Part shown: positions 1 to 64,000 of the stretch, one piece after another
How the letters are laid out: each line of letters begins with the position of its first letter
Numbering within the stretch: the stretch's first letter is position 1
Origin: Eutreptiella sp. 'Long Island Sound 2002'
Taxonomy: Eukaryota > Euglenozoa > Euglenophyceae > Eutreptiales > Eutreptiaceae
NCBI GenBank assembly: GCA_964036045.1
Contig: OZ038381.1
Span: 117,573,790 to 117,637,789, forward strand
Reading direction: 5' to 3'
Length of the DNA stretch: 64,000 nt
Made by a program: the position numbers and the translations under genes
Notes under the pieces: model-generated
Database searches by the model: none
What the model was told of the DNA's origin: nothing
The model's input: only the letters and a program-made list of their open reading frames with translations

Positions 1-1
1 T

Positions 2-1521
2 CGTGGGAGGTTTGGCACAGCAAGGATCAAGCTGAAGCCAAACCCCAAGATTTATCGTCATCGGGAGTACCAACTTCAGGGCGATCGGGCCGAGGCCATG
101 AAGAGGTTGTTGGCCGAGTTTATTGAGCGGGGCTGGATCGAACCCTCCGACAATGAGTGGGCCAGCCCAGCCTTTATCGTGCCCAAGAAGGAAAAGGGTG
201 AGTGCAGGTTGGTGGTTGATTACAGGGGTTCGAACGAGCAAAACCGAGCAGGACTCGTACTCGCTTCCTCGGATCGACACCATTCTTCAAAAACAACAAA
301 AAAGCGGATCTTCACGGTGTTAGACCTGAAACACGGCTATCACCAGATGTCGCTACACCCGGACTCCAGGCCCTGCACAGCGAAGTTCGACGCCGCTGGG
401 CCAATGCAGTGGAAAGTGGTACCTATGGATGCCAAGAATGGCAACGGCATCTTCCAGCGCATGATGGAGGACCTACTCGGTCCAGTCCGGGATTGTGCCG
501 ACCCCTTTGTGGATGACATCGTCATCGGGACCGGCACGGAGGACATGACGGAGGACGAGCTCATCGAAGCGCATGAGAAGGATCTGCACCGAGTGCTCAG
601 CCAGCTGGACAAGCACAACATGGTGTGCAAGCCCACCAAAGCCTCACTGTTGGTGAAGGAAGTGGAGTTCGCGGGTCACGTGGTTGGTCACGGGCAACGC
701 CGTCCCATGTCCGGGAAGCGGGCGTCCCTGCACCACTGGGAGAAGCCCCAGACCATCAGCGAACTCCGGTCCTTCTTGGGGTTCTGCAATTACTATTCGG
801 GCTATGTCCGGATGTATGCAGAACCCTCGGGGCCGCTGCACAAGATGCTGCAGGTGGCGAAGTTCGATCGCCGGAAGGGGAGCAAGAAGAAGCTTGCGTG
901 GACCCCTGAGTCCGGAGATGCGTTCAGCCGCCTGAAGGAGCGACTCCTGGGGCAGCTGGGGCTGTTCCTGGTTGACCCGGACAGGGGATTCGTGCTACGA
1001 ACGGACGCCTCGGACTATGCTGTAGGTGCAGTCCTCGAGCAGGTCCGGGACGACAGATCGCACGTACCCGTGGCGTTTTGGAGCCGGATCCTGGCCGAGG
1101 GCGAACGCCGAACCTGGAATGCAAGGGAGAAGGAGATGTACGCCATTGTTTGTGCGCTCAGGAAGTGGTCTGGCCACATCGGACTACAACCAGTGGTGGT
1201 TTGCAGGGACCATCAGTCCTTACAGAGCTGGCACAAGGAGCACGTCGACAACCCCTCGGGACCGGCGGCAAGGAGGGCCCGGCGGCACGAGACGTTCGCC
1301 AAGTTTGACCTCAGCGTCGTGTATGTCCCGGGGAAGGACAACACTGTGGCAGATTGCCTCAGTCGATGGGCCTACCCCGCGGGCAAGGCATGGATGGACA
1401 TATCCAGCCATGGGGACGCTTAGGAGACCGAGGAGGCCAAGCACATCATCAAGATGGAGAAGGCCATGGAGCAAGAGGGGGTCAAGTGCTTTGTGGTAAG
1501 GGCAAACCGTACAGACCTGGC
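2..1521 (+). pseudogene. Pol of element A: reverse transcriptase and RNase H
   Basis: The frame is open from base 2, so the protein continues beyond the window. RT copies element RNA into DNA and RNase H removes the RNA strand. RT landmarks are the VVDYRG block near 217-234, the LDLKHGYHQM block near 322-351, and the active site FVDD at 506-517 (Phe in place of the usual Tyr of YxDD). A GFCNYYSGYVR thumb block follows. RNase H shows TDASD near 1000 and an AREKEMYAIVCAL block. Between about 235 and 300 the expected SLPRIDTILQKQQK block reads only in the neighbouring frame, which implies two compensating indels. A TAG stop at 1421-1423 interrupts the frame. The same frame continues sensibly to about 1520 and then shifts by one. 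The family assignment is secure; the lack of function is inferred from the breaks. Confidence 0.85.
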
Positions 1522-3147
1522 CAATTCCGGGGCGCCCGAGTCCAAGCTATTCGAGAGGAAACCCTCGAGCAATGGATGGTGGCCCCTGTAGAGCTAATCA
1601 GGTCGGTGCTTACAGAGGACTGGTCGGATGACTATGCGGCATCCGACCACTGGAGCAGGTACTGGAATGCCGTGAGCGCCCCGTCAGACGACGAATGGCC
1701 CGAGGGCTTGACCGAGGATGGGGATAAATTATTCCTCAAGTACAAGCTATTGGTCCCTGAGAACCGAATGGAGGAGCTCATTGACCACTGGCATAAAGCC
1801 CAGCTCATGCATCCTGGTCGGGACAAGATGCAGCAGGACCTGGAGTGGAGATTCAAGGTCCCCCCGGGGTACTACGCAATCCTGGACAAGTATTGCAGCG
1901 ACTACGCCGTGTGTCGGGCCACGAAAAGCCCCAACCACTCCACAGCGGGCAACCCGGTGTATACAGCTATACCAGAGGCCCCTATGCGGTCTGTGGCCAT
2001 GGATGTATTCGCCATGCCAGAGGTCACCGTGGAAGGAGAGACCTACGACTGTGTCATCCTGGCGGTGGATAGGCACAGCGGGTATATCGTGGCGGTCCCT
2101 GGCAAGAAGTCCAAGAAGAAGGACAAGAAGAACAAGCATGGAGTGGGCCTGCAGGCCAAGACCGTCGCGAACGGCACGATCAGGCATTGGCTGACGACTT
2201 TTGGTGTCCCAGGTGTCATCTGCAGCGATCGGGGCAGTCAATTTGTAGGGACGTGGTACAAGACGATGTGCAAGCACATGGGGACTCGGCAGCCCAAGAC
2301 CGTGGCGTATCACAGCCGGTCGAACGGTCGGGCTGAGGTGGCCGGGCAGCAGCTGTTCAAAAAGTTCCGCCAGCTGCACATTGACGAACCGGGCCGGAAT
2401 TGGTACAATTCGCTGTGGAGAGTACTCCAGGCGTACCACGACCTTCCGGGGCCCACTGGTCTGTCGCCCCATCGTATCCTGCTCCTACGGGATCGAGTGT
2501 CACGCACTCTCCCGTGGTTGAACCATGGCAAAGTGGCCCGGGATGCAAGCGCTATGATGGCTGAGGCAGACGACACGGCGGCCAAGGCGTGCAAAGCACT
2601 TCATGACGAGCATGAGAAGAGGGCCAAGTACTTCAAGCAGGGAAAAGTCCAGAAAAATGCTCTCAGAGACACCGTGTGGGTGGAGCGGCACCACAAGAAT
2701 GTCCTGTCCAGGCATTGGCAGGCGACTTGGTATGTGCCGGGGGTAAGCGTTCCGAAAGTCGGGCAGCATGTGTATGCGGTTCGTGTGGGGGATAACAAGA
2801 TCCTGGACCGCGACCATACCCAGCTTCGTCCCCGAGAACCTAACCCCAGCGGACGTCCCGTCACCTTCGAGTTCACAGCCGGAGATCTGGACTCTGATGA
2901 CGAGGGGGAGGACGACGACTTCACCGCCAAGAGGATCCTGACGGACAAGCCAGACCCGGGGACGCCTGGGGGGAGGCTTTAGAAAGTCCGTTGGAAGGGA
3001 TTTGCTGCATCCAGAGAGTCGTGGGAACCTCCGAGCAGTTTCGTGCCGAGGTATACCACTGTCTGGATGGTGTATCTAAGGAGGAAGAACATTTCCTTGG
3101 ATGTCAAGGACGTTTTGGTCCATTTGGTGGCTGCAGCAGCACCGTAA
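1522..3147 (+). pseudogene. Pol of element A: integrase and chromodomain
   Basis: Integrase joins element DNA to the genome, and the chromodomain is thought to steer integration to modified chromatin. An HHCC zinc-binding region is visible: the two His lie in HWHKAQLMHPG and the two Cys in YCSDYAVCRA (about 1780-1920). The catalytic triad is Asp in AMDVFA (near 2000), Asp in CSDRGSQF (near 2225) and Glu in NGRAEVAG (near 2335). An acidic linker follows. A chromodomain reads KVRWKGFAASRESWEPP at 2983-3033 and runs on to a TAA at 3145-3147. A single TAG at 2980-2982 separates integrase and chromodomain in the same frame. The frame is also open back to 1354, but that upstream part does not look coding. 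Confidence 0.85.
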
Positions 3148-3540
3148 TCGATCCCCCTGGCACTTTTGTTTGTTTATGTGCTTGGGAGACGGGTGAGAGC
3201 GTTCATCGGGGGATTTTGGGCCTTGAGTGGCCATATACCCCCTTCACTCGGTCTTCACATATATATTTCTTTGTGGTATCCGTATTTAGGTTAACCGACG
3301 ACGTTTCTCTATCTTTGATCCCCTTGGTCCATGTTGTAGATCAAGAGGAGACCGGATATGGCGGAGGGCACAGATTATGAGTGTCCTCACACCTCTCTTG
3401 GGGCATGGGGGACGCCTACGACGTATGTGGGGCCTCCATGTGTCCTTGGGACATTGGGGGGGGGGTGTGGAGCCCATTGGAGTCCTCCCGTCCTCTCTTC
3501 AATAACTTCCGAGCGGACACAACGCTCTGAGAAGGGGGGT
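3148..3540 (+). other. Non-coding 3' part of element A, possible polypurine tract and LTR start
   Basis: No convincing gene is present. Ten consecutive G at 3456-3465 are followed by TGTGGAGCCC, which would fit a polypurine tract next to a TG-starting 3' LTR. If so, only about 75 bp of the LTR remain before unit U begins at 3541. No second LTR copy is available to test this, so the reading is tentative. Confidence 0.3.
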
Positions 3541-5980
3541 GAAGCCGGTTCGGACCCCCGTGGCCATTATCGGGTCACTTGGCGTGTGTATGTATGTGCC
3601 GGCAAGCCGCCATTGGCTGATATCATACTTTTTCATCCACCTGACCTAACCTGATGTGATAGTGCGATAGGCTTGGCCATTCCAGCTATGAGCGGCCATA
3701 TCCAATACCCAGGCGCCGCTGGCTGAGTTTTATATATCAAAATTTCAGCAATCGACAGGATTTTTTGATCATAATGTTTCCTTAATTTTTCAGCTATCAG
3801 TTCTGATTGTCAATATATCGGCGACTGTCAGTTGGCCCGCGATTTTGCAGTAACCGATTGGTTAACTGTTATTTTCAGATATTTTAGCGGAAACCCCGAT
3901 GAAGGGTTAACTTTCATCAGAAAAGGGTTCGTTGCTTCCGCAATTTTCATGTTATACACTCGCAAAATTAATCCGATTTTTTCAGACATTCAGAATCGGA
4001 TTTTCGACTTCGAGGTCGCCGGACGGGATATGATGAAATCTGAGTGGTCCTACATTTTTCCCCGATCACGAATCAACCTTTCTTTTGTTGTCGCCTCCAT
4101 TTTTCTTGGAGATATAGTCGAAACAAAGTTGATTCGTGAGGCCACTTTGAAGAATCATATCTCCGGTCCATTGCGAGGTATTCCAATTTTGAGATATGGG
4201 CTGGTGTCGCCTTGGTCTCATCCTAATTGTGGAGGCATCAAACGCCTTTGATGTGTACACATGCCTGGTGGCGCAAGGGATAATGGTAGAGAGGGTAGAA
4301 AGTGTTTTATAACTCTTGGACCATGCAACCGAATATTTTTATGCGACTTTCGAATGTACCGCATGAGTGTTGGTGTTGCATAGAAACATTTTTCCTTAGG
4401 TTCTTACGTATTTTTAACGTGAAGATTTGTCCATGGAGGGGCATGGCATACCATGGTGGGAGCCACTTTCTAAAGGTATGTGTTATATGGATGGTATGTG
4501 CTTCGTTATGCTCACCCCCATGTTATATATCTTCGTTTGTAGGAAGATATGTAGAGTCATACGTGGCAAGGGCCTTGCCCATGTCCCAATGGTGAGCTCC
4601 ATAGCGCTGGACTAAGTCTACCGCACATCTAGTGCATGTGGGAAGGCTTACAGAGCGACCCACAAGCGCCATTATCGATTTTCCCAATTAGATGGTGTGT
4701 ATCGTGAGGAGGTTCGAAGGTGTCCCTATGCGTCCATGTGGGGATTCGAGTGGGGGATTGTTTGCAAATGGTCCCAAGCAATTGTTTTTTGAACCATATG
4801 TTGATACCATGGGTGAGCGAAGTTATATATCACTGTGATTACTTGAGATTTGGCATTATTTACATGTTTTTGACCTCATTTTATGCTCATTTATGTATTT
4901 TATGTGCTCAACTGGTTGGCTAACAGTAAAGTCCCTAGAGATCTGTGAACTATCGTATGTTGCCTATATGTTGGCATATGCTTCGGTGTTGCACCTCACC
5001 ATATGCCGGATCACATGGTCACTTTGGCGTGGCACACGAGGCCTCACAAAATTAGATCTCAAATTGGTGAGTTGACTTGTGAAGCATGGCATGTATATAT
5101 CAGGAGGGGTTTGGGAGCCAATGTTGGGATATTCTTGGGCCTGGACCTTGGTTCATATCACCCTTGTATATTACTCTCCGGTTTGACACATGCATGGAGA
5201 ATTTGAATACTTGCCGTATGCATTTTTGGGTATATAATTGAATTTCGGGCACTATGGTGTGATTTGCCTAATTTTGCTATGTTGTGGTGTCATCTGCATG
5301 AGGCAATTCTCGAAGCCCAATCGACTCCAAGTCCAACCAAAATTATGTCGGGTTAGGGCATGGTCCTGAGTGCCACTCTAGGCCATGATACGCCACCTCC
5401 CCGATTGGGCTAGGATTTAGAAGCTTGGGACTGAACACATTTTTGGGGTTTGTGTAGTGACTTTTGACACATGGCATTTAGCCATCTTATTTGACTCTCT
5501 TCAGGGCATCATGTTGGCGAGTCAAGGGAACGTCCTGAGTCCAGAGAATGAGGAGGCTATGGCTGTGATTGTGTATGTTTCCATCTTTCCCAAATGTTGC
5601 TTGATTTGTGTTCATATGCCAATTTCTGGCTTCTTTTTCCATTATTCTATTGGTGCAATTCTATGTACATGCCCAACGCCCGTGTCTCCGTGTGCACCGT
5701 GAGACGACCGGCGTGTTGAAAGGAGTTGTTGAGTGTCAACGCGGGACATCAAACACCCTTGGAAGCCCTCAGTGTGGATTTGGATTGGAGCTATTGTACT
5801 TGGGAGTTGGTTATTGCAAGGGATCATGATTTGTGTGAAGGAGCCATATTTTACTATTTTTTGTGAAAAATTGTGCAGGATAGGGCAAGATCATGCAGAA
5901 CCTGGTGAGAAGCAAGACCATAGGAGTGACAGGAAATGATGGAAGGAGTACAGCAGGGGCCAGTCCTGGTAGGGACCTTC
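3541..5980 (+). mobile_element. Repeat unit U, copy 1, split by an insert
   Basis: The segments 3541-3831 and 5572-5980 match, in order, the reverse complement of 14413-15034. The outer ends read GAAGCCGGTTC and GGGACCTTC in both copies, giving a short GAAG/CTTC inverted terminus. The shared end contains TGGTAGGGACC, which resembles a primer-binding site after an LTR, so U may be a solo LTR of an element family rather than a DNA transposon. No open frame of note is present. Copy 1 ends exactly where element B coding sequence begins. Confidence 0.6.
3832..5571. other. AT-rich 1.74-kb insert inside unit U copy 1
   Basis: Unit U copy 2 reads straight through from the CGACTGTCAGT block to the GTATGTTT block. 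In copy 1 the same blocks are separated by this AT-rich stretch. No recognisable protein domain, terminal inverted repeat or clear target duplication was seen; open frames are short (at most about 140 codons) and unconvincing. Alternatively, copy 2 could have lost this sequence. Confidence 0.5.
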
Positions 5981-6556
5981 CTGTGTTCCCCCGATTGGGG
6001 AGCCCATGGGGGCAATGAGTACTGGCCAACCCTCCTGGACAGGCTGACTATTACCTCTGTCCAGTTACCTGATGAGGCTATCTATGTGCCTCTGGGCCGC
6101 AAGACACCCATGGGGAAACCTGGATGGGGAAGTATGCTCAGCGTGGTGGACGGTAGTCTGACCTCTATCCCTTGGGAGGAGCTAGACTCAACCCTGGTCC
6201 AGACTATCCAACGCGAGAGCAATGGACTCGCCCTGGGGCACCTGAAGGATCGAATACGACCTCGAGATGCTATTGAGGCTATTCTAGGGGGAGACGAGTA
6301 CGTCCTGACTAACAACAAAGCCCCCAACTCTCCCTGCCATGTATCCATTCCTGATCGAGTCACAGAGTGTGGACTATCCGGGGTACCAAGCTCTATTCAC
6401 TCTGACGACAAAACTGAGCATGACGCCTTCTTCGTGCAGACGTGTGTGGAGGAAATGGAGAACGCCGAGTATGTCGCCACACTGAAACCCCTACTCTCCA
6501 TGAGGAGAGAAGAGCCCTTGGACGAGGAGTGGGACCCCCGATCCAGGCTGAGGTAG
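5981..6556 (+). pseudogene. Pol of element B: C-terminal half of the methyltransferase-like domain and linker
   Basis: The protein begins with FLCSPDWG and continues through NEYWPTLLDRL and IYVPLG to SMLSVVDGSL. This aligns with VMCTPDRG, AYWRRMLDRM, IYVPED and SFLSIVDGSL of element C residues about 234-293. The catalytic NPPF-like motif would lie upstream and is absent because the element is truncated at 5980. The frame ends at TAG 6554-6556. The following 240 bp (6557-6797) read as decayed linker without a sustained frame. Confidence 0.65.
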
Positions 6557-6797
6557 TACGTGGACACCAAGAGGAGATTGGTGGCGAAAAAGCTATGCTA
6601 TGCTAAGGCGACCCGCAGCTCATGGCCACTGAAGCAAGGGTGTATGGGAGACCTCTCCCAACTGACGGGGGGCCTCGAACAAAAGATCACCACCTGGCAA
6701 AGGGAGGTGGATCTCAAGCTCACGAGGAGATGAACTCTCAGAGGAATGTGTAGGTGAACCCCCTCAAGCGTGCCTATGTTGCCATCGTCCAGCGGAA

Positions 6798-8747
6798 ATG
6801 GTTGAACAAGACCTTCTATATGCTTACCAAGGGTTGAAGGATACCACCAAGGACGAAGAGCCAGTGGAGGATCACCTCCCGGCGTCTATTACCCAGGGGG
6901 CAAGCAACTTACACTCTGATGAGGACATGGAGGACAAGATCAAACTACTGGGCCTGCGGGTACAGAAGCTTATAAGGACCTATCTGGAGGTGTTCGGGGA
7001 ACTACCACCCCCAGCCACATGTGACAAGCTGGTACAGATGGACGTCAAGCTGAAACCCAAGTTCGTGGGCCATGAGATCCAGAGGAGACCCTACGCGGCT
7101 CCTAAAGAGCAGGCCGATGAGATTGAGCGACAGTTACAAGAGTGTATCGACGCTGGCCTAGTCCTGCAATACAGGGACGGGGACTACCCCGAACACTGCA
7201 GCCCCTGTTTCCTGGTGGCGAAACCTGGGTCTACAGCCAAACGGCTGGAGATGGACTATGGAGAGCTGAACAAGAAGACGTTGAACCACTCAGGGGCATT
7301 CCTAACATGCAGTCTACCCTTGAGAAGATAGCCTCCTGTCGCTACAAGACCAAGACGGACAAAAGAAGCCGATTCTGCAGGCGGACCTGACGCCCAACGC
7401 CCAGGAGCTACTCGCCTTCATCACCCCTCGGGGGAGGGTGTTCAAGTGGAAGGTTGGGCCCTTTGGCGTGGCCAACGCACCCGCTCTGTTCCAAGACCCA
7501 AGGTGCAAGAACTCATATCCCGTGGGGCCCAGATGGAGGCGCTCATTGACGATGTATGCCTAGGGACCAATACCCAGGAGGATCACCTAATCCTCTTGGG
7601 TGAGTTCTTTGCGGTCTGCCAGGAGAACCACACACGACTCAAGCTGGAGAAGTGTGAGTTCATGCAGGAGACCATGCCGTACCTGGGGTTCGATATTGGC
7701 TATGGGTGGTGCACCCCCCTGGGCTCGAAGGCCTAACCCCTGATGGATGCAAAGGTACGGCATGAAGTCCACAAGAAAGGACTCCATGATGTACGTAGTT
7801 TCATTGGGGCCTGCAACTTCTACCGCCGCCATATCAAGAACTTCACCTACACCAGCGCCATCCTAACGGACTTGATCAAGAAGAGTACCACCTAGCGCTG
7901 GGGCCCACAAGAGCAACAAGTGTTTGACGAGCTCATAAACAACGTGGCCAACGATAAGTGCTTGGGCGTGTTTAGAGCACAAGGGGAGACGATCCTGGTG
8001 ACCGACGCCAGCAATGTGGGCGGTGGTGGAACGTTGTTCCAATGGCAAGCACTAGAGAAGGAGGAGTTCGACTCGGCCATTACCCAATGGGGGACAGATG
8101 GACTGAACTGAGATGGTACCCTCATGCACAGCTACGCTGACGACAAGTGGGTCCTAGTACCCCTGGGTCACTGGAACAGGAAATGGAACCAGGGCCGGGG
8201 TAACTACTCCACCTATGAGCAGGAATTGCTCGCGGGTATGCTGGTGCTATCCTCTCAGGCACGCCTGTTTGAGAGTAACCCTGTGGTATGGTTGTGCAAC
8301 CAAGAGCCGGTCCGCACTTTCCAGAAGGGGCCCCCACCTGAGAAGGCCAAGCTACGGCGCTGCTGGACCTACCTCAGCCAACTACGGCTGACGGTGCGCC
8401 ATATCCAGGGAGTCAAAAACGAGTGTGCAGACTACATCAGCCGCAACAACTTCAACGACACGTCAGAAGCGCTAGCCAAGGAGGCGTTCAGCCGTATGGA
8501 TGTACACCTGGACCTCAACATGACCATGATCCGACCCCTAGATGGACTCCAACAAACTGAGTACCTGATAGAGTTCGGAGACATCTATAAGCGCCTTGAG
8601 AAGCGCCTGGAACCCCTCCTGGTCAACCAAGAGCAGTGGAAAAGGGACAAGAGCTACCGCTGGCACGAGGACCGAATAGTGGTACCTAGTGACAGAGTTC
8701 CAGCGCTACTGAAGTGGACCCATGAGTCCCGTGGTCGTGAGTGCTAA
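6798..8747 (+). pseudogene. Pol of element B: reverse transcriptase and RNase H, multiply broken
   Basis: RT blocks QRRPYAAPKEQADEIERQLQ, CSPCFLVAKPGST and DYGELNKK are in frame up to about 7300. A frameshift follows. Near 7500 about 30-40 nt are missing compared with element C, just before VQELISRGAQ. The active-site block reads LIDDV where element C has HIDDV. Further stops fall near 7735, 7893 and 8110. RNase H residues remain recognisable in VTDASNVGGGG, STYEQELLAGMLVL and ADYISRNNF. The product would have copied element RNA; this copy cannot. Confidence 0.8.
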
Positions 8748-8823
8748 CCGTACCCTGAGGCTATTCAAGCAGTGGTCCCACACTACGTGGAGTGACGACC
8801 AACTGTGTAAGACCCTCCAGCCT

Positions 8824-8844
8824 ATCGTGGACAATTGCCCGTGT
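8824..8844. repeat. Left 21-bp target-site duplication
   Basis: The 21 bases starting ATCGTGGACA and ending GCCCGTGT are repeated exactly at 9743-9763. They are element B integrase coding sequence, so they mark a duplicated target. Confidence 0.85.
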
Positions 8845-9742
8845 GGTGTGAGGTTTCAGGTTTCAGTTTGCGGGTACTAGACGCCTTTCGGCCTCAGGGG
8901 GCCACCTGGTCGGGCCAGGTGATATCCTCCCCACCGGGTCCTAGTGGGGGGCCCTTCATGACACACCTCCTGCCTGGTGGCGGAGTCCCCCGGGTTCACG
9001 GGGCTCGGAGCCCTGTCCCTCCCCGGCTTCCCCATTTCGCCACTCCCCGGTCAGTGCATCACTTAGCAGCCGTAGCTGCAGGCGCTTACCCACCGTGCCG
9101 CCCCCCTAATGCGTGGTCGCCCGGGGTGCCGGCGCCGCCGGGCCCGTGCTACTGGATTGTCGCCAGTGGGACCCCAGTGGGCTGGTGGGGAGGCTGCCTA
9201 GCCGTGGAGCTAGTGCGTGGCGCGATGCGCCACTACTGCCTTGGCGGGTGCAGTCCCCTGGTCGTGTGTGCGCGGCGCTCGCGGCCGGTTCGGGGGGGTT
9301 GGGGACGGTGCCGGGTGTCGTGTCTTCCCCGTTTCCCCCTTCCCGCTCCGCGTTTCCTGCGCTGTGTGTGGCGGGCCGTCCCGTCCCGGTGTCCCTTATC
9401 CTCGCTCGCTGGTACGCCATTCCATGCGGTCTGTGCGTTCCGCGGGCTCGGTCTGGTTGCCCTTCTGGTCTTCCCCGCGTGTCCTCTGTCTGTGCGTGCG
9501 CTCGCGCTCTCGCAGCGTCCGCGCCTTTCCCCCTCTCCCCAGGCAGGTGTGGCGCGCGCACCTCGCGCGGTCCCGGTGCTGGGCGCTGATAGGGCCGTTC
9601 CACTCGGTCCGTGCCCCTCTGCGCGTCCTGCCCCGGTCCCGTGCTCCAGTTGGCTTGCTTTGGGAGGGGGGGGGGGGGTCCCGTTCCCCCCCTACCTGGC
9701 TTGGGGCTGTGCGCTCCCCGTGGGGTGGGTCCGCGCCAGTCC
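8845..9742 (-). mobile_element. 898-bp GC-rich insertion with 21-bp TSD, probably a truncated non-LTR element or SINE
   Basis: Element B coding sequence stops at one end and resumes at the other, with an exact 21-bp duplication. A duplication this long is typical of target-primed reverse transcription. The left end carries GGTTTCAGGTTTCAG, so on the minus strand the element would end in a short tandem CTGAAAC tail; this is the reason for the strand call. A perfect 7-bp hairpin (CACCTGG, loop TCGGG, CCAGGTG) lies at 8903-8921. The sequence is C+T/G-rich, with long open frames in several phases but no recognised domain. Confidence 0.7.
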
Positions 9743-9763
9743 ATCGTGGACAATTGCCCGTGT
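9743..9763. repeat. Right 21-bp target-site duplication
   Basis: Exact repeat of 8824-8844, followed directly by the rest of element B integrase. Confidence 0.85.
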
Positions 9764-11021
9764 AGGTCCTGCAAACCTGGAATATCAGGGACAGGGGTCT
9801 CTTTTCGACCCTGCCCATCACCCACTGTGCCAACAGTCTGCTCTATGTGGACTACACGGAGATGCCGAAGTTTGGAGGCTATGATTTTGCCCTCGTGGTA
9901 ACCTGTGGGCTGACCAGGTTTACCCGGGTGTTTGCGTGTACCAAGCACATTACCTGAGAGGAGACTATCAAGATACTCCTGGAGGAGTGGTTTTATGTCT
10001 ATGGGGCGCCCAAAGAGATCAACTCCGATGAGGACGTACGAGTACGCTCTGACACCGGCTGTACAAGAGGGTCCTGAGATCCCTCAATGTCCAAGTGTCC
10101 ACGGCGAACCCCTACTCTCATACGAGCAACCCGCTATGTGAGCGACAGATTCGTGTCCTCAATGAAAATGTAATGATATGGTGCAAGACAGAGCGCACCA
10201 GAGACTGAGTGAGAGTACTCCCCATCATATTCTTGATGATGAACTCCCAAGAGAGTTAGGCGACTGGCTACTCGCCCCATGAGCTATTCCTAGGGCGCCC
10301 AGCGTGGTTTTTACATGCTCCCTATCCAGAGGATACCCATTCTACTGTGGGCAACTGGGTCCAGGAGCAACAAGCCAAGTTGGACAAAGCCAAAGCTATG
10401 CTCCAGAGAGTGAGGGAGCGACAGTGGAATAAGAAGAGCAGGCACCGGGTGCCCGCCTCCTACCAAGAGGGGGACTGGGTGTTGGTGCACCACAGTCGAC
10501 TACCCGCCTGGCCACGCTCTACCAGCGATGATCCCTACTTCGGGCCCTACAAGATCCTCTCAGTGGATGGACACCGTATCATGGTGAGGTGTTCTGCCTG
10601 GCTAGTGGGGACCCTGGTGTGCGCTTCTCAGCATCTAAAGCGCTACTACGATCCTGAGGACCTGTGTGGGGAGGAGTGGGAGCTGAACGAAGAGGAGATC
10701 GCCGCTCTGGACCTACAGGGCGCTGCCAGCCTCATGGAAACTGAAGGGTTACTCCCCGACATGGACGCCGAGGTGATGGCTAAGGAGGGCTTCTATCTCC
10801 TGAAGTCTATACTACGCCACCTCTACTGCCAGAGTTGGTGCTTCCCCGCCCTCTGGGAAGGGCTCCGGGTCAAAGAGGCCACCTGGGAGCCCTTCTCTGC
10901 GTTTGTACCAATTGAGGGACGACTAAACTCAGTTGTGGTAGACTACTTGTCCCAGAACAACCTTGGAGAGTTGCTGAGGCTCGCTGAGACGCTTGTCTCC
11001 AAGACTAAAGCTAGAGACTGA
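9764..11021 (+). pseudogene. Pol of element B: integrase, GPY/F module and chromodomain
   Basis: Integrase blocks are LLYVDYTEMPKFGGYDF (first Asp), NSDEDVRVRSDTG (second Asp) and NPLCERQ (Glu), spread over three frames with stops near 9955 and 10200. From 10347 a clean frame reads to TGA 11019-11021. It carries the GPY/F module DPYFGPYKIL and ends in a chromodomain, PALWEGLRVKEATWEPFSAF. The order and sequences match the last 550 residues of element C Pol. Confidence 0.8.
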
Positions 11022-11569
11022 ACCATACCCTTACCTGCCTAAGTGTGTGTGTGAGTGTGCTTTTCCTGAATTCCTGGGAGCAAGCTGCAGAAATGGTGTC
11101 CTAATTATACGCAAGTCTGCACCCTTGCTGAACCTGGCGGATGTCTTTCCGGTGCCAAGGGGTACGCCCCGGGTCTCGCCGACCCTAAGCGCCCAGTTTG
11201 TGTGATGGCGCAAAACCTTTGGGGAATACCCAGCACGTGAGTCGAGGTATTGTTTCCCTACCTACCTGCCTACTACAGGGGAGGGGTGGCCAAAAGCTAT
11301 GAGGCATGAAAACGCCTGTTTGCTACAATGGCCAAAACCTAGACTAACCACTGTCACTGCCCACCAAAACCCTGACAAAATTTCAGGAAACAGGCAGGAC
11401 AGTGACACAGACACTACAGGTCCTACACACACTATGGTAGCACCAGCGGTCGAGGGCCCAGCGGGCTCTGAGGCCCGATCCCTCACCCTGGTTGGCCACT
11501 CCTACACCCACACGCTACTTGGGGTTGTTGACGAGGATGTCAAAGGCTTTAGAGGCCTGCCTGTGAAAG

Positions 11570-11660
11570 GGACGAGAAAACACAGCGCAACTAAGCGAAT
11601 GTGGCCTATCAGGCACGCCACAACGTGTTTCCCTGTTAGGGCTTAGAGGAAAGGAGTGCT
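11570..11660 (+). repeat. Module M, copy in the 3' UTR of element B
   Basis: Shares the order ACACAGCGC, GTGGCCTA-CAGG, GCCAC and TAGGGCTTAGAGG with copies at about 31250-31350, 35545-35620, 35865-35945 and 36178-36270. GTGGC and GCCAC can pair, so the module may fold as RNA. Confidence 0.6.
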
Positions 11661-11694
11661 CAGGTTGCGTGCACAGCGTGGATGTTGAAGAGGT

Positions 11695-11732
11695 CAGACT
11701 GCCCTCGCCACTCCTGGCTGAGGGGCAGTCTG
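11695..11732 (+). other. Predicted RNA hairpin with the CGCCACTCCTGGC motif
   Basis: CAGACTGCC and GGCAGTCTG form the outer stem. GCCA and TGGC form the inner stem around a CTCC loop. The inner motif recurs many times in the repeats at 55-62 kb. Confidence 0.55.
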
Positions 11733-11960
11733 TTGATTGTGTGATCAGTGCCCGTTTTAGCTTGGGCGAAAAGTTCAAAAGTCGCTGAAGGCAACTGCAG
11801 CTGCACCAATTCACCCTGACCTTCCCACCTGTAAAGCAAAGGCCAATGACTGGGGTTCAAGACGGAGGAACCAAGACAGCCTCCACGTATTTCACGCTTC
11901 TCAGGCTGCCCTATAATACGCTGTTCCTGAACCCCAGTACAAGCAAGCAAGCTTAAGGAA

Positions 11961-11994
11961 CTCCACCCGTTCTGTTAAAGAAAGTAGGGTGGAG
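11961..11994 (+). other. Conserved 3' UTR hairpin, element B copy
   Basis: CTCCACCC (11961-11968) pairs fully with GGGTGGAG (11987-11994), and an inner TTCT/AGAA stem closes the loop. The corresponding hairpin of element C (31665-31698) differs by paired substitutions. Confidence 0.65.
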
Positions 11995-13296
11995 CCCCTG
12001 GGTAACCTAAACAAGGGTTTTACCGTGACCACCACACGTGGCCTACCCTTTAATGCGTCATATGCATGTATGGTCATGCACGAGGCTCTCAATCCCCTTT
12101 GTCAATCTCTTTTCTCCTACCAATCTACACCAGAATCACGGACTCTACCAGGGGGTGGCCCCTCCTGGGCTTACTTACCTTACCTACCGCTGGAGGGTGA
12201 AGCAAGGGAAAGGAGAAAGCGAGACACAAGCGACGCAAGCGTTTATGCACTCGTCTGTATGTTCTAATCACCCGATTCCACCTCTAATCATCTGCAATCC
12301 TTCTAATCTAGCCCTCTATCGTTTGTTAGCGCTACTACAAGGCTCGTTCACGGAGCTACGAGGCAAGCAATGTGCATGCTGCATACGAGACGAGGACAAA
12401 CCTGCATGTTTATACCTGTTTTATTGTAGTCATTTTGAATTCTTGAATTCTTGAATTTTGAGTTTGCCTTTGAGCATCGGTGGAATACCTAAGTTTACTT
12501 ATTTATCTGTGTCTCGTCATTTACATCATCATACGTGACAAACGTTTAAAATCTTATTATTTCTTGTTTTTCCGGTGCTTTGTTAGGACTCGCTCCGGCG
12601 TGCCGCCTTTTTCAATGTGGAAATTGCTGGATTTAAAAATTCAGGAGATGACCACAATTTTATAAAAATGCCATCTGATGTAAAATTGGATTCTGGTCAG
12701 CTGTGTGCCTTTAGAAAAATTCTAGGCTGTTATTTGATGGATTTAGGTGTTGCACTTCGCGTTTTGCGTGGATTCGTCCCCCATCCTCTCATTTTCTGTT
12801 GTACAGATATCCTCGAGAAGTGTCGCTGAGTAGGCCGCTGTTCGGGCCCAAAAGCAGCATCAGGAGACTGAACCAGAACCCAAGACCCCACCAAGGGGCG
12901 ATTTCATTTTTTGTTCGTCGCCCCCTCACCCTAAGACCAGGACAGGTGCCGCCAGCAGGTTCCAAGAGACTCAGAGCGAACGCCCCGTGAGAGTCTAGCG
13001 TTGGGTTGTGTCGCACTGCAGCTTGGAGGGAGGGATGCATATGCATATCGTCTTTGCATACCCAAACCTAACCCCACCAAGTCTCAGAGGCCGCTGCAGC
13101 GCCAAGAGCGCTGAGTTTTCTCTGGGTAATTGTCACGAAAAATGCAGCAAAAGGCGCTGGCCATGGTAAAGCGCTCTTTTCCAGTGCAAGGGAAACTATA
13201 GGTATTTTAAAGTAGATGTGGAAACCAAGGAAAGGCCAAGGAAATTTCTTTTCTTCTTGAAATGCGACAGTGGTGGCCACCACAGCACAAGGGGGG

Positions 13297-14100
13297 AGTA
13301 AGAAAAAGCGCTTTTCCATTCCTTTAGAGTAGACTTTAGTTGTATTAGATATGCTGTTAGTTATCCCGCATTTTTATCTTAGTATTTGCCTGACCAAAAA
13401 GGGTGATAACACATTTTGACCTATAGAACCAAACACTAAACCAGGATGTTGTGTGGACCCCTTAATCCCAGAGCAATGTGAACTTAAACATCATTTCCTG
13501 ACTGACTGAGGCACTGACCTATTGAGGTAGTGCCTATATATTTATCTATGTTTTCTCATGAATGCTTAGCTATCCTAGTGGTCTGCATCCTAGGGGGCTG
13601 TGGTACCTCTTTTTGAGAGGTCCTGGGTTCAATTCCCAGTCAGCTCAACTAAGTAGGAATATCCCATGTGACCTGGCAGGACCTCAGCGCCACAAGCCAT
13701 GCCACCTCAGCACCTATGGGACCCAAAACTAAGAGTGCACATCTCAGGATGGCACTATATGGAGTGTGAGCCCTCCGGGCAGTTCTCCAATCAGTTCTTC
13801 TCAATCATGTAAAATATTTCGATCCAAGTTGCATTTATTGTCTATTGCTGTAGTTTTTTGTTGATATCTTACTTATCTAACTCTTTTCTGACTGCAGCCC
13901 TTCATGCTCTGATCCTTTTTAACTTCTACTTGCTCATCTCTGGCTTGGGGTATCCTGTACTGGTTGTATTTCAACAAAAAAACTTTTTCTCCACCAAAAA
14001 CAAGCAGCAGGAACCCTACACCAGCAGCGAGCAGCAGGGGAGGCACAACAAGAGCTGAAAGACTCATAAAAACGTTCTTGTTTAAGTCCAATAAGTTGGG
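13297..14100 (+). repeat. Possible 3' LTR start of element B, overlapping an inverted-repeat element
   Basis: The junction purine tract plus AGTAAGAAAAA equals the element C 3' LTR start at 32990. Near 13895 a CTGCAGCCCTTC block resembles element C LTR sequence near 23247. The middle does not align with the element C LTR, and a separate inverted-repeat structure occupies 13368-14204. The LTR end could not be fixed. Confidence 0.4.
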
Positions 14101-14204
14101 GGGTCAGGGGTCCACACAACATCTGAAGTGTAGTGCTTGGTTTTATAGGTCGAAATGCTTTGTAAGCCTTTTTTTGGAATGGCCAATACTAAGATAAAAG
14201 TGCA
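13368..14204. mobile_element. Element bounded by ~104-bp imperfect inverted repeats
   Basis: 13368-13470 and 14101-14204 are imperfect reverse complements. Shared blocks include TATCTTAGTATT, ACCTATA-AACCAA and ATGTTGTGTGGACCCC. The interior has no supported gene but holds a tRNA-like segment and one LTR-like block. The structure resembles a foldback or MITE-type element. A target duplication was not clear. Confidence 0.5.
13568..13645 (+). other. tRNA-like sequence (possible SINE head or tRNA pseudogene)
   Basis: A perfect T-arm is present: CTGGG, loop TTCAATT, CCCAG. It is preceded by a CTCT/AGAG hairpin like the long variable arm of Leu or Ser tRNAs, and a TAGTGG A-box-like segment lies near the start. 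The acceptor stem pairs only in part (AGCT with AGCT, then mismatches), so this is probably not a working tRNA gene. Confidence 0.4.
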
Positions 14205-14244
14205 GTATGCCTCTAGGCATCTCTAAGAAAACTAACGCTTACCT

Positions 14245-15945
14245 TTTGGCATGGAAATACACTTTTTCGTACTTCGCTGATTGACTCCATCCTACAAAAG
14301 CAGCAGAAGAAGCGCATCTTCACGCTGTTGGACCTGAAGCACGGGTACCACCAGATGCGGCTGCATGAGGACTCCAGGCCATGCACAGCAATGTCCACTC
14401 CGCTGGGGCCCAGAAGGTCCCTACCAGGACCGGCCCCCGCTGTGCCCCTTCCGCCTGTTACCCCTGCTGATTTACTCCGGATCAGCCATTGCATTCCTCA
14501 AATTCCAGGGTCCAAAACCAAAAATATAGAAAATGTAATCCTCCTTCAACCCTGAACAGCAACCAGATCCCACAAATACAGCAATAACCCAATCCACAAT
14601 ACAATCCACCCTGCGGGCTTCCGTTCAGCACACCGGTCGTCCCACGGTGGCGGGCATGTACAAGAATTGCACCAAAGAGGAAAGCCCTGAAATTGGCATA
14701 TGAACACAAATAAAGCAAAGGTGGCGAAAGAGGTAAACATACACTGACAGTCGCCGATACATTGACAATCAGAACGGAAGGCGGAAAAATTACAGAAACA
14801 TTATGATAAAAAAACCCTGTTGATTCCTGATATTCTGATGTATATATCTCAGCTGGCGGCGCCTCGGTACTGAATATGGCCGCTCATAGCTGGAATGGCC
14901 AAACCTATCACACTATCACATCGGGTTAGGTCGGGTGGATGGGAGAGTATGATATCAGCCAATGGCGGCTTGCCGGCACATAGATACACACCCCAAGTGA
15001 CCCCAAGATGGCCACGGGGGTCGGAACCGGCTTCAATGGAAGGTAGTTCCCATGGGTGCCAAGAATGGGATTGCTGCTCTTCAAGGCATGATGGAGGATC
15101 TCCTACAGCCCGTTTGAGATTTTGCCGACCCGTTTGTTGATGATATCATTGGTGGGTAGGGCACCGAGGACATGACCAACAACCAGCTCATCAAGGCGCA
15201 TGAGAAGGACTTGCGCCGAGTATTGGAGGTCTCGGACAAGCACAGCATGGTGTGCAAGCCCACAAAGGCCTCACTCTTTGTGAGAGAAGTGGAGTTCGCT
15301 GCAAATGTGGTTGGGCACGGGCAACGCCGACCCATGCCCGGGAAATTGGCAGTACTACACCACTGGGAAAAGCCCCAAACCATTAGTGAACTCCGGTCCT
15401 TCGTGGGATTTTGCAATTATTTTTCAGGATATGTACGCATGTATGCGGAGCTCTCGGGGCCTATCCACAGGATGCTACAGGTGGGCAGGTTCGATGTTCG
15501 CAAGGGAAGCAAGAAACAATTGCTATTGACAACCGAAGCTGAAGAAGCGTTCGACAATTGGAAGAAACAACTTTTGGGTGCATTGGGTCTTTTCTTGGTG
15601 GACCCAGACAAGGGATTTGTGCTGCGCACAGACGCCTCGGACTATGCCGTGCGGGCAGTCCTTGAGCAAGTCCGGTGCGATGGAACGCATGTCCCTGTGT
15701 GCTTTTGGAGTCAAGTCCTGGCGGAGGGCCAACGTCGGATGTGGTACGCAGTGGAACGCGAGGGAAAAGGAGACCTATGCCATCGTGTGTGCGCTCCAGA
15801 AATGGTCGGGCCACATCAGACTTCAACCCGTGCTGGTATGTACGGATCATCAATCACTTCAGCGCTGGCACAAGGAGCATGTGGGTACCCCCTCGGGTCC
15901 AGCGACAAGGCGTCCCCAATGGCACAAGACATGTGCGAAATTCAC
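14245..15945 (+). pseudogene. Chromovirus A2: fragment of reverse transcriptase and RNase H
   Basis: The sequence starts within RT (SILQKQQKKRIFT, then LDLKHGYHQMRLHEDSRPC) and is closely related to element A. It is interrupted at about 14413-15034 by unit U in reverse orientation. It then resumes with WKVVPMGAKNGI, a stop, and the active-site block FVDDI followed by another stop. From 15172 it reads cleanly through GFCNYFSGYVR and the RNase H block LRTDASDYAV, then frameshifts near 15760. Similarity ends abruptly at about 15945, before the end of RNase H. No integrase is present. Confidence 0.8.
14413..15034 (-). mobile_element. Repeat unit U, copy 2 (622 bp), inserted in A2 reverse transcriptase
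   Basis: Reverse complement of 3541-3831 joined to 5572-5980, with the same ends (GAAG...CTTC). RT coding sequence is continuous on both sides, so this is a clean insertion, unlike copy 1. Confidence 0.75.
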
Positions 15946-16614
15946 ACCTTCTCAGTGTCTATTTCTTTGCGATTGCAGCGATTTTGTAATGCAGGGACTT
16001 GGGCAAGTCCGCATAAACTGCAACCGCAGATCACAACTACCAGTCCCAGATCAGCGCCAATGCCAGCAGCTGACAGTACCGCAACAAGTCGCCTTTGCGA
16101 TCCAGAGCTTACAGTACACAATATCAACCAGCCCTTGGTCAGACTGGGTCCTGCTTGGAGTTTCCACTCAAGAAGCACAGCTACAACGACTTTTCCAGCA
16201 GCAGGCACGTTTTCCACGGGTGCCTTCAGCAGCTGTCCAACTACCAGACAACAGCTCGCTGCACCGTTCCCTAGACTACTGTTTTAAGTTATCATCGTTA
16301 ATTTCATTTAAACTCAGATGAATCTGTCAATTTAACCCAATTGAACACAATTGAACAGGGACAGAAATGCACGCGCTCAGAGCGCTGCCGCATTCACGCG
16401 CGCACACTCAGTTGTTTGAAAAAGGAACAGAAAAAAGGCGTTACAGAGCAGAAAAACAACGTGCGTGGCTGCAAAATATTCGGGAAAATAATGTAGTACC
16501 ACTAGCACAACTTTACCCACTTCCTTTGAACTGTCTGGGAGTGGTGCGTAAGTCTGTCGCTGAAAGTTGAAAAGTGGTAGTACACACAATATGTTCTATT
16601 CATTATTATAGATC

Positions 16615-17359
16615 ATGGTGACTCGTCAACGGTTGTTTGACCTATGTGGGCTACGGGAGTTGGTATTGGATAGCACTAACACAACCAATCTCTTTGGTGA
16701 AGAGGTCATAAACGTATTGGCTAACTTCTTTTCTCAAACACCACGGCACCGGAACTTGTTGAATGAGGTTCACAACAAAATAGTTAATGGAGACCACCGC
16801 CAAATGTGTGCGCAACAACTCATAAATGGTGTTCCAAGTGTGGTATGCACACCAACGGATGCGGTGCAACTTTTGGTGGACCTACGTGTGCCACGCAATC
16901 GGTATGCAATACTCCAGAACGTTATGACCCAAGTTGGTACCACCTTCTCCGCAAAAGCTAGAATTGATTGGCAAACAAGACTTCCAAGTAGACAACATAT
17001 GGAACAAGCTTGGACCCAACTAGTTGGGGCAGTGGAATTGGATTATCCCAAAATTGATAAAGAAGCCCAAGCCGTTGGAATATCATGGCCCCTACCAAAG
17101 GGTCTTCGAATTCATTGAGCAACACCCCATCTTTTATCAACATTGGGACTCGAGCATGCCGGTGATGCTCATTATCCGCGGTGATGCCTTTCCAATTTCC
17201 GGGACCCAATGGTCTCAAACCTCCCTAACCTTCGAAAATTGGTGGGCATTGGCGCGGAATCTTTCACATACGTTTATAATTGGGGTGGCCTATACCGATG
17301 ATAAACACGCAAGTGTGCTAGCACGCCTTTGGGACGAAAATGTTAAAGTATGTTGTTAA
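16615..17359 (+). pseudogene. Transposase-like protein, N-terminal and central part (frameshifted)
   Basis: The first frame (16615-17118) starts MVTRQRLFDLCG. Near 17080-17100 a one-base shift moves the coherent protein into a second frame, reading PYQRVFEFIEQHPIFYQHWD and ending at 17359. The block MLIIRGDAFPISG followed by FIIGVAYTDDKHAS has the spacing and flavour of the first two acidic residues of a DDE/D nuclease. I do not recognise the family with certainty; a KDZ-like (Kyakuja-Dileera-Zisupton) transposase is a possibility because of the dioxygenase nearby. Confidence 0.45.
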
Positions 17360-17559
17360 AGTTAACGTTAATTTGTCAATTTTGCATGTTGAACGTTAAA
17401 TTGAACGATGAGACGTTGACATAGGAGCTAGTTCTTGTTGCGTAGCAAGCATATGAGGCCGACTCTTGATTTTCGAGATACTCCAAGACATTGTGGATAG
17501 TGGCACCATTACATGGTTTGGGTCCCGCACGAGTGCCAAAGTGTGGTGTGGCGGAATTG

Positions 17560-18550
17560 AACCCTGGCTACGCTGATGGCTAGGAATTAGTGAATTTTGG
17601 GGGCTTGTTTCAATTTATACATATGCCACATGGAGCCGTGAACTACAAAAATTCATGGATGTCCTACGTTGGAGAACACCAAGTCAAGATGCTACCTACC
17701 GCACATTGAGACTTGGTTGTGTCCAAAAAAGGGGTGTATGACGGAGCCTTTACTTGCTTTGGAAGATCGCTGTAGATGGGGGCAATGCATTTTATATTGT
17801 TTAATCGCAAAAGGCCGTTTAATTTGTACTTTCATAGGTGAGCGTATTGAACACCTCTCAACTCCACGTGCCCACGCCATTCAAAACATTTTGAGAGTTT
17901 GTAGAGTCAGATGGCGGCTCGGCACAAAACCCAGGCCCACCGGCGAGGGCACATGGGGATTGATGCTATATGCATTGCCAATCATAGTTGATTGGTTGAA
18001 TTTGAAAGGTGGTCGAAGTGACCATGCCGTTACCAACATGTGTCGGCTTCTTTGCCGCCTATATAGCACATGGCGTAACGACAAGGCCATTTCTTGGTGT
18101 GCTAGTGTTGGTCGCGAATTCTGCAAAGAGAATGCTCCCACGGGTGCTTCGCACTATTTGCTGTTCCTAGAAACCGTGTGCCCCACACTCCTCCCCAAAC
18201 TCGGCAAATTTGGCCTAGGCATCTCTTGCCAAGACACTGCGGAGTCTCTAAACCACCTCATCAAAACTGTTTTTCTTACACTAACAAATCGCGGTGGTTC
18301 CACACAGCGCAATGATACTTTGCCACGGAACACTTGTCCTAACATGCATTCTCAATCTATTGCTTTGCGCCAATGCCTACAATATATATTGTTGTACTTT
18401 TACCTTCCGGTGTTTGAGCGGGGAGAAACTCGGTGGCATCAGTCTGCTAATGAAGAGTGCCTCAAAGAATTAGAGGAGTGGTTTGAAAATAATGAGAGTG
18501 CGTATTGGAAAGACTATGAGTCTGATTCTCAATGTATGAGTGATGGTTAA
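17560..18550 (+). pseudogene. Transposase-like protein, C-terminal part
   Basis: A coherent frame runs from about 17860 to TAA 18548-18550. It includes CRVRWRLGTKPRPTGEG, LPIIVDWLNLKGG and GLGISCQDTAESLNHLIK; the Glu in TAESLNH would suit the third acidic residue of a DDE nuclease. Upstream, 17560-17850 holds coding-like pieces in changing frames (KFMDVLRWRTPSQDATYR), so indels are likely. The C-terminus is acidic (ELEEWFENNES). It follows the preceding segment at a distance that allows an intron or a decayed linker. Confidence 0.45.
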
Positions 18551-18561
18551 TCCTCCCATAC

Positions 18562-19065
18562 GTGTTTGGAAAGGGCCTTATTTACATGGCGGCGCTCGCC
18601 CTTGATGGAGAACAACTACAAGCGTTGGCAACCGTATGCGAGTGCATGAAGGGTCTCATCAATGTGAGCAACCAACCTTCTAGTGGGCCCATCCAAGGAA
18701 CAGAAGCTGAGAGCCCCGTGAAAGGCGTTGAAGAAGCGGCCCGGGTATCATGTTTCACCTACCCCAAGTGTGACACACCTGCCTCACCTACTCCTACCGG
18801 TGGGTCCATTTACTGGTTCAATTTAAATTCAACAGAAATAAACGTTAAATTTAACAGCGGTGTTCAATTTAACACATCGGTGCATATTCCACCCAGGTGG
18901 TTGCGCGTGCCCTCCAAGCAATCGCTGTGCAACAAGGCCAAGGGCCAACCACATCGCCGCCAAAGTCAGAGGCCTCCCAAAATGCTGTGGAATGGAGCCC
19001 ATCCCCCCAAATGTTGCCGATTGAACACTCATGACCACTCGCCACCGCCACCACTATCGGCATGA
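18562..19065 (+). other. Short open frame after the transposase-like gene, function unknown
   Basis: A 167-codon frame starting MFGKGLIYMAALALDGEQ, followed by low-complexity sequence. Its middle contains the AT-rich GTTAAATT-type motif, so at least part may be non-coding. No domain recognised. Confidence 0.2.
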
Positions 19066-19144
19066 ACAGTCGTGAGTGCTCGTGGCATGACACACGTGTG
19101 TTGGAGTTTTTCTTTGGTCACTCCCCCAGTTTTTCATTACGCAG

Positions 19145-20497
19145 ATCAAGGAAGAGACGTTTTGGCAACCAACGTTCGACGATGAAGTAGTGGTACCAGA
19201 ACTCCCTTATCCGGACTTGGCGTTTGATGAAGATGATTCAATTCTCGACGTCAACTCCCTTGAGGACGGGAGCGAAAGCGATGCGTGGTTCCCGGAGGTA
19301 AAGGCAGAAGAAGCTGGACCACCACCACGACCACCACCAGCACGGCAACCACCAGTAGTTCCCTCTCCACCATGCCCTTCCACAACTGTGGTTACCATCG
19401 ATTTCACCTTGACGCAGGCAATGCTACAAGGCTGTTGGCCCCACCCACAAGCTAGTATGGTGACGGAAGCGCACGGTGCGCATTTGACTTTTTTGAGCAT
19501 ATTCCAACGGACATTCCAAAAAATGGTGAACACATTCGGTGCCTTTGGACCGCATTGGGGGCCGCTTGAGGCCAGAGATGCGCAACAGCGACACATATTC
19601 AGTCTCCAAGGTCATAGGCCACCAAATGATGCAGTGTGGGCAGGGATCCTCATGGCGTGGGACCACTACAGGCCGGGACGGTTTACGCATCAAGGTGCCC
19701 TTGGTCCTCGAAGCCCAGCGAGTATGAGCTTCTGCGAACCCTCAAAGGATTTGTACTGTCCAGAGAATACATGGCAGTACCAGGGTAAGATTCCAGGTGT
19801 GGTCCTCACCCGCGGAGGCGACCGCAAGGGCCCACTCCAACAGATTTTGCATGATGAATCAATAAGTGCGCGGGCCCAAAGAGCCGATTTCAGCTCTGCC
19901 GCCACTGCACTGCGCGACCCTGCATGGGTCGCTACCAATTTCCTTGTCAGTCCGAGAGGCATACAACTCTCCATGGAGCACCCAACCAAAGGAGAGAAGC
20001 TCGTGGACATGGGCAATTCGGGCCAATTGCTTACCACACAACCGGATTGGGAACTCGAGCCAATCCATAGTATGGGGCATCACACAACCCCACTCCGCCA
20101 CAAGGTTGCATCCTTTGAGCGAGATGAGAAGCGTCCACTAGGAACGTGTGGTTGGTGGAAGCAATTGGAACAAGTTGCACCCCTCCCAACAAAGACACCA
20201 GCGTTTAGTCAGGTGGAGAGGAGAGTAGTGCGGAAAGCGGTCGGCTCCGACAGGGAATACAATGACCAAGGCCCCAAGCGGAAGAAGCATTTGAAGCCCA
20301 AGAATGCGAAGAAGGCACGCACCACAGAGTCCCCACCCAATAAGACAGAGGAGGGCGCAACTACACCAGGTGTGGCACCTTCCATTGAACCGGATTCACC
20401 CCAATTGAACATAATTTACCTAAATTTGAACAGATATGATGATGCAAATTCGGCGTGTGTGTACATTGCACCCCCCTTCCATGCGTACCATGCGTAG
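19145..20497 (+). CDS. Unknown protein in the DNA-transposon-like region (candidate exon)
   Basis: The frame is open from a plausible 3' splice site (pyrimidine-rich TTTTTCATTACGCAG ending near 19144) and reads IKEETFWQPTFDDEVVVPELP without needing an ATG; the TAG is at 20495-20497. The N-terminal 60 residues are acidic, then comes a Pro-rich stretch (PPPRPPPARQPPVVP). A globular-looking middle follows (FLSIFQRTFQKMVNTFGAFG), and the C-terminus is Lys/Arg-rich (KRKKHLKPKNAKK). No known domain seen. It sits between transposase-like and dioxygenase-like segments on the same strand. Real coding is supported by length and even composition, but not proven. Confidence 0.4.
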   Translation: MKEETFWQPTFDDEVVVPELPYPDLAFDEDDSILDVNSLEDGSESDAWFPEVKAEEAGPPPRPPPARQPPVVPSPPCPSTTVVTIDFTLTQAMLQGCWPHPQASMVTEAHGAHLTFLSIFQRTFQKMVNTFGAFGPHWGPLEARDAQQRHIFSLQGHRPPNDAVWAGILMAWDHYRPGRFTHQGALGPRSPASMSFCEPSKDLYCPENTWQYQGKIPGVVLTRGGDRKGPLQQILHDESISARAQRADFSSAATALRDPAWVATNFLVSPRGIQLSMEHPTKGEKLVDMGNSGQLLTTQPDWELEPIHSMGHHTTPLRHKVASFERDEKRPLGTCGWWKQLEQVAPLPTKTPAFSQVERRVVRKAVGSDREYNDQGPKRKKHLKPKNAKKARTTESPPNKTEEGATTPGVAPSIEPDSPQLNIIYLNLNRYDDANSACVYIAPPFHAYHA

Positions 20498-20599
20498 TGG
20501 CGCGGATGAGCAAAAAGTCGTTTGCTCTCCCTCCCATGGCGACATGTAGAGGGCTTCGGCGCAAAATTTCGAAAGCTCATATTTGGTACTACGCCAGTT

Positions 20600-21084
20600 T
20601 TTCCTCATTATAGGTCTGTCGTCTTGAGTAGTCCAACGATACCACATTCCGATCTTGTTTTGGCCCTTAATACTTTGGCGTTGGTGGCATTTGAGGAATG
20701 CCACCTTGAGTACACGGCTATTGCCGTGGTGTTCGGTTACGGGAATACACCAATGCGGTTGCACACACACATGAACGATCATTCTCCAATCTCCGGCATT
20801 ATTACCGTTGGCGATTATGTTGGGGGAGCGTTGTTTTTGGAGGAGGGGGGAGTGCTTTGGGGGAGGGGGTGCCGGCCATTGGCACAAATGATTGCAGGCA
20901 AGTTCGGGGCTCGTTGCATGATGTATCAAGAGGAGTGAAGTTCGATTCCCATGTACTTCATGGCCCTTGGCCATGGAATGGCACCCGCATTGCCTTGGTG
21001 TACTATAGCCGTGCAGCGGCACAAGAGGCGACTAGTGAGGAGCAACAACACATGCGGCAAATGGGTTTCCCCATTGCAGCCTAA
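20600..21084 (+). pseudogene. TET/JBP-like 2-oxoglutarate/Fe(II) dioxygenase, frameshifted
   Basis: Members of this superfamily oxidise methylated bases or proteins using Fe(II) and 2-oxoglutarate. The first frame reads MRLHTHMNDHSPISGIITVG then DYVGGALFLEE, matching the iron-binding region with its G-D-Y-x-G-G strand; where the metal-binding HxD is expected, the sequence has HTH. In a G-rich run near 20840-20870 the coherent frame changes. The second frame reads GSLHDVSRGVKFDSHVLHG and then GTRIALVYYSRAA, giving the distal iron His and the 2-oxoglutarate Arg. It ends at TAA 21082-21084. An upstream pyrimidine-rich tract ending TATAG near 20612 could be a 3' splice site. TET/JBP versus a related dioxygenase subfamily is inferred from the overall pattern. 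Confidence 0.6.
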
Positions 21085-21347
21085 GGGGATGATGGGTATC
21101 CTCTTCTCAACATCCGTTTGCAACACTTTGGTATGTGTCAATGTGCGTTTGATATTGACACGCCAAAAGTGTGGTGCTTCTTTTTCATTTTGCAATCTGT
21201 ATGATAATGGGCATCCTCATATGATGATGGACATCTTCATCTTGATGCCTATGTGGCGTCATCACATTTCATCACATTGCCATTGCACAAAGCTTGTTAC
21301 ATTGTCGTGCTTGTGTGGTTATTTTGTGTTTCTCTCTTTTTTTCCAG

Positions 21348-21872
21348 AAATTGTTCAAGGTGAAAGCAATACCAAAGAATGAGAAAGCCGTAGTGGATGA
21401 GAGTGCGGAAGGCGCAGAGATGGATGCGATGGTGAATGAACCCCAAGAAGAGAAAGAAATGATTGAAGAGGGAACTAACTGGCCTCAAACAAAGGAGTCT
21501 TTGGTAGGGGAAGGGAATGACGATGGTGAACAAAGGAATGACGATGGTGAACAAGGGGATGACGATGGTGAACGGCCACTACGGCTAGGCGACCCAGAAA
21601 GGGTTTGGGTCCCAATGAGAATGGATAGGACAAATGAATTTGTAGCACATTTTGGTTACGAAGCAAGTAGGCTCAAAGGCACTCCTGAACTATGGCGTAA
21701 AGCACAAAAAGCCGGATGGAGAATGTTGCTAACGCCTCCACAATTCCCGGGTAAAGATGACCTCTCCCTAGTAACGGTGCGGCGGGCCGATTGTAAAAAA
21801 GATGAGTCAGAGGCATTGGCAAGGTGTAGGGACTTTGGGGCTAAGGAGGCAAGGAAGAAGAAAGAGACATAG
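21348..21872 (+). CDS. Unknown acidic protein or C-terminal exon
   Basis: Begins after a strong-looking 3' splice site (CTCTTTTTTTCCAG ending near 21349). It reads KLFKVKAIPKNEK, a long acidic stretch with three tandem 7-residue units (NDDGEQx, DNA 21513-21575), then VWVPMRMDRTNEFVAHFG and a basic C-terminus, EARKKKET, to TAG 21870-21872. No domain recognised. It may be the last exon of the dioxygenase gene or of a transposon accessory gene. Confidence 0.35.
   Translation, partial: KLFKVKAIPKNEKAVVDESAEGAEMDAMVNEPQEEKEMIEEGTNWPQTKESLVGEGNDDGEQRNDDGEQGDDDGERPLRLGDPERVWVPMRMDRTNEFVAHFGYEASRLKGTPELWRKAQKAGWRMLLTPPQFPGKDDLSLVTVRRADCKKDESEALARCRDFGAKEARKKKET
21513..21575 (+). repeat. Three tandem 21-bp units coding a 7-residue acidic repeat
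   Basis: GAATGACGATGGTGAACAAAG-like units in frame, giving NDDGEQx three times. Confidence 0.7.
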
Positions 21873-22692
21873 TGCTCTACAAATTTGTATGAGTTTTTGA
21901 TTCTATGTGGTGTATGAGGGTGCTCATGTGGTCATGTGCTCTTCAGTACATGAGAGAAATCGAGCCCATCGTGCCACACCTCATCCTGCCCAAGTCGGCA
22001 TCGTGGTTCAATTTAACGTTCATTTTCCTCAATCCGTTCCATTGGTGTGGCTTTGTGCATTTGTCTTTGTGGAAGCGTAGGGAGGCTGTTTGCCATTGGT
22101 GGGAAACTCATTTATGCATGAGGTAGTATATGTTTGGGTTTTTTTTTGGCCTCCAAAATGTGATTTTCTGAGCAAAACACACTTGTGGGATTGAAGCATT
22201 CAATTTGAGACAACCGATTACAATTGAAACAATTGCATGGAGATGAAATGAACAACGATAACCTTAGAATGGTATTCTAGGGCCCACCAAGCCCACATAA
22301 GGTTTTCGCCACTCTCCTTGCTTCGCAGAAAGAACTCATGATCAACATGACGGCGAGAAGAAGACTTCAGCAAGCACAAAGTCCAATGGTTCAAGCGAAA
22401 CAAATCCTCAGCTAACAGAAGACAAAGTTTGGGTCCAGCTCACGTCTGCTAACCAACCTCTTCAACCCAAAACCGAAGCCCGCAGCCAGCGTGCGAAAGC
22501 GCTGTTGAAGCCGAATGCAAACTCAGTGATTCAGGACGATAGATTCAAGGTGGCAACTACGAAAAAACAACAACGCCGCTGCCATCTCCCTGCGCCTGCC
22601 CAAACGAGTGTTGACAACAGAGCCAGTGCTTTTGCTCACTACAATCTGTTCACAGCGCTACGTTCTCGCATGACTGGAGACTGGAGAAAGGG

Positions 22693-23401
22693 AGTAAGAA
22701 AAAACCACTGCCATGTCTTTCTTGGAGGGCTTGATCCAGGCGGAGCCCCCCTTAAAACCCTTTTGCTAATGCTAAGACAAACGTAAGTGTTTTTGTCTCT
22801 CTTTTGTAGCCTAAAGTACACTTTCTCAAAGTAACTAGGGTTGTGACCTCAGCCCCCCATGAAGTTCACCCCTACCACTCAAGTGAGCGGAGGTACCTTC
22901 CTTCATGGAGGATATACCGAAAAAAAACAGGCATTTAATGCTTTAGGCCTTGGAGGTTAAGCCTAATGGTCTCCCACCCCAAGACCCCTATACTCAATTG
23001 TTTCTACCACTTATTGTGGTCCTACTTTGTAACTGTTTCTGAATTCAGTTGCCTGGCCAAGTCATTTTCTGTGTGGTCCTGACATCTATGCCCCACATTC
23101 CTAACCAGCACCATTACACCCAAAAGAGTGCACATAAAGTGCCTAATGCTATCTCTGAGGCAAGAGTCAGACCAATTTTCATATAAAATCTTTTGTATTG
23201 TCCATTTGTGATTGAATCTTTGTGCATAAACCTGCTTTGTCTATCTGCAGCCCTTCTGTGTTACACTGGATTCCAAAACCAATCATTGATTCAATCCACA
23301 TCCTGTCCTTGCTCTACTTGCTGCTTTGGTTGGGGTTTTCAACTACAAAACCTGCAGGAATACATTAGAATATCTAGGGCATAATTCAAGGACATCTTTC
23401 T
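22693..23401 (+). repeat. 5' LTR of element C
   Basis: Begins AGTAAGAAAAA and ends GGACATCTTTCT. The termini AGTAAGA and TCTTTCT are imperfect inverted repeats. Length is equal to that of the 3' LTR. Confidence 0.9.
23182..23188 (+). promoter_or_regulatory. TATA-like box in the 5' LTR
   Basis: TATAAAA about 210 nt before the LTR end, identical in the 3' LTR at 33479-33485. It would place the transcription start near 23210, leaving an R-U5 part of about 190 nt. Confidence 0.45.
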
Positions 23402-23412
23402 GGTAGCAGAGA
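23401..23412 (+). promoter_or_regulatory. Primer-binding site of element C
   Basis: TGGTAGCAGAG is complementary to the 3' end expected of initiator-methionine tRNA. It overlaps the last LTR base. Confidence 0.75.
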
Positions 23413-23482
23413 CAGTCCCTTGTGACCTTTTGAACCGACCCTGAGAAGAAGTGCAGCACAAAAGCTCAACAACAAGTTCATC

Positions 23483-25759
23483 ATGTCCACGCCAAGCGTC
23501 AGGACCTGGCCCATCCGAACTGTCCAAGTGCAAATGGGCAGCATGGCCCACCCAATGAGTGAACCACCTTACCGAGCTCCACATCATCTCAGTGGCGCAT
23601 TTGGGTCCCAAGAAGATCCAGAACGCAGAAGGGCGGAAGAAAATAAAGGCCTTACCACCGAGGCCTTAGCAGCACACGGTGGAGACAGCTTCAGTCACCT
23701 CCACAGACGTGTAGCTGCCTCAATCTCCAGATCAAATTGTCCAGCTTCATCCTCAAATGCCATTGAAGGGCCTGAGGAGTATGAGGAGCTGAAGAAGAAG
23801 ATGGATGAGTACATCCTACACGAGGAGTACTACAATTCCATCTGTGGGGAAGATGGAGAGGAGCCATTGGCTGTACATGGATCCAGACCACGTACAGACC
23901 TAGGGTCCTACGCACACTCTGGTCCTCTGTCCACTGCATCCCTGCCAAGACGACTAAGACCTGAGTATCCAAGACCATGTTGTCCAACCCCAAGGGCTCC
24001 CGAAGTGGGCCCGACTCGAGTCGAAGAACAACATCATCCAAGGCCAACCTACGGGGCCCTGGATCATACGGCCGAGCTGTGGGCCAAACTCCTGTCTGGA
24101 TCAGAAGATCCAGATGTGACAGCCCTATCGGAGGCCATTAGGGCTAAACTGGGTATTGTAGAACCCTTACCCAAGCCAGTTTTGCCCTCTCTCTCTCCAG
24201 GACTGAGTACCCTGGCGGAAGATCTCAAGAGATCAAGGGTCTCAAGGCTGTTGCCTAAGGTCACCTGCCCCAGCACCTTTCACCCCCGTGCCAGGACAGT
24301 GCCTATGGCTGATCTACAGGACGTGCCTGTCACAGAGAGTGAGAGAAGAGGGCTGTCAGCCCTGGCACCTCTTGCCGGCGTGTCGCCTTCAGGCCTAAAT
24401 CCGGGGGGTGGGAAGATGGGCAGACCCATTGCCCAGGCGAACATCCAGCTGGAATTGCCGGAGTTCGACCCCAAAAATCTGCCCGAATGGGCAGAAGAAT
24501 TTGCAGAATTCCTTTTGTTGACTGGCCAATCCCATGTGAATGTGGTCACCAAATGTTCACTGCTAAAACGATCATGCACAAAGAAGTTTTTGCAAAAACA
24601 GGTGAAACAGATTGTGAAAACCTGTTCTACCTGGGCAGAGGTACTCCTGAAGTTGGAGAAACCATTCCCAGTCTATGAGACTGACCTCAGCGTACGCACA
24701 CAGATCGAGGAGCTACCTATGTTCCCTGAGTTTCCATCCGTTGCGCGAATTTCTGAGTATGTGTGTGACTTGGAGTACTTATTTTCGAGGATGAACGTGG
24801 GCTCCTACGGAGCCACTGAGCCCCACATGTGGCTCATGAGTAAGATCCCCCAGCGTACGTGGGATGATTGCCGCTCCACCTCTGAGAGGAGGAGCAGGAC
24901 CCACTCGTACGATGAACTGGTGGATCTCTTGATTGAGCTAGCTCTTGAGAGAGAGAATGACTCCCACATGGAGAAATTCCTCAAGAAGCATTTGGGACGA
25001 GGTGGTACCCCTACCCCCGAACGTGGCGAAGGGAAGGGGCATAAAAATCCCACTAACACCAACCAGGGAGGTGGTAAAGGGAGGGGCAATCTACGTGCCA
25101 TGAACGAGGTTCAACCTGATGCAGGCACCCCCCCCCTGTTCTACTGTAGACCTGTCAATGACGAGGGCGGACCTTGTCATGCCTCTGACTGCGATCTCCG
25201 CAGTGGCTGTATGCTGCAGATGAAACGTCAGCAGCATACCAGAGATGGGAAAACTGTGACCCATCAAGACCATTTCAGGTGTACCATCACCTGTGGTTAC
25301 TGTGGCAAACGTTGTCACTACGAGGACCAATGCCACATCAAGAAACGCGAGAGTGACAAACTCAAGCGTCAGGAGGCGGAAAGCCAGAAGACCCAGACAC
25401 CCGCCAGAAATCCCCCTAATGGGGATAAAGGTGGTAAAGGAGGTGGCAAGGGGGGTGGCAAAACTGGACCCCCTAACCCCCAGAGGCGCTCATCAGCGCC
25501 CGTTGCTACACCCACTCCTGCTGCTACACCCGCTCCTGCCGCAGGTGACCCTAAGAAACGCCCCCAAGGGCATAACGCTACCCCTGAGGGGAATAATTCC
25601 AAGAAGAGGCGCTTGGCCTGGATGGCCAAGTCCCTCATGGCTGCAGGGGTGGATGTGAAATTCCCTGATGAGGAAGGGGGGGGGCGGCTCCGAAGAGGAG
25701 GACTTGGTTTTCTGGATCCTCGTGACAATCGGGGATCAGGTTTTTCGAGCGGTGCTTGA
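23483..25759 (+). CDS. gag: Gag of element C
   Basis: 758 residues, starting at the first ATG, about 80 nt after the primer site. Gag forms the virus-like particle that packages element RNA. The first 300 residues are poorly conserved in appearance. Residues about 320-500 look like the capsid region (LELPEFDPKNLPEWAEEFAE through EYVCDLEYLFSRMN and LVDLLIELALE). A single CX2CX4HX4C zinc knuckle (CGYCGKRCHYEDQC) sits at residues about 604-617. A Gly/Lys-rich and Ala/Pro-rich basic tail that could bind RNA follows. The end overlaps pol by 92 nt, and a run of nine G at 25676-25684 lies in the overlap. Confidence 0.85.
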   Translation: MSTPSVRTWPIRTVQVQMGSMAHPMSEPPYRAPHHLSGAFGSQEDPERRRAEENKGLTTEALAAHGGDSFSHLHRRVAASISRSNCPASSSNAIEGPEEYEELKKKMDEYILHEEYYNSICGEDGEEPLAVHGSRPRTDLGSYAHSGPLSTASLPRRLRPEYPRPCCPTPRAPEVGPTRVEEQHHPRPTYGALDHTAELWAKLLSGSEDPDVTALSEAIRAKLGIVEPLPKPVLPSLSPGLSTLAEDLKRSRVSRLLPKVTCPSTFHPRARTVPMADLQDVPVTESERRGLSALAPLAGVSPSGLNPGGGKMGRPIAQANIQLELPEFDPKNLPEWAEEFAEFLLLTGQSHVNVVTKCSLLKRSCTKKFLQKQVKQIVKTCSTWAEVLLKLEKPFPVYETDLSVRTQIEELPMFPEFPSVARISEYVCDLEYLFSRMNVGSYGATEPHMWLMSKIPQRTWDDCRSTSERRSRTHSYDELVDLLIELALERENDSHMEKFLKKHLGRGGTPTPERGEGKGHKNPTNTNQGGGKGRGNLRAMNEVQPDAGTPPLFYCRPVNDEGGPCHASDCDLRSGCMLQMKRQQHTRDGKTVTHQDHFRCTITCGYCGKRCHYEDQCHIKKRESDKLKRQEAESQKTQTPARNPPNGDKGGKGGGKGGGKTGPPNPQRRSSAPVATPTPAATPAPAAGDPKKRPQGHNATPEGNNSKKRRLAWMAKSLMAAGVDVKFPDEEGGGRLRRGGLGFLDPRDNRGSGFSSGA

Positions 25760-28700
25760 TACCGGTGCAACACTTTCCATAGTGGCCCGGCGCCTGCTTA
25801 AGACTTTCAGGAAAACTAAGACCGTGACCATAAGAGTAGGGGATGGGCGTACCATCCATTCCTTGGGTGGGGTCGATGTGACCATATGTCTGGGCGACGA
25901 AACCGTGACCCAACACTGCAGAGTGTTGGACACTGACGCCTTTGACATCGTCATTGGCACTGACTTTCTACGAAGAAACCCCCAGGTAAAAATGCTGTCC
26001 CTACAGCGTCCCTATTCTTTGCACTGCGACTTTGGCAGTGGGCTATTCTCCGTTTTTTTGGAGCTGTCAGGACGAAAAGAGTCTGGGCTGCGCTACGCAG
26101 CCAAGACGAACTATCGTACTGAAAACTACCAACTGGCCCGTCACTCTCTTGAAAATGGACTGGCGGCCCTTCAGGTAAACCTGGATGAGATCCAGGTGGA
26201 ATTGTTTGCGAGCCAACAACAGCAGATCATGCAGTTGTACTGCTCGAAACAACTGAACAATGCTTTCCGTTTCTTCTGGAAAGCAATGGGCCTAGCGTAT
26301 GCTAGCCCTCCCTTCTCCCTGCTCGCGAAGGTTCTAACAAAAATCGCTTATGAGGGGGGAAGGGTTGTTATGTGCACCCCTGACAGGGGTTGCTCTGGTG
26401 AACATGCTTACTGGCGCCGTATGCTAGATCGAATGACCATGGGAAGAGTGCAACTCCCCGACGGCCCCATCTATGTGCCTGAGGACTCAGACACAGCTAT
26501 GCAGGCCCCTGAGTGGGCCAGTTTCCTGTCCATCGTCGATGGATCTCTCAATCCTGTACCCCTGTGTGACCTAGACCAGGTGCTACTAAAAGATGTCATG
26601 GCCGAAAATCGTGGCCTGACCCTTTATGATCTCAAAAATCGATCTCCTGAGCACCTTTCTGCCACACTTACAGGGTGTGAGTCTTCTGATGACTATCTGG
26701 AACCTGCAGCTGTAAAAGAGGATGCTGACGACCAACTGTCTGAGATCGCCAGCACTATCCCCTCTGTTGATCCCAGCTGTGTTGACCTAAAACATAGTGC
26801 TTTCCTAGCCGAGCTGTTGCTAGAGGAGGTAGATCTAGAGTCAACCTCTGAACCTGCTTCCCCTGTTGGGAAGCCAGTGCTACACATGCAGCCTGTGCAC
26901 ACAGGTGAACCCGTGGCCCGGAGTGCTGATGCTCTGGCGCGGCCTGCTGCCAATAACATGCCATTGTCTGAGCATGACACTCAAGAACTCCGGCGGCTGT
27001 TGTACCTGAAGGCCGAAGGTATTGAGTGCCAAGAGCGGCTGCAATACCTCAGACAGACCTGGAAATACTCCATCTGGTCTGAGGAGGACGATGAGTCCTT
27101 TACGCTGCCTGATCCTGAGATACCTCTAGTGTATTCTCTACACTATGGGCAGCAATGTCCCCCTGAGTGGGACGATGGTACTGTGCCTGCCGAAACTGCT
27201 GATCGGCAGAAAAAGAAAGAACACGGAAAAAGCAACCTCCATGCTGAGGAGGATTTCCTTCAGAAACTCGAGAGTCTTAACCTTGACCCCCGCCTGAAGA
27301 AACTGCTGATAACCTTTGAGGAGGTGTTCGGCGCCTTGCCGCCTCCCCTTTCTTGTAAAAAACTGGTCCAGATGGACCTGAAATTGAAACCAGAATTTGA
27401 AAAGACGCGAGTGAGGCGTCGTCCCTATCCCGCTCCACAGGAACAGGTTGAAGAAATCGAGCGCCAGATCCAAGAATGCATTGATGCTGGCCTCGTTGAA
27501 GAGTATAAACACGGGGACTATCCCCATCACTGCAGTCCCTGTTTCCTTGTTGCTAAACCAGGGTCGACTGCCCTACGTCTTGTTGTAGACTATGGTGAGG
27601 TCAACAAGAAAACCCAGAACCACTCAGGGAGTATTCCTAACATGGTAAACACCCTGGAGCGTATTGCCAAATGCAGGTATAAGATCAAAATGGAGAAACG
27701 CTCTGTTCTCCGGCAGGTTGACCTAACCGCCGCCGCTCAGGAGCTGCTGGCTTTTATAACCCCTAAGGGTCGTGACTTCAAGTGGAAGGTTATGCCTTTC
27801 GGGGTGGCTAATGCCCCAGCGCTCCTCCAGGAGCTTATGAACAAAATTTTGTACATACTGAGGCGCAGGCCTCTAGTACAAGAGTTGATTTCTCGGGGCG
27901 CAGAAATGGATGCTCACATCGACGACGTGAGTTTGGGTACTAATACCAAAGAGGACAACGTCCTTCTCCTCCGTGAATTTTTCATTGTCTGTCAAGAAAA
28001 CCATCTCCGAATCAAACTCGAAAAATGCAAGTTTAGGAAAGAGGAGATGGAGTATTTGGGTTTCGACGTGGGGTATGGCTGGTGGAAACCAGCCGCGTCT
28101 AAGATGCAGCCCCTACAGGACATGCAGATTCGCGATGACCCTAAGAAGGGTCTACACGATGTGAGGAGTTTTGTGGGCGCCTGTAATTTCTATCGGCGTC
28201 ACATCCACAATTTTACTTACTCCTCTGCACCCCTCACTGACCTGATCAAGAAAACAACTCCCTGGAGGTGGACCTCCAGAGAGGAAGAGTGTTTCCAGGA
28301 GTTGAAGAAGAAGATTGCCTCCTCCAACTGCCTGGGAGTGCCCCGCCCTGAGGGCGAGATAGTCCTGATCACTGATGCCAGTGATGTAGGGGGGGGTGGT
28401 ACGATCTACCAATGGCAGGAGCTTAACCCCGCTGAACTAACCCACTGCCATCATCGTACTACTGGACTGAATCGTGATGGTTCGTTGGAACATGACTATC
28501 CTACCAGTGAGTGGCGACTGGTACCACTAGGACACTGGAACTGGAAATGGAACCAAGCGCGTTCCAACTACAGCACCTATGACCAGGAACTCCTGGCCGG
28601 TATGTTGGTGCTATCGTCACAATCCCGACTCCTGGGATCTAACCCTATTGTCTGGCTGTGTGACCAGGAGCCTGTGAAGTCTTTTCAGAAGGGCCCACCA

Positions 28701-30476
28701 CCAGAAAAAGCAAAGCTAAAACGGTGGTGGACTTACCTGAGCCAGTTCAGGCTGACAGTGCATCATATCCCCGGGATTAAGAATGAACTGTCTGACTATA
28801 TATCGCGCAATAACTTCGATGCGCTTATTGGTGAGAGCTCTGAGGCGCTCGCCAAAGAGGCTTTCCAGCGTATGGATGTCCAGCTTGACCTGTCCATGCG
28901 CACTGCTGGAATCCTGGAGGGTTGGAGTCTAACCGACTATCAGTCAGAGTATAAAGAAATTCTCCAAACCCTCAGCACTGGTCTCGAACCCCGTGTCATT
29001 GACGGGCACCAGTGGTATAAAAACAATCAGTACCTCTTCTACCGAATTGTTGTGCCTGAGGCACGACTGGATGGGTGCCTACAGTGGTCCCATTTCAGTT
29101 CTGGTCACACTGGCGCTAATCGCTCAGTGGACTTCTTCCGTGAGTGTTTCTACTCTAGTCTAACCCTGACAGAACTGAGGTCGCGTATGCAGACCATTGT
29201 GGATGCTTGTGGCTGTCATGCCAGCAAGCAGAGCGACAGTAGGGATAGGGGCCTGATCTCCAGCCTACCCTTACCCTATTGTGCTAACTCTCTTCTCTAC
29301 GTGGATTTCATCCACGGCCTACCACGCTTTGGCGGCTATGATAGTTGCCTCGTGGTCACCTGTGGTCTATCTCGCTTCACCCGTGTGTTCCCTTGCAATA
29401 AGAAAATCACAGGTGAGCAGACTGTGAAAATGTTGGTCGAACAATGGTTCGAACCCTATGGAGCACCTGAGCAGGTGCACTCTGATGAAGATGTACGCAT
29501 CCGCAGTGACACTGGGTGGTACAAACAAGTGCTAAATGCCCTCAACGTGGAGGTAACCACAGGTGTGCCCTATACCCACACCTCTAACCCTCTCTGTGAG
29601 AGACAGAACCGTGTGGTGGAGCAAAACTTAAGAATCCTGATGAAACAGGAGCGCACCAAGGACTGGGTACGCCTAGTGCCCTGGGCAGTGCTGTCCATGA
29701 ACTCACAGCGGAGCTCTTCTACGGGTTTCACCCCCCACGAACTGTTCCATGGAGGACGACCTGCTTGGTTCTTCAAAACCCCCTTTCCTCAGGACTTCAA
29801 GAGCCCTGTGGGAGATTGGCTGGAACACAAGCAGTCTCTGGCTAACCAGGCTGGTACTAACCTGAGGCACATTCGTGACCGTGAACAGAGCCGACGGAAC
29901 CGCCTACGGCGACCTGCCAGCTTCAAAGTTGGTGACCTTGTTTTGGTACACCATTCACGCCTACCCTCCTGGCCACGTAACTGCCTACAGGACCCTTACT
30001 TTGGACCCTATCGTATCATCAGGATAGATGGATCCAGGATGAATGTCAGGTGCAGTCCACGTCTAGGTGGTGAACTGCTGTGTGCACCTAAGCAGTTGAG
30101 GCACTATCACTCCCCTGACGACTTGTCTTGGGATGAGTGGCGCCTCAGCGACAGTGGGATTGAACGTATAGACCTAGAGAACGCTGCCAGTCCAGAGGAG
30201 GCAGACGAACTCGAAGAGATGACTGCCGATGAGATGGCAGTCGATGGTTACTACGTGGTTGCAGGTATTGCTCGCCACGAGTATAAACAGGGCTGGAAAT
30301 TCCTTACCCTGTGGGATGGCTATGGGTTGTCTGAGGCGACCTGGGAACCTATGTCAGCCTTCATACAACCAGATGGGAGTATCAACCCCATCTTCCGCAC
30401 TTACCTCGTTGAGAACAACGAGGGGCAGCTCCTAACCCGTGCTGAGACTATGTCCCAGCGTAAGAAGCGAAACTAA
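25668..30476 (+). CDS. pol: Pol of element C: protease, Dam-like domain, RT, RNase H, integrase, chromodomain
   Basis: 1602 residues, uninterrupted. The aspartic protease has DTGA at residues 31-34 and VIGTDFL near 95-101. A methyltransferase-like domain spans about 190-290, with YASPPF (211-216), VVMCTPD (233-239) and AYWRRMLDRM. RT spans about 565-850, with LVVDYGEVNKK and the active site HIDD at about 750-753 instead of YxDD. RNase H shows TDASD near 902-906, YDQELLAGMLVL, and Asp in LSDYISRNNF. Integrase has His in HFSSGHTG, Cys in ACGCH (unusual spacing), and the triad Asp 1213, Asp 1273 and Glu 1311. A GPY/F module (DPYFGPYRII) and a terminal chromodomain (FLTLWDGYGLSEATWEP) follow. The start given is the first ATG of the frame; translation probably enters by frameshift from gag. 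Confidence 0.92.
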   Translation: MRKGGGGSEEEDLVFWILVTIGDQVFRAVLDTGATLSIVARRLLKTFRKTKTVTIRVGDGRTIHSLGGVDVTICLGDETVTQHCRVLDTDAFDIVIGTDFLRRNPQVKMLSLQRPYSLHCDFGSGLFSVFLELSGRKESGLRYAAKTNYRTENYQLARHSLENGLAALQVNLDEIQVELFASQQQQIMQLYCSKQLNNAFRFFWKAMGLAYASPPFSLLAKVLTKIAYEGGRVVMCTPDRGCSGEHAYWRRMLDRMTMGRVQLPDGPIYVPEDSDTAMQAPEWASFLSIVDGSLNPVPLCDLDQVLLKDVMAENRGLTLYDLKNRSPEHLSATLTGCESSDDYLEPAAVKEDADDQLSEIASTIPSVDPSCVDLKHSAFLAELLLEEVDLESTSEPASPVGKPVLHMQPVHTGEPVARSADALARPAANNMPLSEHDTQELRRLLYLKAEGIECQERLQYLRQTWKYSIWSEEDDESFTLPDPEIPLVYSLHYGQQCPPEWDDGTVPAETADRQKKKEHGKSNLHAEEDFLQKLESLNLDPRLKKLLITFEEVFGALPPPLSCKKLVQMDLKLKPEFEKTRVRRRPYPAPQEQVEEIERQIQECIDAGLVEEYKHGDYPHHCSPCFLVAKPGSTALRLVVDYGEVNKKTQNHSGSIPNMVNTLERIAKCRYKIKMEKRSVLRQVDLTAAAQELLAFITPKGRDFKWKVMPFGVANAPALLQELMNKILYILRRRPLVQELISRGAEMDAHIDDVSLGTNTKEDNVLLLREFFIVCQENHLRIKLEKCKFRKEEMEYLGFDVGYGWWKPAASKMQPLQDMQIRDDPKKGLHDVRSFVGACNFYRRHIHNFTYSSAPLTDLIKKTTPWRWTSREEECFQELKKKIASSNCLGVPRPEGEIVLITDASDVGGGGTIYQWQELNPAELTHCHHRTTGLNRDGSLEHDYPTSEWRLVPLGHWNWKWNQARSNYSTYDQELLAGMLVLSSQSRLLGSNPIVWLCDQEPVKSFQKGPPPEKAKLKRWWTYLSQFRLTVHHIPGIKNELSDYISRNNFDALIGESSEALAKEAFQRMDVQLDLSMRTAGILEGWSLTDYQSEYKEILQTLSTGLEPRVIDGHQWYKNNQYLFYRIVVPEARLDGCLQWSHFSSGHTGANRSVDFFRECFYSSLTLTELRSRMQTIVDACGCHASKQSDSRDRGLISSLPLPYCANSLLYVDFIHGLPRFGGYDSCLVVTCGLSRFTRVFPCNKKITGEQTVKMLVEQWFEPYGAPEQVHSDEDVRIRSDTGWYKQVLNALNVEVTTGVPYTHTSNPLCERQNRVVEQNLRILMKQERTKDWVRLVPWAVLSMNSQRSSSTGFTPHELFHGGRPAWFFKTPFPQDFKSPVGDWLEHKQSLANQAGTNLRHIRDREQSRRNRLRRPASFKVGDLVLVHHSRLPSWPRNCLQDPYFGPYRIIRIDGSRMNVRCSPRLGGELLCAPKQLRHYHSPDDLSWDEWRLSDSGIERIDLENAASPEEADELEEMTADEMAVDGYYVVAGIARHEYKQGWKFLTLWDGYGLSEATWEPMSAFIQPDGSINPIFRTYLVENNEGQLLTRAETMSQRKKRN
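25676..25684 (+). promoter_or_regulatory. G9 run in the gag/pol overlap, candidate frameshift or slippage site
   Basis: Gag and pol are in different frames (pol is +1, equivalent to -2, relative to gag). The overlap 25668-25759 contains nine consecutive G, the obvious place for ribosomal or polymerase slippage to join the two frames. No downstream pseudoknot was established. Confidence 0.45.
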
Positions 30477-31249
30477 TCTCCCTGTGTCAGTCTGTGCCCT
30501 GCAGACCCATGCCTATGGTTTCCAGCGTGAGCCAGGTGGCCGCTTATCATGATTGCAGCCACCCAGCGAGTGTGTGCCTTGTTGACCATGCGTTGCATGG
30601 GTACTGCCCTAATGTAATGACCTTGGAGAGCCAACGAAGAACGGTGGCTTACTACACCAGGGGGGAATGACAAGCAAGGTGTTATGAGGCAAGGTGTGTC
30701 TTCCCTCCTTGGGGACAAGGGAGCCCACAGTTAGGACCCCTGACTGGTCCAGACCCATGGGGTTCTACCCTTCCTTACAGGGTTTACCATACCCCTAAGT
30801 GTGCTACGTATGTCTGTATGTGTCTCACTTCTCTCCCCAGCGTGGCTCCCGGAGACCGGGCTTCGCTGACGTCGGACCGAAGGTCCTAATCAGGTACTAT
30901 TACCACTCCTATAGCACCCAATTTCTGTGCTGGCGCCTATCCTTGGGGTAGGACGGCAAAAGCCCTACCTACTAGAGGGGAGGGGTGGCCAAGTGTGCTA
31001 AGGGCATACAAAACTCCCTTTTTCGCTACAGGCCAAAAGCTAACGCACTCCCCTGCCCACGAGGAAAAGCACGGGGGACAGGAGACACCACTACACTACA
31101 CTCACTAACCCCAGCACCGGCCTTCGAAGGCAGGGTGAGCACCCATCACTTGCACTCCACTCCTGCCAGGCCTGCTGACCCTAACCCCTACACACGCTAC
31201 TTGGGGCTGCTGTCGAGGAAGTCTCAGGCCCTGGTGGCCCTCCTGTGAA

Positions 31250-31350
31250 GAGTACAAGAGAACACAGCGCTCCTAAGCAGCTGTGGCCTAACAGGGGACG
31301 CCACATCGCGTTTCCCCTGCTAGGGCTTGGAGGGAAGGGGTGCTCTCGTT
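31250..31350 (+). repeat. Module M, copy in the 3' UTR of element C
   Basis: Order of blocks AACACAGCGC, GTGGCCTAACAGG, GCCAC and CTAGGGCTTGGAGGG, as in element B and in the tandem repeats at 35.5-36.3 kb. Confidence 0.65.
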
Positions 31351-31664
31351 GCGTGCACAGCGCAGATGTCGTTGAAGTCGAATGCCCTCGCCGGTCCTGG
31401 CTGTGGCACAGTCATTTGATTTGTGATCAGCGCCCCTGTTTTGCTGGGGCAGAAGAACGGATAGCCGCCGAAGGCAGCTGCTGCGTGCACCAATCACCCT
31501 TAACCTCTCCCACCTGTACAACAGAGGCAAATGAAGGGGTGTTTGCGGCGGAGGAACCAAGCCACACTCCAGGTATTACACCCTTCTCAGTGTGACCTAT
31601 AATACACCGTCCGCAAACACGCTGACGGATCAGCTCCCCTGTCAAGCAAGCAAGCTTTAAGAGA

Positions 31665-31698
31665 CTCCTCAGGTTCTCTTAAAGAACGTACCGAGGAG
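31665..31698 (+). other. Conserved 3' UTR hairpin, element C copy
   Basis: CTCCTC (31665-31670) pairs with GAGGAG (31693-31698). GGT then pairs with ACC after a one-base bulge, and GTTCT pairs with AGAAC near the loop. Same position and length as 11961-11994. Confidence 0.65.
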
Positions 31699-32687
31699 CC
31701 TCTGGGTAACCTAACAAGGTTTACCGTGCGCAATTCTTGTGGCCTACCCTTTAATGCATCATGTGCTAGCAGGGAAGGGAGGCTGAACCACTGACTCAAC
31801 CAGGAGCCGAGCTCCTCCTGGGCTAACCTACCTTACTCACCATGCATCGTGTGAATGCCGAATTCAAACGAACACAAAACAAGCCTAAGCGTTTTAAGCA
31901 ACCCTACTTTAACGCCACGGCCACACACGAACAAACGCTTTCTTTACTTACCTGTGAAGAAGAAAACAAGGGTGAATTTGGGGTCAGGGAAAGCGTCACA
32001 GCGTGTGGATGCCTCGATTAGGCATATGCATCGCGAGCACAGCGCATATTCTAACCCTACGTGCGCGCTGCGCGCTCCATTCGCATCGCATACCTTTCAT
32101 TCCTGTTTTTACCTGTGCAGAGCACGAGAGAGGAGCACCCGACCCCCCAACGAGCACAGCGTTGACAACCCTAAAGTTTTGACGAAACAACCAACACGAA
32201 CGCAATGCGTGAGTGTGAGGTGACACTGACATACCTGAGAGATGGGTTGTTGACCAGCTCTGTGGTGTGGGCTGAATTTGAATACTTGACTCTGAAGTTT
32301 ATAAACATTTTGATGCAACTGTGCGAAAATTTCCTTTAAAACTTCAAAAACTACGGCTCATACCTTCTTTTACAAAAGCCGTTTACGCTTGCGCAACCCT
32401 TTTCTTGGAGTCTGCTTCCTTTGCGCTTGTCTGCGACTTTGAGTTATGTGTAAAAATGACGATTTCCCGCGTGGTTTCGTCGATTTTTAACGATTTCACT
32501 TGCTAAATCGCAACCCCTTCCGCTAAACCGCAGGAATCAATCCCTGCTGGTTACATTTTCTTTTTTCCCCAGCTCCTGGAGGTTTGTGTCCTCCATTGGG
32601 AGTATTGCTCCGCCCTGGCCCTTGGTCAGGACGTTTACTAAAACGCTGTTTATACAGCGATAGCCGTCCGCATTAGAGCGTTCGACT

Positions 32688-32752
32688 GTACCCTAGTGGG
32701 CAAGCATATTAGCTCTAGGGAGGGAGTCCTGGGTTCAAACCCCACTACCCCC
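32688..32752 (+). other. tRNA-like T-arm/B-box segment
   Basis: CCTAGTGGGC resembles an A box and GGGTTCAAACCCC a B box; the layout is similar to 13568-13645. The acceptor stem is not convincing, so it may be a SINE relic or a polymerase III-like element in the UTR. Confidence 0.3.
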
Positions 32753-32981
32753 AAAACTTTTTCCAAAAGTCTTCGTCGCACGCCGGCGACTTTTGAGGAA
32801 TGCCCCATCGAAGGGACATCATTCACGGTACATTACACTGTTTTTCAAGGGTACCTACAGTGTGATAGGCTTCTATGAAGTGATGAGGATGTTTTTGGTA
32901 AGTTTCATGCAATTTCTGAGGTAATTTTGGGAATATTTGAGCCTTTTTCCTTGGTCCTACTAGCTTAGCTAACTAGTACTC

Positions 32982-32989
32982 CAGGGGGG
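32982..32989 (+). promoter_or_regulatory. Polypurine tract of element C
   Basis: CAGGGGGG immediately before the 3' LTR start; primes plus-strand synthesis in LTR elements. The comparable tract in element B is AAGGGGGG at 13289-13296. Confidence 0.7.
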
Positions 32990-33698
32990 AGTAAGAAAAA
33001 GTCACTGCCATGTCCTTCTTGGAGGGCTTGATCCAGGCCAAGCCCCCCTTAAAACCCTTTTGCTAATGCTAAGACAAACTTAAGTGTTTTTGTCTCTCTT
33101 TTGTAGCCTAAAGTACACTTTCTCAAAGTAACTAGGGTTGTGACCCTAGCCCCCCATGAAGTTCACCCCTACCACTCAACTGAGCGGAGGTACCTTCCTT
33201 CATGGACGATATACCGAAATAAAACAGGCATTTCATGCTTTAGGCCTTGGAGGTTAAGCCTAGTGGTCTCCCACCCCAAGACCCCTATACTCAATTGTTT
33301 CTACCACTTATTGTGGTCCTACTTTGTAACTGTTTCTGAATTCAGTTGCCTGGCCAAGTCATTTTCTGTGTGGTCCTGACATCTATGCCCCACATTCCTA
33401 ACCAGCACCATTACACCCAAAAGAGTGCACATAAAGTGCCTAATGCTATCTCTGAGGCAAGAGTCAGACCAATTTTCATATAAAATCTTTTGTATTGTCC
33501 ATTTGTGATTGAATCTTTGTGCATAAACCTGCTTTGTCTATCTGCAGCCCTTCTGTGTTACACTGGATTCCAAAACCAATCATTGATTCGATCCACATCC
33601 TGTCGTTGCTCTACTTGCTGCTTTGGTTGGGGTTTTCAACTACAAAACCTGCAGGAATACATTAAAATATCTAGGGCATAATTCAAGGACATCTTTCT
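32990..33698 (+). repeat. 3' LTR of element C
   Basis: 709 bp, same ends as the 5' LTR, about 16 differences by eye including GA/CC-type changes near the start. Confidence 0.92.
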
Positions 33699-34486
33699 AA
33701 GAGCCGACACACTACGTGAAACAGGGCTGCAAGATCAAGAATCAAGGCGAACCAAATACGAAAAAAAGCTGGGAAGAAAGAAAGGAGCTCCGTATTGCAT
33801 AACGCGGTCGCCGCAAGTTCCCACAGTGCGACAATACCACGCTGTAAGTCCTGCGTCGCAGGTTTGGAGAATGCGGCAGCCAGCGACAAACGCAACAGCG
33901 CCTGAGCCAACAATTGCACGCGACGAACCACCGCTGCACGCTATGAACAACTGTGGGTCACACGATTCTTTCCCGAGCCTACAGTCTTCATCTGAGTCCA
34001 ACGACGCTTCACACTATGGACAAGGAACGTTGAAAGCCCGCTGCCAACGCTGACGCGCCTCAGAAGCAAAGGTGAACCTGACGATCACCCTACAGTGTGT
34101 TCATGGTACGAGCAAGACCTCAGAATCGACTATGAGTGGCACAACTCATATGGTATGCTTACTGAAGTCGACGCACAGCGTTTGGTGTCTCCTGCACGTA
34201 AGCTAACAGAACAGGAAACAAGGACTATTCCATATGTTGTCAAAGAAACTCAATATTTGATTCAACAAGGGGTTATCAATTGCTGCGAAGGTGAACACAA
34301 CGCTTTTTACTGGTTGGAGACATAATTAAGTGACTTGCCTCATATTTCAGCAAATATTGTCGAATCTGCATTCTCATTTACAGATGCAAATTTTCACTCA
34401 ACCACCAACTCCATTTTTCGGCAAACTGATGTTATCGCCCGTGTATATTGTGTACAAGAACGACTGCTTTTGCCTCAGTTGTCCTC
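33699..34486 (+). mobile_element. DNA-transposon-like remnant, right part
   Basis: Presumed continuation of 15946-22692 across the element C insertion. A 76-codon frame at 34095-34325 reads YEWHNSYGMLTEVDAQRLVS and then ETQYLIQQGVINCCEGEHNA. It looks coding but has no recognised domain. No terminal inverted repeat was identified before the microsatellite at 34487. Confidence 0.35.

Positions 34487-34525
<39 letters not shown>
34487..34525. repeat. (AAGT)n microsatellite, possible tail of a minus-strand LINE or SINE
   Basis: About ten tetranucleotide units. On the minus strand this is a CTTA tail directly after a GC-rich end, as seen at the 3' end of some non-LTR elements. Confidence 0.8.
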
Positions 34526-36540
34526 GGCGGCCGCGTCCGCAGCCTCATCTGACATCTCCTTGCTTGTTTTACATGGTGGCCGCCTCTGGCGGGAAGGAGA
34601 GCTCTCCACCATCAGTTCTCCTGGTGACCCCTTTCTCACCTCACGGCCGAGAAATTCAACCAGATTCCCTTGGGGCATGACCGGCGGTAGGTGTCCTTCA
34701 GTCGCTGCCCTCATGGTCTCAGCTCCTTCCGGTCAGCCATCGAAGGATCCTCCGGCCTTCCCCCCCTAACACAGCCTTTCGGGCGCCTGCAGGCAGGTTT
34801 CCTGTGGATAGCCCTCGCCGACAACAGAGCATTTCTCTCTGTCAACCACATTCCACCACTCCCCATCCCTCACGGGTTGGAGTACCCACTCGGCTCCCGG
34901 ATGCACTGGGTGTCGTCCATCCGCGGCTGGAGGCCAGGGGGTGACCCTTTCCACGTTTTTCCAGGTCCCGCTCAAGCGTGAACCTACGTGTACTTAGGCC
35001 TTGACCCGGCAACCTCAGGGCCAACCCTCACCCCTGCGGACACCTCACCGCCGTCCCGCAGTTCAGGGCATTTTCCCGACTTCCCGTGGCGAGGCTCCCC
35101 ATGGTTGGCCCATGGTTCACCACTCCATGGCAACTGGTTCCCCAATCCCACAGGGCTGTTGCTTGGCGCTTTCGGACTCCCGTCCCATCCGACGTCCCGT
35201 CCCCCTTCGCCACATCCCGTCACCGGCCCAATCCCCGCGTCCGGTGGTTTCTCGCTTCCATTCGGCCGTTGTGTGGCCCGTGCCACTCCCCTGTCCTAGC
35301 CCCGTGCCCCCATCCCATCCCTTTTCCCGTGTTTATACCCCACCGGGCCGCCAGCAACCCCGTGGCACGGGCCCACAGGAATCTTATCCATCCGGGGACC
35401 GTTTCGTGCTCCTTGCACTCGTCCCTGCTATCCACTCCCCTTCTTCCGCACACTCGGCGCGTTGTCCTCCGCACGTTCCTGTCCGGGTCGTCTGGCCACT
35501 TTTCCCATGTCATGGCCCCTTTGGCCCACCTATGTATTGGCACAGGAACACAGCGTGTCCAGGCGGCTGTGGCCCAGCAGGGATGCCACCACAGGTACCC
35601 CCACTAGGGCTTGGAGGGGAGCTTTGTTCTGTGTTCTGTATGCTTGCACGGCCTGCTGTCTTGCCGTCGTTGACGTCATTCTGCATACCTCCCATGGCGG
35701 ATTGCCCTTCTGATGTTTGTCCCCTGCTACTCATGGCCGAGGGTCCTTCTCTCTTCTGTTCTCCCCATACCTGGCTCGGGCGTGCTGCTGTTCGTGTGAT
35801 CTGCGCCCTGGGTCATGCAGGGTGGGCAGCCCATGAGATCCACCTGTGTTTGGGCACAAGAACACAGTGCGTGTTTTTTTTTTGTTCGCGCTGTGGCCTA
35901 GCAGGGACACCACCACACTTTCCCCCACTAGGGCTTGGAGGGGAGTTCTGTTCTGTGTTCTGTATGCTTGCACCGCCTGCTGTCTTGCCTTTATTGACGT
36001 CGTCTTGCATACCTGCTATGGCAGATTCCCCCTCTGATGTTTGTCCCCGGCTACTCATGGCCGAGGGTCCTTCTGTCTGCTGTTCTCCCCATACCTGGCT
36101 CGGGCGTGCTGCTGTGTGTGTGATCTGCGCCCTGGGTCATGCAGGGTGGGCAGCCCATGTGATCCACCTGTGTTTGGGCACAAGAACACAGCGCGTGTTT
36201 TTTTTTTTTTTTGGTTTGCGGCTTTGGCCTAGCAGGGACACCACCTCACGTACCCCTGCTAGGGCTTGGATGGATGGAGTGTTCCGCTGTCGTGCCCCGC
36301 CTGCGTCGTGGTGTCCATGTTGATGCCAGTTTTTTGTGTATGTGTTTCCGCCCTTGGTTTAGCTGGGTGGGCGGCTTTGGGTGCACCACTTCACCCTACT
36401 TGTCCCACCAGCGGTACGAGTGACTCATGCATGGTAGGGTTGTTGAGAGGGGTAGCTACCAGCACTCATGTCTTGCCTGCTATACCCGGTCAAGGGCCCG
36501 CCTCAGCGCGGCCTGTCGAGCCAGGCTCTTGTGCGGACAG
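34526..36540 (-). other. GC-rich block with tandem repeats, possible non-LTR 3' region
   Basis: Starts at the tetranucleotide tail. Long open frames on both strands are Pro/Arg- or Pro/Ser-rich and show no domain; I regard them as compositional. It contains the 322-bp tandem repeat described separately. Confidence 0.35.
35545..36275. repeat. 322-bp tandem repeat, about 2.3 copies, each containing module M
   Basis: TCTGATGTTTGTCCC recurs at 35711 and 36033, and TGTGTTCTGTATGCTTGCAC at about 35630 and 35955 (period 322-325). Each unit has the ACACAG, CTGTGGCC and CACTAGGGCTTGGAGGGG order of module M. The third copy carries a run of 15 T (36198-36212). Confidence 0.85.
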
Positions 36541-36544
36541 GCTG

Positions 36545-38195
36545 CCAGCCCCGGATGATCCAGTCCGGGGCGCCAGGCCGCCACTTGTCCCTGGATGATC
36601 CAGTCCGGGGGACGGCGGCTGCTGCTGCTTGTTCCGCTCCGGATGATCCAGCCCGGGGCGTCTGGTCTTATTTCACTGGTGAATGCTCACGTCATGCTTC
36701 GGCCATTCCTTCTTGTTTAACCCCGGATAATTCAGTCCTTGGCATTTCTTGGCCTCGTCTCCGCTTCGCTGCATTACCACGGCCTCGTCCGGGTCTTCGC
36801 ATCACTGTGTCACCACTGGCTCCTCTTCTTGGCTGCCGCACTGCTTCTCCATGGCCTCGTCCTCTTGGGTGCTGCTCTCTTCACCTCGGCCTCGGCCTCT
36901 TGTTTACCTCACTGCATCACCACTGCCTTATTCCCCCCATGGTTGCAGTACCTCTTCGCGGCCCCGTCCTGATCTCCCCTTCTTTGTTGTACCCCGGCCT
37001 TATCCTCACGGCTGCTTCTCTGCATCACCCCGGCCTCATTCATAGGTCTGTTTCGCTGCTGCACCACGGCCTTGTGCTCATCTTTGCTGCCCTGCGCCTC
37101 CTCGGCCTCGTCCACTTCTCTGCCTCCCTGCATTTCCTCGGCCTTGTCCTTTGCGTTGCCTCCGGTCTTGTCTCCTTTGTTGCACCACCTTGGTCTCGGC
37201 CTCCTGTTTCCTTCGCCTCTGGCCGCCACTTTCCCCTGGACGCTCCAGCCCGGGGGGTGGGGACCCTTTTTTTTTGCAGTGTGTGTCCCCGCGCTACCCC
37301 CGGGGCACTGCGGACCCCTTCTGGTTGATCCCGGGGCGGTGGAGCGGTGGAATGCCCGGGGCGGCAAACCATCTTTCACCGGCCCCGGTGGTTGTGGCCA
37401 CTCCTTCTTGTTCTGCCCCAGATGCTCCAGTCCGGAGCGTCTGCCAACCACGTGTCCCTCGACCTTCGTGTCGTGGGTGCAGTGGCTCCTGCTGCCTGTT
37501 CCACCCCGGATGTTCCAGTCTGGGGCGTCTGGTCGCCTTTTGTCCCCGGATCATCCAGTCCGGGTTGCGGCGGCTCGTGCTGCTTGTTCCAGCCCGGATG
37601 ATCCAGTCCGTGGCGTTCGGCCGCCACTTGTCTCCGGATGCTTCGAACCGGGGGCATGTTCCGCCCGGGACCTTCCAGTTCGGGGCGTCGGGACTCCTTC
37701 CTACGCTTTTTGTTCTCGCTTTGCTTCGGCCGCTCCTTCTTGTGTTGCCCCGTATGATCCAGTCTTGGGTACTCCATGTCTTTGTCTCCTCTTGGCTGCT
37801 TGTCCTCGGCCCCGTCCTGGTCACTTCCTCACTGCATCTCCTCGGGCCCCTCCTCTTTGCTGCTCCACTGCTTCTCCTCGGCCTTGTCCCCTTGGCTGCT
37901 CCACCTTATCCCCGCGTCCTCGCCCACTTGTGTGCGTCGCTGCATCTCCTGGGCCTTGTCCTCATCTTGGTTTCTCTGCTTCTCCTCGGCCTCGTCCTCC
38001 ACTCCGCCTCGCTGCATCTCCACTGCCTCGCCCTTGTGGCCGCTTCTCTAGCTCTCCGTGGCCGACGATCCTGTCTGAGGCAATCGGCTGCCGCTTGTCC
38101 TCGGTTGTTCCAGTCCGGAAGGCGGCTGCCCCTGCTCCTTGTTCCGTCCCGAATGCGCCCGTCCGGGGCGTCTGGCCGCCACTTGTCCCCAGATG
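36545..38195. repeat. Array of palindromic CCCCGGA-TGATCCAG-TCCGGGG motifs
   Basis: A motif like CCGGATGATCCAGTCCGG recurs more than ten times (near 36552, 36590, 36640, 37425, 37510, 37545, 37595, 37755 and 38150, with variants). The arms CCCCGGA and TCCGGGG are complementary. It is often followed by GGCGTCTGGCCGCCACTTGTC. Confidence 0.75.
36760..38050 (-). repeat. 36-bp (12-codon) minisatellite
   Basis: TCTCCTCGGCC-type units repeat with a period of 36 bp (clear at 37844-38030). On the minus strand the units read as 12-residue repeats such as EMQRGGVEDEAE and EKQRNQDEDKAQ, highly charged and coiled-coil-like. The period is a multiple of three, so frame is kept across units, but frames elsewhere are broken. 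Confidence 0.65.
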
Positions 38196-38200
38196 TTCCA

Positions 38201-38220
38201 GGTAGGTAGGTAGGTAGGTG
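38201..38220. repeat. (GGTA)5 microsatellite, candidate 3' tail of the minus-strand LINE
   Basis: Five perfect tetranucleotide units at the boundary between the hairpin array and the next GC-rich block. A tail here would fit a minus-strand element lying to the right. Confidence 0.5.
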
Positions 38221-40549
38221 CACTCGGTCGTGGAAAGGCGCCCCTTGGTTCCCCCTGGCGTCGCCCCTGTAACGAAGAGGAAGAGGCTCCGCGCGTGAAG
38301 AGGGGAGGCGGCTTACATCCCGCTAGACCTGACCGTTGGCCCCCAACAAAGCGGCCCCGCGCAACACCGGAAAGGCTGATTGCCGCCGGCGTGACGTGCT
38401 TGTCTCGCCGGGGGGGTGTGCCCCCGTGCTTGCACACGTCCCCTCCTTTGGGGGGAACCCTAGAGGTTCACCGGACTTGCTGGCGTATCCCGTTCCCAAG
38501 GCATGCATGCATGTTCTTGGTACTAGGGTTCCGAGGCGCTTGGGTGTCGCACGCTCCGCGTCGAGTGCCAAAGCAGCGCAGGCCTTAGGATGCAGCCTTA
38601 CCCCCTGTCTCCTGATCTCATTTGGCCGGGTCACCTGCATGGCACGGGCTGCCTCAGTGCCCGGGCTGTGGGCACTGGGTTTCCTACTGTTGTGCGGCGT
38701 TTGTGTTTGGGTCCGGTTTGCGGTTGGGTGTGGGTTTTGTTAACCCCGCCAGTCCTGGCTGGGGTCTTGGTCGGGTGTGTTTGGGCACGGTTTGTGGTGT
38801 TGTCCCTCTAGTGCCGGCTGTTTGTGGTGTTCGTTGTTGGGCTTAGGTTTCGGCCTGCTTACTCTCGTGCACGCTCCGCTTGCCCCCCGCCGTTTCTGAT
38901 TCCGGTGTGCGGTGTGGGCGTGCGTGCTGGGCCTGGGTCCCGGCTGTGCCCCGCCCTTCTTGGGTGGCTCGTCAAGGTGTGATTTTTGCGCTTTTTTTTG
39001 TGTCGGTTGCTGGGTGTCCCTGTCCTGGGCCTTGTGGTCCCTGTCCCCCCATCCCCTTTCTTTCGGGCTGGGCTGCTGGCTCTTTTTTTTATTTTTCGTG
39101 GTGTGTGTCTGCATGTTTCGGTGTCCCTTTTTCCGGTGGGCCGCTGTTCCTGGCTTGGTGTTGCCGGTTTTGGCTGTGTGGTCCCCCTGTGCCTCTTTGG
39201 GGGTCCTGTCTTCGGTGCCTTCTGGGTGGGGGATTTGGCCGCCTCTGGTGGTGTTGGCGGGCGGTTCGGTGGCTGTGGGCTGTTTTCGCGCCCCCCCCCT
39301 CCCCCTTCTTTTTTTTGGGGGGGGGGGGGGGGGCTGCGTGTTCCTCCCTCTGCCTTCCCTTGGCTGGCGCACGCACTGGCTCGCATTCACTGTTGTCTTC
39401 CGGGCTGCTGTTGGCGGTTGCGTTCAGTTTTGCAGTGTTCCGGCCCCATGGGTCGGGTGGGGTGTGTACACGCTCGGCCCGGCGCCCCTTCTTGCCGGGT
39501 TGGGTCCTGGCTCTGCTGGCTGGGCGGCTGCGCCAGGCGGCTGCGTGTGGCTCTGGGTTAGGGGGCTTGGGTTGTTCGTGTCCTTTCCCCTCTGCGGTAC
39601 CGGTTTTAACCTTCTGGGCGGTCCGCCACCGTTGTTGCCGGGCACGCGGTGGCCCCGTGTGTGGCCTGCGGTGCAAGTGAATGGCGTGTTGGTGCAGCGC
39701 CTTCCGGGGTGTGCGGTGGCTTGCTTCAGTTAGTCCTTCAGGTTAGGGTCAGTGGTGCCGTGTTGTGCCGCTCTGTGCCGCGTCGCGTCGCGTCGTGCTG
39801 TGACGCGTTGCACTGTGGCGCGCTGTGGTGCGGTGTGCCGTGGTCTCCCCTTGTGCCGTGGTGGGTCAGTGGAGGTCAGCCTGGCCTGTGTCGTGGTGCG
39901 GAGTGCAGGCCGGAGTGTGGCTGGCTGGTGGCTGGGGGGTGCGGTTAGGTGTGGGTGTCTCGCTGGGTCCGTGCTGTGGGGGCCTGGGCGTGCCGCTCGG
40001 GCTGGTGGGTCGGGTAGGCGTCCGTGGGGTTGCCCTCCCTGGGGGCCTAAGCCTTGGTCCCGTGTCCTCTGGGGGTTTCGGTCCCTAGCCCTGGTCGCTG
40101 TGGCCGTGCCTTCGTCCTCTTCCGGTGCCTGTGAGGTGGCCCTTGTGGCGGCCGGGCTCGTCGCCTGGCGGTGAGGGCGTGGTGGTGCGCCGTGCGGCGG
40201 CGTTACCTGCGGCTTCCTCTGTGGGTGTGGCCCGTTCTCCCCGTGTAGGTGTGCCCTCCATTCCCCGTGTGGTTTCCGGTGGCTGGTGGGTGTGCGCTGG
40301 TGTGATCCGTATGGCATCCGATGCTTGCTTCCGCGGTGCGTGTCGGGGGGTGCGCCCCTGGGAGTCGTGGGGCGTTCGGTGGGGGTGGGGCGGCGCTGGT
40401 CCCCCCGTCGTGGTATGCTCTTCCTGGGTGTGGGTCGTGGCGTGGGCCGTGGTGCCCTTTTCCTCCGCGCCTTGTTCCCCGCTCCTGCCCCTTCCTGGTT
40501 CTTGGGTGGTTTCCTGCCCCCATGTGGTGTCCCTTCCGGCGCCCTGTCC
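38221..40549. other. G+T-rich, low-complexity stretch without supported gene
   Basis: Homopolymers include a T-run followed by about 17 G near 39309-39334. Open frames of 200-390 codons occur on both strands, with Pro/Arg/Gln-rich (minus) or Gly/Trp/Val-rich (plus) composition. I see no domain. Confidence 0.5.
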
Positions 40550-41398
40550 CTATGGGTGCCTGCCCTCACTTGGGGCCCCCCGTGCCCTCTTGCCTGAGTG
40601 CTCCTTGGTGTCCCTTGCCCTCCCCTTGCCCTTGTCCTTCCCCTTTCTTGGTGTGGTGGTGGCGGGGGGGGCGGGGTGGGGAGGGGGCGCCGATGGCCCA
40701 GGCCCGAGGTTGGGTCGCCTGGAGCCATTGGCGGAGGGCTTGGGGGTTGTAGGGGGGCGGAGGCCCTGGACCGCTTCGCGGAGGAGGACCTCCCATACCG
40801 CTTGCGGCATGATGGCCTCCGGGGCGGCCTCGTTCGGGTCGGCGGGGGTGCGGGTGCGTATCTCCTCGAAGGTATGCACCATGTGCACCCCATCTTGCCT
40901 TCCCGCTCCCCCGGCCCACTTTACCCAGCGGCGGAGCTCCTGCAAAGCGGGGGCAGACCACCAGGCGAGGTGGGCGGGGGCCTTGGGGGGGGAGGCGTCC
41001 GTGCCCGGGGTCCTGGAGCGGCGCGCAGAGGACGTGGACCTGTGGTGGTGTCGGGGGTGGTGGTGCCTGGGGGAGCGGGAGCTGCAGTGGCGGGGGCTGG
41101 GGGTGGAGGACGGGTACGGGTGGAGGGGGGAACGGAAGGGGGAGGTGGACATGGGGCGGCGGTGGCGCGCTTGGTGGCGTCCGGAGGAGCGGGAGTGGTG
41201 GTGGCGGGGGCTGGGGGTGGTGGATGGGTATGGGCAGCAGGGGGAACGTGGAGCCTGGCGGGGCCTTTGGGAGGAGGGGGAGGTGGACGTGGGGCGGCGG
41301 TGGCGTGCCTGGCGGCGCCGGGGGGAGCGGGAGCGGTGTTGGCGGGGGCTGGGGGTGGGGGTCTTGTATGGCCGGAGGGGGGAGGGTGGGGTGGACAT
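40550..41398 (-). pseudogene. Minus-strand Pro/Arg-rich frame with one protein-like island
   Basis: Most of the frame is low-complexity Pro/Arg/Ser. The stretch around 40700-41000 looks like real protein (WWSAPALQELRRWVKWAGG, MVHTFEEIRTRTPADPNEAA, PQAVWEVLLREAVQGL). It then ends in a basic tail. It lies downstream of the LINE peptidase-like region on the same strand and may be a further C-terminal or second-ORF remnant. Function unknown. Confidence 0.3.
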
Positions 41399-42673
41399 GG
41401 GGCGGTGGTGGCGCTCGTGGTGGCGCCGGGGGGAGCAGGAGCGGCAGGAGCGGGGTCCTGGGGGGTCGTTGTGGCACCTGGGGGAGCGGGAGCGGCGCGA
41501 GTGGGTGGTTGAGGTGCGGTTGCGGTGTGGGGAGTGTGAACGCCGGGGGCGAGTGTGCCGTGCGGGGGGGGAGCGGGAGCGCCGCTGTTTGCGGGACCGG
41601 GCCTCATCGCTCGAGTCGGGCCCGTCAGGAGGCGTCGGCGGGTCCCAGGGGGCTTCACGTGGTGCCGCCTGGTACTGGGGGGGGGGGGTCCCTCGTCGTC
41701 CATGGATCCGCCCTGTAGGGGTGTGGTCGCGGCAGCGGCTGGTGGTATGGGTCGAGTGACTGTCCTTGGCGGGGTTGGGCCCGGGGAGCCCCTTCGGCGT
41801 GCACGTGGTGGCCGGGGGGATATGGTTCCTGGTACGGGGGATGTGGCTGGTACGGGGGGGGTGGCCCCTGGTGGTAGGTGGGGTATGCAGGTGGAGCGCT
41901 CGGTGGCTGCCATCTCATTCGCTGGTGCTGTTCGTGCACGGGGGGTTGTGGCCCGGTGGGGTAGGGTGGTGGGCAGTGGTAGTGGCGGGGGTGGTGTTCG
42001 TGGTGGTGGTGGCGGGGCTGGTGGTGGTGGTTGAGTTGGTAGTGGTGGGGTTGGTGTTGCCGGTATGGCCCTTTGACCCCTTGTTGGTTTTTCGGTCCCC
42101 TTTGTGGGGTTGGGGGGTTGGGCATCGTGCGCAGCCCCTGGGGCTGCACTATGTGGTGGGCAGGGGGGGCGGGTCGGGGGCCGGGCTAGACGGTGACGGT
42201 GGTCGAGGGGTCCCACATCCCTGGGTCGGTTTGGCCGGCGGTGGTGGTGGTTTGTGGGGGATGGATGACGGGGCGCTTGGTGACAGGGATGTCGACGAGG
42301 GTTTGGACAGGGTCGTGTTGGGTGGCCGCCTCTGCGGTGGTGGTGGCTGCCGGTGGGAGGGGGGCGTGGGTTGTGGTGGGTGGGGGGTCCTGGCTTGGGT
42401 GAGGGTCTGCGTCAGGGCGGTGTCGGTTGGGTTTGTGTCGTTGCGTTTGTGGTGTTGTGTGTGCTCGCGTGGGCGCCCGCTTGGGTTTTGGGTCGGGCTT
42501 GGGGTTGGGGTCCAGTTCGAGGTTGAGGAGGACCTCTGTCCGGAGCTGTGATGGCGCCGATGGTGGGTTGGGGGCCTTCCTGGTGCGTTGCTGGGGTGCC
42601 CAAGTCGCCTGTGTGGGGGTCGCGGGGTCGGTGTGTGCGGCCGCGGCTTTGACGTTTGCCGTGACCTTGAGGA

Positions 42674-44679
42674 TCAGGGCGGCGGGGAGGGGGGGGTCGG
42701 AGGATGAGGTTGAGGAGGTGGATGAGGCTGAGGATGAGGAGGAGGTGGTGGACGCGGGTTGGGCTGTGATGCGGGTGGGCTTATTGGCGGCGGCTTCTGC
42801 TGTGGCCACCGCTGGGAGGATGGAGGGCATGTCCTCGGGTCGTAGGTTGGGGGCGGGCGACTGGGGGCGCCCGGTCGTGACTTGGCGGCCCGGCGGGCCG
42901 ATCTGGTTGGCAGCGGCGGGGGAGGGAGGCGCGGGGCTGTGGCCTTCTCCTTCTGGGCTTGGCTGGGCCGGGTTCCTGCAATGTGTGAGGTTGTGTGGGT
43001 CGGCGTCCGCGGGGGGGAACAGTTTGCGTGGGCTGCATTCAGGGGCCGGGGGGGGTCGGCCTGGGTCTTCTGGGGTGTGTGCGGGGGGCGTGGGCGGGCC
43101 ACTGGGTGGGGTGGGCTGCCACGGGGCGCGGGGCTCCTCTCGGCCGGTGTGTGTGGGTTGTCGAGTGTGGGGAGCTGTGAGGGGTGTCTGGCGGGTGGGT
43201 GTGTGGCGGGCGTGTGCTGGTGTTCGGGCGGGTGGGCGAGGCCCGTGTCGCGGGGCCCGGGGCTGCGCGCGATGGTGGGCGTGTGTGGGTCTCCGGGTGA
43301 GCAGCGAGAGGGGAGTGGCTTGGGCGGGGATTGTGCGGTGGGGTGTGTTGTGTCGGTGTATGTGTCCGCTCGCCGCGGAGCGCTTGCGTGGTCAGTTGTA
43401 GGCCGGGCGGTTTGGAGGAGAAGCTTGCCGTCTTCTGCTGCCGCGGCAAGGATTTCGCAGACGAGCTTGCGTATCTGGTGGACCTCTTGGTCAGTGGGGG
43501 GAAGGGGGTATGCTAGCTTTGGGCTAAGACCCACGCGGGTGAGGACCCTGTGGATGGCGTGGTACCCGCAGGTGAGGGATTGCTGCGGTCTGGAGGGGGG
43601 GTTTGACCGCGTGTCCGGGCCCGCCTCAACTTGTGTGTGGGCCGTGGGGATGGCCCAAATCCAGGGCACGGTCCCCGTCGGTGGCCAGCGGCGCTGGATC
43701 CAGTGGGTCAGGCAGAGCATGGCCAATCCCATGTGGTAGCCCGCCTTCCCTGAGGTGATTTGGGCCAGGGCGCGGGCTGGGGGCTTGTCCCCTGGCTGGA
43801 GGACACCTCTGAGGACCCTGTGCTGGGTGGTGGGGTCCCCTACTGCCCCTGGCGGGGCGGACCCTGGGGCGAGCATGGTGCTGTCCCTTTGACGAGCCAT
43901 TGCGGGCCGGGGGACGTATCTGTAGCGGCTATCACGTAGTAGTGCCCGCGCTCGAGGACTGTAACCCAGACCTCCGGCGGGGGATGGTCACTGTCTGTAG
44001 GTGGGGGGGGGAGGTCGTCATCTGGGGTGCGGAGGCCGGCGGCGCCGAGGGCGGTGTCGCGGGTTGGTGCGGTTGCCTGTTCCCACTGCTCCGGGCGGTT
44101 CGGGTCTGCTGGGTGGTCCCTCTCCGCTGGGGCCCGTCGTAGGCGTACGGTCCCTCGACGCGTGACGTTGATGTCGGTGTCGTGTGTCAGGGCCTGGCAC
44201 CACCCGATGGGGGGGATCCAGACGTACTGGCCCTGGGCGTGTTTGCAGGCTTGCCAGAGTACGAGGTCTACGATGGTCTCGTGGAGGCCGTTGCCTGGGG
44301 TGGTCAGGTCCTGGAGGGCTTTGACGGTGAGCTTGGTCCAGTCCTCTTGTAGGCGGTACCAGCCCAGGGGGGTGGTCGGGGCCCTGCCTTGGAGGGTTGC
44401 TCGGAGGAGGTCGGGGTCGCGGATGGTGGCCGGTGTGAGGGGGGGGTGCCCCGGGTCTGGGGGGGGTAGGCTGGATGGGTTGCCGGGGTCTTGCGCGTCT
44501 ACGTCCACGTATGGTTGGCCCTGGTTGGGCTCCGCCGGGCTGGGCGGTGCCGGGTGGCTTCTTGGGTGAGAGATGGGCCTCGGGGCGCTGTGGTGGTGTC
44601 TTGGAGGCCTGTGGATGGGGATGGGGGGCGGGTACGGGGCGCGGACTGGGTTAGTGGACGTCTGGGTCATGCACGGCAT
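42674..44679 (-). pseudogene. Ulp1-like (C48-type) cysteine peptidase region of the LINE, frameshifted
   Basis: Two overlapping minus-strand frames make one protein. The first (44679-43840) has LHETIVDLVLWQACKH, then YVWIPPIGWCQAL, then WVTVLERGHYYVIAATD. The second (43900-42674) continues with MGLAMLCLTHWIQRRW, VPWIWAIPTAH and QQSLTCGYHAIHRVL. His in GHYY, an acidic residue after it, and Gln and Cys in QQSLTCGYH match the His-Asp-Gln-Cys order of Ulp1/adenain-type peptidases. The frame change is near 43860-43890. The rest of the second frame is Pro-rich linker. An OTU or other papain-fold peptidase is an alternative. It follows the RNase H and zinc-knuckle region closely. Confidence 0.5.
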
Positions 44680-45110
44680 GGTAATGGACCAGACGCTGCA
44701 TGTGTTCCCTGGCGATGGGGTCGGTGAGTTGCCCCACGTGTGTTACCAGGAGGTGTTTGCGGTGTACCATTTGGGCCGCTGCTCTGCGGACTGCCTCTAG
44801 CTGGAGATGCGCTGCTGCCTCCATGGGGCTTTCCGTGTCTTTGGTGAGGTGTTGGTGCAGGGCGGGTGTCACCACCCCTCTCATGGTGGCTTCTTTGACC
44901 AGGGGATCCCGGAAGAGGTGTTTGGTGGTCCGGTGTGCGTGGCTGTGGGTTGGCCATCCTTCGTGTCGTCGTAGGGTTTCCGCCGGGGACCAGCCCACTA
45001 GCGTGTCCCTGCCTGTATGGTGGGGGCATTTCTTGAAGTGTTTCCAGTCCTCCGGGGTAATGTGGTCGCACGGGCAACGAGTGTGTTCATCTGGCGACCC
45101 TGGTAAGGAA
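44651..45110 (-). pseudogene. C-terminal zinc-knuckle part of the LINE polyprotein
   Basis: A CCHC-type knuckle, CPCDHITPEDWKHFKKCPHH, is followed by a helical-looking segment (AAAHLQLEAVRRAAAQMVHR) ending at 44651. It is joined to RNase H by a frame change near 45095. Such knuckles near the end of LINE ORF2 are thought to bind RNA. Confidence 0.6.
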
Positions 45111-46200
45111 TTGTAGTTGCTCCCTGAGGAGCTGGATGCGTCGTTTTTGGGGGTGGGTTGGGACGTTTGCTGGGCGCAGCGCTGAGTGGTAGAGGCGGAT
45201 TTGCAGTCTGTCCTGGAGCTCCTGGATGTGCACCCGGCTGTCTGCGTCGCCGAGCACGCGGGCCAGATGTTGGATGGGGTTGGGGTAGTGGTATGCTCTG
45301 TCGTGGGAGGAATAGGGGGCGTCCTCTGGTAACCAGTCTGGGGTATGATGGGGCTCGGGTACGGGGGGTATGTGTTGGAGGTGTGTGTGGTTTCGGCCGA
45401 GGTCAGGGATCTGGAGGGCTGGTAGGTGCGTTGTGCGCTGGTGTACTGCCTGGTTGTCGACCTTACCATTTCCGTATTGGTGTCTGTGGGACTCTTGTTT
45501 CACGATGTGAAGTTCGATATAGGGGGGAAGGCTGCGAAGGGCTTTCCAGAGCAGCAGTGCCTGGGTGCCGAGGCTCGTCGCGGTGGCTTTGTGAAGTGGT
45601 TGCCTTGCTTTGCGGAGGAGCAGGTGTGTGTCGACAGTGGCGTCTACCACGAGCCAGACCCGGACGATGTGCGGGAGGTGGACGGGTAGGTGGGCCGCGA
45701 TCTCGGCGATGGCGTCGGCCATGGCCCCTAGCCCCCCGTGGGAGGAGGCCCCATAGGTGGTGTGGCCCGTGTGGTGGTCCATGTGGTAGTGTCCCCCGGT
45801 GTGGGTTAGCTGCAGGGTGGCCCCCCCGGTGATGGGCGTAAGGGCGGATTCGCCTGAGGCGTCAGTGAAGAAGAGCCGGTCCGCCGGTGATGGTTGTGGG
45901 AGGCAACATGGGTTCATGGGCAGGTAGGCGTATATGGCAAGGCCCGTGGCGAGGTGGGCTACTGGGGTTGTGGGCTGCAGGATGCGGGTGGCGTACACCC
46001 CTATTCCTTTGGAGATGATGTGTTTCGCTTGGGGGGACAGGGCTATGAGTCCCTGCTCCGGCTGTCCTTGTGTGAGGTAGGAGTAGATGTGATGGAGGAT
46101 GTAGGCTGTGTCTGGGTTTAGGTCGTGGCATGTGAGGGTTTGTGTTCGGTGCTCCGGTGTGTGGCAGGAGTGGTGGAGCGGATAGTAGGAGTGCTCGTGC
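45087..46200 (-). pseudogene. RNase H domain of the LINE
   Basis: The coherent frame starts near 46190 (CHDLNPDTAYILHHIYSYL, then ALSPQAKHIISKGIGVYAT) without an ATG. It then shows RLFFTDASGES (first Asp), AMADAIAEIAAH (Glu), VWLVVDATVDTHLL (Asp) and YGNGKVDNQAVH (Asp), the four acidic positions of RNase H. The zone between the RT frame end (46596) and 46200 is coding-like in mixed frames with at least one indel near 46205. Confidence 0.7.
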
Positions 46201-46595
46201 TTGCCCGTCCTGCCTGGCTTCGTACATGGTGTAACGGATGGCGACCCCTGCTGAGTCGGGGCGGGGCCATGTTGGTGTAGTGGTGAAGAGCCATTTTGGC
46301 GCGTGGTCGGGGTTCCATGCTACCGTGGGGTTAGTGTCGGTGCGGTGGAACCATGGGGCTACCCATGCTTAGGCCTGTTGTGGTAGGTGGGTTGTGGGGT
46401 TGGTGTGGTTGCGTGCTATGAGGTGTAGTACGGGCCATGGTGTGGTTGGTGCCTCGGGGTCACAGGCCCAACATGTGCGTGGCATGCTCTGGGAGTCATG
46501 GGAAACCCGTGGTAGGTCTCGCGCGGTCATGTGGTGTTTCGGTATGCGCCATTTTCCCCCGGGGTGGATGACAGTGGTCTGCGTTGGTTTTAGTT

Positions 46596-49500
46596 TCATT
46601 CGGGGCCAGTAGTAGGGTTAGTGGTGGGACTGGGCCTGTCACCAGGGGGAACGGGTTCGTGTTTCCCGCCGGTGGGTGCGTCGGGCGGTGTCACTGGGAT
46701 GGGTCGGGGGTGTTGCTTTGTGAACTCTCGGTAGGCTGTTTGCATGTCTTTGCTTCCCCGCAGAGTGTGTTCCGCTGCTCGTGCCGTCTGCGTGAGGTAC
46801 TGGTGGAAGAGGCGGTATTGAGGCCATTCGGGAAGCTGTAGAAAGGGGGTGTGGTGTGCCCCCCTGTGGTGCAGGACCCGCATTTGGGGGAGGGTGACGT
46901 ATACTACGGTGATGGAGGCCCCGACAAGGTCTATGGTGTTGATGATGCCCTTGGGGTGATGCTGGAGGTCCCCGCAGAAGACCGCTAGAGGCCCTTCCTC
47001 TGGGCACGTGTGGTTGGTGAGTATGGCGTGGTGTGGGCATGGGAGGAGAAGCTGCAGGTGGTTCCACAGGCGCGTGTTCATGTTGGTGGGCATGCCTGTC
47101 TGGTGGAGTACCCAGCACGGGCATGTGTTGCGGGCATGTTGTGCGGCGTGGCGGCGAATTGTGGTGACCTCGCCGACCTCCGGTGAGTGGTTGTTGGTCA
47201 TGCCGTGAAGGAGGAGGGCGGTGTGTCTGGTGTAGGCCGCTTTCACCTCCCCCCCTATGGCGTCCCCATAGTGGGGCCATGCCGCTCTGATGGCGCGGGT
47301 GGGTAACGAGGTGGGCCAGCCCCCGTGTGCTGCCCATGCCTTGGTCACGGCACGTGTGGCCGGATGGAGGGCGGTGGTGGAGTGTGTCAGGTGGAGTGCT
47401 TGGAGACCTATGGAGGCGTTCAAGACCCCGGTGAGGTAGTACGCCAGGCTCTGGTGGGACAGGGAGAGGGCCTTGGTGGTTGGGGACGCATATCTGAGGA
47501 GATCGGCGAGGTGTGATTGCAACTTGGGAGAGAGGGTGGCGTCCTCAGGGTTGGCGGCCTGGATTACCCCCAGGTGGGTGGTGGTTGTTGCGACTTGCAA
47601 GGGGGGCCCTTGTGGCCCTAAGGTGGGGGGTGTGGCAGACCCCTTGAACGTGGCCACTGACCTTGTGGGGTGGACGATGAGGTTGTTGTGGGAGAGGTAG
47701 GAGACGGTCATGTCCAGTAAGTCATTGGCCTGTTGGGTGACCGTTAGCCCGGGGTCCGGGGCATGGGGTTCGTGTGGGGTGTGCGCGACCGTGAGGTTGG
47801 TGTCATCCGCGAAGCCCACCAGGGGGGAGAGGAGGGGGTAGGATGCGTAGGCTGGGTAATCCTGCTCGATTGCGAGGGCCAGGGGGAGCGTCACTAGAAG
47901 GTACAGGAACGGGCCCTCTGCTCCCCCTTCGGGGACCCCGCTGCCTGGCTCCAGGAATGGGGTGAGGCCTGCTCCAGTGCGGACTGTGTATTTGCGGGTG
48001 CGGATGTAGCCGGAGGCGAAGTTGTAGAAGGGGAGGCCCAGGCGTTTCCACACCGCTTCTAGAAGGAGCCAGGGGGTGTTCGGGAAGGCTCCTTTGACGT
48101 CGAGGGAGGCGATGATGAGGTCCACCGGGTCCATGTCGGCGATGGTGTCCTGGAGAAAGATGGCCTCCTGTGGAGACCGGCCTGGGATGGCCCCCCAGAG
48201 GCTGGCTGGTATGTGGGGGTCCAGGTGGGGGCAGATGCGGCGTAGGAGGATGGTCCAGACGATTTTGACCTCCGTGACCGCACAGACTATGGGGCGCCAG
48301 TTGTCCGGGTTCGCCCAGTCCCCTTTTTTGTAAAGGGGGCGGACAATGATTGCCCAGTCTGGTGGCAGGGGGGTCTGCCCCGTGACGATGTCCCAGAGGC
48401 GCTGGGCAAGGATGCGGAGGAGGTGGGCGGGGAGGTGGTAGTATGCCTCCGCAGGGAGGCCGTCGTAGCCTGGGGTTTTGAGTTGCCGGAGACTGTGGAT
48501 GGCCTTCTGGACTTCCTGGATGGTGAAGGGGCGCTTTCCCAGTTGCCTCGTCTGGGCGTGGTTGAAGACCCGAGGGAGGCTGTCGATTTTGGCCTGGGTG
48601 TCTGGGTCTAGTGTGTCTTGGGTGGGTGTGTGTTGCCGGAGGAAGCTGTCTTGGGTGGCTTGAAGCACTGTGGCGGGGTCGTTGGTGAGGGAGCCGTCCT
48701 CCTGCTGGACCGTGGTGATGGTGCGGTGACCGGTGTCAGTCATGGCGTCGTTGAGGTGGCGGATGGCCTTGTAGGGGAGTTCACGTTGCACATACCGTTG
48801 GTGTTCCTGGGCGATGCGCTGTTGCCTGTGGATGTGCCACCTCTGCAGGTCTGCCCTGATGTGGGCTATCCGTGTCCTACAGTGGTGTATCTGGCGGCGG
48901 GTTCCGGGGGTGTCGGTGTGGAGGAGGGTTGCCAGTTGTTGCTGCGCATGCCAGAGGTCATGGAGCATGTCCCCTAGTAGGTCGGTGGGGTCTGGTTGGA
49001 TGCGCCGGGCGCGGTCTATGGCCCTGTGATATTGGGACCAGGCATGCTTGTCGTGCACTGGGGGCATCTTCAGGGGGGGTGGTAGGCCTTGGTCCGCATC
49101 CTCTGGGGGGCTGGGGGGAAGGTTGGGGATGGTGAGGCGGATGTGCAGGGCGCTATGGCCTGTGGGTCCCAGCGGGAGGGGTCCATATCGAGCCTCCGCC
49201 CGGATGATGGTGGTGGGGTCGCCATAGCATACGTCGATGCGGGATGGGGCGGCATCTGTTTGGTGGGGGAAGTGGGATGGGTGGCCTTCCAGGTTGGCCG
49301 TCAGGTCCACGAGCCCAAGCATTTCGATGGTGTCGCAGACTGCATGGTCCTGGGGTGTCGCCTGTCCCCCTCCGTCCGCCGGGGTGGGGGCGGCGTTCAT
49401 GTCGCCGATGATGATTTTGGGGGCGAGCATGGCCATCTGACGGTATGCCTCGGCCAGGGCTTGGAGGAAAGGTTCCGTGGCGTCGCTGAAGGGGACGTGG

Positions 49501-49889
49501 GCGTTGATGACGTTGAGTTGCCATCTGTCCCGGACGACCTGATAGACACCTAGCCTCCCTGGGATGCTGAGGTGGTGGACGAGGTGGACGTGGATGCCGG
49601 TTCGGGCGTATAGGGGGGTCCCGTTGTGGCAGTACCATTTGTACGCTTTCTGTTCCGGGGTATATATGGGGGTGGTTTCTTGGGGGTCGTCGCGTTGTAG
49701 GCCTTGTTCTCGGAAGGTGAGGAGGTGGGGAACCCATCCCGGCCCCTGTGCCATCGGGAGCTCCTGCAGGGCGGTTGTGGCGTCCTTGGAGTATGTGACG
49801 GCCGGGTGCTTGGGCTTGAGGAGGTTGACGGTGGCCTCGGTGGGGGCGGGCTGGCGCTGTGGAGGCTTGTGCCCTCGGCCCTTGCCCGG
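46596..49889 (-). CDS. LINE ORF2: AP-type endonuclease and reverse transcriptase
   Basis: An uninterrupted frame of about 1097 codons (1052 from the ATG at 49754). It nicks the target and primes reverse transcription of the element RNA. Endonuclease motifs are LNVINAHVPFSDA, KIIIGDMNAAP, APSRIDVCYGD and GHSALHIRL. RT motifs are PLYKKGDWANPDNWRPI, IASLDVKGAFPN, SGVPEGGAEGPFLYLL and the active site FADDTN at 47796-47813. A Cys/His-containing C-terminal segment follows. The frame opens directly after a TGA (49892-49890) that ends the upstream frame in the same phase. The frame ends before RNase H, which lies further downstream in a broken state. Confidence 0.85.
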   Translation of the reverse strand, partial: PGKGRGHKPPQRQPAPTEATVNLLKPKHPAVTYSKDATTALQELPMAQGPGWVPHLLTFREQGLQRDDPQETTPIYTPEQKAYKWYCHNGTPLYARTGIHVHLVHHLSIPGRLGVYQVVRDRWQLNVINAHVPFSDATEPFLQALAEAYRQMAMLAPKIIIGDMNAAPTPADGGGQATPQDHAVCDTIEMLGLVDLTANLEGHPSHFPHQTDAAPSRIDVCYGDPTTIIRAEARYGPLPLGPTGHSALHIRLTIPNLPPSPPEDADQGLPPPLKMPPVHDKHAWSQYHRAIDRARRIQPDPTDLLGDMLHDLWHAQQQLATLLHTDTPGTRRQIHHCRTRIAHIRADLQRWHIHRQQRIAQEHQRYVQRELPYKAIRHLNDAMTDTGHRTITTVQQEDGSLTNDPATVLQATQDSFLRQHTPTQDTLDPDTQAKIDSLPRVFNHAQTRQLGKRPFTIQEVQKAIHSLRQLKTPGYDGLPAEAYYHLPAHLLRILAQRLWDIVTGQTPLPPDWAIIVRPLYKKGDWANPDNWRPIVCAVTEVKIVWTILLRRICPHLDPHIPASLWGAIPGRSPQEAIFLQDTIADMDPVDLIIASLDVKGAFPNTPWLLLEAVWKRLGLPFYNFASGYIRTRKYTVRTGAGLTPFLEPGSGVPEGGAEGPFLYLLVTLPLALAIEQDYPAYASYPLLSPLVGFADDTNLTVAHTPHEPHAPDPGLTVTQQANDLLDMTVSYLSHNNLIVHPTRSVATFKGSATPPTLGPQGPPLQVATTTTHLGVIQAANPEDATLSPKLQSHLADLLRYASPTTKALSLSHQSLAYYLTGVLNASIGLQALHLTHSTTALHPATRAVTKAWAAHGGWPTSLPTRAIRAAWPHYGDAIGGEVKAAYTRHTALLLHGMTNNHSPEVGEVTTIRRHAAQHARNTCPCWVLHQTGMPTNMNTRLWNHLQLLLPCPHHAILTNHTCPEEGPLAVFCGDLQHHPKGIINTIDLVGASITVVYVTLPQMRVLHHRGAHHTPFLQLPEWPQYRLFHQYLTQTARAAEHTLRGSKDMQTAYREFTKQHPRPIPVTPPDAPTGGKHEPVPPGDRPSPTTNPTTGPE

Positions 49890-52260
49890 TCAGGGAGGGG
49901 GACTGAGGCTCGGGGACTTTTTGCCGGTTGGTGGGCGCTTGGGTAGGCGCGGCGGGGGGAGGCCTTGGCTCCACTCCGGGGGGAGCTCCCCAGTGTATTT
50001 GGTGCCTCTGTGGGCCTTGTTCTCTTCGGTGCGGAGTCGGATGGGGTGGGCGCTGGTGAGCTCCAGGGTGTGGCCTTCTGGCTTGTCCGGGGCGCTGCTG
50101 CCTTGGTCTAGCTCCTTTTGGCGGTGCCAGACAACCCGGATCTGTGGCCCCCTGTTGTCCCCTGGGTCGCGGAGGCGGTACTGGATCGTGCCCTCACAGC
50201 GGATCCAGTTGCCTGTGTGGTCGTTGCAGAAGGGCTGCTGGACCTTCGCGCCCTTTTCGAATCCTGGGTATGCCTCGGGCGGGGGCGGTGCTGGTGGCGG
50301 GAGGGAGGATGATGAGGATGCCTGGTCCGGCCGGGGCGGTGGTAATGATGGGAGGGAGGATGAGGAGGATGCTTGGTCCGGGTTTGCCAGGTGGGTCGGG
50401 TGGGGTGCGGGGGGTCGGGAGGTTGCTGCTTTTCCGGCTTGGTTCGGGGCGGGTGCCCCCCTGCCTGTCTCGCTCGCTTGGGTGGTACTGAAGGTAGCGG
50501 GGCTGGGGGGGCGTCGGGTTTGAAGAAGGGTTGCGTTGCTTGCTGGCCCGGATCCCTCAGTGGGGGACCTGCCGGCGTTTGCATGTTCGCTTTCGCGTGG
50601 CTGCGCATGAGGTCGGCCAGCTTGCGCACGGTCTCCGGGGGATCGGATGGCCATGGCAGTGCGGCCGGGCTGTCGTCGAGAGGGTGTCGAAGGTGGTAGT
50701 TCCTCATGGCCTTGGCCTGCATGACCCAGGCCTCCGTGGGTTCCGGTGTGTCTGGGCCGTTGGGGGAGCCTTGAGCCCAGTAGAGTGCTGTATGGAGGGC
50801 TTCCCAGGGGGCGCCTTCGCGGCCTGTGAGGGTGGTGGCCTGGAGGAGTCGCTGCCAGCCCCGTGGGGGGTCTTCCAGGTCTATTTCCGGGGTATAGGCC
50901 TGGGCCGCCATGAGGACTCCGTGTGCCCAGTGGAGGACCCACCATTGGGCGTCCGCTTGGAGGATGTGGATGGCGGGTTGTTTGGGGGGCGTGTCCAGGG
51001 TGTCCCACGATGCGATGGCTAGTTCTATCCTGGAGGGGTGGAGGTGTGGGGTGGCCCTGCGGCTTAGGAGTTGATCGATGTTGAAGGGGGTAACGGGATC
51101 TTCGGGGCCCTGCGGTTGTGGGGGCATCGCTGGGATTGTTGTGGGGTCCCAGTGGCGTTCGTGGGCAGCAAGGGTGTATAGGGCGGCGGTGATGATGTGG
51201 TGTGCTTGCCCCTCCAGGACGATGTGGCGCTCCGTGCCGAAGTGCTTTGTTAGGTGGGCTGCGGGGTGGACGGTGATGTGGGCTAGGGCGCGTTGGTTGG
51301 CCTTTTTTCCCCCGTCTGGCGCCTGTGTCCGTTTGTTTCCCGGGATGTGCTGCTGTTGGTGTTTTGGTGGGGGTGGTCCCAGGGCGAGGGATTCTACACC
51401 GTGGAGGGGGATGGCGTGTTCCCTGGACCTGTTGGGCAGGATGTATATGCACGTGTCTCCCGGTACAGTGCACAGGTACATGTTGCCCGTGATGGTGGGG
51501 GCCAGCAGCGGTTGGCGCAGGGGCGAGGTGCATGGGATGGAGCAAGGCGGGTCATGGTGCTCACACCGGGGGTGGTCGATGCCGTACGGGGTGACGTGTA
51601 CGGAGAAGGGTCCGACGGCATGCTGGAGTTTGTGGGGTTGGATGTTGTCGAGGCGCGCCACCGCCTGTGTGTGGGAGCGCCCTTCGCTGATCCACACGGC
51701 GTCTGCCCGCGACGCCGCTGGGTTCAGGCAGTCCGTGGTGATGCCTGTGATCGTGCGGTTGTTGGTGGCATCTGACAATCTGGCGGGGGGGGCGCTGATG
51801 CGGGGGATGGTGTGGTTGTCGTGGAGGGTGCGGGCCTTGCGCCTCGCATCGTGTCGGTGCTGGGCCTCCTGGGCGGGGGTGTGCATACCTGCGTGTTTGG
51901 GCTTCCTGTTGGGGCGGTCTGCTGTGTGGAAGGGGGTGGGCCAGGAGGGAACGTGGTAGATGGTGGGGTGTGGGAGGTCCCCCCTTGTTGCCCATGTGTA
52001 CAGAGTGGCCGCGGCGGCCCCTTCCGCCTGTATGGTGTATCGCTCGTCGTGTCGGCGACGGGTGACAAGGACGTTCGGGGCTGTCAGCTCATACACCTGT
52101 GTGGTGTGGGGGAGGTGGCGGGTGACGGTGCTCTTGGCGGCGTAGTTCTTTCGGGTGGTGGTGTGGGGAATGATGTAGTGGGTCGCCCATTTGCCCTGGG
52201 GGGTGTGTTCTGTCGTGTCTAGCTTGAGTGAGGGCTGGAGCGGCTTCGGTGTTCGGGGTT
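49890..52260 (-). pseudogene. LINE upstream protein, second part (ORF1-like), frameshifted
   Basis: One coherent frame runs from a TAA near 52258 through KLDTTEHTPQGKWATHYIIP and YELTAPNVLVTRRRHDERYT to about 50350 (FFKPDAPPAPLPSVPP). It then passes to the frame read by FEKGAKVQQPFCNDHTGNWI and ends at TGA 49892-49890. Low-complexity Ser/Pro stretches mark the change. No RRM or esterase signature was recognised, so ORF1 function is only inferred from position. Confidence 0.5.
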
Positions 52261-52265
52261 ATTTT

Positions 52266-53804
52266 TCAGCCTTCGCGTGGGGCGCCACTTTGGTTTTGAC
52301 CAGGTATTGTGGGCCCCAGGTTTCCGGGGCCCCTACTTGTGTGGCTGCCGCTTCTGCGGCTTGGAGGAGGGCGGTTGTGTTGGTGTCTAGAGGGGGGGGG
52401 GGCGGTTAGGGGGTGAGGGTGTCGTGGTCTTGGTATGACCACCAAATGGTGTAGCCTCGTTGGGTGTTGCGGTGCGGGGTTTGGGTCTGGGCTTGCTGGA
52501 TGGATAGGGTGGTCTTGATGTCCTCTGCTGCTTGTGGGTTTATGGGTGTGGCGTACGCCCATAAACCCCGGGGTGTGTATGCCGTGTGGTGCTTGGCCTA
52601 CTCCTCGTATCGGGTTGAGGGTGTGGTGGGTGCGCGTGAGCCCTAGGTGTTCTTGGACGAGGTCCCCCTGGATGTCCTCCCACTGTTGCTGCCAGGTGTG
52701 TGTGTGGTCGTTAGGGGCGGGGTAGGTGATGAGGATGGCTTGCCATGGAGTGGGGCCTGGATGTACCGTCATAGGTGCTGACGATGCTTGCGGGGGTATG
52801 TGGACGGCGTTGGCGGGGGCTGCTGTTACGGGGTCTCCCTCTGTGGGTGTGATTGTGGCATCGCCTTGGACGGTCAGGAGGAGGTGGTGGCGGCCCGTTG
52901 GTAGTGCCCAGGTGGTGGTGGGCTCGGTGATCGAGTGGAGGCGGATGGCCTGGAGCCCTGGTGTGATTTCGTCCCATCGGAGTGTGCCGTTGTGGACCGC
53001 CCATTCTTGTGGCAGGTCTCGAAACCCGTTGCGGTTCGGGGTGGTGCGCTGTTGTGGGGGGAGCTCCATTGTGGTGATGGGCTGGGTGAGGGGCTCTGTG
53101 CGGGGTTTTTCTTGTGTGATTGGTGGTGATGGTGCCTGGGGCATCTCTTCGTCCAGTTGTTGTGGGGCTTTTGCCTCCTGGAGTTCTGCGCTGATGGTGG
53201 CGAAGACATCTGGGAGGGTGGGGGAGGCGGGGGGGTGGGGTGCCGGATCGTTCGAGGTGATGTGGTATTCCTCCGGGTTCTCGGGGCTTTGCTGTACGGT
53301 GATGGCGGCGGTGGCGTCGTCTTCAGGTGTCCATCGGTGTGGATTGTGGTCGAGGGGGTGGAGGGTGATGGTGTGGCGCTGTTTCCAGCTGTGGAACGCT
53401 AGGAGGGCGTGGAGGCCGTGTCTGGTGTCCCCGGGCGGGCGGGGGTAGGTTTCGGCTGCTGCTTCCAGGAAGGCATCCGTGGTGCCTTTCCAGGTGTCTT
53501 CCCAGAGAAGGTCTTCCTCTGTGCCCCACTCGTTGTCGTTCCTTCTCTCCTGTTTCCACCCGTGGAGGGTCGCGTGGTCCTCAGGGAGGTCTCGTTTGAT
53601 GGACTGGTAGTACTTCTCGGCGTCCATAGGGGCTAGGGTGCTGGCCAGTGTGGCGTGGATGTCCTTTTGGGGGGGGGGCGGAGGGGGCATGGCGGCGCGG
53701 TCGTGGTTGGGCTCCTCTCGCTGGTGTTCCGCGTTCTGGTCTGCGGTGAACGCGGGGGATATGGAGCGTGGTGGCATGGGGTGGTCGGGCTCCTGCGGTT
53801 CCAT
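52266..53804 (-). pseudogene. LINE upstream protein, first part (ORF1-like), frameshifted
   Basis: A 512-codon frame starting MEPQEPDHPMPPRS. Protein-like segments include YYQSIKRDLPEDHATLHGW and TGRHHLLLTVQGDATITP. The latter, with AVHIPPQASSAPMTVHPGP, resembles a cupin-like beta barrel, only weakly. Near 52570 the sensible protein leaves this frame (AYATPINPQAAEDIKTTL, then YTIWWSYQDHDTL) and shifts again near 52390 (TWGPQYLVKTKVAPHAKA) before TAA near 52258. Decayed; function unknown. Confidence 0.4.
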
Positions 53805-53999
53805 GGGTTGATGGTGGGCTTGTGGGCGCGGGGCCGTGGCTGCCAGTAGGTGTTGGATGGCCGGGAGGACGTCGTAGTCGTCGTCCCAGCAGTGGGCTGC
53901 AGCGCACGTCCTGTCGGGGGAAGCGGGGGGGCGTGTTGCGGAGCGGTGTACGATAGGGTGGGCGAGGCGTGCGGGTGGTGGCGTGCTCGCTCTGCCGTT

Positions 54000-55679
54000 C
54001 CGTCCCCCGCGAGCCGTGACCCTTGGGGGGCGGTTGTGATGTTGGTGGTGAGGGTGGTGTGGGTGTCGGAGTGGATGATTGTGCCGCTGGCGGTGTTGTT
54101 GGCGAGGGTGGTATGGGCGTTAGCGTAGATTAGGTTGGTGCTGGGCTAGTTGATGGTGGTTAGTTGGTGGGTCAGCTGTTGTCGCTGTCGTCGTCGCCGG
54201 TGGTGTTGGTGCGTCTGATGTCGTGGACACTGATAACGAGGGTGATGGTTGGTGAGTATGGCGAGGGTGACGTATGGGGCGTATGTAGTGTTGCTGGTGG
54301 TGTCGATGGTGAGGGTGTTGTTTCTGGCGGTTGGGGCGTAACATTTGTGGACCGGACGTGGCGCTGGTGGCGACGGTGCTGTAGATGACGGATGAGGTGG
54401 CCCACGTCGCCTCCGGTGGTGGAGGTGTGATAGGTGCCGTGGTGGTGAGGTTGGTGTTGGGGACAGTGGGGTGCCGCGGGTGGTGTATTGGTTGTCCGTG
54501 GTGGGGCTGTTCTTGGTTTGTGGGTAGTCCCCGTCCGGCGGTGGTGGTGTTGGTGGTGTTGATGTTCGTTGAGGCCGTTGGCGATGCCAGGGGTTCCTGG
54601 CCTCGCGCGGGGTGCTGGTGGCGCTGGTGAGTGTAGATGGTCCCATGGGTGGCGGTGCCATTGACGGCCCGGCCGGGTGTTCTGGCAGTGATGCTGACGG
54701 TGTGGGTGCGGTGGCGGCAGTGTTGTGGTCGTTAGTTCATTGAGGTTTGTGTGTGTTGTCGGTGACACTGATGGTGGGTCGGCGTAGGCGCTGCTGGCTG
54801 GTGTTGGTCCGGGTGTGGGAGGTTTTTGGGTTGTTTTGGGCGCTAGCGGCTGGCTTTACTGCTGGTGCTGATCATCGTCTTCTGGCGGAGGGTGATGTCG
54901 CTGGGGGGGTGTCCGCTGGTGCTGCTGCAGCTTTCCGGTGGAGGTGTGGTTTAGGGTGCGGCGTTGCTGGGTGGCGCCGACGGTGGGTGGCGTGACTGGT
55001 GGGTGGCAGCGGTAGTGGGGATGTCGGTTGTTGGTGAGGCTGCCGTCGTCGGTGATTCGGTTGGTGCTGGTGACGGTGTCGCTGGTTGTGCAGATGATGG
55101 GGGGAGGGAAGGGGGACCTATATCCTGGTGGTTTGTGAGGGTGTTGTGGCTATCGGTCGACTGTGCTGCTCTCGGTGGTGTTTGTGAGGGCGGTGCGGGT
55201 GTTGGCCGGGAGTGTTGTCGGCGATGCTCTGGTTTTTAGTGCCTGCAGTTCGTGGTCGTAGGTGGTTAGCCGGGCTTTGTCGCTGGTGAGGGTGGTGCAA
55301 GTGGTGTCAGTGACTGTTCGGCTGGTGCCGTTTGTGCGGACTGTGTGGTTGGTGCGTCAGGGGTCGGTGGCGTTGGTGACGGTGACGCTCGTGCGTTGGG
55401 GGTTGGTGCCGGTGGTGGCGCTCCCATGGTGAGGGTGCCGGGGACGCGGGGTGGCTCCGCGTTGTTGGGTTTTCTCCTCGCCATTCCTGGCGGAGGGTGC
55501 CGCTGGTGTCGCTGGTGGTGAGGGTGGTGGATGTGGTGGTGTTGCTACCTTGTTTTGTGCTGCTTGGATAGTAGGGACCCCTGGTTGATGTTGACGATGC
55601 TCCAGTTGATGTCGATGCGGTGGGTGTGACTGTGTGTGCTGTTGCTGTTTCTACCCTTGGCTGGGGGCCCGGTGGGTGG
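54000..55679. other. G+T-rich repetitive stretch, no supported gene
   Basis: GTTGGTG/GGTGTTG-rich sequence, similar in style to the following higher-order repeat. One minus-strand island reads NNTLTIDTTSNTTYAPYVTL near 54270-54330. No domain recognised. Confidence 0.4.
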
Positions 55680-58600
55680 AGCTGGTGGCATTTGTTCGCC
55701 AGCCGTGCTGGCGTCTTTGGTGATGCCGTCGGTGGGGCGCCCTAAGTGTTACTCTATGCCGGGGTCCTGGTGGTGGTGGTAGTGGTGTTGTAGGTGACGG
55801 TACCTCGGCACGTTGTTGGTGGGGTTGGTGGTTGTGTGGATATTGCCGTGGGTGTTGGCGGCGTTGGTGTTGCCGACAGTGAGGGTGTCACGGTGGTTGG
55901 CGTGTCTCGTGGTGGTCTGATGGTGTGGGTGTTGTTGGTGTTGGTGCTGGGCGCCGCTTGCGTTTGGGTGGTCAGCGGTTCCGGGCGTGCCACTCGTGGC
56001 TGGTGTTTGGCCGGCTTGTGGTCCTGGTGGTGCCGGTTGTCTCTGGTGTTGGGTTACTTTCTTCGGCTGTCCTTGGGTCTGTAGTGGCAGGTGTTGCATC
56101 GGTTGTGGTCGAGGGTGTCGATGCTGCGGGTGGGTGGCGGTGTCGCCGTGCTGCGCTGTCGGTGGTGCTGGTGATGGTGTTGGTGAAGGCGCCGCCGGGG
56201 GAGCTGTGAGTTTTTGGCGTTGTAGGGCGTTGTAGGTGATGCCCTGGTGGTGTTCTGACGGTGGAGGCGGGACCTCGCCACTCCTGGCGGAGGTTCCCAT
56301 GGGCGTCGTTGGCCGGTGTGTTGGCGCTGGCCCCCTTGGTGTCGCTGTTGCCGATGGTGTCCTACCGGCTGGTGTCGCCGTGGTGGCTGTCGTTGATGCT
56401 CCGGGTTGCTTTTTGTGACGTTGCACTGTCGTTGGTGCCGTCGGTGATGCCTGTGGTGAGGTCGTTGCGGGTGTTGCTATTGTTTACGGCGTCTCTGATG
56501 GTGTTGATGCTGCTGGTGGTTGGTGTGGGTCTGTGTGTGGGTTGTCAGTGGCCTGTGTTCGGGGGTGGGCGTTTGCTTGTTCCTGTGGCTCTGTCTGGCA
56601 GGGTGTGCAGTAGGTGGCCTGGGCAAGTGGTGATGCTGTTGGTGAGGCAGGTGCCGCCGCTGGTGTGGGTGCCGCTGGTGACTGTGTGGTGGATGGCGCC
56701 CTGTGGTTGGTTTGGTGGCGAGCGTCCTCGCCTCTTCTGGCCGGAGGCGGGTGGTTCGCTGGCTCACCGGTTGTGGTGGCTTTGGTTTCCTCTGGTGGCG
56801 GAGATTGCCGGTGGCGACGCTGATGGTGGGCCGATGCTGGCGATGGTGTGTTTGATGCCGTTCGCTTGGGTGATGTAGGCGTTGTATCCGGTGTTGGTTG
56901 GTGCGTAGGTATCGTAGGCGATGGTGAGGACGGCGGTGCCGCCAGTGATGGTGATGGTGAGGCTGTTGTGTTGGCTTGATTGTTGGTGGTGTTGGTGTTT
57001 CGGATGGTGTGGATGCTGTTGATGGTGGTACTGGGTGCGGGTAGGTGGGTGGCGCGGTTGTAAGGCCTTGGGTGTAACATGGTCGTTCGGTGGTTTCTTT
57101 TGTTCGTTCGATGTTGGCGAGAGTGTCTCAGGCGTCGTGCTGGGTGCTGGGGTTGCTGGTGTTGCTGACGGCGTCTCCGTTGGTTCCGGGTGTTTCCGCT
57201 GGTGAGGGTGTTGTGGCGTTCGGTTTGGGTGTTGGTGGCGGTGCAGGTGTGAGTGTCGCAGTTACTGGTCCTGGGTTTGGGCGTGGTTGATTGGGTGTTG
57301 CTTGGTGTGGGCGCTCGCCACTCCTGACTGAGGGCTTGGTGGCGTTTGTTCGCCAGTCGTGCTGGCGTCCTTGGCGATGCCGATGGTGGGGGTGCCCCAG
57401 GTGTTACTCTGTGCCCGGGTCGTGGTGGTGGTGGTAGGGGTGTTGTAGGTGACGGCACCTTAGCCCGTCGTTGGTGGGGTTGGTGGTGCTGTGGATAGTG
57501 CCGCGGGTGTTGGCGGCGTTGGTGGTGGTGGTGGTAGGGATGTTGTAGGTGACGGCACCTTGGCCCGTCGTTGGTGGGGTTGGTGGTGGTGTGGATAGTG
57601 CCGCGGGTGTTGGCGGCGTTGGTGTCGCCGACGGTGAGGGTGTCATAGATATTCCTTGGTGGTTGGCGTGTCTCGTGGTGGTCTGATGGCGTGGGTGTTG
57701 TTGGTGTTCGTGCTGGGCGCGCCCTGCGTTTGGGTGGTCGGCGGTTCCGGGCGTGCCACTCGTGGCTGGTGGTTGGTCGGTTTGTGATCCTGGTGGGTTG
57801 GTGCCGGTTGTTTCCTGTTATGGGGAGGTTGGTGCTGTGGGTTGTTGGCGGTGGCGCTGTGTTGCCGCTGTTGGTGGTGCTGCTGACGGTGTTGGCGAGG
57901 GCGCCGCCGGCGGAGCTGTGGGTGATGTCGAAGGCGAGGGCGCTGTAGGTGATGCCCTGGTGGACGGTGATGTTCTGACGGTGGGGGTGGGTCCTCGCCA
58001 CTCCTGGCGGAGGTTCCCATGGGCGTCGCTGGCCGGCGTGTTGTCCCCCTTGGTGTCGTTGATGTTGATGGTTTTGTACCGCCCGGTGTTGCCGTGGCGG
58101 CTGTCGTTGACGCTCCCAGTTGTTGTTGCTGAGGTCGCACTGTCGTGGCGGTGGCGGTGATGCTGGTGGTGAGGTCGTTGCGGGCGTTGCTATGGTTTGC
58201 GGCGTCTCTGATGTTGCTGATGCTGCTGGTGGTTGGTGTGGGTCTGTGTGTGGGTGGTCAGTGGCCTGTGTTCGGGGGTGGGCGCTTGCTGGTTTCTGTG
58301 GCTCTGTCTGGGAGGGTGTGCAGTAGGTGGTGTGAGCTGCTGGTGATGCTGTTGGTGAGGGTGGTACAAGCGATGCCCCGGGTGGTGTCGTGGGTGAGGG
58401 TGGTGTTGGTGGCGCCGGTGGTGTGGGTGCCGCTGGTGACTGCGTGGTGGATGGCGCCCTGTGGTTGCTTTGGTGGCGAGGGTGTTGTTGTTGATGGTTC
58501 TGGGCGTGTGCCCTCGCCTCACCTGGCCGGGGCTTGGTGGTTTGTTGGTTCACCGGTTGTGGTGGCTTTGGTTTCCTCTGGTGGCGGAGGTTGCCGGTGG

Positions 58601-59110
58601 CGACGCTGATGGTGGGGTGATGCTGGCAATGGTGTGTTTGATGCTGTTTGCTTGGGTGATGTGGGTGCTGTAACCGGTGTTGGTGTGCGTAGGTTTCGTA
58701 GGCGATGGTGCCGGCGGTGATGGTGTTGGTGAGGGTGTTGTGCTGGCTTGATTGTTGGTGGTGTTGCTGTTTCCGATGGTGTGGATGCTGGTGGCGGTGG
58801 TTCTGAGTGCGGGTCGGTGGGGGGCGCGGGTGCGGTCGTTGGTCAGTGTTGGGTGGCTTCGTGTGTTGGTTTGTTTTTAGGGTAGGGTGTCTTAGGTGTT
58901 GTGCTGGGTGCTGGGGTTGGTGGTGTTGCCAACAGTGTCTCCATTGGTTCCGGGTGTTTCCGCTGGTTAGGGTGTTGTGGCGTCCGGCTTGGGTGTTGGT
59001 GGCGGTGCTGCTGTAGGTGTCGTAGTGCCTGGTCCTGGGTTTGGGCGTGGTTGGTTGGGTGTTGCTGGATGTGGCCGCTCGCCACTCCTGGCTGAGGGTT
59101 TGGTGGGTCC
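55680..59110 (-). repeat. Two tandem higher-order repeat units of 1.65 and 1.76 kb
   Basis: TTTGTTCGCC recurs at 55691 and 57345 (1654 bp). GTGCTGGGTGCTGG recurs at 57137 and 58901 (1764 bp); the extra length is explained by a 100-bp duplication in the second unit. Many intermediate blocks match in order. On the minus strand both units encode DTLTVGDTNAANT-like and GITYSAL-like peptides, so an ancestral Thr/Asn-rich repeat protein is possible, but every frame is now broken. Each unit contains CGCCACTCCTGGC-type motifs. Confidence 0.8.
57437..57636. repeat. Local 100-bp tandem duplication
   Basis: TGTTGTAGGTGACGGCACCTT recurs 100 bp apart (57441 and 57541) with near-identical flanks. Confidence 0.8.
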
Positions 59111-60399
59111 ACCTCTGTGTCCTAGCGGTGTTTCTGGCGGCCCTGCAGCTCCCCTTGCGGGGTGTTGCTGGGTTCTTGTTCTTTCATGTGTTGCGTGCGT
59201 TTGTGGTGCGGGCGGTGCTTGCGCTTTGGTGTGTGGTGTGCGTTTGTGGGGCTCGTGTAGGTGGCGGTTGTGGTGGTGTGTGTTGTGTGCATGCGCGGGC
59301 GTGTGTGCGGTGTGTTGGTGGTGCGTTTGGGTGCCTGTCCTCGCCTTTCTAGGCTTGGTTTGGCAGCTCTGTGTGGGTGGGGGGGCTGTGTGTCGTGGCC
59401 CCTCTCCCGTCTCGGCTGTGTGGTTCCCCGCCCCCCCTGGCTGGGGCCTGTTGGTGGTGTGTCCCCCCACCGCCCCCTTTGCGTGCCCTCCCCCGTCTGT
59501 CTCTTTTCCGCGTCGCTTGGGGCGGTGTTCCCCTGGTGCCGTGCCCGGGCCTTCCCGGCTGTGGTGGGTGGGAGGGGGTCCTTGTCGTCGGCTCGGGTCC
59601 CTTCCCCTGGTGTTTCCCCCTGGGGGGGCTGTTGCTTGCACTCCCCGTCAGGGTGTAACTCTGTTGTACAGGCCGTCCATTTGTACCCGCTCGGTACAAA
59701 TGGACCTGCTCCGTAGCCAGGTACTCCAGCTATTCCCCACACCGGGGTCGGGTACACTGATGGTCGCAGGGGAGTCCTTGCGGGATAGGCGTGTCTCTTG
59801 CCTGCCCCGATGGACGGTGTGCCCTACCCGCAGCCCCTTGCTGGGCCCGAACCGCAGTACGTGCCGGGGGGAGTGCTCTTGGTCAGGCCCATTGGTCATC
59901 CCCCCAGGCCGGTGCCACCGCGGGCCGCTGACCAACTGTCCCGGGTGTATCCCACCTTATTGCGTGTGCTCAGGTGGGGCCGATACGGTCACTGGGGGGG
60001 GGGCCAAACCCCTGGGGTTGGGTCTCTCGCCTGCGTCTGCCGTTGGCCCTTTTCGTCCCGCCCCCCTTTTTGCTGTGTGGTTTGCGGTGGTGGGTTTCCC
60101 GTCTCTCCCGGGTGGGCTGGTGGTAGTGGGGGGCGCTTTTTACTTTTCCTGGCTGTGTTGCTTGTGTGCGTGTCCCCACCTCCCCTGGTTGTGGTTTGCC
60201 GTCGGTGTGTGTGTTTGTGGCGTGATGCGTGCGCGCGTGGTGTCTGTGTTGGTCTGTGTGTCGTGCGTTCGTGGTGGCGTGGGTGTGGGTGTGCCTTCCG
60301 TGTGTGTTGGTGTGTGTGTGTGCGTGTGTGGGTGTGTGGCTGGGGCTGGCTGGGGCTTGCTGCTGGTGTGGGTGTGGGTGTGGTTGGTGTGTGCTGTGG
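59111..60399. other. G+T/C-rich stretch without supported gene
   Basis: Open frames exist in several phases, but all are low complexity. It contains a perfect hairpin at 59675-59705 and otherwise shows no recognised feature. Confidence 0.4.
59675..59705. other. Perfect 13-bp inverted repeat (hairpin)
   Basis: GTCCATTTGTACC and GGTACAAATGGAC are exact reverse complements with a CGCTC loop, more AT-rich than the surroundings. Confidence 0.8.
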
Positions 60400-61960
60400 G
60401 TGGTCCCTCGCTGGCTGGGGTCCGCTGGCAGCGGTGGTGTGTGGTGTGTGGTGCGTGGTTTGTGGTGTGTGGTGTGCGGCGGTGGTGTGTTGGTGGGGTT
60501 GTGGCTGGTGTGTGGTGTGGCTGGTCCCTTGCCACTCGTGGCAGAGGTTCCTGTGTGCTACTCCCCGCCACTCCTGGCTGGGTTTCGCTGCCGCTGGTGG
60601 TGGGCGTCCCTCGCTACTCCTGGCTGAGGGTCCTGGGTGCGGTTCCCCGCCACTCCTGGCTCGGTTTCGCTGTCGGCGGTGGTGGGTGCTCCTCACCTCT
60701 CCTGGCTGAGGGCCCCAGGTGCGGTTCCCCGCCACTCCTGGCTGGGGTCCGCTGGCGGCGGTGGTGTGTGGTTTGTGGTGTGTGGTGTGTGGTTTGCGGC
60801 GGTGGTGTGTTGGTGGGGTTGTGGCTGGTGTGTGGTGTGGTTGGTCCCTCGTCACTCCTGGCAGAGGTCCCTGTGTGCTACTCCCCGCCACTCCTGGCTG
60901 GGTTCCACTGCCCGTTGTGGTGGGCGTTCCTCGCCATTCCTGGCTGAGGGTCCCGGGTGCGGTTCTCTCCACTCCTGGCTGGGCTTCGCTGTCGGCGGTG
61001 GTGGGTGCTCCTCGCCACTCCTGGCTGAGGGCCCCGGGTGCGGTTCCCCGCCACTCCTGGCTGGGGTCTGCTGGCGGCGGTGGTGTGTGGTGTGTGGTGT
61101 GTGGTGTGTGGTGTGCGGCGGTGGTGTGTTGGTGGGGTAGTGGCTGGTGTGTGGTGTGGTTGGTCCCTCGCCACTCCTGGTGGAGGTTCCTGTGTGCTAC
61201 TCCCCGCCACTCCTGGCTGGGTTTCGCTGCCGGTGGTGGTGGGCGTTCCTCGCCACTCCTGGCTGAGGGTCCAGGGTGCGGTTCCCTGCCACTCCTGGCT
61301 GGGTTTCGCTGTCGGCGGTGGTGTGTGGTGTGTGGTGTGTGGTGTGTGGTGTGTCGTGTGCGGCGGTGATGTGTTGGTGGGGTTGTGGCTGATGTGTGGT
61401 GTGGTTGGTCCCTCACCACTCCTGGCGGAGGTTCCTGTGTGCTACTCCCTGCCACTCCTGGCTGGGTTTGACTGCCGGTGGTGTTGGGCGTTCCTCGCCA
61501 CTCCTGGCTGAGGGTGCTGGACGCGGTTCCCCGCCACTCCTGGCTGGGCTTCGCTGTCGGCAGTGGTGGGTGCTCCTCGCCACTCCTGGCTGAGGGCCCC
61601 GGGTGCGGTTCCCCGCCACTCCTGGCTGGGATCTGCTGGCGGCGGTGGTGTGTGGTGTGTGGTGTGTGGTGCGTGGTGTGTGGTGTGCGGCGGTGGTGTG
61701 TTGGTGGGGTTGTGGCTGGTGTGTGGTGTGGTTGGTCCCTCGCCACTCCTGGCGGAGGTTCCTGTGTGCTACTCCCCGCCACTCCTGGCTGGGTTTCGCT
61801 GCCCGTGGTGGTGGGCGTTCCTCGCCACTCCTGGCTGAGGGTCCCGGTCGCGGTTCTCCGCCACTCCTGGCTGGGGTCCGCGGGCAGTGGTGGTGTGCCG
61901 CTCCCCGCCACTCCTGGCTGGGGCCCGCCGGTTGTGGTGGTGTGTTTTGCGGGTGGGGGT
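60400..61960. repeat. Satellite of ~320 bp, five copies, rich in CGCCACTCCTGGC
   Basis: CTGTGTGCTACTCC recurs at about 60551, 60871, 61190, 61435 and 61762 (spacings 320, 319, 245, 327; one unit is shortened). Each unit has about five or six copies of the CGCCACTCCTGGC hairpin motif plus TGTGG-type simple sequence. Long open frames on both strands across this array follow from the repeat structure. Confidence 0.88.
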
Positions 61961-62479
61961 GTCCCTTGTTGTGTGTGTCTGTGGTGTGTGTGGGTGTGCG
62001 CGGTGGCCGTGCTGTGTTGTGTGTTGCGTGTTTGTGGTGTCTGCGTTGTTGGTGGTGTGGTGTGGTGGTGTGGCCGGTGTGTCTTCCGCGTGTGCTGGTG
62101 TGCGTGGTTGTGTGTGTGTGGTGTGCTGGTGGTCTGCGGTTTGGTGTCCCTGCCCCTTGCCACTCCTGGCCGTGGGCCGTGGGCGTGGTTGTGGTGGTGG
62201 GGGCCCTGGGTGCCCTTCTCCTTGGTCTTGGTGTGTGTGTGTGCGCTGTGTCGCCCTTCGTGTTGGTATGGGTTGCGTGGGGGGGGTCGTGCGCGGTGTG
62301 GCTGCCGTGTGTGTGCGTGTGTGTGCTTGCGGTGTGTGGTTGGTGGGGTGTGTCATACCTTGGTTGGTTCTCGTTGTCGGTCGGCATGTTCGTGTTCAAA
62401 AAGCAGAAGGAGAGGTCCTGTAGACGTGTAGCAGAAATGCGTGGTATGCGTGACGCGTATTACGTACCTCTCTATTTGT
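61961..62479. other. GT-rich flank of the satellite, no supported gene
   Basis: TGTGTG- and GTGGTG-rich sequence that turns into less biased sequence after 62395. No domain or RNA gene recognised. Confidence 0.4.
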
Positions 62480-63620
62480 CCCACCGTGTTTTCTTCCCCT
62501 GTAGAGAGAGAGCGTGTGCAGGTCTTTGGGGGGTTGGTTAGTTGGTTTCGCGTGTTGTGCCTTGTGTCTCCCCCCTTTTTCTTTTTCGTAGCGTCTTGGA
62601 TAACATACCTCTTTCCCTAGTGTTTCCCCTATAGAGAGGCCGTGGAAAGCGCCTTTGTGTGTTTTTTTTTCGATAACATACTTGTCATACATTTTGTAGC
62701 TTCTTGTTGTCATCCCCTATAGAGAAAGCGTGTGCTTGTTTGTGGGTGGGGCGGGGCTGGGGTTTCATACCATGTTTCTCCTTTGTCTTGTCTCCGTCTT
62801 CTTGTATCTTGCGGCCTTGTGTATGTTTGTGTTTTCGTGTGCGGTCCATTTCTTTGGCGCCCTCCCTCGCATTCTTAACATACTTGTTCGCCATACCATT
62901 GTTTCCCCGTGGTTCGTGGCCATCCCATATAGTGAGAGCGTGTGCGTGTCTGCCAATGGGGCGGGGTGGGGTTTTATACCATGTTTCTCCTTGCTCTTGT
63001 CTCCGTCTTCTTGTACCTTGCGGTCTTGTTTATGTGTGTGCGTGTGTGCGTGGTCCGTCCCTTTGACGCCGTCCTTCGCATTCTTAACATACTTGCTCGC
63101 CATACCATTGTTTCCCCGTGGTTCGTGGGCATCGCCTATAGCGGGAGCTTGTGCACGTTGTGTGGGTGGAGCGGGGATGCGGTTTCATACCATGTTTCTC
63201 TTTGACCTTGTTCCCGTTTTCTTTCACTTTGCGGCCTTGTGTACGTTTGGGTATGCGTGCGTGGTGCGCTCCCTTGGCGCCCTCCTTTGTATTTTTAACA
63301 TACTTGTTCGCCTTTTCATTGTTCCCCATGGTCTGTGGCCACCCCATACCTTTTGCGCTTTCTTGTCTTTTTCCGTCGTGTATCTCGCGGCGCTTGGAGC
63401 CTATGGAGGAATATGGGGGATATATGGTTGTGGTTTCTGTTTGTGGGCATGCCTTATGACGTGCGTGGTGGTTTGTCGTTCTTTTTTGCATGCGGCGTTG
63501 TCCCTTGGGCGCCCTCCTTCGCAACATACTTGGTTTTCTCATCTACGCATGTGTAGCGGTGGATATGATATGTAGGATGCATGGGGCCGTAACATACTTG
63601 TTTGTCTTACCTTCGTTTTC
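62480..63620. repeat. Satellite of ~208 bp, about five copies
   Basis: TTAACATACTTG-TCGCC recurs at about 62877, 63085 and 63297, with more diverged copies near 62600, 62675 and 63590. CCATTGTTTCCCCGTGG, TATAG-GAGAG-GTGTG and ATACCATGTTTCTC blocks keep the same order in each unit. No long open frame is kept. Confidence 0.8.
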
Positions 63621-63715
63621 CCGTGGTCTGTGGTTGTGTTTTCTTTGTTTGTGGTTTGGTGTTTCTCCTTTTGTTGTGTTTCCTTCTTTTTTTTTTCTTT
63701 GACGCGCACAGGCCG

Positions 63716-63985
63716 CCTAGCTCCTATGGCACGCACATTGCTAGGTGGTTTGGAGCACGCAATGTTCAATTTGTTCGTCGTCGCGGCTCGCTTGTTCTTG
63801 GTGTTCGCCTCTATTCATCTTCTTTGTTGTTGGAGCGCGCACAATTCCCTAGCGCCTAGGACACGCACTTTGCTAGGTGTTTTGGGGCAGGCAACCCTCA
63901 TCTTCGTCGCCGTTGCGACTCTGTTGTTCTTCTCTTTCTGTGAGTGTCCTAAATTTTTCGACCTCGTGAAACAGCAGCGTAAAAT
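63716..63985. repeat. Two-copy tandem repeat of ~132 bp
   Basis: CCTAGCTCCTATGGCACGCAC (63716) and CCTAGCGCCTAGGACACGCAC (63848) begin two similar segments, each continuing with TTGCTAGGTG-TTTGG-GCA and a CGTCG-rich part. Confidence 0.6.
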
Positions 63986-64000
63986 TTTTGTGGGGATTTT

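Follow-up and report, generated by a model that had tools for sequence, protein, structure and literature searches.

A Dam-like methyltransferase domain between protease and reverse transcriptase in Ty3/gypsy elements of Eutreptiella

Dam-type methyltransferase domains of retrotransposons are known from the DIRS elements, which lack both a protease and a DDE integrase; there the domain is detectable with the Pfam profile PF05869 and lies in the pol product alongside reverse transcriptase (RT) and RNase H, as PMC3783388 describes it. Methyltransferases of another kind, the cytosine DNMTs, are described from Gypsy elements of a charophyte and from dinoflagellate DIRS and LINE elements (PMC5890265). 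These provide a precedent for DNA methyltransferases on retrotransposons, Gypsy included, but they act on cytosine C5 and, by the same account, are structurally unrelated to Dam. According to one review, DAM domains belong to DIRS, and cytosine DNMTs to both Ty3/gypsy and DIRS; a later sentence there mentions the two kinds of methylase jointly with the two clades, and its meaning is ambiguous (PMC6338049). Related reports describe a brown-algal DNA transposon with an N4-cytosine or N6-adenine methyltransferase (PMC12477816), an orchid Gypsy lineage with an m6A RNA demethylase (PMC9289625), and Dam-like genes of polinton-like viruses, for which a protective function against restriction is proposed (PMC12220804). 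The sequence NPPF is presented as a hallmark of adenosine methyltransferases, and PCIF1 is less active when it is disrupted (PMC6318281).

The window analyzed here, a 64,000-nucleotide stretch of the Eutreptiella genome, contains a Ty3/gypsy element with a Dam-like domain in its Pol protein. The likeness to DIRS lies in the profile, since PF05869 also matches three sister families of the element, and in the company of RT and RNase H. The difference is one of architecture: DIRS has a tyrosine recombinase, whereas the window element has long terminal repeats (LTRs), a protease, an integrase, and the domain placed before RT (a comparison with the published description, PMC3783388). The first-pass annotation had called the domain known in DIRS but not standard in Ty3/gypsy Pol. 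The DIRS half is borne out by that description; for the other half, no description of a Dam or adenine methyltransferase in Ty3/gypsy Pol was recognized in searches of the open-access literature, the broad ones covering the first 15-20 titles.

The carrier element and its domain

The element and its parts are as follows.

22690-33711, plus strand: LTR retrotransposon, whole (LTR pair, gag-like ORF, Pol)
22690..23414, plus strand: 5' LTR, 725 bp (blastn against the 3' LTR)
23483..25759, plus strand: gag-like ORF, 758 aa, in a different frame from Pol and overlapping the Pol start
25668..30476, plus strand: Pol ORF, 1602 aa (open reading frame, Pfam scan)
25722..25976, plus strand: aspartic protease, residues 19-103 (PF13975, E 4e-7, over cut-off)
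26115..26580, plus strand: Dam-like methyltransferase-fold domain, residues ~150-304 (hhalign to phage Dam, model)
26196..26213, plus strand: VELFAS, motif-I-like, aligned with the LDxAAS motif of phage Dam
26304..26315, plus strand: catalytic-type motif SPPF, residues 213-216 (from sequence; NPPF in most relatives)
26361..26384, plus strand: strand RVVMCTPD after the motif, residues 232-239, aligned with the VML-P-A strand of phage Dam
26508..26543, plus strand: C-terminal strand PEWASFLSIVDG (hhalign, model)
27555..28067, plus strand: RT, residues 630-800 (PF00078, E 7e-19)
28269..28748, plus strand: RNase H, residues 868-1027 (PF17919 and PF17917, over cut-off)
29280..29576, plus strand: integrase core, residues 1205-1303 (PF00665, 28.3 bits, below the cut-off of 32.6)
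30267..30356, plus strand: weak chromodomain-like end (PF00385, 13.5 bits against a cut-off of 25.1)
32987..33711, plus strand: 3' LTR, 725 bp (blastn against the 5' LTR)

The order of protease, RT, RNase H, and integrase, together with the LTR pair, places the element in Ty3/gypsy. Its Pol finds Ty3 Gag-Pol as the top PDB sequence match (E 2e-49), and the integrase core matches the PFV integrase chain (E 1e-10, PDB sequence search). It is not a DIRS element: a protease is present, and neither Pol nor the gag ORF has a Phage_integrase match (Pfam, E<=1). The gag-like ORF matches no Pfam family over cut-off. The LTRs are 97.1% identical (21 mismatches, 0 gaps by blastn), and no clear target-site duplication lies beside them (22669-22689 versus 33712-33731).

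The whole-Pol scan finds no Pfam family in residues 104-560 at E<=1, and it is within this interval that the domain lies. All strings quoted in the first-pass annotation (SPPF, VVMCTPD, and YWRRMLDRM, the last at residues 248-256) are present in the 25668-30476 product, between protease and RT. Its placement at 26220-26560 was right but too narrow: the hhalign alignment spans 26190-26564, and the structure model is confident from ~26115.

The family is very numerous, with 29289 first-look candidates in the 2.28-Gb genome (2205 contigs). All 150 that were scored are 95-100% identical to the domain; two carry one stop, and many lie in open frames of ~1600 codons. A frame artefact was rejected on these grounds, the frame of the window copy being open as well. 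The high copy number and the open frames suggest recent activity.

Relationship to Dam methyltransferases

A protein search with residues 140-330 returned five relatives, 71-96% identical, one of which represents 5370 member sequences; a search with a six-piece alignment returned 2301 proteins at E<=1 among 7998 scored, of which the best 120 were listed. The Pfam Dam profile (PF05869) matched 37 of 48 relatives scanned (chosen from 126) at E<=10, the best at 9.7e-5; in the rows inspected, every window-family match lay below cut-off and covered profile positions ~20-82. The window copy itself scores 14.3 bits, and L064, a copy of the same family, 22.5 bits, against a curated cut-off of 28.1. 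Neither the short piece nor the whole Pol gave a Dam match at E<=1. Because its scores fall below the curated cut-off, the family is filed as Dam-like and not as a member of PF05869.

Pfam places the Dam of phage T1 in PF05869 (E 1.7e-70), and 1805 phage records hold relatives of it; T1 and 15 diverse relatives taken from these were aligned as a phage profile of 16 sequences. Against this, the domain profile aligned by hhalign with a probability of 84.5 (P 7e-6) over 118 columns in order, and with a probability of 74.8 when a different selection of 24 rows was used. The score was 40.6, compared with 24.9 for the best of 200 column shuffles and 11.0 for the reversed profile. The aligned columns take in the motif-I-like segment, (N/S)PP(F/Y), the next strand, and the C-terminal strand. 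The window family differs from the phage enzymes in being part of a polyprotein, in having Glu for the Asp of the motif-I-like segment (119 of 125 relatives), and in lacking the GR(L/I)xF near the C-terminus, whose R and F are invariant in all 16 phage sequences.

Other searches added little. In PHROGs, two of the 48 members reach phrog_111 (DNA methyltransferase), with an E of 0.095 at best, and two reach a nameless family; neither match was taken as support. A PDB sequence search with the profile of 48 relatives listed RT chains only in the best 60 of 215 matches, and is uninformative on the domain. A scan of viral contigs with the domain gave 38 pattern matches and no relatives.

A structure prediction agrees with the profiles. 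AlphaFold2, given an alignment that included Dam relatives (51 of 68 rows were phage-type Dams), returned a model with pLDDT 78.2 and pTM 0.77; a run on the relatives alone (A3, 48 rows) reached pLDDT 35 and was set aside. In a fold search the model best matches N6-adenine methyltransferases, with TM-scores near 0.5. The first-pass annotation had looked to a structure model for a Rossmann-like methyltransferase fold; the predicted fold is of this kind, in an alignment where Dam rows dominate. Three PDB matches fall under E 0.001, all of them PCIF1, with 14-16% identity over the structural alignments. PCIF1 (CAPAM) shares the NPPF motif and is the best PDB fold match, but it acts on RNA and has a WW domain. 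The matches listed include no solved PF05869 structure, so the top rank of PCIF1 may only reflect the nearest solved fold.

These comparisons show that the domain, which Ty3/gypsy Pol has incorporated between its protease and its RT, is homologous to the Dam-type N6-adenine methyltransferases. That it has a Dam-like methyltransferase fold is close to certain, and the Dam-type reading of the first-pass annotation is upheld by the phage profile match, far above shuffles, by sister families that pass the Pfam cut-off, and by the fold of the model.

Sister families and inheritance

A Pfam Dam search of the genome yielded 3812 first-look candidates; 150 were scored, and 149 of these reached E<=1, the best at 45.6 bits. 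Eight places from across that list, read at 10 kb, represent the window family and three others. Pfam was run on five of the frames, L064 of the window family among them, and each contains RT. The sister-family frames score against PF05869 (cut-off 28.1) as follows.

L057, family 2: 40.2 bits, over cut-off, with RT
L060, family 2: 34.1 bits, over cut-off, with RT
L059, family 3: 36.4 bits, over cut-off, with RT
L061, family 4: 28.9 bits, over cut-off, with RT

RT was recognized by eye in L058 and L063, and the frame of L062 stops before RT. In the frames read, the domain lies directly ahead of RT. A protease ahead of the domain was found by Pfam for the window family, and one was recognized by eye in family 2 and in element A, the family of another Pol in the window. 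An integrase zinc-finger scores over cut-off in L057, both integrase matches are weak in L061, and L059 and L060 end earlier. P0128, a family-4 protein, has no Pfam Dam match at E<=0.1. A protein search from family 4 gave five ENA proteins (80-95% alike) and did not reach any other clade.

Homology can be followed through these families as a chain: the window family aligns with families 2-4 (probability 96.4, P 1.3e-9, 142 columns), and families 2-4 align with phage Dam (probability 98.6, P 6.4e-16, 124 columns). Between families, identities of the domain and of RT-RNase H fall in step (0.48/0.49, 0.39/0.40, and 0.36/0.40; for the window copy against families 2, 3, and 4, 0.23/0.26, 0.28/0.29, and 0.25/0.30). 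This fits co-inheritance, four families being too few for a tree test. Between subfamilies of the window family, the domain diverges faster than RT (identity 0.69 versus 0.85).

Pieces of two further elements lie in the window.

98..2982, plus strand: element A, where a second Ty3/gypsy Pol ends, with its integrase in 1309-2979 (rve below cut-off)
5930..6556, plus strand: element B, an open piece that keeps the domain's C-terminal half (5978-6154)
5978-6154, plus strand: that half in element B, from FLCSPDW (5978-5998) through PGWGSMLSVVDG (6119-6154)

Element B had been noted as keeping the C-terminal half, and a profile of the retrotransposon domains built without it does find it (E 4e-15). 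The corresponding region of element A lies just upstream, outside the window, and was read in a neighbouring copy, L379 (G000:C4:117565000-117574900). Compared with families 2-4, the sequence that separates protease from RT in this copy scores 44.5, against 21.9 for the best of 200 shuffles. It does not rise above shuffles when compared with the window family (18.9; best shuffle 23.0) or with phage Dam (19.1; best shuffle 21.3), a profile built from the other families did not recover it in hmmsearch, and it has nothing resembling NPPF at the motif position. Judged by its match to families 2-4 in one copy, element A probably represents a fifth carrier family in which the motif has been lost.

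The Dam-like domain thus stands ahead of RT in four Ty3-type families, and probably in a fifth. The domain had been put forward as a family trait; it is indeed kept across the window family, and the trait extends well beyond it. Homology, presence in several families, and constraint (see below) together point to an old, inherited Pol module.

The remainder of the window shows other features. A LINE-type ORF of 1052 aa on the minus strand (46596-49754) has exonuclease-endonuclease-phosphatase and RT matches, both over cut-off. The region 36000-64000 is asymmetric between strands over 28 kb, with an AT skew of ~-0.3 to -0.8 and a GC skew mostly of +0.1 to +0.45. A block of ~1.77 kb is repeated inside 55734-59106, and tandem repeats occupy 60411-61921.

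Motif states, constraint, and possible roles

The motif consensus of N6-adenine/Dam-type methyltransferases is [DNS]PP[FYW]. In the window family, 87 of 125 protein clusters have NPPF, and the individual positions are conserved in 116 (Asn), 115 (first Pro), 112 (second Pro), and 115 (Phe) of them; many of these clusters are decayed copies, so the counts are lower bounds for the living family. The first-pass annotation had proposed a survey of relatives for an intact NPPF; most of this family have it, and the SPPF of the window copy is a minority state, its Ser recurring in one of seven near copies. As to the earlier suggestion that Ser might mean altered or lost activity, Ser is not a family trait, and loss cannot be concluded from it alone, because SPPF still fits the consensus. 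The window copy is a minority variant, and it may be weak or inactive.

The sister families differ from one another at the motif. NPPF occurs in the single family-3 copy aligned and in four of five aligned copies of family 4. For family 2, represented by 30 loci (L027-L056) of which 12 were excluded for stops, length, or search string, all 18 stop-free pieces have NAPF, which on this evidence is a fixed change in a motif that would otherwise be catalytic.

Comparisons between subfamilies reveal constraint. Against L064, the dN/dS of the window copy is 0.089 in the domain, 0.10 in the protease, 0.19 in the linker, and 0.055 in RT; against L063 the values are 0.105, 0.149, 0.20, and 0.052, and with dS at 1.2-2.3, near saturation, the order of regions weighs more than the values. 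At this depth the domain is under constraint (dN/dS ~0.09-0.10). Comparison with seven near copies gives it a dN/dS of 0.17-0.73 from few changes (5-6 replacements, 2-10 silent), the pattern expected of decaying copies.

These results suggest a model in which the domain is an old Pol module that methylates, or in the past methylated, adenine in the NPPF families, with the element's own cDNA as the likeliest substrate; we give this proposal as a whole a probability of roughly 0.5. Catalysis in the NPPF families, taken by itself, is slightly favoured. The domain would be released by the element's protease, or would stay joined to RT; in NPPF families it would methylate adenine at N6 with S-adenosylmethionine as the donor, presumably on cDNA during or just after reverse transcription. 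The resulting self-mark might shield cDNA from nucleases or sensing, or favour expression after insertion, by analogy with the Dam-like methylases thought to guard viral DNA from restriction. In families with NAPF or without the motif, the chemistry has probably been lost and the fold kept for a structural role. An enzyme is supported by the shuffle test, the homology chain, the sister-family Pfam matches, the prevalence of NPPF and its published link to adenosine methyltransferases, the dN/dS values between subfamilies, and the model; the missing GR(L/I)xF, the change from Asp to Glu, NAPF in family 2, the motif-less element A, the faster change relative to RT, and the higher dN/dS against near copies weigh against it.

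Several of the latter observations lend themselves to a non-catalytic job, in which an old methyltransferase fold would bind nucleic acid or act as a spacer, holding RT steady on its template or helping Pol assemble, NPPF being a remnant. Family 2 retains the domain with NAPF in every stop-free copy, element A retains a related stretch without the motif, and the domain sits right before RT in the frames read; upkeep of the domain thus does not always need catalysis. Yet the Asn of NPPF persists in 116 of 125 window-family relatives, mostly separate and partly decayed clusters, and NPPF recurs in families 3 and 4, and this account is the less likely one.

An RNA methyltransferase, placing m6A or cap-next m6Am on element RNA and so aiding translation, packaging, or escape from surveillance, is improbable. 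PCIF1, which supplies every PDB match under E 0.001, is a cap-next adenosine N6-methyltransferase with NPPF, and the m6A RNA demethylase carried by a Gypsy lineage shows that elements of this kind are affected by marks on RNA (PMC9289625, as described there). Against this, the sequence profiles indicate the DNA enzyme family Dam, and the PCIF1 rank is open to the nearest-fold explanation given above.

An unrelated retroviral insert (a dUTPase or other such insert was rejected, having neither Pfam nor fold support) or a chance likeness with a meaningless motif is scarcely credible: the weak 14.3-bit match of the window copy, the blank Pfam results for the short piece and whole Pol, and the family-4 protein P0128 speak for it, but it is already contradicted by a score far beyond 200 shuffles, the homology chain, and sister families over the curated cut-off.

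As for the Dam-like Pol module itself, Dam-type domains are known from DIRS, and several diverged Ty3/gypsy families of one genome also have them, ahead of RT. The module is therefore older, or more widely exchanged, than the DIRS record implies. Its presence there makes it possible to test directly if eukaryotic mobile elements are writers of N6-methyladenine, and its natural variants (NPPF, NAPF, and motif lost) are a built-in comparison between catalytic and structural roles. The most far-reaching version, doubtful when taken whole, would be an old Ty3/gypsy group whose Pol has a functional N6-adenine writer, fixed in place ahead of RT and behind the protease, that marks cDNA or insertions and that sister families turned into a structural partner of RT by loss of the motif. 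If this were true, copies this numerous would carry N6-adenine marks to much of a eukaryotic genome of 2.28 Gb.
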